Positions 1 through 37,240 of a stretch of 37,240 nucleotides of DNA are shown piece after piece. Numbering within the stretch: the first letter of the stretch is position 1; every line of letters begins with the position of its first letter. Made by a program: the position numbers and the translations under genes. The DNA is from Bacteroidales bacterium OttesenSCG-928-M11 (GTDB lineage: Bacteria; Bacteroidota; Bacteroidia; Bacteroidales; Azobacteroidaceae). The notes under the pieces were generated by a model, which was not told where the DNA came from, made no database searches, and was given only the letters and a program-made list of their open reading frames with translations. The DNA lies in contig JAJDGO010000013.1 of NCBI GenBank assembly GCA_030265685.1, forward strand, positions 1-37,240. Reading direction: 5' to 3'.

Positions 1-200
1 TTATCATCAACCCAAGGCACTTTAAATGTAAAAATACGATCCGGTTCTACGATTCTCTCAATGATTCCTGCTTTTTCAAACTCAGGATGCTGGTTATAGA
101 TTTCTTCAATTGAGTGAAGAACTTCTTTAACTGCTTGCAAGTACTCGTTTTCCCCTGGATGTTTAGCTTCTAAAGCTTGTAAAATAAGCTCTGTTTTCAT
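1..200 (-). CDS. gdhA: NADP-type glutamate dehydrogenase, N-terminal part (runs off the left edge)
   Basis: Only the first 66 codons are in the window; the gene starts at the ATG whose complement is 198-200 and reads leftward. The N-terminus contains the segments ALEAKHPGENEYLQAVKEVL, YNQHPEFEKAGIIERIVEPD and RIFTFKVPWVDD, the pattern of hexameric GdhA proteins of Bacteroidales. The family interconverts glutamate and 2-oxoglutarate plus ammonia in the cytoplasm. The substrate and nucleotide sites lie outside the window, so NADP specificity is inferred from overall resemblance. It is divergent from the 297-3275 gene, with a well-formed promoter in the 96-bp gap. Confidence 0.9.
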   Translation of the reverse strand, partial: MKTELILQALEAKHPGENEYLQAVKEVLHSIEEIYNQHPEFEKAGIIERIVEPDRIFTFKVPWVDD

Positions 201-249
201 GGTAGTTAATTTTTTTCTGTTGAAAGTTATTATAAACAGTTATTCTTTC

Positions 250-257
250 TATATTTG
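250..257 (+). promoter_or_regulatory. Candidate -7 box for the 297-3275 gene
   Basis: TATATTTG matches TAnnTTTG and lies 39 bp before the ATG. No convincing TTTG or TTG is seen at the expected distance upstream, so this is weaker than the gdhA promoter on the other strand. Confidence 0.35.
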
Positions 258-262
258 TAAAG

Positions 263-293
263 CAAAAGTATGTATCTTATATGAGAAAAACAA
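263..293 (-). promoter_or_regulatory. gdhA promoter
   Basis: On the minus strand there is a -33-type TTG (complement of 291-293), a 20-bp spacer and a -7-type TACTTTTG (complement of 263-270). This fits the Bacteroidota primary-sigma consensus TTTG/TTG-N19-20-TAnnTTTG. The predicted start near 258 gives a leader of about 58 nt. Confidence 0.65.
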
Positions 294-296
294 GTA

Positions 297-3275
297 ATGG
301 ATAAACAAAATGATATAAAACAGTTGGTATTTAAAGATACGTCTTTTGCCAACTTGATGAACAAGCGGATTCTTAATGTATTACTAATTGCGACACGATA
401 TGATGCCTTTATGCTTGAAGACGATGGGCGAATTGACGAGCAAATATTTAATGAGTACACATCACTTTCACTACGTTATCCGCCCAGATTTACACAGGTT
501 TCAACAAAGAAAGAGGCTTTGCAAACATTAGAGCAAAATAACTACGACTTGGTTATTTGTATGCCTAACATGGATGATTTGGATACTTTTGCTTCGGCTA
601 ATCATATTAAGTCGCTTTACCCGGAGATTCCAATCATTGTATTAACTCCTTTTTCGCAAGAGGTAACTAAACGGGTTTCGCAAGAAGATCTTTCGTCGAT
701 AGATTATGTATTTTCCTGGTTGGGTAATGCTGAATTGTTACTCGCTATAATTAAACTCTTGGAAGATAGAATGAATGTTGACGACGATACAAAGTCGGTC
801 GGCGTTCAGACTATTTTATTAGTTGAAGATTCGATCCGTTTTTATTCCTCAGCTTTGCCTCTTCTTTATAAATTTGTTTTGAAACAATCGAAAGAGTTTT
901 CAAAAGAAGCGTTGAATCCTCACCAACAAACTTTACGAATGCGTGGACGACCTAAGATCCTTTTGGCTCGTTCTTACGAAGAAGCCGAAATGCTTTACGA
1001 ACGTTTCAAGAATAACATGCTTGGAATTGTTTGCGATATGAGTTTTCATCGCAACGGAAAAAAAGATTCTTTAGCAGGATATAAGTTTGCTTGTCGTGTA
1101 AGAAATGAAGATAGATTTGTTCCTATTATATTCGACTCGTCCGAATCGAGCAACAAAGTATATGCAGAGGAGTTGAAATGTAGTTTTGTTGATAAAAATT
1201 CTAAAACATTTCCTCAAGACTTACGAAGAGAGATCAGTAATAATTTTGGGTTTGGAGACTTTGTTATTGTAGATCCGATAACAAAAAAAGAGGTTATGCA
1301 TATTACGTCTTTAAAAGACTTGCAACAAAAGATATTCTCTATTCCCGAAGATTCTTTGATTTATCACTTGTCTCATAATCACTTTTCCCGGTTTTTCTAT
1401 TCTCGTGCCATGTTTCCGATTGCCGAGTTTTTGAAAGGAATTGATGTCTCTGACTATAAAGATATGAACGAAGCTCGAAAAGTAATATTTGATGCTATTG
1501 TTAGTTATCGAAAAATGAAAAATTCGGGTATTGTTGCTGTCTTTGAGAAAGATCGTTTCGACGAATATTCCAATTTTGCTCGTATCGGAGAAGATTCTCT
1601 TGGAGGAAAAGGTAGGGGATTGGCATTTATGGGGCAAATGATCAAGCGACAAGAAAGGGAATTAGAAGCCAAGTTTCCGGGTTCGATGGTAAGAATACCC
1701 AAGACCGTTGTTTTGGCAACCGATATTTTTGATGAGTTTATGGAATCAAACGATCTATATGATATTGCTCTTCAAGATCTTTCGGACGAAGAAATGTTGA
1801 AATACTTTTTAAGGGCAAGCCTCCCCAAAACTTTAGTAGAAGACTTGATTGCTTTTTTTGATGTAGTAAGAACACCTATCGCTATACGTTCTTCAAGTTT
1901 ATTGGAAGACTCGCACTATCAACCTTTTGCCGGAATATATAATACCTACATGATACCTAAGGTTGACGACCAATACGAAATGCTTGAGAAGATAAGTAAT
2001 GCTATAAAAGGGGTATACGCTTCGGTATTTTATAAAGATAGTAAAGCTTATATGACGGCTACACAAAATCTGATCGATCAAGAAAAGATGGCAATCGTTT
2101 TGCAGGAAGTAGTAGGTCAAGCTTGCGGAAAACGTTTTTACCCAACTTTTTCGGGTGTTGCCCGCTCTTTGAACTTTTATCCCGTAGGAGACGAAAAGCC
2201 GGAAGACGGAATAGCAAATATTGCTTTAGGACTTGGCAAATATATTGTCGACGGGGGAGTAACTCTTCGCTTTTCTCCGCTTCATCCTCACAATATTATC
2301 CAAACCAGTTCTTTGGATATGGCTCTGAAAGAAACACAAACAAAGTTTTATGCACTGAACTTAGAGTCATTATCTCTCGATAAATTTTCGGTTGATGAAA
2401 CATATAATTTATATAAATTGCCGGTAAAAGACGCCGAAGAAGATGGAACTTTGCAATACATCACATCAACATACGATCCTTACGACCAAGTATTACTAGA
2501 TGGATTTTATCCGGGAAAGAATCGCAAGGTAGTTACTTTTGCAGGTGTTTTAGAAAATGGTATTTTTCCTCTGGCGGGTATATTGGATTATGTATTAAAG
2601 TTGGGACAAAAAGAAATGGGGCGGTCTATCGAGATCGAGTTTGCCGTTAACTTAGAGAAACAATCAGACGGATCTATCTCCGGAACTTTCTATCTTTTAC
2701 AAATACGACCTATTGTTGATAGCAAAGAAATGATGGAAGAAGATTTATCTAGTATTGATCCGGCAGATACATTGTTATACTCACCCAATGCACTTGGACA
2801 TGGAATCACAAATGACGTATATGATATTATTTATGTCAAAACAGATTGCTTTTCTGCTGCTAATAATCAGGCAATAGCATACGAGATAGAAAAATGGAAT
2901 AAGCAAATGGCCGAGCAAGATAGAGGATATATTCTCGTAGGTCCTGGTAGATGGGGATCAAGTGATGCTTGGTTAGGCATACCTGTTAAGTGGCCTTATA
3001 TCTTTAATGCAAAACTTATTGTCGAGTCAGGACTAGAAAATTACCGGATTGAACCAAGTCAGGGAACCCACTTCTTTCAAAACCTGACCTCGTTTGGTGT
3101 CGGTTATTTTACAGTTAATTCGTACGTAAACGGAGAAGGTGTTTTTGATGAGGCATTTCTTAATACACAACCGGCATTGGCAGAAACAAAATATCTAAGA
3201 CATGTTCGATTCGAGAAACCATTGACTATTAAGATCGAAGGAAAGAAGAATCTCGGTGTTGTCTTAAAGCCATAA
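297..3275 (+). CDS. Two receiver-like domains fused to a PPDK-type ATP-binding domain
   Basis: 992 residues, cytoplasmic, no signal peptide. Residues about 25-160 look like a degenerate receiver domain in which the usual phosphoacceptor Asp is not evident (DLVICMPNM). Residues about 170-310 look like a second receiver with an acidic pair (E177, D178) and a candidate phosphoacceptor D247 in GIVCDMSF. From about 430 there is an N-terminal PPDK/PEP-synthase ATP-grasp fold: GGKGRG at 436-441, IAIRSSSLLED around R531 and LLQIRP ending at about 805. The C-terminal about 165 residues carry GPGRWGSSDAWLG and PSQGTHFF and are not assigned. I see neither the phosphohistidine motif of the swivelling domain nor the PEP-binding barrel, so the name PEP synthase often given to relatives is doubtful. 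A signal-controlled phosphotransfer role is inference only. Confidence 0.8.
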   Translation: MDKQNDIKQLVFKDTSFANLMNKRILNVLLIATRYDAFMLEDDGRIDEQIFNEYTSLSLRYPPRFTQVSTKKEALQTLEQNNYDLVICMPNMDDLDTFASANHIKSLYPEIPIIVLTPFSQEVTKRVSQEDLSSIDYVFSWLGNAELLLAIIKLLEDRMNVDDDTKSVGVQTILLVEDSIRFYSSALPLLYKFVLKQSKEFSKEALNPHQQTLRMRGRPKILLARSYEEAEMLYERFKNNMLGIVCDMSFHRNGKKDSLAGYKFACRVRNEDRFVPIIFDSSESSNKVYAEELKCSFVDKNSKTFPQDLRREISNNFGFGDFVIVDPITKKEVMHITSLKDLQQKIFSIPEDSLIYHLSHNHFSRFFYSRAMFPIAEFLKGIDVSDYKDMNEARKVIFDAIVSYRKMKNSGIVAVFEKDRFDEYSNFARIGEDSLGGKGRGLAFMGQMIKRQERELEAKFPGSMVRIPKTVVLATDIFDEFMESNDLYDIALQDLSDEEMLKYFLRASLPKTLVEDLIAFFDVVRTPIAIRSSSLLEDSHYQPFAGIYNTYMIPKVDDQYEMLEKISNAIKGVYASVFYKDSKAYMTATQNLIDQEKMAIVLQEVVGQACGKRFYPTFSGVARSLNFYPVGDEKPEDGIANIALGLGKYIVDGGVTLRFSPLHPHNIIQTSSLDMALKETQTKFYALNLESLSLDKFSVDETYNLYKLPVKDAEEDGTLQYITSTYDPYDQVLLDGFYPGKNRKVVTFAGVLENGIFPLAGILDYVLKLGQKEMGRSIEIEFAVNLEKQSDGSISGTFYLLQIRPIVDSKEMMEEDLSSIDPADTLLYSPNALGHGITNDVYDIIYVKTDCFSAANNQAIAYEIEKWNKQMAEQDRGYILVGPGRWGSSDAWLGIPVKWPYIFNAKLIVESGLENYRIEPSQGTHFFQNLTSFGVGYFTVNSYVNGEGVFDEAFLNTQPALAETKYLRHVRFEKPLTIKIEGKKNLGVVLKP

Positions 3276-3325
3276 TCAGGTGAACTTCTTTTATTTCTTT
3301 CCAATAATATAAGCTGTTTAAAAAC

Positions 3326-3385
3326 TTTTCTGTACAGAGAATATATATTTTCTGTACAGAAAACTTTCATTCTCTGTACAGAAAA
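3326..3385. repeat. Three-copy palindrome array, 22-bp period (CTGTACAG class)
   Basis: CTGTACAG cores start at 3330, 3352 and 3374, exactly 22 bp apart. The middle copy is a perfect 16-bp palindrome, TTTTCTGTACAGAAAA (3348-3363); the outer copies differ by one arm change each. The array fills the 119-bp gap between the converging genes 297-3275 and 3395-4450. No T-run follows the palindromes, so this does not look like a simple terminator. Another copy lies at 36915-36930. Confidence 0.85.
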
Positions 3386-3394
3386 TAATCCAAG

Positions 3395-4450
3395 TTATTT
3401 GTTTTTCTTTTTATAAAATACAATCACTCCGGCAAGAACAATAAATAATCCGGTTACGATAAAAGCCCAAATGTTTGCTTTTCTTGTTTGTGCTTGTATG
3501 GTATAACTATCAGAAACCATTCTATATGCTGTAAGACGCCATATTAATGTGTCGTTTTGGTTGATAGCATTAGTAGCTTTTAGCGTTTTTCCAGGCATTA
3601 ATAGTTTAAATGTAAAAGTCTCTTCCATGTATTTCATGAATTTTTGATTCCAAAAATCATCATCAAATTTCGTTATCGGACTATCTGCTGCTTCGAAAAA
3701 TGAGGTGAATTTGTTGCTAACTAATAACTCATCCATTTTTTTTCCTATATATGCATTATTTTCTGTGTTGATAAGGTCTGAGAACTTAATTTTATGGAAC
3801 AAAGAATCGCGCATCAAAACAAAATCTTCTTTAGAAACCGACAAATCAAATACCTCGTAATGATCGACAAGAATTTCGTACATCGCGATCCAATAGTTAT
3901 AGGCCAGCCATTGATTGTATTTGTCTGATAGCTGTTCGGTATATTCTTTCATTTCTATACCATTCATTCCTGACGTTAAGTTGGGTTGTCCGTTGAACCA
4001 AAAATCAATATCATCATCTTCCATAAATTCATTCAAAGGACTAAAGCTTGTTTCTATCTTGGGATAAGTTTCGCTGTAATCATAATAAGTATAAAACCAC
4101 CTGAAACTTTTATTAAATCGATATTCTATATTCAAATCGCTCCAACTGTGCGATGGTTTTAGCTTGAAAGTATTGGCTAATTCTTCTACTGATTGGTAAT
4201 TGCGGCGAACAAATGCTTGCGATTCGTCGAAAGGGTAGGAGATGTTCCAAGTAGAGTCGATAATTATTGGAAAAGGATTGTGATTTTTGTCCATATTACC
4301 GGATTTAAAAACCGAATCGACACTTGAATAAAACTCACGACAACAAGAACCATCCGGATTTATTACGGTCAGCATTTCATGATTGTTGCTACAAGAAGTA
4401 ACAAATAAGCTTATTATCAGTATTGCGGCAAATTTAATTATTGTTTTCAT
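3395..4450 (-). CDS. Lipoprotein with a C-terminal membrane segment, downstream of an ECF sigma factor
   Basis: 351 residues. The N-terminus is a lipoprotein signal, hydrophobic to residue 19 with a lipobox ending SLFVTSC, so C20 is the likely lipidated cysteine. Near the C-terminus IWAFIVTGLFIVLAGVIVFY is a probable transmembrane helix followed by a KKKNK tail. The middle is rich in aromatic and acidic residues and I recognise no domain in it. The ATG overlaps the preceding small membrane protein gene by 17 nt, so the two are probably translationally coupled, making it the third gene of the sigma-factor operon. A role in envelope stress sensing is suggested only by context. Having both a lipobox and a C-terminal helix implies attachment at both ends. 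Confidence 0.7.
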   Translation of the reverse strand: MKTIIKFAAILIISLFVTSCSNNHEMLTVINPDGSCCREFYSSVDSVFKSGNMDKNHNPFPIIIDSTWNISYPFDESQAFVRRNYQSVEELANTFKLKPSHSWSDLNIEYRFNKSFRWFYTYYDYSETYPKIETSFSPLNEFMEDDDIDFWFNGQPNLTSGMNGIEMKEYTEQLSDKYNQWLAYNYWIAMYEILVDHYEVFDLSVSKEDFVLMRDSLFHKIKFSDLINTENNAYIGKKMDELLVSNKFTSFFEAADSPITKFDDDFWNQKFMKYMEETFTFKLLMPGKTLKATNAINQNDTLIWRLTAYRMVSDSYTIQAQTRKANIWAFIVTGLFIVLAGVIVFYKKKNK

Positions 4451-4838
4451 GACGAAAATGATTTATAAGTTGTTTGATGTTGTTTTTTTCTTGATATTTT
4501 GTGGAAATATAGCAATGATATATTTGGAGGTTGTTTTGATTTTCTTTTGCGCACTCGTATTGGTTTGCGTTTTCTATTTTTGTAAACATCCCGGAAGGTA
4601 TATCTTCCGAGCGGGACAAAGCGATATATTCTTCGGCGAAGAATAGAGTTGGCAAACAAATAAGAGCTGCTGCCGCACATCGTTTTGTCCAGAGGTAAAG
4701 AAAGGATGTTTTTTTTCTTTCTATATGATGTATTTTTTGCATGATATGATCGATTTGCTCTTTGTTCTCGTTCATTACCGGCTGCTGTTTTTTTATTTTT
4801 TCGACTAAATGATCGAACTTTTCATCACTTATATTCAT
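4434..4838 (-). CDS. Small single-pass membrane protein, probable anti-sigma-like regulator
   Basis: 134 residues. About 45 charged residues with helical character come first, then one hydrophobic segment around residues 53-68 (CAAAALICLPTLFFAE), then about 65 residues presumably outside the inner membrane. This is the layout of anti-sigma factors. I do not see the HxxxCxxC zinc motif of ZAS-type anti-sigmas, so the assignment rests on position: the gene overlaps the 3' end of the ECF sigma gene by 14 nt and the following lipoprotein gene by 17 nt. Confidence 0.55.
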   Translation of the reverse strand: MNISDEKFDHLVEKIKKQQPVMNENKEQIDHIMQKIHHIERKKTSFLYLWTKRCAAAALICLPTLFFAEEYIALSRSEDIPSGMFTKIENANQYECAKENQNNLQIYHCYISTKYQEKNNIKQLINHFRHENNN

Positions 4839-5391
4839 TGCGATATATTTTTTCGATTTTATTTTGAATATTTTTTTTAGCTAAAAACAAATTACTTTTT
4901 ATTTTCTCGGACGACATTCCTGTTATTTGTTTGATTTCTTCTATCTCCAGCTCTTCTAAATAGCGCAATGTGAAAACTATCTTTTGTTTTGGAGTTAATT
5001 CTTGAGTAAAAGACGAAATCAAATCAAGCAGTTCTTGGTTGAGTATCTTCTCTTCCGTATCATCTTTAATGGCTATTGTTGTCAATATTGTTTCCGACAT
5101 GTCGTTTTTCTGGAAATACTTTTGTCGCTTTAATTTATCAAGACACAGGTTTGTTGCGATTGTATAGAGCCAAGTCGAAAACTTTTGTTTCGAGTTATAC
5201 TTATTCAGGTTAATCCAGACACGGATAAATGTTTCTTGCGTAATATCTTTTGCCTCGTCTTCGTTGCATAATAGTCGGAATGATATTGAATAAACTAAAC
5301 TTTGAAACTCTTCTACGATCAATCGAAAAGCTTTTTCGTCTTTTTGTCTACTTGCAGTTATGAGTTTATTTAAACTTGATTTGTCAATCAC
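4825..5391 (-). CDS. ECF-family RNA polymerase sigma factor
   Basis: 188 residues with the two conserved regions of sigma-70-family ECF factors. Region 2 spans about residues 20-90, including DEAKDITQETFIRVWINL and FSTWLYTIATNLCLDKLKR. Region 4 spans about 125-180, including LTPKQKIVFTLRYLEELEIEEIKQITG followed by a recognition-helix-like SSEKIKSNLFLAKK. It directs polymerase to a dedicated promoter set; its targets cannot be read here. It is first in a three-gene overlapping unit with the membrane protein and lipoprotein genes. A TACTTTTG box lies 27 bp before the ATG. Confidence 0.92.
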   Translation of the reverse strand: MIDKSSLNKLITASRQKDEKAFRLIVEEFQSLVYSISFRLLCNEDEAKDITQETFIRVWINLNKYNSKQKFSTWLYTIATNLCLDKLKRQKYFQKNDMSETILTTIAIKDDTEEKILNQELLDLISSFTQELTPKQKIVFTLRYLEELEIEEIKQITGMSSEKIKSNLFLAKKNIQNKIEKIYRNEYK

Positions 5392-5417
5392 GGTTGTTTT
5401 CGTTTATTACTATACGA

Positions 5418-5425
5418 CAAAAGTA
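5418..5425 (-). promoter_or_regulatory. Candidate -7 box for the ECF sigma operon
   Basis: The complement reads TACTTTTG, matching TAnnTTTG, with a predicted start near 5413 and a leader of about 22 nt. The -33 element is not obvious. Confidence 0.4.
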
Positions 5426-5511
5426 ATGAAAAGTCGAAATTAATTTGAAAAAATAAGGGAAATGCGGGTTGTGTTTTTTTGTAAACAGACGGAGTAGTTG
5501 TATTGATTATT

Positions 5512-5542
5512 TAAAAAAGAAAAGGTTGTCATCCCGACAACC
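5512..5542 (-). terminator. Intrinsic terminator of the candidate small RNA
   Basis: Read leftward: stem GGTTGTC, loop GGGAT, stem GACAACC (5524-5542), followed directly by TTTTCTTTTTT (5512-5523). A perfect stem with an immediate U-tract is a standard intrinsic terminator. In the other direction there is no T-run. Confidence 0.75.
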
Positions 5543-5584
5543 AATCTTCATTGTTAACCTTAAATCTAATACCATGAAAAACAC
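5512..5584 (-). ncRNA. Candidate small RNA of about 70 nt with its own promoter and terminator
   Basis: On the minus strand a -7-type TATCTTTG (complement of 5589-5596) is followed about 60 bp later by a perfect 7-bp GC-rich hairpin and a T-rich run, with no plausible protein gene between. The 275-bp gap between the sigma factor and rlmI genes is otherwise empty. The transcribed part includes a segment reading TTTTTCATGGTATTAGATTT and then AAGGTTAACAATGAAGATTG before the hairpin. It reminds me of short sequences in other Bacteroidales genomes, but I cannot verify that. Confidence 0.5.
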
Positions 5585-5588
5585 AGTG

Positions 5589-5596
5589 CAAAGATA
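5589..5596 (-). promoter_or_regulatory. -7 box of the candidate small RNA
   Basis: The complement reads TATCTTTG, a full match to TAnnTTTG. At the -33 distance there is only a T-rich TGTTTT, so the upstream element is imperfect. Confidence 0.45.
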
Positions 5597-5666
5597 TATG
5601 TTTTTATGTTATAAAACATACTTTTGTGGCATGTTTTTCTCATGTTTAACAAAGATTAACCAAATG

Positions 5667-6863
5667 TTATTCTACTTCCAGGATCAAACCCTTTAGGTAT
5701 TCTCCTTCCGGATGGTATATATTTATAGGATGATCAGCCGGTTGAGACAACTGATGAAGTATTTTTACCTTTCTTCCCGATTGAGCTGCAGCAGAAAATA
5801 CGGCTAATCTAAAACTTTCTTTGCTTACTACTTGCGAACAAGAAAATGTAAATACAATTCCTCCTTTATTTATTCTCTCAAAAGCCGCAGCATTTAGTTT
5901 TTTATAACCTTGTAATGCGTTTTTTAAAGCACTGCGGTGCTTAGCAAAAGCGGGTGGATCGAGAATGATTAAGTCGTATATGCTCTCGCCCTTTTCTATT
6001 TTGTTTAAAAACTTAAATGCGTCTTCCGTAAAAGATTGATGACGATTGTCGTTATTTGGGAAATTTGCCTCAATGTTTTTATCTGTTAATGCAATTGCTT
6101 TTGCCGAACTATCAACAGAGTGTACCAGTTTGGCGCCTCCTCGCATAGCATAGCAAGAAAATCCTCCTGTATAACAGAACATATTTAACACCGATCGGCC
6201 ATTGGAGTATTTTTCCAGTAAACTGCGGTTATCTCTCTGGTCGATAAAAAAACCTGTTTTTTGTCCTTTAACCCAATCTACATGAAACTTAAAATCATTT
6301 TCGTAAGCATAATCAACTAAAGATTCACCTCCTACAAGATATTCGTTTTCTGCTCCTAAGTCTGCTTTGTAAGGAAGCGTTCCTTCTGATTTATAGTAAA
6401 TGTTTTCGATCGAATTGCCCATAACTTCCTTCAAAGCGTTGGCTATTTCAATTCTTTGAACATGCATTCCGGGAGAGTGTGCTTGCATAACGGCTGTGTT
6501 GCCGTATATATCGACAATTAATCCGGGCAAACTGTCTCCTTCTCCATGAATCAATCGATACGTGTTGTTTGGATTGTTGGCCAAACCGATGCTTTTTCTT
6601 AGTTGATAAGCCGCATTGATTCGGTTTTCCCAAAAAGAAGTGTCGATTGTTTTTTGATTAAAGCTAAGGACTCTTACTGCAATTGAACCTATCTGACAGT
6701 GTCCTACGGCAATGTAATTGTTGTTCGAGTCGTATATTTCAACTATTTCTCCCTCTTCTAAAGGTTCACTTGTGTGATGGATTGCTCCGGAAAATACCCA
6801 AGGATGGAAACGTTTTAGCGATTCTTCCTTCTTTTTGTTCAAGAATACTTTTTTGTATGGCAT
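5667..6863 (-). CDS. rlmI: Class I SAM-dependent rRNA methyltransferase, RlmI family
   Basis: 398 residues, normal for the family. An N-terminal PUA RNA-binding domain covers about residues 1-75 (HPWVFSGAI, then EIVEIYDSNN). The RlmI linker follows with KTGFFIDQRDNR at 202-213. The Rossmann methyltransferase has VLNMFCYTGGFS at 225-236 for SAM binding and the LDPPAFA signature at 301-307. E. coli RlmI makes 5-methylcytosine in 23S rRNA; the exact target base here is inferred by family. It is the last gene of a leftward unit DUF5063-exonuclease-rlmI and its ATG lies within the final 25 nt of the exonuclease gene. Confidence 0.9.
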   Translation of the reverse strand: MPYKKVFLNKKKEESLKRFHPWVFSGAIHHTSEPLEEGEIVEIYDSNNNYIAVGHCQIGSIAVRVLSFNQKTIDTSFWENRINAAYQLRKSIGLANNPNNTYRLIHGEGDSLPGLIVDIYGNTAVMQAHSPGMHVQRIEIANALKEVMGNSIENIYYKSEGTLPYKADLGAENEYLVGGESLVDYAYENDFKFHVDWVKGQKTGFFIDQRDNRSLLEKYSNGRSVLNMFCYTGGFSCYAMRGGAKLVHSVDSSAKAIALTDKNIEANFPNNDNRHQSFTEDAFKFLNKIEKGESIYDLIILDPPAFAKHRSALKNALQGYKKLNAAAFERINKGGIVFTFSCSQVVSKESFRLAVFSAAAQSGRKVKILHQLSQPADHPINIYHPEGEYLKGLILEVE

Positions 6864-7420
6864 AATGCATCATATATTTTCAAGCAAGCCCAAGCATCTA
6901 GGGCTGCATATTTTATTTGTGATTCGGTTAATACTTCGGCTTCCCAATTAGTTAGTCGTTGGTTCTTCGATATCTTTTTGTTAAATAACAAAGCATACAT
7001 CTTTTGCAAACTAATATCGTCTATTCCGTGTTGAGGAGCCATAGTTTGTAGTTCAACAAATCCTTGCGGAGTAAAAGAAATACGTCTTCTTATGGTCGAA
7101 AAGTCGTCTTTTATGGATAAACCAATTTTTAAGATGTCGGGATTAGACAATAACTGATTCAATGAATTAGGGAAACCGATGGTGTTTAGTCTGAAAAGAA
7201 AACAAACTTCTTCGGTTGCCAATTGAATTAAAGCTACTTCGTTTGATTTCCCTTTCTTAAAAGTAGGCCGGGTTTCCGTATCAAATCCTAAACGAGGAAA
7301 GGTAGATAGGTAAACAACAGCATTATCTGCCTCTTCTTCTGATTCGACAACGATAATTTTACCGGAAAATTCTTCCAGTTCAAACTTGGATATTTCTTCT
7401 TTAGTTATAGTCTTTCCCAC
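6839..7420 (-). CDS. DEDDy-type 3'-5' exonuclease domain protein (RNase D/WRN-like)
   Basis: 193 residues, a stand-alone exonuclease domain without the C-terminal HRDC domains of RNase D. The DEDD residues are visible: D47 and E49 in GFDTET, an Asp in KIGLSIKDD (about 105) and the final YxxxD motif at Y171 to D175 in YAALDAWACLKIY. Such proteins trim nucleic acids from the 3' end using two metal ions; whether the substrate is RNA or DNA cannot be told. It starts 5 bp after the DUF5063 gene and overlaps rlmI by 25 nt. Confidence 0.88.
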   Translation of the reverse strand: MGKTITKEEISKFELEEFSGKIIVVESEEEADNAVVYLSTFPRLGFDTETRPTFKKGKSNEVALIQLATEEVCFLFRLNTIGFPNSLNQLLSNPDILKIGLSIKDDFSTIRRRISFTPQGFVELQTMAPQHGIDDISLQKMYALLFNKKISKNQRLTNWEAEVLTESQIKYAALDAWACLKIYDALCHTKKYS

Positions 7421-7425
7421 TAATG

Positions 7426-7941
7426 TTATTCTTCTATTTCTTTATATTTGATATGATGCAGAGCCCGAAGTGCATTAACAAGAAATTGCCCCCAGTATTG
7501 TTTGAAGTTCTCAATACATAATAGTAAAGCATCATTCATTGTTTCTTTATGTCCGTTCTTAAATATTCCGATAAAATTGCCTAAGTCTTGATAAATGTCG
7601 GCTAAATTTTCAGAAACTTTTACTGCTACGGGCGAATCGCTTAGTTTTATGTCGGGATGAAACGTTTCGAGATAAAGATCATCCTCTTTTAATAGTTCAG
7701 ATATAGTATCTTGTACCTTACTATATAAGTCTTCTGTTACTTTTATTCCTAGATCCGATTCGAAGTCGTCTTTTATTTCGGGCATAACAGACGCTTTTAG
7801 ATAAAGCAAAGGAAGTACTTTGGTCATATTATCGACAAAAGTTTTCTTATCTGTTTCTTTTACTTTTTCAACAAATACACAATACTCTAAAGCTACTCGT
7901 GCAAAGTCGATGGTATAATTTGAGTATACAATATCTTCCAT
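7426..7941 (-). CDS. DUF5063 domain protein, start set by an internal promoter
   Basis: 171 residues from the ATG at 7941 (MEDIVYSNYTIDFARVALEY). The sequence is acidic and mostly helical, with YLETFHPDI in the middle and a conserved-looking FKQYWGQFLVNALRALHHIK near the end, and resembles the Bacteroidota DUF5063 family of unknown function. A longer frame opens at 7983, but the promoter's -7 box (7965-7972) lies inside that extension, so the longer start could not be on the transcript. The following genes are the exonuclease (5 bp away) and rlmI, suggesting a link to RNA handling by context only. Confidence 0.8.
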   Translation of the reverse strand: MEDIVYSNYTIDFARVALEYCVFVEKVKETDKKTFVDNMTKVLPLLYLKASVMPEIKDDFESDLGIKVTEDLYSKVQDTISELLKEDDLYLETFHPDIKLSDSPVAVKVSENLADIYQDLGNFIGIFKNGHKETMNDALLLCIENFKQYWGQFLVNALRALHHIKYKEIEE

Positions 7942-7964
7942 ATTATTTTCCGGATAAAACATCG

Positions 7965-7994
7965 CAAAGATAGTGAATTCCACTTAAAAAGCAA
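7965..7994 (-). promoter_or_regulatory. Promoter of the DUF5063-exonuclease-rlmI operon
   Basis: On the minus strand: TTG (complement of 7992-7994), 19-bp spacer, TATCTTTG (complement of 7965-7972). It is a textbook Bacteroidota promoter with a predicted start near 7960, and it decides the start codon at 7941. Confidence 0.75.
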
Positions 7995-8021
7995 TATAAA
8001 CTATAAGCTTGTATTGGTAAT

Positions 8022-9131
8022 TTATACAAGTCTTCTCAAGGCTTTGTCAACAAGCTTTAATATTGTGGTTGATTCTTTTTCCCAAGTTAAGTCTTTATTT
8101 GCTTGATGAAATCCTTCAAGCGGAGGAATGTTATTCATTAATTCTTTCACTTTCTCGGCTAAATATTCGCTTTCATAGTGATCGATGAGTATTCCTAAGT
8201 TATATTGTTGAACGATTCGTCTTACTTCCGGAAAATCTGTCGCTAATATGGGGATGCAGTTTCTTGTTAAGTCGAAAATGCGGTTAGGTAAAGAATAGTA
8301 ATAATTCAAACCTTTATTTTCTAAAAGGTTAATACCTATATCTGCCATTGTAGTATATGACGAAAGTTCTTCGAAAGGGACGCGTCCGGTAAAGATAACT
8401 CGATCGTTTAGTTTTTGTTTGTCAACTTTTGCTTTTAGTTCTTCTAAAATATCTCCTCCTCCTACAACCAAGAATACGTAATCGTCTAAGTAAGTCATAG
8501 CATCAATCATCCATTCTATTCCTCTTCCTATGTTTACCGCACCTTGATAAAGTATTATTTTCTTGTTTTTTAGCTTCTCGTTTTCTGTTGGTTTTGCTAT
8601 GGATTGTTTCTTTTTTTCGAAAGGAATGTTGCGAACAACCTCCATGTTTATTCCATACTTGGTTTTATATTCCTCTGCGATGGATTGACAAACGGTATAA
8701 CTGTATTTTAATTTAGGGAAAATAAAGTCTTCTATACGTTCCCAAATGCGTTTTACTTTGGGTCGTCCGAAGAGTTCTGGTAATTCCGGAAACATTTCGT
8801 GGGCATCGAATAGCAAAGGTTTGTTTCTAATGCTCGAGGCCAAGTAATTAGCGAGTAAAGTATCCGTATCATTCGAGAGGAATAAATCAGCCTTTTTGAA
8901 AAGTAGATAAAAGAACAGACGTATGTTATACTCCGTAAAAAACAAAAAAGTCTTATTAAATAGTAAAGGCATACGGAAAGTTTTGTACTCTCTGCTTAGT
9001 TTTGATTTGTTTTCAAGCCTGCGACCCACAAGAGTTACTTCGTGTCCGGCTTGAAATAAGCTTGTACATACTTTATGTACTCTTTGGTCTGTCAACAAAT
9101 CGTTTGTTACCGAAACTATTATTTTGGCCAT
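8022..9131 (-). CDS. GT4-type glycosyltransferase
   Basis: 369 residues with the two-domain GT-B plan. The N-terminal half opens with KIIVSVTNDLLTDQRVHKVC and has the acceptor-side segments LFLSNDTDTLLAN and LLFDAHEMFPELPE. The C-terminal nucleotide-sugar half has KKIILYQGAVNIGRGIEWMI and FTGRVPFEELSSYTTMADIG, then a hydrophobic GLNYYYSLPNRIFD in place of the usual E-x7-E stretch. No signal peptide is seen. It probably adds a sugar to a surface glycan or lipid; donor and acceptor are unknown. It follows the POT-type transporter gene with 6 bp between. Confidence 0.85.
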   Translation of the reverse strand: MAKIIVSVTNDLLTDQRVHKVCTSLFQAGHEVTLVGRRLENKSKLSREYKTFRMPLLFNKTFLFFTEYNIRLFFYLLFKKADLFLSNDTDTLLANYLASSIRNKPLLFDAHEMFPELPELFGRPKVKRIWERIEDFIFPKLKYSYTVCQSIAEEYKTKYGINMEVVRNIPFEKKKQSIAKPTENEKLKNKKIILYQGAVNIGRGIEWMIDAMTYLDDYVFLVVGGGDILEELKAKVDKQKLNDRVIFTGRVPFEELSSYTTMADIGINLLENKGLNYYYSLPNRIFDLTRNCIPILATDFPEVRRIVQQYNLGILIDHYESEYLAEKVKELMNNIPPLEGFHQANKDLTWEKESTTILKLVDKALRRLV

Positions 9132-9137
9132 TTCAGT

Positions 9138-10565
9138 TTAAACTAGTTTTTGTTTGTCTTTCCGTTTTGTAATTCTGTCGTAAGTAAACAAAGCGCATGC
9201 CGAAACAAGTCCTATTCCTACGAAGAAATACCATAAGTAGTGTGCATTTGCCGTAGCTGCTATATATTCGGAAGAAGAAGTATCCCCCATAAACCGTACG
9301 GAATTAGGATCCGGACAAAACTTTTCTAACAAAGCACCTCCTAAGATGAAGCCAAAGATAGAAGAAAAGAACGAATGTAGTTGGCTAAATCCGAGATAAA
9401 GTCCTTCTTCTCCCTTCGGGGATTGCAGAGAAAAGTATTCGAAATAACGAGGACTTATAAAACATTCGGCTAATGCTTGGAAAATAATACCCAATATCAT
9501 CATAAATGCTACCGGATGTAGACCTAAGATATAGTCGTTTCCGATCAGATTACCTCCCGCCATGATTAAAGCAGAAAATGGGATGATAAACATTCCTATT
9601 GTCATGGAGGTAATAGCTCTTCTTTTTTTCATCAAACTGGTTACAAAATTCACACAAAACACGACAATCAGTGGATTTACATTAGCATACCACCCAGGAG
9701 AAGCATCTTCTCCTACCATTCGGATAACATATTTCGGCATCGAAGCATAAAGCTGTTGCTGTACTATCCAAAATCCGGTAACAATTAGTATAAGTACGAG
9801 CAATCGCCCATTGGTTACAACTTTTACTAAGCCATTCCAAATTTCTCCGAAACTTTTTCCTTTCCCTTGTTCTTTATTCGTTTTATAAAGAAAAAACACG
9901 GTGATCAAAGCAATCAAACAAACGATCCCGGAGAAGTACTGAACGTATATCAATCCGCTATCTCCTAATGATTTTCTCAAAGGATCTACTACGGTTTTTC
10001 CTGTAAATGCTCCGATATTGACCATCATATAGAAAATAGAAAAGCCTTTTGCCCGGTTTTCGGAGGATGTTTCTTTCGCTACTGTTCCTGATATGACCGA
10101 TTTAATAAACGATCCTCCCAAAACTATTGAGAGCAGGGCGGGAATAAACGACCAACGTGCCACACTATTTTCTAATCCTGAAAAAATAGTCCTTGTATTG
10201 TCTCCGAATCCGTATGTAACTAAGCCCGAACTCTCCAAGAAAGTGGGAAGAAGAGCCAATCCTATGTATCCAACCGTAAGAAGACTGAAGGCAAATATAA
10301 TAGAAATCCGAAAACCTATTTTATCTGCCAGCGCTCCCGAAAACATAGGTAACAAATATAATAGGGCGGAAAATGTTCCGGCTATTATTCCTGCTTGGAA
10401 GTCTCCAAATCCCCAAACATTGGATAAGTATAAAGTAAGTGAAATAAAGAAAGCATAGTATGCCATTCGTTCGAATAGTTCGACCGAGTTTGCTACCCAA
10501 AAGGCTTGGGAAAAGCCTTTTAGTGATCCGAAGATGCCTTTCCCTTTTTTGTTTATAGTATTCAT
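9138..10565 (-). CDS. POT-family (proton-coupled oligopeptide type) MFS transporter
   Basis: 475 residues, about 12 or more transmembrane segments. The N-terminal helix carries VELFERMAYYAF (E29, E32, R33), the ExxERF-like signature of proton-coupled oligopeptide transporters, followed by MFS loop residues in GALADKIGFR. Family members import di- and tripeptides with protons across the inner membrane; the exact substrate is not readable. A large loop around TSSSEYIAATANAHY precedes the last helices. It is first in a two-gene unit with the glycosyltransferase (6-bp gap), an odd pairing that may reflect transcription rather than shared function. Confidence 0.85.
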   Translation of the reverse strand: MNTINKKGKGIFGSLKGFSQAFWVANSVELFERMAYYAFFISLTLYLSNVWGFGDFQAGIIAGTFSALLYLLPMFSGALADKIGFRISIIFAFSLLTVGYIGLALLPTFLESSGLVTYGFGDNTRTIFSGLENSVARWSFIPALLSIVLGGSFIKSVISGTVAKETSSENRAKGFSIFYMMVNIGAFTGKTVVDPLRKSLGDSGLIYVQYFSGIVCLIALITVFFLYKTNKEQGKGKSFGEIWNGLVKVVTNGRLLVLILIVTGFWIVQQQLYASMPKYVIRMVGEDASPGWYANVNPLIVVFCVNFVTSLMKKRRAITSMTIGMFIIPFSALIMAGGNLIGNDYILGLHPVAFMMILGIIFQALAECFISPRYFEYFSLQSPKGEEGLYLGFSQLHSFFSSIFGFILGGALLEKFCPDPNSVRFMGDTSSSEYIAATANAHYLWYFFVGIGLVSACALFTYDRITKRKDKQKLV

Positions 10566-10594
10566 TGATTTGTAGTTAGTAATTATTCAGAAGA

Positions 10595-10602
10595 CAAAGG
10601 TA
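10595..10602 (-). promoter_or_regulatory. -7 box for the POT transporter
   Basis: The complement reads TACCTTTG, 30 bp before the ATG. No TTG is seen at the expected -33 distance. Confidence 0.45.
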
Positions 10603-10640
10603 CGAAAACTTAGATAAAGTTTGACTGCCTGTAAAACCTT

Positions 10641-11270
10641 TTAGTCAACATAGGCCGCTTTTGTTGGATCGTTTTTATATTCGAACATCAAATCGATCTG
10701 AGTTTGCAAAACTCTTTCTTCGGAAAGAGGCGGAAGCGAGTCTTGTTTGAAAAATCCTTTGTCGAGAATATCAAATGCTTCCCTCATTTGACCTCCTATT
10801 ATTTCGCAAAGAATAAATATTTTGTAGGCATAATGGTTTGCCGGCGGATGATTATGACACTTTTTGTCCATAACTGCGAGTAGTCGGCCGGCTTTTACTT
10901 TTAGTCCGGTTTCTTCTTCTACTTCTTTTTCGGCCACTTCTTTGGGAGAAAAGCCCACATCTGCCCAACCTCCCGGCAAAGACCATAGTCCATCTGCCCG
11001 CTCTTTTACTAAAAGTATCTCGTCTTTTTCGTTAAAAATAACAGAACGGACGTCTACTTTCGGTGTCGTATACTCTTTTTCCAAGACATAAGTACTACGA
11101 ATTGCTTCTTCGGTTTGATTAGTGACGAGAGCTGTTAGTCGATCATTGAGTTTTAATAGTTCTTCGTACCGCTCTTTGTCGTATTCGTTGTCGACATAAA
11201 CAAGTCCGTTGCGCGACAAGGTTCTGATTTTTTGTGTGATAAGAAGTATTTCTTTATTTATATTCATCAT
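10641..11270 (-). CDS. NUDIX hydrolase with N-terminal helical domain (COG1051-like)
   Basis: 209 residues. Residues 1-65 are a helical N-terminal extension of the kind found in nucleoside-diphosphate-sugar hydrolases. The Nudix box runs from about 100 to 123: GGWADVGFSPKEVAEKEV then EEETGL. The first glutamate of the general consensus is replaced by F107, a substitution I recall from YjhB-like relatives, and the metal-binding EEE (118-120) is intact. Substrate, such as ADP-ribose or CDP-choline, is not determinable. Two adjacent ATGs exist; the outer one is used. It lies 32 bp behind uxuA and is probably cotranscribed. Confidence 0.85.
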   Translation of the reverse strand: MMNINKEILLITQKIRTLSRNGLVYVDNEYDKERYEELLKLNDRLTALVTNQTEEAIRSTYVLEKEYTTPKVDVRSVIFNEKDEILLVKERADGLWSLPGGWADVGFSPKEVAEKEVEEETGLKVKAGRLLAVMDKKCHNHPPANHYAYKIFILCEIIGGQMREAFDILDKGFFKQDSLPPLSEERVLQTQIDLMFEYKNDPTKAAYVD

Positions 11271-11302
11271 CTCAATCTCAATCTTTGAATTATAGTTGGC
11301 GA

Positions 11303-12472
11303 TTATAGTTTCAATTTTTTTATAGTTGCCATAACACCATCCATTTGTGCTAAGGCAAACATACGACCAACAAACGAGTATCCGGGATTATAAGCTTTGT
11401 TTCCGTCGTCTAACATCAAACGACCGTGATCAACTCGCATGGGTAAATTGGGATTTTCTTTTTCGAATATTTGAACAAGTTCAATAAGATGCCCACGCCC
11501 CTCAAGGTGAGAGGCCTCGATAAAGTTTCCATTTTCGAAAACATTAGTACTTCTTAGATGAACAAATTTGGTTCGGGAGGCAAACTTACGAGCCAAAGCG
11601 GGCACATCGTTGTGTATTCCGGCACTTAAAGAGCCTGCGCAAAACGTTAATCCATTATGAGTGTTGTCAACTGATTTTAGAAACCATTCAATATCTTCTT
11701 CGTTTGTAACAATTCGTGGTAATCCTAATAATTGATAAGGTGGATCATCGGGATGAACACACATGTCTATTTCGTACTGGTCGCATATAGGCATGATCTT
11801 TTCAAGAAAGTATTTCATATTATCACGCAATGCCTTCCGATCAATACCATCATATAGGGCAAGTAGTTGTTTGAATAAGGCAACCGGTTGTTTATCTTCT
11901 TCCGTAATATTGCCATTTACAAAACCTTGAGTTTTAATAATGATATTTTCGATTAGTTGTTCTTTCTCCGACTCGCTGATTGTTTTGTCCAAGTCTTTTG
12001 TTTTGTCGATGATTTCTTGGGAATAATCTTTTTCTGCGCCTTCTCGTTCGAGAATATACATATCAAAGTATGCAAATTGTACTCGATCGAAGTAAAGAGA
12101 CGAACTTCCATCGCTCCAAATATGGTTTAAGTCTGTCCTCGCCCAGTCTAAAACGGGCATAAAGTTGTAACAAATGGTTTTGATTCCGGCTTTACCTAAA
12201 TTTTCTAAGCTGATAATGTAGTTATCTATCAGTAGATCTCTGTCGGCTCCGGCGTATTTAATCGATTCACTAACAGGAAGACTTTCGACAACTGACCAAC
12301 GCAATCCGGCCTCTTCTATGTAATTCTTCATGTCGAGAATAGCTTCTATCGGCCAAATTTCACCATTCGGTATATCATGTAATGCCGTAACAATGCCTTC
12401 TACTCCTATTTGTCGAAGCATCGGTAACGTTATTTTGTCTTTTTTGCCAAACCATCTCCAAGTCTTTTCCAT
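11303..12472 (-). CDS. uxuA: Mannonate dehydratase
   Basis: 389 residues, the standard UxuA length. Recognisable segments are MEKTWRWFGKKDKITL, GVEGIVTALHDIPNGEIWP, WSVVESLPVSESIK, ICYNFMPVLDWARTDL, CVHPDDPPYQLLGLPRI, FCAGSLSAG, FVHLRST and the C-terminal MRVDHGR. The enzyme dehydrates D-mannonate to 2-keto-3-deoxygluconate in hexuronate breakdown, using a divalent metal in a TIM barrel. No other uronate genes are nearby. I find no clean TAnnTTTG box upstream; the region between it and the divergent tricorn gene holds the AAGTT array. Confidence 0.95.
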   Translation of the reverse strand: MEKTWRWFGKKDKITLPMLRQIGVEGIVTALHDIPNGEIWPIEAILDMKNYIEEAGLRWSVVESLPVSESIKYAGADRDLLIDNYIISLENLGKAGIKTICYNFMPVLDWARTDLNHIWSDGSSSLYFDRVQFAYFDMYILEREGAEKDYSQEIIDKTKDLDKTISESEKEQLIENIIIKTQGFVNGNITEEDKQPVALFKQLLALYDGIDRKALRDNMKYFLEKIMPICDQYEIDMCVHPDDPPYQLLGLPRIVTNEEDIEWFLKSVDNTHNGLTFCAGSLSAGIHNDVPALARKFASRTKFVHLRSTNVFENGNFIEASHLEGRGHLIELVQIFEKENPNLPMRVDHGRLMLDDGNKAYNPGYSFVGRMFALAQMDGVMATIKKLKL

Positions 12473-12547
12473 TGTATTACCGTATTTAGTTGTTTATTTG
12501 TTATTGTTTTATAACGAAAGGATGCCTTAATAATTGTTTCCTTTGCC

Positions 12548-12674
12548 AAGTAATACTCAAACATCGCTTAAGTTCTAGTATAACTTGGGTGAAGTTCTAG
12601 TATAACTTGGGTGAAGTTCTAGTAAAACTTAGGCAAAGTTCTAGTAAAACTTGAGTAAAGTTCTAGTAAAACTT
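12548..12674. repeat. Six-unit tandem array, exact 22-bp period (AAGTT class, forward)
   Basis: Units start at 12548 (degenerate), 12570, 12592, 12614, 12636 and 12658. Each is a 17-bp near-palindrome AAGTTCTAGTAWAACTT; the spacers between the five good units are GGGTG, GGGTG, AGGCA and GAGTA. The array occupies the centre of the 290-bp gap between divergent uxuA and the tricorn gene and ends 45 bp before the tricorn -7 box. Related arrays lie at 21961-22065 and 36937-36975. Confidence 0.92.
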
Positions 12675-12695
12675 TCATTTTCTCTTTGACTATCG

Positions 12696-12726
12696 TTTCG
12701 TAGCCCACGAATTTATTATATCTTTG
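12696..12726 (+). promoter_or_regulatory. Tricorn protease promoter
   Basis: TATCTTTG at 12719-12726 matches TAnnTTTG exactly; TTTC at 12696-12699 sits 19 bp upstream as a near-match to the -33 TTTG. The predicted start near 12731 gives a leader of about 32 nt. Confidence 0.6.
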
Positions 12727-12762
12727 AAGCACAAATCGATTAATCAATAAATATAATTACAT

Positions 12763-15700
12763 ATGAGAACCCTTAAATTGTTGTTCGTATTTCTGCTTTT
12801 GTCAAGCAGCTTGTTTGCCAATCCTCTTTGGATGAGGTATCCTTCCATATCTCCCGACGGGAAAATGATTGCTTTTAGTTATAAAGGTGATATTTATACC
12901 GTATCAAGTGGGGGAGGAGATGCCCGGCAAATTACAATGCACGAAGCTCATGATTATATGCCGGTGTGGAGTCCCGACTCAAAACAAATTGTTTTTGCAA
13001 GCAATCGCTTTGGAAATTTCGATTTATTTTTGATTTCGGCAGAAGGAGGAAATGTTAGCCGGATAACTACTTTCTCCGGAAACGAATATCCTTACTCTTT
13101 CTCTCCCGATGGAAAATCTATTCTTTATGGTGCTAATATTCAATTGCCGGCAGAGAGTGCTGCTTTCCCGTACAGACCTTTTAACGAGCTGTATAAAATA
13201 TCGATTCATGGCGGGCGTCCCGAACAACTTTTGGCAACTCATGCCGAAAACATCTCGATGTCTAAGGATGGAAATCGAATGATATACCAAAACAAAACCG
13301 GAATAGAAAACCAATGGCGCAAACATCATACTTCTTCTGTAACACGAGATATTATGATGTACGACTTTTCTCAAAACAAGTTTACTCATTTAATCAATAA
13401 TCCGGGCGAAGATACAAACCCGGTTTGGAGTCCGGATAATACAACTGTGTATTTTTTGAGCGAACGTTCGGGATCGTTTAACGTATATTCTTTCCCAATT
13501 GAAAATCCTTTGGAGGTAAAACAAGAAACTAATTTCAAAACTCATCCTATTCGTTTCTTATCTATAGCACAAACCGGAACGCTTTGCTTTGGATACGACG
13601 GCGAGATATACGTAAAAGGTAATACATCTAAACCTAATAAAGTGAAAATAAATATTGCCGAAGAAAACAAAAAGAACGACTCTTCTCCAATAAGAGGAGG
13701 TGGAGCGTCGGCAGTTTCCGCAGATGGAAAACAAGTTGCTTCGGTTGTTCGGGGAGAAATATTTGTATCTTCGACAGAATATAAGTACACAAAACGAATT
13801 ACTAACTCGGCCGAACAAGATAATTCTCCAAACTTTTCGCCCGATGGTAAAACATTGATCTATGCATCGGAAAAGTCGGGCATGTGGAACCTTTACAAAG
13901 CCACTATCGAAAGGGAAGAAGAAAACTATTTCTTTAATGCTACACTTGTAAAAGAAGAACTTCTTCTGAATGATGCCTCGAAAGAACGGATGTATCCTAA
14001 ATATTCGCCCGATGGTAAAGAGATTGCTTTCATCGAAGACCGTAAAAAATTGATGGTATACAATCTTGAAACCAAGAAAACTCGAATGATCACCGACGGA
14101 TCTTATCATCCGGGCACAACAGGGCGTATTTCTTATCAATGGTCGCCCGATAGCAAATGGTTTACCTTAACTTATACCGCAAACAAACACGATCCTTATA
14201 CCGATATAGGCTTGGTTAGCGCAGAAGGTGGCGAAATTACAAATCTTACCAATAGTGGTTACACAGACAGAAACCCAAAGTTTGTCTTAGAAGGCAACGC
14301 AATTTTATTTTCTTCCGAACGATATGGTATGCGTAACCATGCTTCTTGGGGATCTCTCGATGATGTTATGATCGTTTTCTTAAATCAAAAAGCATACGAC
14401 AAGTATCGTTTGAGCGAAGACGACTATAAGTTGCTTCAAGAAGAAGAGAAACTGAACAAAAAGAAAAACGACGACGCTAAAAAAGATAAAGAAGACGACA
14501 AGGATGATAAAGAAAAGAAAGACGAAAACAAAGACATTCTTGTTGAACTTAAAAATATTGAAGACCGGATTATTCGTATAACTCCACACTCTTCTAACTT
14601 AGGCGATGCCATGTTGAACAAAGACGGAGACAAGTTATACTATCTTGCCTCCTTTGAAAGTGGATATGATCTGTGGTCTATTAATACTCGTTCGCGCGAA
14701 ACTAAGTTAGAAATTAAAAATGCAGGAAATGGATCGCTTCAATTAGACAAAGAAGGTAAGACGTTATTTATGTTAGGTGGAAATCCTCAGAAAATAACTT
14801 TGGCAGGAAACAAAAAAGAATCGATAGCAGTATCCGCACAATTTGATATGGATTTAGCATCCGAACGAAAATATATGTTCAATCATGTCTGGACAGAAGA
14901 ACAAAAACGATTTTATGTAAAATCAATGCATGGGGTTGATTGGGATTTGATGAAGAAAACATATGAGAAATTTTTGCCATACATTAATAATAATTTCGAC
15001 TTAGCAGAAATGTTGAGCGAAATGTTGGGCGAACTGAATGTATCTCATACCGGAAGTTCGTTTTCGGGAGGGCGAACTAATTCGGACGAAACGGCTTCTT
15101 TGGGTATTCTCTTTTCCTGGAAATACGAAAAAGACGGTTTGTTGATCGATGAAATACTAGAAAAAGGACCGCTTGATAAAGATAACAGCAAGGCAAAGAA
15201 AGGAATAATCATCGAAAAGATCAACGGAGAAAAAATAGAATTAGGAAAAGATTTCTTCCCTTTCCTTAATAAAGTGGCAGGAAAAAACACATTGCTTTCT
15301 TTTTTCGACCCCGAAACGGGCGAGAGATGGGAAGAAGTAATCAAACCAATTACTTATGGCGCACAAAATAGTTTGCTTTATAATCGCTGGATCAAACAAC
15401 GTGAAGCAGAAGTTGAACGAGTTTCGAAAGGTCGTTTGGGTTACGTGCATATTCAAAGCATGAACGACCCAAGCTTTCGCACGGTCTATTCCGATATACT
15501 TGGGAAATACAACGATAAAGAAGGGATAGTTATCGACACTCGTTTTAATGGTGGAGGCCGATTACACGAAGACATTGAAACACTATTTAGCGGAAAAAAA
15601 TATTTCACACAAGTAGTCCGTGATGTAGAAGCTTGCGATATGCCAAGTCGCCGTTGGAATAAAGCATCTATTATGATTATTGGGGAAGCAAATTACTCCA

Positions 15701-15981
15701 ATGCACATGGAACTCCTTGGGTTTATAAACATAACGGAATAGGAAAACTTGTAGGAATGCCTGTTCCCGGTACAATGACTAGTGTAAATTGGGAAACATT
15801 ACAAGACCCAACCATGCTTTTTGGTATTCCGGTTACCGGTTATAAACTATCAGATGGGTCATATTTAGAGAATAAACAGTTAGAACCAGACTATAAAATT
15901 GCCAACGATCCGCAGATTCTTACAAAAGGAAGGGATCAGCAGATCGAAAAAGCAGTAGAACTCTTGTTGAATGATCTATAA
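12763..15981 (+). CDS. Tricorn-type protease, exported
   Basis: 1072 residues with signal peptide MRTLKLLFVFLLLSSSLFA, so it probably acts in the periplasm. Residues about 25-670 are TolB/WD40-like beta-propeller repeats (recurrent xxSPDGK and SPDSK turns), the gating propellers of tricorn. A lysine/aspartate-rich stretch at about 560-590 interrupts the second propeller. The C-terminal half has the tricorn core with S761-H762 in NVSHTG, a PDZ-like domain about 780-855, TRFNGGGRLHEDI and the nucleophile-region GEANYSNAHG with S979, matching the Ser-His and Ser positions of archaeal tricorn. The family cuts oligopeptides into small fragments. It is monocistronic with its own promoter. Confidence 0.9.
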   Translation: MRTLKLLFVFLLLSSSLFANPLWMRYPSISPDGKMIAFSYKGDIYTVSSGGGDARQITMHEAHDYMPVWSPDSKQIVFASNRFGNFDLFLISAEGGNVSRITTFSGNEYPYSFSPDGKSILYGANIQLPAESAAFPYRPFNELYKISIHGGRPEQLLATHAENISMSKDGNRMIYQNKTGIENQWRKHHTSSVTRDIMMYDFSQNKFTHLINNPGEDTNPVWSPDNTTVYFLSERSGSFNVYSFPIENPLEVKQETNFKTHPIRFLSIAQTGTLCFGYDGEIYVKGNTSKPNKVKINIAEENKKNDSSPIRGGGASAVSADGKQVASVVRGEIFVSSTEYKYTKRITNSAEQDNSPNFSPDGKTLIYASEKSGMWNLYKATIEREEENYFFNATLVKEELLLNDASKERMYPKYSPDGKEIAFIEDRKKLMVYNLETKKTRMITDGSYHPGTTGRISYQWSPDSKWFTLTYTANKHDPYTDIGLVSAEGGEITNLTNSGYTDRNPKFVLEGNAILFSSERYGMRNHASWGSLDDVMIVFLNQKAYDKYRLSEDDYKLLQEEEKLNKKKNDDAKKDKEDDKDDKEKKDENKDILVELKNIEDRIIRITPHSSNLGDAMLNKDGDKLYYLASFESGYDLWSINTRSRETKLEIKNAGNGSLQLDKEGKTLFMLGGNPQKITLAGNKKESIAVSAQFDMDLASERKYMFNHVWTEEQKRFYVKSMHGVDWDLMKKTYEKFLPYINNNFDLAEMLSEMLGELNVSHTGSSFSGGRTNSDETASLGILFSWKYEKDGLLIDEILEKGPLDKDNSKAKKGIIIEKINGEKIELGKDFFPFLNKVAGKNTLLSFFDPETGERWEEVIKPITYGAQNSLLYNRWIKQREAEVERVSKGRLGYVHIQSMNDPSFRTVYSDILGKYNDKEGIVIDTRFNGGGRLHEDIETLFSGKKYFTQVVRDVEACDMPSRRWNKASIMIIGEANYSNAHGTPWVYKHNGIGKLVGMPVPGTMTSVNWETLQDPTMLFGIPVTGYKLSDGSYLENKQLEPDYKIANDPQILTKGRDQQIEKAVELLLNDL

Positions 15982-16083
15982 TCTTTTTCATCTTGAACAA
16001 AATCATATCATTCTTGTTATATTACCGAACGCAACTAAAAGCATAAGTAAAAACAAATAAACACAATTAAACAAATAAAGAAG

Positions 16084-16488
16084 ATGAAAAAAATGATGAG
16101 TCTCCTGTTAGTTGCAGGAATGTTATTCGCAATGAGTGCATGTAGTAAGGAAACTAAAAATGATCCTCGTCCGGATTTGCAAGATGCTAAAGAGTCTGTG
16201 GAAAAAGCAGCCGACAAAGCAGTCGAAAATGTAAAAGAATCATTAGACGAAACAAAAGAAACAACACAAATAGTTACTGAAACTGCAACCGAAAACGTAA
16301 AGGAAGCTTGGGAAGAAACAAAACAAGCGGCCCAAGAAGACGTTAAACAAATCAAAGAAGATGCTAAAGAATTGGGAGATGCAATCTCAAACAAAGCAAA
16401 TGAAGTTGGAAACGATATAAAAGAATCGTTAGATAAAACAAAAAAAGACATAAACAAAGAAGTAGATAAACTACAAGGACAAAAATAA
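16084..16488 (+). CDS. Small charged helical lipoprotein
   Basis: 134 residues. The signal peptide ends in a lipobox AMSAC, so C20 should be lipidated. The rest is one long amphipathic helix built of repeats of Glu, Lys, Ala, Thr and Asp such as ESVEKAADKAVENVKESLDE and TENVKEAWEETKQAAQEDV, similar in style to LEA-like or apolipoprotein-like proteins. No enzyme motif is present. An envelope stress or membrane-shielding role is a guess. It lies 102 bp after the tricorn gene and is closed by a strong terminator. Confidence 0.75.
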   Translation: MKKMMSLLLVAGMLFAMSACSKETKNDPRPDLQDAKESVEKAADKAVENVKESLDETKETTQIVTETATENVKEAWEETKQAAQEDVKQIKEDAKELGDAISNKANEVGNDIKESLDKTKKDINKEVDKLQGQK

Positions 16489-16518
16489 AAGAAAATAAAG
16501 AATTTAAGAAAAGAAGGG

Positions 16519-16554
16519 AGATGGACTGCTCGTGAGAGTAGTCCATCTCTTTTT
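16519..16554 (+). terminator. Intrinsic terminator after the helical lipoprotein gene
   Basis: Stem arms AGATGGACT (16519-16527) and AGTCCATCT (16540-16548) enclose a partly paired 12-nt loop and are followed by CTTTTT. Confidence 0.85.
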
Positions 16555-16601
16555 AGGTATAACATTGAATCAATAAACAGGAATATCAATTATCCGCCTT
16601 T

Positions 16602-16630
16602 TTTGATTTGAAAAAATAAACTTACCTTTG
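16602..16630 (+). promoter_or_regulatory. Promoter of the PQQ-propeller gene
   Basis: TACCTTTG at 16623-16630 matches the -7 consensus; TTTG at 16602-16605 lies 17 bp upstream, slightly closer than usual. The ATG is 32 bp beyond the box. Confidence 0.55.
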
Positions 16631-16662
16631 TCGAAACTATAAATCCTTAAAATCATAAACTT

Positions 16663-18216
16663 ATGAGATTAATATTGATTACGCTTTCTCTTTTATTTAC
16701 AATTACTGCTTCTGCAAAAAAGAAAGAAGACTTAGTCCTTAAAAACGAACGTGTTATTGGAAAAACTGTTGACGGAACTCACATACTTGGTACGGAATAT
16801 ATTTTTCCCGAACGTGTTCATGAAGCTTTTCTTTATAAAGATGGAGGACTTTTAACTATTCAATCGCGCAACTTAAGGCAAAACGGAGTGGATTTAAGCA
16901 ATGGCGGCAAAATTTTCCAGTATGATATAAATAATGATACACTACTTTGGTCTAAAAAAATATCGTATTCGAAAGAAAGTATTTTGCAATTCGATAATAC
17001 ATTAATCTTTAACTATGAAAGAAAAGTACAACGACTGGATGCCTATACTGGTAAAAAGATGTGGGAACTTAGGAGTAACATCAATTATATCGACCCTCAT
17101 TATAATATAGGAATAGGATATAATTTGGAAAAACATGAGAAATACAACGAACTTCAAGGCGCCGATTTGAATCGAGGTAAATTAAGATGGACAAGGAGTT
17201 TGAATATCAACTATGGTTGGTCTGATACATTTTACATGAATGACTCTGTTTTGGTCGTCGTCTCAGATGGTTTGCATACAATAAACTTACGAAATGGAGA
17301 AGGTTGGGATTATAAAGTAAAAACCGGAGAAAGAAGTTACAAAAGATCTACTGCAATTAATGCAGCAGGAATTGCAACTGGTTTGTTGTTTGGCGTGTTT
17401 TTTTATTCAACAGGATATGATGTGATAAGTGATTTATCATCAAATGTCCTATTAGATGATAAATTTATTTATTTTGCTTCGAAAGAACAGATCGTTAGAT
17501 TAGAGAAAAGCACCGGAGATATAGACTGGAGAAAACCATTACCCAATAAAGATACCAGCAAATCTTTTATTTTTATGAATGATAGTACGGTTTTTTTGAT
17601 AAACGGAGGCTGGACTTATGTGGATGGAGTTCGTAAAGATATGGGAGTTCCCTTTATTACTGCCTATGATAAAAACTCAGGTTTCCAAAAATTCCTTGTT
17701 ACTTTGGACAAAAAGGAAGATCCTATTTTTGATTATGAGCGATTAGGCGATAATATTTATCTTCTTTTCAAAAATAGAATGAGGAAATATTCTGCAAAAA
17801 CAGGCGAATTGTTGCTCGATAAATTTTGTTCTGAGGAACAGTTTGGCGAAATAACCCACTTTGTTGATGATAAAGTTTTCATAGCTGGTCAAGATGAATT
17901 GATGTATCGTTTGATTGATTCGGATTTAAATAAAGTATTTGTGCACACAAAAGACGGTCATGTTTTAGCTATTGACGAAGACTTGAACGTTTCGGAAATA
18001 ATCAATTCCTCCGAACTAAATGTAAATAAGCTATCTTCTGATGATTTTCTTTTCCTTTCCAGGAATCATTATACGGAAATATACAACCACGATGGAGAAA
18101 AAATAGCCGTATTGGACATTCCTTCCGATTCTTTCTTAATAGATGGTGTATTATATGCAAAAAAAGATAATAGCTTTTTTGCAATCGATTTGGATCAACT
18201 GAAAGAAAAGCAATAA
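16663..18216 (+). CDS. Exported PQQ-like beta-propeller repeat protein
   Basis: 517 residues with signal peptide MRLILITLSLLFTITASA. Repeats of the PQQ/quinoprotein type are visible: GGKIFQYDINNDTLLWSKKI, LDAYTGKKMWEL, QIVRLEKSTGDIDWRKPL, RKYSAKTGELLLD and GHVLAIDEDLN. A hydrophobic stretch around residues 230-250 (AINAAGIATGLLFGVFFYST) breaks the propeller and could be a membrane insertion or buried strand. Catalytic quinoprotein residues are not evident, so a structural or binding role is more likely than dehydrogenase activity. Single gene with own promoter and terminator. Confidence 0.75.
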   Translation: MRLILITLSLLFTITASAKKKEDLVLKNERVIGKTVDGTHILGTEYIFPERVHEAFLYKDGGLLTIQSRNLRQNGVDLSNGGKIFQYDINNDTLLWSKKISYSKESILQFDNTLIFNYERKVQRLDAYTGKKMWELRSNINYIDPHYNIGIGYNLEKHEKYNELQGADLNRGKLRWTRSLNINYGWSDTFYMNDSVLVVVSDGLHTINLRNGEGWDYKVKTGERSYKRSTAINAAGIATGLLFGVFFYSTGYDVISDLSSNVLLDDKFIYFASKEQIVRLEKSTGDIDWRKPLPNKDTSKSFIFMNDSTVFLINGGWTYVDGVRKDMGVPFITAYDKNSGFQKFLVTLDKKEDPIFDYERLGDNIYLLFKNRMRKYSAKTGELLLDKFCSEEQFGEITHFVDDKVFIAGQDELMYRLIDSDLNKVFVHTKDGHVLAIDEDLNVSEIINSSELNVNKLSSDDFLFLSRNHYTEIYNHDGEKIAVLDIPSDSFLIDGVLYAKKDNSFFAIDLDQLKEKQ

Positions 18217-18245
18217 AAGTCGTTATACTTACTTAATAATTCGAG

Positions 18246-18273
18246 CAGCCTCTTATTCCAAAGAGGCTGTTTT
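18246..18273 (+). terminator. Intrinsic terminator after the PQQ-propeller gene
   Basis: Stem CAGCCTCTT (18246-18254), 6-nt loop, stem AAGAGGCTG (18261-18269), then TTTT. It overlaps the stop codon of the converging MATE gene; on that strand no U-tract follows. Confidence 0.8.
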
Positions 18274-19623
18274 CTTGTCTCGAATGCGGAAGTATAAGAA
18301 ATAGATAATAATAAAAACCATAGTTAATATCTCGGAGATAGGCAGGGCTAACCAAATACCCGGCTCGTTTAATAACTTTGGAGTTAAAAGGAAACAAGGT
18401 ATTAGGAAAATAAATCCCCGCAAAAGGGCAAATCCGGTAGCCGGTTTTATCTTTTCCATACTTTGATAGTAGCCGATGATACATAAATTCATAATAAAGA
18501 AAATGAAACCAATAGCAAAATACGGAAAACCATTGATTGCTATCAGAGCTGCCGAATTATTTGTATCAAGAAATAAACTAACTAAGAATTTAGGGAAAAA
18601 CAGAAAAACAACAGTTACAATAACTCCACAAATTATTGCGGTATAAAGAGATATTTTAATAGTAGAAGCAACCCGATGAGGCTTCTTTGCTCCGAAATTA
18701 TAACTAATAATTGGCTGAGCCGATTGGGCAATCGAATTACCAATCATAAAAACAAAGGGCAAGTAATAGCATGCAATGCCAAAAGCACCCACTCCGTCGT
18801 CTCCTAAATAGTGCATAAATACCAAGTTTCCCATAAACATGAGCATAGCAAGCGTAGCTTCTCCTAAAAAAGAAGAAGAACCTATACGACATTGATAATA
18901 AATATTCCGCAAGGATAACAATAAACTCTTTCTACTTATTTTAATCGGATGCGGACGCAGACTATTAGCGAAGAACAAAAGATAAATAATTGCGATAAGT
19001 CCTCCTGTAACAATACTGATTGATGTTGCAAAAGCGGCTCCCATTACACCCCAACCTAATGGAAAAATAAATAGCCAATCGAGAACAACATTTACTACTG
19101 CCGAAATAAGACTGCAATACATCGCCAGTTTAGGAGCTCCGTCTAATCGGATAATAAACAAACTGACCGAAATCCACATCTGAAATGTCAAAGAAGGAAT
19201 AAACCAAAGCAAATAATCTTTTACCATCGGTAAGAGTTGTTCGGAAGAACCAAGCAAAAAAGCGGTTTGCTCGGGAAAAATCATAATGAAGGCGGTAAAA
19301 GTTACAGTAACAATCGTTACGAACAATAAGGCTTGTGTTACGTTAAGTCTTGCTATTTTATATTTTTTCTTTGAAAGGTGTATCGATGTTACAACCGAAC
19401 ATCCCGAACCTATCATAAGTCCAAGACCGGTAAAAAGCATTAACAAGGGGACACAAATATTAACAGCTGCAATTCCATCACTACCAACTCCATGACCTAC
19501 AAATATTCCATCGATAGCAGTTACTGCCGATATGCTAAGCATTCCCATTAAAGTGGGGAAAAACAATTTCCTAAATAGTTTAGAAACTTTTAATGTTTCG
19601 AAATCAATTGCATCACGTTCCAT
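18253..19623 (-). CDS. MATE-family multidrug efflux transporter
   Basis: 456 residues with 12 hydrophobic segments. The N-terminal part has the MATE pattern KLFFPTLMGMLSISAVTAID, FVGHGVGSDGIAAVNICVP and GSGCSVVTSIHLSKKK; the second half repeats the fold with GDDGVGAFGIACY, SIAQSAQPIISYNFGAKKPH and FFIMNLCIIGYYQSM. The family exports cationic drugs and metabolites using sodium or proton gradients across the inner membrane. It resembles the MepA/DinF side of the family. It has its own promoter and a leader of about 135 nt with a terminator hairpin and short ORF, suggesting regulation by attenuation. Confidence 0.92.
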   Translation of the reverse strand: MERDAIDFETLKVSKLFRKLFFPTLMGMLSISAVTAIDGIFVGHGVGSDGIAAVNICVPLLMLFTGLGLMIGSGCSVVTSIHLSKKKYKIARLNVTQALLFVTIVTVTFTAFIMIFPEQTAFLLGSSEQLLPMVKDYLLWFIPSLTFQMWISVSLFIIRLDGAPKLAMYCSLISAVVNVVLDWLFIFPLGWGVMGAAFATSISIVTGGLIAIIYLLFFANSLRPHPIKISRKSLLLSLRNIYYQCRIGSSSFLGEATLAMLMFMGNLVFMHYLGDDGVGAFGIACYYLPFVFMIGNSIAQSAQPIISYNFGAKKPHRVASTIKISLYTAIICGVIVTVVFLFFPKFLVSLFLDTNNSAALIAINGFPYFAIGFIFFIMNLCIIGYYQSMEKIKPATGFALLRGFIFLIPCFLLTPKLLNEPGIWLALPISEILTMVFIIIYFLYFRIRDKKTASLE

Positions 19624-19656
19624 CTTTCGTTTATAATTAAAGGTTTTAAATACTAT

Positions 19657-19760
19657 AAAAAAAAAGACGAATAAGTTGATTGGTTTTACCCAGTCATCTT
19701 ATCCGGCATCTTTATTTGCCCTCCGATGAGGATTACAAAACGATCTTTTTGCAGAATCGA
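19657..19760 (-). promoter_or_regulatory. MATE leader with terminator hairpin overlapping a short ORF (candidate attenuator)
   Basis: From the predicted start near 19760 the leader can form a long hairpin, arms CGGATAAGATGACTGG (complement of 19690-19705) and CCAATCAACTTATTCG (complement of 19668-19683), with 13 of 16 positions pairing, then TC and nine Ts (19657-19665). That is an intrinsic terminator about 35 bp before the MATE start codon. A competing upstream hairpin pairs ATCC-T-CATC (complement of 19725-19733) with GATG-CC-GGAT (complement of 19701-19710) and would remove the base of the terminator's 5' arm. I could not match it to a known riboswitch class. It could instead be an independent small RNA. 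Confidence 0.55.
19686..19709 (-). other. Candidate leader peptide MPDKMTG inside the MATE attenuator
   Basis: Seven codons plus TAA, starting at 19709. A GGAGGG (complement of 19719-19724) lies 9 nt upstream, a Shine-Dalgarno-like site of a kind rare in this phylum. The ORF covers the 5' arm of the terminator hairpin, so a ribosome on it would block the hairpin. The same frame is open further upstream without an ATG. Too short for certainty. Confidence 0.3.
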
Positions 19761-19763
19761 GTG

Positions 19764-19794
19764 CAAAGGTAGGACTTATATTTAGAGTTGCAAA
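19764..19794 (-). promoter_or_regulatory. MATE transporter promoter
   Basis: Minus strand: TTTG (complement of 19791-19794), 19-bp spacer, TACCTTTG (complement of 19764-19771). This is a perfect consensus Bacteroidota promoter. Confidence 0.75.
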
Positions 19795-19830
19795 AAAATA
19801 TTTGCAAAACAAATGGCTTTATAAACAATA

Positions 19831-19858
19831 ATTCCTGCATCTTTTGAAATGCAGGAAT
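19831..19858 (-). terminator. Terminator after tRNA-Ala
   Basis: Perfect 10-bp stem ATTCCTGCAT / ATGCAGGAAT with an 8-nt loop, beginning 10 bp past the tRNA 3' end, followed leftward by the moderately T-rich TATTGTTT. Confidence 0.65.
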
Positions 19859-19867
19859 AGTTATTTG

Positions 19868-19941
19868 TGGAGCATATCGGACTCGAACCGATCACCTTTA
19901 GACTGCCAGTCTAACGCTCTAGCCAGATGAGCTAATGCCCC
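19868..19941 (-). tRNA. tRNA-Ala, anticodon GGC
   Basis: A 74-nt cloverleaf reads leftward: acceptor GGGGCAT / ATGCTCC with discriminator A, D-stem GCTC/GAGC, anticodon stem TTAGA/TCTAA around loop CTGGCAG (anticodon GGC), and T-stem ATCGG/CCGAT around TTCGAGT. The third acceptor pair is G:U, the alanine identity element. CCA is not encoded. It stands alone, not in a cluster, with its own promoter and terminator. Confidence 0.96.
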
Positions 19942-20034
19942 GTAGTTTCTTGATCTCTTTGTTGATGCGGGTTTTGAAGTTATTTCTATTTGCGTAAACC
20001 TGATTCAAGTTGTAGCTTTATCGCACCAACGGCG

Positions 20035-20066
20035 CAAAGGTAATATATTTATTGTAAATATACAAA
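20035..20066 (-). promoter_or_regulatory. tRNA-Ala promoter
   Basis: Minus strand: TTTG (complement of 20063-20066), 20-bp spacer, TACCTTTG (complement of 20035-20042), about 90 bp before the mature tRNA 5' end. Confidence 0.7.
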
Positions 20067-20107
20067 GTCATAAAACCGCATTTGTGAAAAATCATTACCT
20101 TTGCCTT

Positions 20108-20668
20108 ATGATCAAAGAAAAGATAATATTAGGAGTTGATCCGGGAACTGCGGTAATGGGATACGGATTGTTGAAAATTACAAACAATCAGCCGGAATTG
20201 ATGGCAATGGGAATCTTGGAACTTAACAAATATGATGATCATTATCTTAAACTTCGTCGAATATTTGAACGTATTATTAGTTTGGTAGACGAGTTTCTTC
20301 CCGACGAATTAGCCATAGAATCTCCTTTTTTTGGAAAGAATGTACAAAGTATGCTAAAATTAGGACGAGCACAAGGAGTTGCAATGGCAGCCGCTTTGTC
20401 GCGAGATATTCCCATCTTCGAGTATGCTCCGTTAAAAATAAAAATGTCGATCACCGGAAATGGAAGAGCATCTAAGGAACAAGTAGCTAATATGTTGCAA
20501 CGATACCTTAAAATTCCGGACGAACTAATGCTTCCTCAGTTAGATGCTACTGATGGTTTGGCGGCGGCACTTTGTCATCATTTCCAGTCGGGGCGTCCGC
20601 AATCGGCAAATAAGTATAACAGCTGGAAAGATTACGTCAATAAAAACGAAAAACGAGTCAGGAAATAG
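20108..20668 (+). CDS. ruvC: Holliday junction resolvase RuvC
   Basis: 186 residues from the ATG at 20108 ([20 protein letters not shown]). The acidic active site is visible: D11 in GVDPGT, E71 in [10 protein letters not shown], and D146 and D149 in [14 protein letters not shown], matching D7, E66, D138 and D141 of E. coli RuvC. The nuclease cuts four-way junctions together with RuvAB in recombination. A GTG start 24 nt upstream (20084) would add eight residues; I prefer the ATG because family proteins begin close to the first strand and a TACCTTTG box (20096-20103) lies inside the extension. ruvA and ruvB are not nearby. Codons beyond 155 give a basic tail. Confidence 0.93.
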
Positions 20669-20713
20669 TATTCATCCTTAAAACCCTTTTCGTAACATTT
20701 AGTAGTTTAATAA

Positions 20714-20744
20714 TTTGATAGTTCAAAAAAAGGATGTAATTTTG
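20714..20744 (+). promoter_or_regulatory. Promoter of the T9SS cargo gene
   Basis: TTTG (20714-20717), 19-bp spacer, TAATTTTG (20737-20744): full consensus. The leader to the ATG at 20836 is about 88 nt, AT-rich, with no obvious structure. Confidence 0.7.
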
Positions 20745-20835
20745 AACTCAGAAAGAAATATAAGCATTAGAGAACACTTACAGAGAATATTTTGTTTAAA
20801 TCAATATTAGTATAAACCTATAAAAAATTAGCAAT

Positions 20836-21858
20836 ATGAAGAAAATATTTACTTTTCTATTAATGAGCTTGATTAGTTTTTCGGTAGCATACTCGCAAGT
20901 AACGTTAACGAAAGAATCTCATGGTTTTATTTCCGAACTTAATCACCAATCAATACATGTAGATTACGCAGATCCGGGTCAATCCGGTAGCAACCAAGTT
21001 TGGGACTTTAGCAATCTTGCTGTTTTAGAAGACGCAGAAGACGTATTATCTGAAATTGATCCGGTTGATTCGGACGGAATTATTAATGTAAACCGGAACG
21101 ATGATCTTATTTTTCATTACGTAATAAACGATCAGTCCAACTCTTATTTAGGCTATACCGGCGAAAAGACCAAAGTAAGCTACACGAAACCTATTGTTAA
21201 AACACAATATCCTCAGTCGTTTGGCACTTATTTCGAAGGACAATTCTCGGGGAAAGTAGAATATGCCGGAAGCAAGCACGTTGTTCCTTTAAAAGGTACC
21301 TATTCTACTCACGCCGATGCTAGTGGAACTTTGATTCTTCCTAAAGGAATTAAACTATCTGTATTGCGAGTTCATACAATAGAAAGAATAGAATACAGCA
21401 ATGTAACGCAAGTTACGGACAAGTATCTTTGGTATGCGCAAGAAATACGCTATCCTGTTTTGGTAACAACAGAAACTTATATGGAACAAAAGAATGGAAA
21501 TGCAACATGTGCTAGTACAAAGTCTTTCATGAATGCCAACTTGTTCCAAAACAAATACGACTCTCCAACTTCACTTGAAGCCATTGTTGATGATATTGCT
21601 TATACAATTTCTCCCAATCCATTTCAAGACATTGTAGAAGTATCTTATTCTCTTCCCGAAACAACAAAAGTAACCGTAGCCCTTTATAACTCGAAAGGAG
21701 CAAAACTAACCGAATTAGTTTCCGGAGAAATGCAATCGGGTCATGTATCATTTACTAAAAATGTAGCAACATATACCCAAACTCCCGATGTTTACATCTT
21801 AAAACTATCTTTCGGAAATAAATCTTATTCGGAGAAATTAGTTAAAACAAGCAAATAA
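20836..21858 (+). CDS. Secreted protein with type IX secretion C-terminal sorting domain
   Basis: 340 residues. Signal peptide MKKIFTFLLMSLISFSVAYS directs Sec export. Residues about 22-245 form a beta-rich body without an enzyme motif I recognise. The last 85 residues are a type A T9SS sorting domain: AYTISPNPFQDIVEVSYSLP, VTVALYNSKGAKL, QSGHVSFTKN, DVYILKLSFGNKSYSEKLVK. Such domains carry cargo through the outer membrane and are usually removed, with the cargo released or anchored to A-LPS. This implies a T9SS elsewhere in the genome. It has its own promoter and a very strong terminator. Confidence 0.88.
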   Translation: MKKIFTFLLMSLISFSVAYSQVTLTKESHGFISELNHQSIHVDYADPGQSGSNQVWDFSNLAVLEDAEDVLSEIDPVDSDGIINVNRNDDLIFHYVINDQSNSYLGYTGEKTKVSYTKPIVKTQYPQSFGTYFEGQFSGKVEYAGSKHVVPLKGTYSTHADASGTLILPKGIKLSVLRVHTIERIEYSNVTQVTDKYLWYAQEIRYPVLVTTETYMEQKNGNATCASTKSFMNANLFQNKYDSPTSLEAIVDDIAYTISPNPFQDIVEVSYSLPETTKVTVALYNSKGAKLTELVSGEMQSGHVSFTKNVATYTQTPDVYILKLSFGNKSYSEKLVKTSK

Positions 21859-21880
21859 TCAACTAACTAAGCTATACAAA

Positions 21881-21915
21881 GCGGAGGTGTTCGGGAAAGA
21901 ACACCTCCGCTTTTT
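21881..21915 (+). terminator. Strong intrinsic terminator after the T9SS cargo gene
   Basis: A perfect 12-bp stem, GCGGAGGTGTTC (21881-21892) and GAACACCTCCGC (21899-21910), with loop GGGAAA, then TTTTTG. This is the most stable hairpin in the window. Confidence 0.95.
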
Positions 21916-21960
21916 GTTTATAATACACAATAGACGCCTTACTTCTTGTCGTATTCGAAA

Positions 21961-22065
21961 AAAAGATACTATAACTTTCTCCAAGTTATACTAAAACTTT
22001 ACCCAAGTTTTACAACAACTTCGTCTAAGTTTTACTAAAACTTCGCCCAAGTTATAGTCAAACTT
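21961..22065. repeat. Five-unit tandem array, exact 22-bp period (AAGTT class, reverse orientation)
   Basis: Units start at 21961 (degenerate), 21983, 22005, 22027 and 22049. Each is 17 bp, for example AAGTTATACTAAAACTT and AAGTTTTACTAAAACTT; the spacers are TCTCC, TACCC, CGTCT and CGCCC. Read on the minus strand the spacers become GGAGA, GGGTA, AGACG and GGGCG and the cores become AAGTTTTAGTAWAACTT, so the array is an inverted relative of 12548-12674. The 397-bp gap (21859-22255) holds this array, the terminator at 21881 and a promoter box at 22219; I see no gene in it. Confidence 0.9.
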
Positions 22066-22218
22066 AAAACAGAGGATTTAGAAGTTGCCTTTGCTTCCTT
22101 GAGCGATTTTTTAAGTAAAACGCCTCCTTCTCTTATCTATTATTGCTTATTCTACGAAAATAAAGGTATAATAATGAACAAATATTACCATTTTTATGGT
22201 CGATTGAGTTATTTTATA

Positions 22219-22226
22219 TACTTTTG
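22219..22226 (+). promoter_or_regulatory. -7 box for the WecG/WecA-type operon
   Basis: TACTTTTG matches TAnnTTTG, 30 bp before the ATG at 22256. The -33 region is T-rich without a clear TTTG. Confidence 0.5.
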
Positions 22227-22255
22227 CGGGATCAAAACTGATAGTTTTTCTTTTA

Positions 22256-22990
22256 ATGGAGAGTTATTTCGGGATTCGTTATTGTTTTGAAAAAGACAAA
22301 GTTCATTCGACCATAGAAAATATGGTAAATAGCCAAACCTCCGGTTATGTTTGTGTAGCAGATGGGGTAACTTTGGCAATGAGTTACAAAAATAGTGGCT
22401 TGAAAACCGTTTTAGATAACGCCAGTTTAATTACATGCGACAGTGGTTGGGTTCCACTATACTTAAAATCCTTATATTCGATAAATAAAGAGCAGTATTC
22501 GGGAAGTGATCTGATGATGGATCTAATAGAACAAAAGAAATATAATATTTTGTTTATAGGATCGTCGGATACAACTTTAGCAGCATTAAAGGAAGAGTTG
22601 ACGAAAAAAGACGCTCGTATTGGTCAGATGGGTTTTATTTCGCTTCCATTTAGAGAAGTAGATAAGTTTGATTACGATCAAATTGCACAAACAATAGAGG
22701 TAAACAGTCCGGATATTATTTTTGTTTCGTTAGGTATGCCTAAGCAAGAATTTTTCATGAGCCGTTTAAAACCTTATATTACAAAAGGAGTTATGATAGG
22801 AGTTGGAGCAGCTTTCAAATTTCATTCAGGACTTCCTAACGAAAAAAGAGCTCCTCGATGGATGATTAAGTCTAAGATGGAGTGGGTTTACAGGATATTT
22901 AGCGAACCCAAAAAACAAATTAAACGATGCTCGTTGATACTTGTCACGATGCCTCGAATATACTGGAAAGAATATAGAAAAAAACAATAA
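22256..22990 (+). CDS. WecG/TagA/CpsF-family glycosyltransferase (GT26)
   Basis: 244 residues, typical length. Family hallmarks are CVADGVTLAMSYKN, LITCDSGWVPLYLKS, ILFIGSSDTTLAALKEEL, PDIIFVSLGMPKQEFFMSRL and GVGAAFKFHSGLPNEKRAPRWM, with a basic C-terminus for membrane contact. In other bacteria these enzymes add N-acetylmannosamine or its uronic acid to undecaprenyl-PP-GlcNAc. Here the next gene, 1 bp away, encodes a WecA-type enzyme that would make that lipid intermediate, so the pair probably carries out the first two steps of a surface polysaccharide. Donor sugar unknown. Confidence 0.9.
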   Translation: MESYFGIRYCFEKDKVHSTIENMVNSQTSGYVCVADGVTLAMSYKNSGLKTVLDNASLITCDSGWVPLYLKSLYSINKEQYSGSDLMMDLIEQKKYNILFIGSSDTTLAALKEELTKKDARIGQMGFISLPFREVDKFDYDQIAQTIEVNSPDIIFVSLGMPKQEFFMSRLKPYITKGVMIGVGAAFKFHSGLPNEKRAPRWMIKSKMEWVYRIFSEPKKQIKRCSLILVTMPRIYWKEYRKKQ

Positions 22991-22991
22991 A

Positions 22992-24083
22992 ATGTTCTTA
23001 CTTGACATACACCCAAATATTATCGTAGCTTTTTTATTAAGTCTTATCATCAGTATTTACATTACGCGCTCGGTTATTAGATACTCTCTTCGTGTCGGGC
23101 TTGGTGATAAACCCGGAGAATCGCGAAAGATTCATACCAAAAGAACTCCTAACATGGGAGGGATTGCCGTATTTATTGCAACTTTCGTGTCTTACTTCGC
23201 TTTTGTCGAATATCAAGATACTATCAGACCCGACAAAATTTTCTCGATTTGTATTTTACTCTTCTTTGTTGGTGTAAAAGATGACTTAGAACCTATTTCT
23301 CCCAAGTTCCGTTTGTTTGTAGAATTTGCTTTAGCATTCTTTGTTATTTATATATCCGACATACGTTTAGTTACACTTTGGGGGATATTCGGAATACAAA
23401 TTTTACCACTTTGGGCAAGTTATATTTTATCTGCAACTTTTATCGTTGCTTGTATCAACGCTTATAACTTGATTGATGGTATTGATGGCTTATTGGGATC
23501 AATTTCTTTGTTGGGAGCTATCTGTTTCGGACTATTATTTAACTTTTTGGGCGACTGGTTATGGACTTTACTTTGTGTTTCTCTTACAGGTGCTTTGATT
23601 GGATTCCTGATTTTTAACTGGCATCCGGCAAAAGTATTTATGGGTAATGGAGGGGCTTTGTTTCTCGGCGCTATTTTTGCCTGTTTTTCTTTGCGACTTA
23701 TGCAAATGACCGACCCGATTTATTACGAAACAATACAAATAACTGCGCCTCATACGCTGGCATTTAGTATAGTTGCAATCCCATTTGTTGACTTACTTTG
23801 TGTTTTCTCGTATCGGATACTGCATTGGTTACCACCATTTGCGGCAGATAATAGTCATATTCATCACAGAATGTTGAGAATAGGACTAAAGCACGACCGG
23901 GCAACCATCTCATTGATTGTATTAAATATCATAATTATAGCATTTGCATTTCTTATACAAGGAACAGGAGCTCTACGTTCGTTTATATTTACTGTCTGTT
24001 TTGCAGTTGCAGTAGATATAATCTTCTTCTACATCGAATGGCAAATAAAGATATATAAGAGAAGAAAGTCATTAAAGGCTTGA
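22992..24083 (+). CDS. Undecaprenyl-phosphate sugar-1-phosphate transferase, WecA/MraY family
   Basis: 363 residues from the ATG at 22992, one base after the preceding stop codon; an ATG at 22941 in the same frame would overlap the upstream gene by 50 nt and is unlikely. About ten membrane segments. Motifs: DKPGESRKIHTKRTPNMGG (39-57), D97-D98 in GVKDDLEPIS, NAYNLIDGIDGL (156-167) and SHIHHRMLRIGL near 300. These are the conserved cytoplasmic loops of polyprenyl-phosphate N-acetylhexosamine-1-phosphate transferases, closer to WecA than to MraY. It loads the first sugar phosphate onto undecaprenyl phosphate at the inner membrane. Confidence 0.9.
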   Translation: MFLLDIHPNIIVAFLLSLIISIYITRSVIRYSLRVGLGDKPGESRKIHTKRTPNMGGIAVFIATFVSYFAFVEYQDTIRPDKIFSICILLFFVGVKDDLEPISPKFRLFVEFALAFFVIYISDIRLVTLWGIFGIQILPLWASYILSATFIVACINAYNLIDGIDGLLGSISLLGAICFGLLFNFLGDWLWTLLCVSLTGALIGFLIFNWHPAKVFMGNGGALFLGAIFACFSLRLMQMTDPIYYETIQITAPHTLAFSIVAIPFVDLLCVFSYRILHWLPPFAADNSHIHHRMLRIGLKHDRATISLIVLNIIIIAFAFLIQGTGALRSFIFTVCFAVAVDIIFFYIEWQIKIYKRRKSLKA

Positions 24084-24116
24084 AAAAAGATTGTATAATG
24101 AAAAAAGTTAGTTAAA

Positions 24117-24314
24117 ATGAAAGAAAAAATTGGAAATGATGCAGGACGCATCTGGAATTTATTGAACGAAAGCGACGCTAAGTCTGTAAAAGAATTAAAG
24201 AAAGCGTTGAAGATGAACGACAAAGAAATCTATGCTGCAATAGGTTGGTTGTCGAGAGAAGAAAAATTGGAATGTGAAAAGAAAGAAGATGACTTGTATA
24301 TCTCTTTGATATAA
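24117..24314 (+). CDS. Small winged-helix protein (wHTH_10/DUF2582-like)
   Basis: 65 residues. GRIWNLLNESDAKSVKELKK followed by MNDKEIYAAIGWLSREEKLE and a short beta wing at KKEDDLYISLI give a complete minimal winged helix. It resembles the DUF2582 (wHTH_10) family found as stand-alone small proteins. Whether it binds DNA or protein is unknown. It follows the WecA-type gene by 33 bp on the same strand and may be cotranscribed. Confidence 0.8.
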   Translation: MKEKIGNDAGRIWNLLNESDAKSVKELKKALKMNDKEIYAAIGWLSREEKLECEKKEDDLYISLI

Positions 24315-24337
24315 TTAGAAGTGTTGAGAATTTTGGT

Positions 24338-24367
24338 AAAGAGTCTTGCTGTTTAGTGAGACTCTTT
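24338..24367. terminator. Hairpin between converging genes, probable terminator
   Basis: Perfect 9-bp stem AAAGAGTCT (24338-24346) / AGACTCTTT (24359-24367), 12-nt loop, followed rightward by CCATTTTG. It overlaps the 3' end of the substrate-binding protein gene. The U-tracts on both sides are weak. Confidence 0.5.
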
Positions 24368-25150
24368 CCATTTTGTAATCCACGAGTTTAGGCTATCTAA
24401 TAAAATAGTCGACTCTTGTCTTACGGCCCAAGATTGAAGTTGGGTAAAACTTATATCCGTATTTATATCAATTTCGGGAAATTCTTCTATATTCTTTAAG
24501 GCAATTCCATAATCTACAACGGCATAATCAATGTCTTTGTAAACAACGCGATAAATTAATTGCTCGGCCGTATAATTAACTTCCTCTTCGATATAAATAG
24601 GCTCAGCTATTTCTTCGGAAAGATTTTTTAATCGAAGAATAGCCGACGCATCTTTGGGCACATATACTTGTTTGTTTCCCAAATGAATTTGATTATCTAT
24701 ATAAATATCCGGATTGTTTTCGTCAAACTTACGCTGTATCAGCACTTGTTTGTTGAGAGAGAGAGGAACAGTAAAGGATAAAAATTCTTTGTTATCGTTT
24801 GTTATCGGTATGTTTCGAGCGATAATATCGACTTCCCGGCTTAATAATTGCTCAATAGATTTGGCCAAATTATTTTCTAATATAATATTGACTTCGATGT
24901 TTGCTTGTTTGGCGATGTACTGACTTAATTCGTATTGCAAACCACTGATTGAGTCGCCGGAAACATAATATCCTAACGAATTGTACTCGGTAATTATGTT
25001 CAAAATACCGTTGTTTTTAATTTCATGATAGTCGCGAGGAGCATCGTTTGTTTCCGAACTCATTAATTTTCGCAAGTAAAACATAAATCCCAAGATTATA
25101 GCTAAAATAACTATCAGTAGAATTGTATATTTCCACAAAGGTTTCTTCAT
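24353..25150 (-). CDS. Membrane-anchored solute-binding protein (SBP family 3-like)
   Basis: 265 residues. An N-terminal uncleaved helix (YTILLIVILAIILGFMFYL) anchors it. The rest has the periplasmic binding protein 3 pattern: GILNIITEYNSLGYY, SGLQYELSQYIAKQANIEVN, LLSREVDIIARNIPITND, FLSFTVPLSLNKQVLIQR and DYAVVDYGIALKNI. It resembles the sensing half of MltF but has no lytic transglycosylase domain. No ABC permease or ATPase lies nearby, so transport is unproven and a sensor role is possible. It is the last gene of the long operon, 8 bp after the porin gene. Confidence 0.75.
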   Translation of the reverse strand: MKKPLWKYTILLIVILAIILGFMFYLRKLMSSETNDAPRDYHEIKNNGILNIITEYNSLGYYVSGDSISGLQYELSQYIAKQANIEVNIILENNLAKSIEQLLSREVDIIARNIPITNDNKEFLSFTVPLSLNKQVLIQRKFDENNPDIYIDNQIHLGNKQVYVPKDASAILRLKNLSEEIAEPIYIEEEVNYTAEQLIYRVVYKDIDYAVVDYGIALKNIEEFPEIDINTDISFTQLQSWAVRQESTILLDSLNSWITKWKESH

Positions 25151-25158
25151 GGGGAAAA

Positions 25159-27297
25159 TTAATTAATAAATTCGACAGAAACTCCAAGACGAAGAACTGT
25201 TGGGTTAAGAGGGTAGTGGGGTAGTGAAAAATATTCGGGAGGAGATATAAATTTAGCTCCCGCATTGTAATATTCCAAAAAGAATCGCGCTTGTTTCAAA
25301 TGACAATTAACGAATCCTGAAACAACAGGGTAGTTTCCTACTTTTGTTTCTTCTTGAAGACGGAACTGTTGTGTTGCCGGTTCGTAAGTTGGCGAATAAT
25401 ATTCTGTCCAATAATGAACACTTCCCCCAATTTGTACGGTTAGAACTTTAGAAACAAGGAAATCTAAATATAAACTTGAATAAGCACAGAAATCGGGTAG
25501 TGGAATAATTTTATCTTTACTTGATACTTGATACACTAATCGGTTGTCCCAATGCAACAATCCTAATTTAAAGTTCTGTTCGAGCGAAGCTCCTATTATT
25601 TGAATATTATTACCGCATTGGGTTGGATTGCCGGTTTTGTCAAAGTATATATAGTTTGTTACATTTTCGACGCTTATTCCGAATTTAGTTTTTGTATGAG
25701 GTATGTTGATATTTCCTCCTAAATAAACTTTTTTTACTTTGCTAAAATCATTATCCCACTTGAAATACTTGCTTGTAAAGTGATTTTCGTAAAAAGTAGG
25801 CGCTAAGTTTTTTATTTTTGCATTGAGATTGATCGAAGCTGTATCTCCCCATACCGGAATTCGAGTTTCGATATGTCCGGAAATATCAAAATCTCCGATA
25901 TTATATCCTACAACTCCGAAGCTCCCTTGTGCATCATAACGAAGTATCTTGCCGTTTCTTTTAGCTAATTCTCCACCGACGTAAGTAGAGTTTTGTCCTT
26001 TCGAGTTGTATTTAATGTATTTGGTATTGATAAGAGAGTCGTTCTCGAAAGACGTTTTTGTTTCTACCGTTTGTAAGGAATACTTTCGTGTATCGTTTGT
26101 AAGAAAAGCAGTTAAATCAAACTTTGCCCATTCGCTAAAGCCTTCTCGAAGCGAAAGTGCTAGGGTATTTTTGAACGACCAATAGGCGGTTGAATCATTC
26201 GAATAGTCAGAAGTATTCAAATAATTACGGTTATCATAAAATGCATTCAAAGTAGATGGGCTTTTTGTATAAAATCTTCTTGTCCGGTCTTGGTAATCTC
26301 CGGTGTAAATAATACTAGAAACGGGGATAAATTGTTTGATCGTATCGCCCTCTTCGTTTATTTCTTGAGTCTGTCGTTCGTATCCTAAATTATAGTGATA
26401 GTTCAAGTAGGCTCTTTTTCCTTTTATTTGATTCCATGTATTGTCTAAACGAACCGGAATTTCCCTACTTTGAAAATTTCTATTACCCATTAGTTCGGGA
26501 TGAGTAATATAATTATCGTTTTGAATACCTCCGTTTTCTCCATTTACATAATCCATCGGACTAAAAAACGCATGAACTTTGTGCCTGTCGGAAATATAGT
26601 TGCCGAAGAATACCCATTCTAAATGCCGGGATTGTTGAGAAGTATAAAATCCGCGAGAGTAAAGGTAGTCAACATCTGCTCCTAAATTAAGTTTACTGTT
26701 TATGTTTACAGCTAATATAGCTTGAATCCGTTCTTCGCGTACGGTATTTCCTCCTGCTCTTTGGTAAGAAACGTTCGAATAGGGAACTTTTGTGTTGATA
26801 AAGTTAAAGTTTCCGGGCTTTTTCAAGTAAGGCCAATATCCATCCAAAAACATAAAATCACTTCTATCTTCTCTTTCGAAATAAATTCGTGATTCTGCCG
26901 GCAATCCTAAGTTACCTAAATAAGCAACAGATACGCCTTTTCCTTCCACTTTTGTTCGATTAAAATAATCGGTAATTAATGTGTCCGGATTTCCGGGAAT
27001 GATTTCTCCTGTTCTTTCCGTAATGCGCCAAAAGGTTTTGACTTGTGTTGTGTCTATTTCAAGATGATAATCTTGAGATGCTTCATGATCGTGAACATGA
27101 GTATGTTCTCCTTCTTCATGTTCGTGTTTGCAATTTTCATCACAAACATGATCATCGTGATCATGTTTGTGATCGGTAATCTCTTTTTTAGGCTTTACAT
27201 TTTTTTGTAAATCCTTTCCTTCACGAATATCCTGTCCAAAGATATGGCAAGGGATTAGTAATAAAAACAATATATACAGGATATTCTTAGGAAACAT
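25159..27297 (-). CDS. Putative outer-membrane porin with a histidine-rich N-terminus
   Basis: 712 residues. Signal peptide to about G21, then a metal-binding-like segment at residues 42-72 with ten histidines, many acidic residues and C52 and C56. The remainder fits the Bacteroidota putative porin family: VSVAYLGNLGLPAESRIYFE, FMFLDGYWPYLKKP, VPYSNVSYQRAGG, many alternating beta strands, and a C-terminal strand TVLRLGVSVEFIN ending in an aromatic-rich pattern. It sits in the outer membrane; substrate unknown. It starts 3 bp after the gamma subunit of the oxidoreductase. Confidence 0.82.
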   Translation of the reverse strand: MFPKNILYILFLLLIPCHIFGQDIREGKDLQKNVKPKKEITDHKHDHDDHVCDENCKHEHEEGEHTHVHDHEASQDYHLEIDTTQVKTFWRITERTGEIIPGNPDTLITDYFNRTKVEGKGVSVAYLGNLGLPAESRIYFEREDRSDFMFLDGYWPYLKKPGNFNFINTKVPYSNVSYQRAGGNTVREERIQAILAVNINSKLNLGADVDYLYSRGFYTSQQSRHLEWVFFGNYISDRHKVHAFFSPMDYVNGENGGIQNDNYITHPELMGNRNFQSREIPVRLDNTWNQIKGKRAYLNYHYNLGYERQTQEINEEGDTIKQFIPVSSIIYTGDYQDRTRRFYTKSPSTLNAFYDNRNYLNTSDYSNDSTAYWSFKNTLALSLREGFSEWAKFDLTAFLTNDTRKYSLQTVETKTSFENDSLINTKYIKYNSKGQNSTYVGGELAKRNGKILRYDAQGSFGVVGYNIGDFDISGHIETRIPVWGDTASINLNAKIKNLAPTFYENHFTSKYFKWDNDFSKVKKVYLGGNINIPHTKTKFGISVENVTNYIYFDKTGNPTQCGNNIQIIGASLEQNFKLGLLHWDNRLVYQVSSKDKIIPLPDFCAYSSLYLDFLVSKVLTVQIGGSVHYWTEYYSPTYEPATQQFRLQEETKVGNYPVVSGFVNCHLKQARFFLEYYNAGAKFISPPEYFSLPHYPLNPTVLRLGVSVEFIN

Positions 27298-27300
27298 ATA

Positions 27301-27843
27301 TTATTGCTTGTGAATTATTTCCATTCCCCGAATAATGGCCTTTTCATTCATCGGCAATAGCTTATGATGTCTTTCGGGTAAGGATTTCTTCAATCCGGCC
27401 ATAACACTTTCTAATTTTACAATAGGAGATACTTTTAATAATCCGCCTAAAACAATCATATTAAATGTTTTTGCCATTCCTTCTGTTGAAGCAATGTTCA
27501 TGGCATCTATTTGATATATTTCAATGTCTTTTCTTTTGGGTGGATTATTAATACCATTTCCATCATAAATTAAAATACCACCAGGCTTAACTGTGTTTTC
27601 AAATTTATCTAAAGATGGTTGATTTAATACAATTGCTATGTCGAATTCGTTCAATACAGGAGATGAAACGCGCTGATCGCTTAATATAACTGTAACGTTT
27701 GCAGTTCCTCCCCGTTGTTCCGGCCCATAAGATGGAAACCAAGATACTTCTTTATCTTCCATAAGTCCTGCATAAGCAAGAATTTTTCCCATAGAAAGAA
27801 CTCCTTGTCCTCCAAACCCGGCAATTATTATTTCGTGTTGCAT
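27301..27843 (-). CDS. 2-oxoacid:ferredoxin oxidoreductase, gamma subunit
   Basis: 180 residues. IIIAGFGGQGVLSMGKILAY (5-24) is the nucleotide-like fold at the start of gamma domains, followed by SWFPSYGPEQRGGTANVTV and VLNEFDIAIVLNQPSLDKF. The subunit completes the coenzyme A-dependent oxidative decarboxylation complex in the cytoplasm. It is the last of four oxidoreductase genes in the order delta-alpha-beta-gamma, 4 bp after beta. Confidence 0.9.
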   Translation of the reverse strand: MQHEIIIAGFGGQGVLSMGKILAYAGLMEDKEVSWFPSYGPEQRGGTANVTVILSDQRVSSPVLNEFDIAIVLNQPSLDKFENTVKPGGILIYDGNGINNPPKRKDIEIYQIDAMNIASTEGMAKTFNMIVLGGLLKVSPIVKLESVMAGLKKSLPERHHKLLPMNEKAIIRGMEIIHKQ

Positions 27844-27847
27844 GATT

Positions 27848-28612
27848 TTATGATTTATCTTTTAATACTCCTAAAGGATACATCGGCAGCATATTTTCTA
27901 CCATCCATTTATTTGACTGATCTGGTGTCATCTTCCAACCAGAAGAACAGGTAGAAACAAATTCAATTACAGATGTTCCTTTTTTATTCATAGCATTTTC
28001 AAATGCTTTACGAAGCATTTTCTTTGCTTTTCGTATCGCAGCTGCAGTATGAACTGTTTCGCGAGTAATTAAACATGTACCTTCTAATTGGACTAATAGG
28101 TCAGATATTTTTAATGGGTATCCATTTAAAGCAACATTCCGTCCATAAGGACAAGTAGCTGTTTTCATGTCTAACAAGGTGGTGGGAGCCATCTGCCCTC
28201 CGGTCATTCCATAGATAGCATTATTGATAAAAACAATAACAATATTTTCGCCTCTATTACAAGCATGAATTGTTTCTGCAGTTCCGATTGCTGCTAAATC
28301 TCCATCTCCTTGATAAGTAAATACCATCTTGTCGGGATTTAGTCGCTTTGCTGCTGTAGCTACAGCGGGTGCACGGCCATGAGCGGCTTCTATCCAGTCT
28401 ATGTCTAAGTAATTGTAAGCAAATACGGCGCATCCTACCGGTGCAACACCAATTGTTTTTTCGCTTAAACCCATTTCGTCAATTACTTCAGCTACTATCT
28501 TATGAACTACTCCATGCGAACATCCGGGACAATAATGCATAGGATTGTCATTCATTAAGCGAGGCTTTTGGTAAACCAAGTTTTCGGGTTTTATGATTTC
28601 TTTAGTATCCAT
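27848..28612 (-). CDS. 2-oxoacid:ferredoxin oxidoreductase, beta (thiamine-PP) subunit
   Basis: 254 residues. It has HYCPGCSHGVVHKIVAE (C28 and C31), GRAPAVATAAKRLNPD and the thiamine diphosphate motif GDGD (102-105) ending at N130-N131 in VIVFINNAIYGMTGGQ. It binds thiamine diphosphate and magnesium and performs decarboxylation with the alpha subunit. Sequence alone does not separate 2-oxoglutarate from branched-chain 2-oxoacids. Confidence 0.92.
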   Translation of the reverse strand: MDTKEIIKPENLVYQKPRLMNDNPMHYCPGCSHGVVHKIVAEVIDEMGLSEKTIGVAPVGCAVFAYNYLDIDWIEAAHGRAPAVATAAKRLNPDKMVFTYQGDGDLAAIGTAETIHACNRGENIVIVFINNAIYGMTGGQMAPTTLLDMKTATCPYGRNVALNGYPLKISDLLVQLEGTCLITRETVHTAAAIRKAKKMLRKAFENAMNKKGTSVIEFVSTCSSGWKMTPDQSNKWMVENMLPMYPLGVLKDKS

Positions 28613-28649
28613 ATTACTATATCTGATTAAACTTGCAAAAACAAGCTTA

Positions 28650-29732
28650 TTATTTTATAAATGTTGATTTAAAGGCCTCGAATACTTCTGTCGGACTCGG
28701 AACTATCCCTCCAAGACGTCCATAATGTTCAACCGGAACATTACATTCAACGGCTAACTTAACATCTTCGATCATTTGTCCGGCATTTAATTCCATAGTT
28801 AGAATACCTTTTACTTTATCTTTGTAAGTATTCAATCTTTTAGATGGGAATGGCCACAAGGTAACTGGGCGGAATAATCCTACTTTAATTCCTTCTGCAC
28901 GTGCTAAATCTACAACTTTTTGGCTAATTCTGGCGGCAGAACCAAAAGCAACGATCAAATATTCTGCATCTTCGCAATTGATCTCTTCGTATATTACCTC
29001 ATTTTCTTCAATCAATTTGTATTTTGCTTGAAAACGTTGGTTGTTTTTCTCCATAACTGAAGAATCCAATTCTAACGAAGTAATAATATTAGGCTTTCTG
29101 TTGTCCGGTTTTCCCAAAGTAGCCCATGTTTGTTCTTGGCGAACTTGGTCTTCAGTACGTCTGGCGCGTTGTTCCGGAAGCTTAACTTTTTCCATCATCT
29201 GTCCGATTACCCCATCTGATAAAATCATTGCGGGGTTTCTATACTTAAAAGACAAATCAAAAGCTAATGCTACGTGATCGGCCATTTCTTGAACCGAAGC
29301 CGGAGCAAGTGTTATTAACCGATAATCACCATGACCTCCTCCTTTTACTGTTTGAAAATAGTCGGCTTGGCTTGGTTGAATTGTTCCTAAACCTGGACCT
29401 CCTCGCATAACATTAACGATTAATCCCGGAAGTTCAGCTCCTGCCATATAGGATATTCCTTCTAATTTTAGACTAATACCAGGACTTGAAGAAGAAGTCA
29501 TTACTGCCTTTCCACAAGCGGCTCCTCCATACACCATGTTAATTGCTGCAACTTCGCTTTCTGCTTGTAACACCACCATACCGGTTGTTTCCCATGGCAT
29601 TTCATCCATTAATGTTTCCATGATTTCTGATTGAGGAGTGATAGGATATCCAAAATAACCATCAGCTCCGTAGCGAATAGCTGCATAAGCTATTGCTTCA
29701 TTTCCTTTCATTAATTTTATTTCTTCCGGCAT
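28650..29732 (-). CDS. vorB: 2-oxoacid:ferredoxin oxidoreductase, alpha subunit (VorB type)
   Basis: 360 residues. The N-terminal pyrimidine-binding domain reads MKGNEAIAYAAIRYGADGYF, GYPITPQSEIMETL (28-41), VMTSSSSPGISLKLEGISYM and RGGPGLGTIQPSQADY; the C-terminal transketolase-like domain has YLIVAFGSAARISQKVV and GLFRPVTLWPFP. Databases usually call this form VorB (3-methyl-2-oxobutanoate dehydrogenase) although many relatives act on 2-oxoglutarate (KorA). Coupled to ferredoxin, it links amino-acid or TCA-type carbon flow to low-potential electrons. It lies 6 bp after the ferredoxin gene. Confidence 0.88.
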   Translation of the reverse strand: MPEEIKLMKGNEAIAYAAIRYGADGYFGYPITPQSEIMETLMDEMPWETTGMVVLQAESEVAAINMVYGGAACGKAVMTSSSSPGISLKLEGISYMAGAELPGLIVNVMRGGPGLGTIQPSQADYFQTVKGGGHGDYRLITLAPASVQEMADHVALAFDLSFKYRNPAMILSDGVIGQMMEKVKLPEQRARRTEDQVRQEQTWATLGKPDNRKPNIITSLELDSSVMEKNNQRFQAKYKLIEENEVIYEEINCEDAEYLIVAFGSAARISQKVVDLARAEGIKVGLFRPVTLWPFPSKRLNTYKDKVKGILTMELNAGQMIEDVKLAVECNVPVEHYGRLGGIVPSPTEVFEAFKSTFIK

Positions 29733-29738
29733 AGTTAG

Positions 29739-29963
29739 TTATAATTTTACTTTATATACAGTTATACATCCGTCAGGGCAGACAATTCCACAATTAGCAC
29801 ATCCGATACAGTCATCAGGATTAACTACTATTGCATAATTATATCCTTTGGCATTTACTTCAGGGCCTAATTTTAAAACATCACTTGGGCAAGCAACAAC
29901 ACATAGATCACAACCTTTGCATCTTTCTGTGTTTATTTCTACCGCTCCTTTGATTTTTGCCAT
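29739..29963 (-). CDS. 2-oxoacid:ferredoxin oxidoreductase, delta (2x[4Fe-4S]) subunit
   Basis: 74 residues. Two 4Fe-4S motifs are present: C15-C18-C21-C25 (CKGCDLCVVACP) and C52-C55-C58-C62 (CIGCANCGIVCP), with an extra C66. It passes electrons from the oxidoreductase core to ferredoxin. First of the four oxidoreductase genes, 25 bp after the TPR gene. Confidence 0.93.
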   Translation of the reverse strand: MAKIKGAVEINTERCKGCDLCVVACPSDVLKLGPEVNAKGYNYAIVVNPDDCIGCANCGIVCPDGCITVYKVKL

Positions 29964-29988
29964 AATATTTATTTATTACTTGTTGATA

Positions 29989-31092
29989 TTACTCATTCGG
30001 AAAGGATTGATTCAATCGATTTAATTCTGCTAATAACAATTCGTCTGAATTATTCGAAGCTGAAATGCCATCCAATAACGTAGCTTTGGCTTTCTTTATT
30101 TCTCCTATTTTTAAAAGGTAAGAAGATTTGTAAAGATAAAGAGCTCCCATTTCCGGTTTTAATGCTATTACTTTGTCGATATATTCTATTGCGTCTCTCC
30201 ATTCTTCCAATTCGGCAGACAATGTAGCTGCTGATATATTCACAAAGTAATTATCCGGATACAAATGTAAGAATTCTTTTGTTTTTTCCAAAGCCATACT
30301 TGGGTTGCCATTACTTTGATAGGCCTTGATCAATTCGTAAAGATTTTTCTTGGAGTCGGAAAAGTTTAAGTTCTGAGCAAACTCAAAGGCTTCTATTGCT
30401 CTTTCATATTCTTGAATTTCGCTATAATATAAGCCTAATCGATGCCATCCAAGAGAATCAAAAGGGGTTAATATTCCTATCTTATTTCCTAATTCAACAA
30501 CCTTTTCTTTATCTCTTAAAGCAAGATAGCTTTCGAGTTGTAGCCAAAGAAATTCTACTTTCTCTCCTAATACTTTAATTCCTTCATCAAGCACAAGAAC
30601 TGCGGCATCGTTGAGTCCTACTTCAATCAACGACTCGCCCATTGCTTGGTATAAGATGAATAAACTTTCTGATTTTTTAGTATAAGTTCTCTTTATTTCA
30701 CTAAAGAAATGAAAAGCTTCCTCTTCCATTCCCAAATGGAGAAGCGCTTCCAATCGATGACCATCGATCCAAAATACGGAACTATTCCTATGTTTTTCGG
30801 TTAGAATAAAAAGATCATTCCAAAGAGCATAGTCGCTTAGGATTATCATTATTTCGTAAAGCAAATCATCATCGTTGGGATATTTTTCTAAAGAATAAAG
30901 AATTGTTTTACGAGCTTTTTCATTCTCATTCTCTTGAAAGTAAATCTCTACAATATGACTAAGTTGTTCCGATTCGAAATAACCGGGAGTTTTTCCTTCG
31001 GTCAATGAATTATCCCAATTATAAAAATATTCGGGATAATTTTCCTGGTGTTCTTCTTCTTGATTAAGTCCAAAAAAAATATCGTCCAGCAT
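29989..31092 (-). CDS. TPR-repeat protein
   Basis: 367 residues, no signal peptide. Tandem tetratricopeptide-like helix pairs cover most of the length, clearest in LGWHRLGLYYSEIQEYERAIEAFE, IKAYQSNGNPSMALEKTKEF and GALYLYKSSYLLKIGEIKKAK. It starts in the stop codon of glnS (TAATG overlap), so translation is coupled. It is probably a cytoplasmic scaffold; the partner is unknown. Confidence 0.8.
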   Translation of the reverse strand: MLDDIFFGLNQEEEHQENYPEYFYNWDNSLTEGKTPGYFESEQLSHIVEIYFQENENEKARKTILYSLEKYPNDDDLLYEIMIILSDYALWNDLFILTEKHRNSSVFWIDGHRLEALLHLGMEEEAFHFFSEIKRTYTKKSESLFILYQAMGESLIEVGLNDAAVLVLDEGIKVLGEKVEFLWLQLESYLALRDKEKVVELGNKIGILTPFDSLGWHRLGLYYSEIQEYERAIEAFEFAQNLNFSDSKKNLYELIKAYQSNGNPSMALEKTKEFLHLYPDNYFVNISAATLSAELEEWRDAIEYIDKVIALKPEMGALYLYKSSYLLKIGEIKKAKATLLDGISASNNSDELLLAELNRLNQSFPNE

Positions 31093-32804
31093 TATTTGTT
31101 TTTTATTTTACTCCAAGAATCTTTTAACGAAACGGTACGATTGAATATAAGTTTACCTGGTTTTGAATCCGGATCTACATTGAAATAACCAATCCGTTGA
31201 AATTGGAAATTTTCAAAAGCCTTTACGTCAGCTAGTACCTTTTCTACTCTCGCTTCTTTTTTGATGACAAGGGAGTTTGGATTTAATAGCTCACGAAAAT
31301 CTTTATCTTTCTCTGCACTTGGATCTTCAACGTTGAATAAACGATCATAAAGTCGAACTTCAGCAGGCAAACTGTGGTCAACAGAAACCCAATGCAAAGT
31401 ACCTTTTACTTTTCTATTGCTTTCCGGCATTCCGCTTTTTGTAGCAGGATCGTATTCTGCGTAGATTTCGACAATATTACCTTCGTCGTCTTTTTTAACA
31501 CCTGTGCATCGAACAATATAAGCGTGTTTTAGACGAACTTCTTCTCCCGGAGTCATTCTGAAAAACTTCTTAGGTGCGTTTTCCATAAAGTCATCTTTCT
31601 CTATATATAATTCACGGGCAAATTCAATTTCGTGTGTTCCTGAATTTTCATCTTCCGGATTATCTATTGCTTCTAATTTTTCAACAACTCCTTCCGGGTA
31701 ATTAGTAATGATTAATTTTACAGGATCAATAACTGCTGATACACGTTTTGCTTTAACATTAAGATCTTCTCTTATCGAATATTCCAATAAAGCAATATCG
31801 TTTAGTGCTTCGAACTTTGTATAGCCGATTTTATCAATAAACTTGTGAATTGATTCAGGTGTATATCCTCTTCTTCTTAGTCCGGAAATTGTTGGCATAC
31901 GAGGATCATCCCATCCACTAACTATATTTTCGTTTACTAATTGAAGAAGCTTTCTCTTACTCATAACCGTATAAGTAAGATTTAGACGGTTAAATTCGAT
32001 TTGTTGTGGTCGATATTCTCCATCTTCCGGCTTGAAAGTTTTAAGTTCGTCTATAAAGTAGTCGTATAATGGTCGGTGTACCACAAACTCTAAAGTACAA
32101 AGAGAATGAGTTACCCCTTCGAAATAATCACTTTGACCATGAGCAAAGTCATACATTGGGTAAGCTTTCCACTGAGTACCAGTACGGTGGTGAGGATGAT
32201 GTATAACTCGATAGATAATAGGGTCGCGAAAATGCATGTTCGAATTTGCCATGTCAATTTTAGCTCTTAAAACCATAGCACCTTCAGGAACATTTCCGCT
32301 ATTCATGCTTTCAAATAAACGAAGACTCTCTTCAACCGGACGATCTCTATAAGGTGAATCAATACCGGGTTGAGTAGGAGTTCCTTTTTGTTTTGCTATT
32401 TCTTCCGATGATTGTTCGTCAACATAAGCTTTGTTCGACTTGATTAATTCAACGGCGAAGTCATATAATTGTTGGAAATAATCTGAAGCATAGTATATAT
32501 CTTTCCATTGGAAGCCCAACCATTGGATATTTTCCATGATAGAATCAACATATTCGACATCTTCTTTGCTTGGGTTTGTATCATCGAAGCGAAGGTTGCA
32601 AATTCCTCCGTATTGTTTTGCAATGCCAAAGTTCATACATATAGCTTTTGCGTGTCCAATGTGGAGATACCCGTTTGGTTCCGGCGGAAAACGAGTTTGT
32701 AACCGTCCGTCATTTTTACCTTCTGCTAAATCTTTTTCTATTATTTGTTCGACGAAATTAAGACTTTTTTTAATCTCTTCGTTTGAATGATTTTCTACTG
32801 ACAT
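31092..32804 (-). CDS. glnS: Glutaminyl-tRNA synthetase
   Basis: 570 residues. Class I signatures: RFPPEPNGYLHIGHAKAI with HIGH at 48-51 and the KMSKS-type VMSKRKL at 280-286. Further GlnRS features are GICNLRFDDTNPSKED, YPMYDFAHGQSDYFEGVTHS and ISGLRRRGYTPESI. The C-terminal anticodon-binding beta barrels reach KLIFNRTVSLKDSW. It charges tRNA-Gln directly. It leads the eight-gene leftward run, overlapping the TPR gene by 3 bp in TAATG fashion. Confidence 0.96.
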   Translation of the reverse strand: MSVENHSNEEIKKSLNFVEQIIEKDLAEGKNDGRLQTRFPPEPNGYLHIGHAKAICMNFGIAKQYGGICNLRFDDTNPSKEDVEYVDSIMENIQWLGFQWKDIYYASDYFQQLYDFAVELIKSNKAYVDEQSSEEIAKQKGTPTQPGIDSPYRDRPVEESLRLFESMNSGNVPEGAMVLRAKIDMANSNMHFRDPIIYRVIHHPHHRTGTQWKAYPMYDFAHGQSDYFEGVTHSLCTLEFVVHRPLYDYFIDELKTFKPEDGEYRPQQIEFNRLNLTYTVMSKRKLLQLVNENIVSGWDDPRMPTISGLRRRGYTPESIHKFIDKIGYTKFEALNDIALLEYSIREDLNVKAKRVSAVIDPVKLIITNYPEGVVEKLEAIDNPEDENSGTHEIEFARELYIEKDDFMENAPKKFFRMTPGEEVRLKHAYIVRCTGVKKDDEGNIVEIYAEYDPATKSGMPESNRKVKGTLHWVSVDHSLPAEVRLYDRLFNVEDPSAEKDKDFRELLNPNSLVIKKEARVEKVLADVKAFENFQFQRIGYFNVDPDSKPGKLIFNRTVSLKDSWSKIKNK

Positions 32805-32827
32805 ATATATCTTTAATTTTACTATTG

Positions 32828-32835
32828 CAAAAGTA
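32828..32835 (-). promoter_or_regulatory. -7 box for the glnS operon
   Basis: The complement reads TACTTTTG, 23 bp before the glnS ATG. No -33 TTG is visible at the usual distance. Confidence 0.45.
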
Positions 32836-32960
32836 CGAAAATATTTTGAGATACTTCTTTATCTTCTATGAAACTGTTTATTTTTTGAATGAATGTCTTA
32901 TCTATGAACAATCACTTACTCTATTCTTTCAAATTTGACTTCTCTTTCGAGATTCTTTTT

Positions 32961-32968
32961 TATCTTTG
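32961..32968 (+). promoter_or_regulatory. -7 box for dnaX
   Basis: TATCTTTG lies 29 bp before the ATG at 32998. A TTTG at 32934-32937 is 23 bp upstream, a bit far. The box falls inside a longer open frame and so argues for the downstream start. Confidence 0.55.
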
Positions 32969-32997
32969 TGGAAAATATTTCATTAGAAAATCGCATC

Positions 32998-34728
32998 ATG
33001 GATAACTATATTGTATCTGCAAGAAAGTATAGACCCGATACTTTTCAATCTGTAATAGGACAACCTTCGTTAACTACTACTCTTAAAAATGCTATTGTTA
33101 CTAATAAGTTGGCACATGCTTATTTATTTTGTGGACCTCGTGGGGTAGGGAAGACTACTTGTGCTCGTATTTTTGCAAAGTCTATTAATTGTATGAGCCC
33201 AAAGAATGATGGAGAGCCTTGCAATGAGTGTGAATCGTGCCGTTCTTTTAATGAAAATCGCTCGCTTAATATCCATGAACTCGATGCCGCCTCAAATAAT
33301 AGTGTCGAAGATATTCGTTCTTTGGTAGATCAAGTACGTATTCCTCCTCAATTAGGAAAATATAAAGTCTATATTATTGATGAAGTTCATATGCTTTCTT
33401 CTTCGGCTTTTAATGCTTTCCTAAAAACATTGGAAGAGCCGCCGCATTATACCATTTTTATTTTAGCAACAACCGAAAAACATAAGATATTACCGACTAT
33501 CCTTTCTCGTTGTCAAATCTATGATTTTAATAGAATAAATATCAATGATATTGTCAATTACCTGGAATATGTGTCTCAGTCGGAAAATATAACAGCAGAA
33601 CGCGAAGCTTTGAATGTAATTGCTCAGAAAGCCGATGGCGGAATGCGCGATGCTTTATCTATATTTGACCAGGTAGTTAGTTTTTCTCAAGAGAAAGTTA
33701 CTTATAAGTCGGTGATCGAAAACTTGAATGTATTGGATTATGAGTATTATTTCTCTCTGATAGATGCTTTCCTTAAGAATGATGTTTCTAAATCCTTGCT
33801 TCTTTTCGATGAAATATTAAGTAAAGGATTTGATGGGCAACATTTTATTTCAGGGCTTTCCGGATTTTTTCGCGATGTTTTGGTTTGTAAAGATCCACAA
33901 ACAATCGTTTTATTTGAAGTAGGAGATGCAATCAAAGATAAATACATTGCAGTAGCAAGTCAATGTTCGAATTCTTTCTTGTATAAAGCATTAGAAATGG
34001 CTAACGAATGTGATCTTAATTATCGTGTAAGTAAGAATAAGCGCTTGTTGATTGAACTACTTCTAATTCGTTTGGCTCAGTTGACTCTTCCTGTTGATCC
34101 GGAAGAGAGTAAAAAAAAAACGATAATTAAGCCGCTTGAGGCTTCTATAACTAATTCGCCGCAAACAACTCCTGTTTCTTCGAATAAACCGATGGCTCAA
34201 TCGGAAGAAGTTGTTGTGTCAATCTCTTCGCCGGTAGTAAAAAGAGAGTCAATTAGTAAGCCTATCGTTTCGAATGGAGAGGCTCCCATTTCGTTTTCGT
34301 TAAAAAACAGAGGGAAACAGATAGAATCTTCTGTTAGTGAAACTATAGACTATGGAAAAAAACAGGATATGAATAATGATTTTTCCGAAAATGACTTGCT
34401 TCGTTTTTGGAGAGTTTTTGCCGAAATGCAAGAAGATGTTCATTTGAAAAATACGATGCTTAACTCTCTTCCTAAGTTAGATTCCGATTATCTTATACAA
34501 ATAAGTATCGCTAATCCGGCGCAAGAAACAATAATCAAAGAAACTTTACCGGAATTAAAAGCATATTTGTCTCGCGAACTAAGCAATACTTTTATCCAAT
34601 TTAAAATAAAAATGAACGAATCTTCAGAGAAACGTCCATTTTTATCTCACGAAAAGCATCAACACATGGTTGAGAAAAATCCGGAATTACGTTTGCTTAT
34701 TTCCGAATTTAATCTTCGCTTAGATTAA
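32998..34728 (+). CDS. dnaX: DNA polymerase III gamma/tau subunit
   Basis: 576 residues from the ATG at 32998 (MDNYIVSARKYRPDTFQSVI), the usual DnaX start; a frame open from 32935 would place the promoter inside the gene. AAA+ clamp loader with Walker A GPRGVGKTT (46-54), zinc cysteines C65, C75, C78 and C81, Walker B IIDEVH (126-131) and the sensor ILSRCQ. The C-terminal 200 residues are low in conservation, with Ser/Pro-rich linkers followed by a small domain. It loads the sliding clamp at the replication fork. A run of ten As at 34111-34120 in the coding strand is a plausible slippage site. Confidence 0.93.
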   Translation: MDNYIVSARKYRPDTFQSVIGQPSLTTTLKNAIVTNKLAHAYLFCGPRGVGKTTCARIFAKSINCMSPKNDGEPCNECESCRSFNENRSLNIHELDAASNNSVEDIRSLVDQVRIPPQLGKYKVYIIDEVHMLSSSAFNAFLKTLEEPPHYTIFILATTEKHKILPTILSRCQIYDFNRININDIVNYLEYVSQSENITAEREALNVIAQKADGGMRDALSIFDQVVSFSQEKVTYKSVIENLNVLDYEYYFSLIDAFLKNDVSKSLLLFDEILSKGFDGQHFISGLSGFFRDVLVCKDPQTIVLFEVGDAIKDKYIAVASQCSNSFLYKALEMANECDLNYRVSKNKRLLIELLLIRLAQLTLPVDPEESKKKTIIKPLEASITNSPQTTPVSSNKPMAQSEEVVVSISSPVVKRESISKPIVSNGEAPISFSLKNRGKQIESSVSETIDYGKKQDMNNDFSENDLLRFWRVFAEMQEDVHLKNTMLNSLPKLDSDYLIQISIANPAQETIIKETLPELKAYLSRELSNTFIQFKIKMNESSEKRPFLSHEKHQHMVEKNPELRLLISEFNLRLD

Positions 34729-34737
34729 TATACTATT

Positions 34738-35937
34738 TTATACCAATACGTTTTGTAGAATTCCTACTTTTTTCAAAACTTTTTCTATTTTGTTCATGGC
34801 AAAGTCGATCTGACTCTTTGTATGAGTTGCCATTAACGAAAAACGAATCAGTGTATCACTTGATGCAACTGCCGGAGCAACTACGGGATTTACAAAAATA
34901 CCTTCGTCGAATAGCATTTTTGTTATCATAAAAGTCTTGTCATTATCCCTAATATAAATTGGAATAATAGGAGTTGATGTATTACCTATTTCACAACCCA
35001 TCTCGCGGAAGCCATTTAATGCATAATGTGTCAGTTCCCAAAGGTTCTCAATCCTTTCCGGTTCTGAAATCATAATGTCTAATGCTGCATTTGCAGCCGC
35101 TGTAGCTGCCGGAGTACTACTTGCACTGAATATATATGTACGGGAATTGTGTCTTAAATAGTTGATGATAGGACTGGAAGATGCAATAAATCCGCCAATA
35201 GAGGCTAATGATTTACTAAAAGTTCCCATGATTAAGTCCACATCCGGAAGTAATCCGAAGTGATCTGCAGCACCACGACCCTGACGTCCTAAAACTCCTA
35301 GACCATGAGCTTCGTCTACCATGACATTGGCATTGTATTTCTTTGCCAAACGAACAATATCTGGTAGGTTGGCAACATCACCTTCCATACTAAATACTCC
35401 GTCAACAACGATCAACTTAACTCTGTCCGGTTCACACTTTTGCAATTGTTTCTCCAATGATGTCATATCATTGTGACGAAACTTTAACTTTTGCGAAAAA
35501 GATAGCCTATGACCTTCGATAATAGATGCGTGATCTAACTCGTCCCAAAGGATATAGTCTTCACGTCCTGTCATACAAGAAACAACACCTACGTTTACCA
35601 TTAATCCGGTTGGAAAAACAATTGCATCGTCTTTTCCCAAAAAGTTGGCCAGTTTCTTTTCCAAATCCACATGAATATCTAACGTCCCATTCAAGAAACG
35701 GCTTCCGGCCATACCGGTTCCGTATTTCTTTGTCGCAGCCAAAGCTGCTTCTTTAACTTTTGGGTGATTCGTTAGTCCCAGATAAGCGTTGGAACCAAAC
35801 ATTAATACTTTCTTTCCGTTTATAATAACTTCGGTGTCTTGGTCGCTTTCTATAACTCTAAAATAAGGATAAATGCCAAGGGCTTTTGCTTTTTGAGGAG
35901 CATCATATTTGCTCAACTTATTCTCAAGAAGATTCAT
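34738..35937 (-). CDS. spt: Serine palmitoyltransferase (alpha-oxoamine synthase family)
   Basis: 399 residues. PLP fold-type I enzyme with GSNAYLGLTNHPKVKEAA, GSRFLNGTLDIHVDLE, H136 in DELDHAS, D208 and H211 in VMVDEAHG and the PLP lysine K242 in GTFSKSLASIGG. The N-terminus (KYDAPQKAKALGIYPYFRVI) and SFSQKLKFRHNDMTSLEKQL match bacteroidal Spt better than Kbl (2-amino-3-ketobutyrate CoA ligase). It condenses serine with palmitoyl-CoA to 3-ketosphinganine, the first step of sphingolipid synthesis typical of Bacteroidales. It converges on dnaX with only 9 bp between the stops. Kbl remains a weaker alternative. Confidence 0.87.
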   Translation of the reverse strand: MNLLENKLSKYDAPQKAKALGIYPYFRVIESDQDTEVIINGKKVLMFGSNAYLGLTNHPKVKEAALAATKKYGTGMAGSRFLNGTLDIHVDLEKKLANFLGKDDAIVFPTGLMVNVGVVSCMTGREDYILWDELDHASIIEGHRLSFSQKLKFRHNDMTSLEKQLQKCEPDRVKLIVVDGVFSMEGDVANLPDIVRLAKKYNANVMVDEAHGLGVLGRQGRGAADHFGLLPDVDLIMGTFSKSLASIGGFIASSSPIINYLRHNSRTYIFSASSTPAATAAANAALDIMISEPERIENLWELTHYALNGFREMGCEIGNTSTPIIPIYIRDNDKTFMITKMLFDEGIFVNPVVAPAVASSDTLIRFSLMATHTKSQIDFAMNKIEKVLKKVGILQNVLV

Positions 35938-36032
35938 AATACAATGTGTTTGATAATATTTTTACTTTGTATTACTGCCTATTCATATATAAATGTACTC
36001 TTAATAAATGTACTTTTGAATAAAGCAGGCTG

Positions 36033-36061
36033 CAAAGGTAATAAAAAAACAATAACAGCAA
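36033..36061 (-). promoter_or_regulatory. spt promoter
   Basis: Minus strand: TTG (complement of 36059-36061), 18-bp spacer, TACCTTTG (complement of 36033-36040), with a leader of about 90 nt. Confidence 0.6.
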
Positions 36062-36082
36062 TTATAAATTGGAAAAAATATT

Positions 36083-36090
36083 TACTTTTG
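36083..36090 (+). promoter_or_regulatory. -7 box for tcdA
   Basis: TACTTTTG, 22 bp before the ATG at 36113. The -33 element is not clear. Confidence 0.4.
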
Positions 36091-36112
36091 TTGATATTTT
36101 TTCATTGATATT

Positions 36113-36802
36113 ATGCTAGAAAGATTGCAACGCGTTGAACTATTGATAGGTACAGAACGACTAAAGATGCTTTCTCAAAAACGAGTTATTGTATTTGGGG
36201 TAGGAGGTGTTGGTAGTTGGTGTGCCGAAAGCCTTATCAGATCGGGGATTAAGTACTTAACTATTGTTGATTTTGACCGTGTGGCGGAGTCGAATATCAA
36301 CCGACAATTGCCGGCTAATACTCAAACAATCGGGCAATTAAAGGTAGATGTATTGAAGAAACACTTCGAGGCGATCAACCCTCAAGCAATAGTTACAACA
36401 ATGGACAATTATTATAGTGCAGAGACTTCCGAAATTTTCCATTTGGAAAATTATGATTATATAATTGATGCTATCGATAGCGTAAAAGACAAGGCACACT
36501 TATTATATACAGCAAGCAAAACGCAGGCAAAAATATATTCTTCTATGGGAGCTGCTTTGAAAATGGATCCAACAAAGATTAAAACTGCTGAGTTTTGGAA
36601 AGTACAAGGAGATCCTTTAGCTCGTGCTTTGCGTCATTATTTTAAACAAAATGAAAAGCCTCTCCGTAAATTTCAGTGTGTATATAGCGAAGAACGATTA
36701 AAGAACCAAATAGAACACAAAGCCAATGGAACTCTCATGCACATAACGGCTTCTTTTGGTTTGATCTTAGCTTCTTTGGTAATAAAAGACATTGTATCAT
36801 AG
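36113..36802 (+). CDS. tcdA: tRNA threonylcarbamoyladenosine dehydratase (ThiF/E1-like)
   Basis: 229 residues. RVELLIGTERLKMLSQKRV is followed by the ATP-binding GVGGVGSWCAESLIRSG (29-45), then DFDRVAESNINRQLPA, YDYIIDAIDSVKDKAHLL and TADPTKIK-like ALKMDPTKIKTAEFW. These are features of the TcdA/CsdL branch of the E1 family, which cyclises t6A at position 37 of ANN-decoding tRNAs using ATP. Two C-terminal segments (IEHKANGTLMHITASFGLILASLVI) complete the fold. Confidence 0.9.
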   Translation: MLERLQRVELLIGTERLKMLSQKRVIVFGVGGVGSWCAESLIRSGIKYLTIVDFDRVAESNINRQLPANTQTIGQLKVDVLKKHFEAINPQAIVTTMDNYYSAETSEIFHLENYDYIIDAIDSVKDKAHLLYTASKTQAKIYSSMGAALKMDPTKIKTAEFWKVQGDPLARALRHYFKQNEKPLRKFQCVYSEERLKNQIEHKANGTLMHITASFGLILASLVIKDIVS

Positions 36803-36914
36803 CGGTTCTTTTCTTGTCTTGATTTGATCGCTTCTTTGCCTATTGCGACAAGTCGAAAAGATTTATTTCTCGGGTAATCCTCCGAGTGATTCAACTTATA
36901 GTATCTTTTAAAAC

Positions 36915-36975
36915 TTTTCTGTACAGAAAATGTCCTAAGTTCTACTATAACTTTGGTCAAGTTATACTAATACTT
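36915..36975. repeat. Mixed array: one CTGTACAG palindrome plus two AAGTT units
   Basis: A perfect 16-bp palindrome TTTTCTGTACAGAAAA (36915-36930), identical to the middle copy at 3348-3363, is followed by AAGTTCTACTATAACTT (36937-36953) and AAGTTATACTAATACTT (36959-36975). The two AAGTT units are 22 bp apart, and the palindrome centre is 22.5 bp from the first unit's centre. This lies in the 342-bp gap between tcdA and the BlaI-type gene, which otherwise holds only the operator and promoter at its right end. Confidence 0.85.
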
Positions 36976-37071
36976 TGCAAAATTTTCCTATTAAATTTTT
37001 GCAAGAATAAGTTCTTTAGGAGAAATGTTTTTCTGACTCAATAGTTAAACTACGTTAATTAAGTAATAAAA

Positions 37072-37114
37072 TCTACGTAAAGTTTGTAAGTTCTACGTAA
37101 AGTACGTAGATTTG
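37072..37114 (+). promoter_or_regulatory. Autoregulatory operator and promoter of the BlaI-type gene
   Basis: A perfect inverted repeat, TCTACGTA (37092-37099)-AAG-TACGTAGA (37103-37110), lies between a -33 TTTG (37083-37086) and overlaps a -7 TAGATTTG (37107-37114), spacer 20 bp. A further half site, TCTACGTAAAGT, lies at 37072-37083, overlapping the -33 box, and a looser CTACGTTAA at 37050. A repressor on these sites would block polymerase directly. Confidence 0.75.
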
Positions 37115-37144
37115 CCCATCGATAATTTAATACAAAGTATATAT

Positions 37145-37240
37145 ATGGAACAATTAACCCCTCAAGAAGAACAGTTGATGCTTTATATTTGGAAACACGG
37201 AAAGGGTTTTGTGAAAGATTTTCGCGAAATGTATCCAAGT
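37145..37240 (+). CDS. BlaI/MecI/CopY-family repressor, N-terminal part (runs off the right edge)
   Basis: 32 codons are present, beginning MEQLTPQEEQLMLYIWKHGK and then GFVKDFREMYPS. This is the start of the winged-helix domain of BlaI-type repressors (L-T-x-x-E-x-x-I/L-M-x-x-I/L-W). Family members repress a membrane-peptidase sensor and its targets, and are inactivated by proteolysis. The partner (BlaR1-type) would be expected just beyond the window. Confidence 0.85.
   Translation, partial: MEQLTPQEEQLMLYIWKHGKGFVKDFREMYPS

Follow-up and report, generated by a model that had tools for sequence, protein, structure and literature searches.

Intergenic arrays of near-palindromic units on a 22-bp lattice in a Bacteroidales genome: plausible docking sites for a putative protein

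Why do near-palindromic units recur in non-coding DNA at an interval of exactly 22 bp, and what might such arrays do? The question was raised by two arrays in the window (the whole 37,240-nt stretch of DNA analysed here), which the original prediction had read either as docking sites for a cooperatively binding protein or as a mobile short-repeat family. Both arrays and their exact pitch were confirmed; the pattern AAGTT-N7-AACTT-N5-AAGTT had 16 matches over both window strands and none in 100 shuffles.

Lattice loci in the window and anatomy of the units

Array 1 (A-type; 12548-12674, plus strand) begins with a degenerate unit (12548-12564), after which come five canonical units of 17 bp at 12570, 12592, 12614, 12636 and 12658. 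It lies between two divergent genes, a UxuA-like gene (11303-12472, minus strand) and a gene for a tricorn-like protease (12763-15981, plus strand). Array 2 (A-type; 21961-22065, plus strand) comprises five units, also spaced at 22 bp, and opens with the polar end unit AAAAGATACTATAACTT at 21961-21977. The predicted counts of six and five units and their spacing stood, but the first unit of array 1 is degenerate and that of array 2 is a special end unit. A hairpin with a T-run that resembles an intrinsic terminator, predicted computationally at 21875-21919 (plus strand), is located between the 3' end of the upstream gene (21858) and array 2 and belongs to that gene. Overall, the window holds four lattice loci rather than two. 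At 36893-36975 (no strand assigned), a reverse end unit (36893-36909) is followed by a B unit TTTTCTGTACAGAAAA (36915-36930) and two A units (36937-36953 and 36959-36975), while a B-type array at 3326-3385 (plus strand) carries three units resembling TTTTCTGTACAGAAAA, again at 22-bp pitch (3326, 3348 and 3370), and is flanked by converging genes (297-3275, plus; 3395-4450, minus). The B unit at these two loci is also designated CTGTACAG. No Rfam match at gathering score was found on the window arrays or on six other loci searched. By eye, no array was seen upstream of the tricorn gene at three further loci (L075, L068 and L079), whose spacers are possibly not orthologous because only tricorn, among nine window genes, matched there.

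The arrays are made of near-palindromic sites of 16-17 bp, mostly four or five per array. The A-unit consensus is AAGTT-N-TANTA-N-AACTT, with mostly G or C at the centre. Neighbouring A units were 22 bp apart in 46/48 cases (the remaining two were at 30 and 88 bp) and neighbouring B units in 18/18; the nearest A and B centres were in phase in 19/22 cases, so that two palindromes share one lattice. When lattice places were counted at up to four arm mismatches (n = 149, of which 25 are end units), 97 of the 124 non-end places had perfect arms, 10 had one or two changes and 17 had three or four, a class that includes plain flanking DNA. The 5-bp spacers, meanwhile, came in 43 kinds among 74. In the 107 units that are not end units and have two changes or fewer, arm-pair changes were one-sided in 12 cases and compensated in one; small as these numbers are, the arms conserve letters and not pairing. 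Watson-Crick pairing was avoided at unit positions 6/12 (5/95 versus 24.7 in permutations), an avoidance that was not significant when the count was confined to the 23 distinct core words (754/5000). Centres and spacers were found in either orientation, at times inside one array; direction is thus no fixed property of the unit, and the proposed mutual inversion fits the first two arrays without being a general rule. Cores and spacers of the same array were more alike than shuffled ones (9 and 1 of 2000 shuffles, respectively, matched the observed values), and inheritance of the pitch by local duplication could be an alternative to docking. Whole-consensus palindrome scoring with shuffles, which is weak for single arrays and was left out as evidence, gave scores below 0.05 in 9/16 arrays of the source genome and in 0/12 of a congener, G026.

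Spread in the genome, in relatives and around genes

A scan for further arrays in the source genome (1.48 Mb, 52% complete) returned many more at the same exact pitch, as the original prediction had anticipated for a shared system. The two-unit A pattern, allowing one mismatch, had 133 matches there against 0 in the control, and none in any of 96 relatives; exact A-pattern matches occurred in only one of the order's 392 other genomes, as a single match inside a local array. The B pattern had 35 matches in the source genome and none in the 392 others, and two patterns tried against viral contigs gave no match. Reversed-control matches in G010, G013, G029, G030 and G032 were considered as arrays of another word and rejected, since by eye they looked mostly like one recurrent protein-coding stretch; further single ones occurred in G036, G030 and G330. 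Across about 1.95 Mb of surveyed stretches, every intergenic array with a period between 12 and 80 from the sampled quarter of the source genome was at 22 bp (16/16), compared to just 6/20 at 22 or 23 bp in the other sampled genomes, so the pitch is not universal. G026 carries three families of different words at 22-23 bp pitch: two 23-bp families (112 matches and 209/251 matches), neither of which was found in 37 other genomes of the genus, and a third at 22 bp. Spacing in G026 was 23 bp and its multiples, some one or two short (44, 45, 68), indicating that the pitch slips there at a few places, and ordered series of units were repeated at many loci, which indicates that whole arrays were copied. 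Other words were seen in G062, with 23-bp arrays, and in G287, with 22-bp arrays. On these comparisons, the words appear to be private to species, with the two-turn pitch retained in some relatives.

The end unit AAAAGATACTATAACTT was present in 41 copies genome-wide and in none in the reversed control. The first 30 listed were analysed for placement, three of which (L213, L216 and L231) were second units of loci already counted, leaving 27 distinct loci. At many arrays, one strand of the polar end AAAAGATAC resembles a hairpin plus U-tract, an RNA feature that would be superfluous for protein binding and that speaks against docking.

Genes were called, and terminators detected, with simple in-house scripts. 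None of the 30 end-anchored loci lay inside a predicted gene. The 27 distinct loci were convergent in 11 cases, tandem in 11 and divergent in five, and every tandem locus was closer to the 3' end of its upstream gene (11/11), as were 14/15 A and B rows in an overlapping sample, two rows of which had no gene on one side. Convergent placement was more frequent than among background spacers (11/27 versus 15/113; p = 0.002), and the test is conservative because 28 of the 113 background spacers bear an element themselves. B arrays showed no such enrichment (2/10 between converging genes), and with five of 27 loci plus array 1 between divergent genes, placement near 3' ends is not a rule. Spacers after gene ends also tolerate neutral insertions, an observation on the side against docking. 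One row of the overlapping sample, C1 29373, fell inside a gene; made of two units with as many as three arm mismatches, it was taken for a chance chain and left out.

A docking lattice weighed against its rivals

The lattice and its pitch, the near-invariance of the arms against free spacers, the two palindromes mixed in one lattice, the placement and the private sequence are all observed; from them we infer a putative dimeric DNA-binding protein, its cooperativity and a boundary role. Such a protein would occupy each dyad and contact its bound neighbour on the same DNA face, 22 bp being about two helical turns, so that stable filling would require several sites in a row; the filled strip might then mark or insulate the end of a transcription unit, as a roadblock or as a chromosome-packing boundary. 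Cooperative docking fits because the arms are near-invariant, the spacers free, the pitch exactly two turns and two palindromes share one lattice. Thus the docking half of the original prediction remains plausible with a binding protein that is putative, and filling of the lattice by such a dimer at transcription-unit ends is the reading that we tentatively hold, at a little short of even confidence. In a terminator cassette, by comparison, the strand opposite AAAAGATAC would give an end hairpin (half of the neighbouring unit, the 5-bp spacer as loop, and half of the end unit) with UCUUUU, in many cases extended by further U, behind it, stopping transcripts of the facing gene, while hairpins of the other units protect the RNA end. 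This agrees with the A-rich bases preceding AAAAGATAC (A at -1 in 20/27 and at -2 in 16/27), with the complementarity of end-unit and neighbour centres (12/17 versus 16/78 for internal neighbours; p = 1.3e-4) and with gene ends lying closer to the array when the gene faces the U-tract the right way than the wrong way (median 39 versus 100 bp; p = 0.018). However, tandem loci had no orientation bias (6 versus 5), right-facing genes had their own detected terminator about as readily as wrong-facing ones (5/17 versus 7/16, p = 0.48; background 8/65 gene ends), pairing is avoided at positions 6/12 within the limit given above, and an exact 22-bp pitch would be superfluous for termination. We consider this cassette unlikely.

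A non-autonomous mobile repeat of dispersed type, akin to REP or MITE elements such as BrickBuilt (discussed below), would land by gene ends and decay, its lattice being a transposase binding site or a by-product of copying. The constant polar end in 41 copies, the intergenic position of all 30 loci examined, the lack of matches in relatives, with just one of 392 genomes of the order having any, and the recurrence of ordered blocks in G026 are consistent with it, as is one match to Y1_Tnp, the REP-associated transposase, in G062, which has 23-bp arrays. Against it, no core+spacer+core block was shared by any pair among 30 distinct A arrays of the source genome (null mean 0.12), inspection of the flanking sequences by eye showed no terminal inverted repeat, target-site duplication or common flank, Y1_Tnp was not found in the source genome (52% complete), G026 (99%) or G024, and the arms are nearly intact, whereas decay should strike arms and spacers equally. 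The mobile half of the original prediction loses from the lack of block sharing in the source genome and gains from G026, and we rate it as doubtful, if somewhat less so than the terminator cassette. Replication slippage in AT-rich intergenic DNA would produce a neutral minisatellite, and similarity within arrays does exceed shuffles. Such an origin predicts unrelated words and varied pitch, but one palindromic word occurs at dozens of loci, mostly with four or five units, its pitch has not drifted despite diverged spacers, and all 16 sampled source-genome arrays were at 22 bp; this origin, already disfavoured, is very improbable.

Known systems and what the lattice may mean

Porphyromonas gingivalis belongs to the same order, Bacteroidales. 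The original prediction's mention of 22-bp repeats in this species has a basis in print: passages of one paper state that 22-, 23- and 41-nt tandem repeats were reported in strain W83, and assign no role to the 22-nt ones (PMC4596501). They also describe BrickBuilt, a dispersed intergenic minisatellite/MITE with 23-nt units, 1 to 22.8 repeats per locus, leader and tail segments with promoter activity in lacZ probes (3/19 elements are without both) and possible haem regulation (PMC4596501). Compared by description and not by sequence, the arrays resemble BrickBuilt in their dispersed, intergenic tandem units and differ in the 22-bp unit, in the lack by eye of a shared flank beyond an A-run (arrays and 30 end-anchored loci), and in being mostly four or five palindromic units with two kinds per lattice. 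REP/BIME repeats are species-specific extragenic palindromes near gene 3' ends with RAYT transposases, a REP being a hairpin with a tetranucleotide. The arrays share this species-specific, extragenic, palindromic character near 3' ends but differ in the exact 22-bp lattice, in AAGTT arms unlike the REP hairpin, and in that no Y1_Tnp was found in the half-complete source genome or in G026. Intrinsic terminators have the hairpin and U-tract shape of many polar ends, whereas the arrays have extra phased dyads, short-armed internal hairpins and no orientation bias. A CRISPR array, whose unique spacers measure about 30 bp, was rejected as the spacers here are 5 bp. Our working analogy for a docking lattice is phage lambda OR/OL, whose 17-bp near-palindromes about two turns apart are cooperatively filled by dimers; those form two clusters of three in promoters, compared to dozens of arrays here, mostly near gene ends. 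BldC, as described in passages of PMC5859096, oligomerises head to tail on short direct repeats that follow each other at about one turn. Its likeness lies in a protein, here putative, that oligomerises along regular sites, and its difference in that the sites here are dyads two turns apart.

A broader idea is that Bacteroidales have a general, overlooked class of chromosomal dyad lattices of 22-23 bp pitch, with words swapped wholesale between species, in which a filament- or cluster-forming protein co-evolves fast with sites that mark where transcription units or chromosome domains end; we regard this extension as speculative and unlikely. What this example shows is that the same two-turn pitch is kept by unrelated words, both within one genome and in some relatives, and that preservation falls on the arms and not on the spacers. 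If a protein binds these sites, it would either act at boundaries or in the nucleoid, with a specificity that changes fast, or serve a new mobile repeat as its recognition protein.

Unit anatomy and pitch of the arrays

Re-reading of the sequence confirmed the two arrays of the 17-bp near-palindrome AAGTT-N7-AACTT (A units) originally predicted at 12548-12674 and 21961-22065, with a pitch of exactly 22 bp. The pattern AAGTT-N7-AACTT-N5-AAGTT matched 16 times in the window, on both strands, and never in 100 shuffles. Two more lattice loci were found: at 36893-36975 a polar end unit (AAAAGATAC-N3-AACTT) in reverse orientation, one TTTTCTGTACAGAAAA unit and then a pair of AAGTT units succeed each other at a single pitch, and at 3326-3385 three units resembling TTTTCTGTACAGAAAA, the second palindrome (B type), lie at 22-bp intervals. 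A match to Rfam RF04319 BTncRNA_FopS, a Bacteroidetes paralogous sRNA (5512-5584, minus strand, 81 bits), sits in the spacer separating ORFs 4825-5391 and 5667-6863.

In a 375,720-base sample of the window's genome, all 16 intergenic tandem arrays (period 12-80, at least 2.7 copies) had a 22-bp period. Spacing was exactly 22 bp for 46 of 48 AAGTT neighbours and 18 of 18 CTGTACAG (B-type) neighbours. An AAGTT or end unit lies within 80 bp of 22 of the 44 distinct CTGTACAG units, 19 of these 22 being in phase with it within half a base, and AAGTT and CTGTACAG units occupy a common lattice.

The original prediction that the core is conserved while spacers drift was borne out. Four or fewer arm mismatches were counted at 149 lattice places (25 end units, 124 others). 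The ten arm letters of the non-end places were perfect in 97, changed at one or two positions in 10 and at three or four in 17, the last class including plain flanking DNA. In contrast, 43 kinds occurred among 74 spacers, with a purine at position 2 in 66 and a pyrimidine at position 4 in 67. Eleven of the spacer words, and twelve of the core words, were met in both orientations; beyond the local inversion suggested for G026 (below), part of this is accounted for by whole arrays having been inserted one way round or the other. Units of one array resembled each other more than shuffled units. The two positions next to the arms, 6 and 12, formed a Watson-Crick pair in only 5 of 95 units compared to 24.7 in permutations; this deficit may reflect shared descent because it was not significant when distinct core words alone were counted.

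Placement relative to genes

The 30 array loci found through an end unit (27 distinct once second units were removed) carried five lattice units in 13 cases and four in 8, and none lay inside a predicted gene. Converging genes flanked 11 of the 27 distinct loci, compared to 15 of 113 spacers (p = 0.002). Another 11 lay between tandem genes, every one closer to the 3' end of the upstream gene, and 5 between diverging genes. Array 1 (12548-12674), flanked by diverging genes, has no end unit and is hence outside this set. In an overlapping sample, converging genes flanked 7 of the 18 A arrays that had a gene on each side and 2 of the 10 B arrays; of the 15 A and B arrays in tandem rows, 14 were closer to the 3' end.

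Occurrence across the genome and the order

The expected further arrays were found in the window's genome assembly (1,479,014 bases, 83 contigs, 51.7% complete), in which the window is contig C5. The two-unit AAGTT pattern with at most one mismatch matched 133 times (reversed control, 0), and was absent from 96 other genomes, 37 of them congeners. Exact two-unit matches among 393 genomes of the order were restricted to this genome (113) and G287 (1), where the match belongs to a local array whose 22-bp units have a different core. This AAGTT/AACTT-armed array and an adjacent one with 11-bp units (a single helical turn) occupy 1468-1572 and 1611-1680 of locus L236, upstream of an ORF. The two-unit pattern of the second palindrome matched 35 times here and never in the 392 other genomes of the order, and the end unit AAAAGATAC-N3-AACTT had 41 copies (control, 0). 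The nearest named matches are Bacteroidales, the order to which the window's genome presumably also belongs: its tricorn-like protease shares 76% identity with that of the MAG Odoribacter sp. UBA944, 65-67% with those of three MAGs named Dysgonamonadaceae and 65% with that of one named Prevotellaceae.

The congener G026 (99% complete) has intergenic arrays of 22 or 23 bp built of different words: TGAAAC-N5-GTTTCA with 6-bp spacers (112 two-unit matches) and TCTTAGTAGA (209 and 251 matches on the two strands), both absent from the genus's other 37 genomes, and a third word set, CGTACG/AAATTT. In one G026 array copy (L193), two TCTTAGTAGA units read TCTACTAAGA, with the middle reversed, while the rest closely matches sister copies, which suggests small local inversions at short inverted repeats. 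Elsewhere in G026 (L094, 17675-17850 and 17940-17998), the 3' end of a gene is separated by a 22-bp array from a SAM-II riboswitch preceding a gene read as metK.

Arrays of 23 bp also occur in G024, G062 and locus L069. GC-rich ones lie at 131-338 of L040 (G024); in one of them two unit kinds alternate, and a 46-bp higher order is kept at 98% match. In G062, 23-bp CTCACAAGYTTGTCA arrays (L134, 8231-8298 and 9647-9736) flank a gene reading as an ATPase, one of them directly upstream, in a promoter-side position unlike that of the 3'-end arrays of the window's genome. Other sampled stretches (1.4 Mb from 14 further congeners and 52 more sources, nearly all Bacteroidales) held 20 intergenic arrays, 6 at 22 or 23 bp and the rest at 12 to 41; the 22-23-bp pitch is therefore dominant in some genomes, not all.

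In the open-licence literature, we found no account of palindromic arrays with a 22-23-bp pitch from Bacteroidetes outside P. gingivalis papers. One of these (PMC4596501) mentions tandem repeats of 22, 23 and 41 nt in P. gingivalis W83 and describes BrickBuilt, the element closest in kind to the present arrays: it is intergenic, dispersed and made of 23-nt tandem units. The present arrays differ from it in unit length and in showing, by eye, no leader or tail.

Polar ends and competing explanations

On the strand opposite AAAAGATAC, a half-unit, a 5-base loop and a half-unit are followed by TCTTTT and often further T, and several polar ends are computed to fold into stems of at least 11 bp. 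At the centre of the end hairpin the two bases are complementary in 12 of 17 arrays compared to 16 of 78 internal neighbours (p = 1.3e-4). This hairpin-plus-U-tract shape is what a terminator cassette would have, and genes facing the U-tract end nearer the array (median 39 vs 100 bp, p = 0.018). However, tandem cases show no orientation bias relative to the polar end (6 vs 5), and U-tract-facing genes do not lack a terminator of their own significantly more often than genes facing the other way (present in 5 of 17 vs 7 of 16, p = 0.48, and in 8 of 65 gene ends that have no element nearby). The polar end may possibly act as a terminator; as an account of the arrays, a terminator cassette appears improbable.

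The other reading offered originally, a mobile repeat, here an old dispersed one, is slightly less doubtful but still unlikely. It agrees with G026, where unit series recur in the same order at many loci and whole arrays have therefore been copied as blocks, but in the window's genome no pair among 30 distinct A arrays shares a block (null mean 0.12). Of the non-end units, 107 carried no more than two arm changes; the pairs affected were altered on one side in 12 cases and compensated in 1, small numbers that lean against pairing as the property under selection. Putative docking of a protein, as originally predicted, fits the lattice, pitch and arms better. Near-invariant arms, free spacers, an exact pitch and words swapped at constant pitch would be expected if a dimeric protein occupied each site and touched its neighbour across the same DNA face. 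We tentatively favour, from these sequence patterns, a protein-filled lattice that would mark the ends of transcription units.
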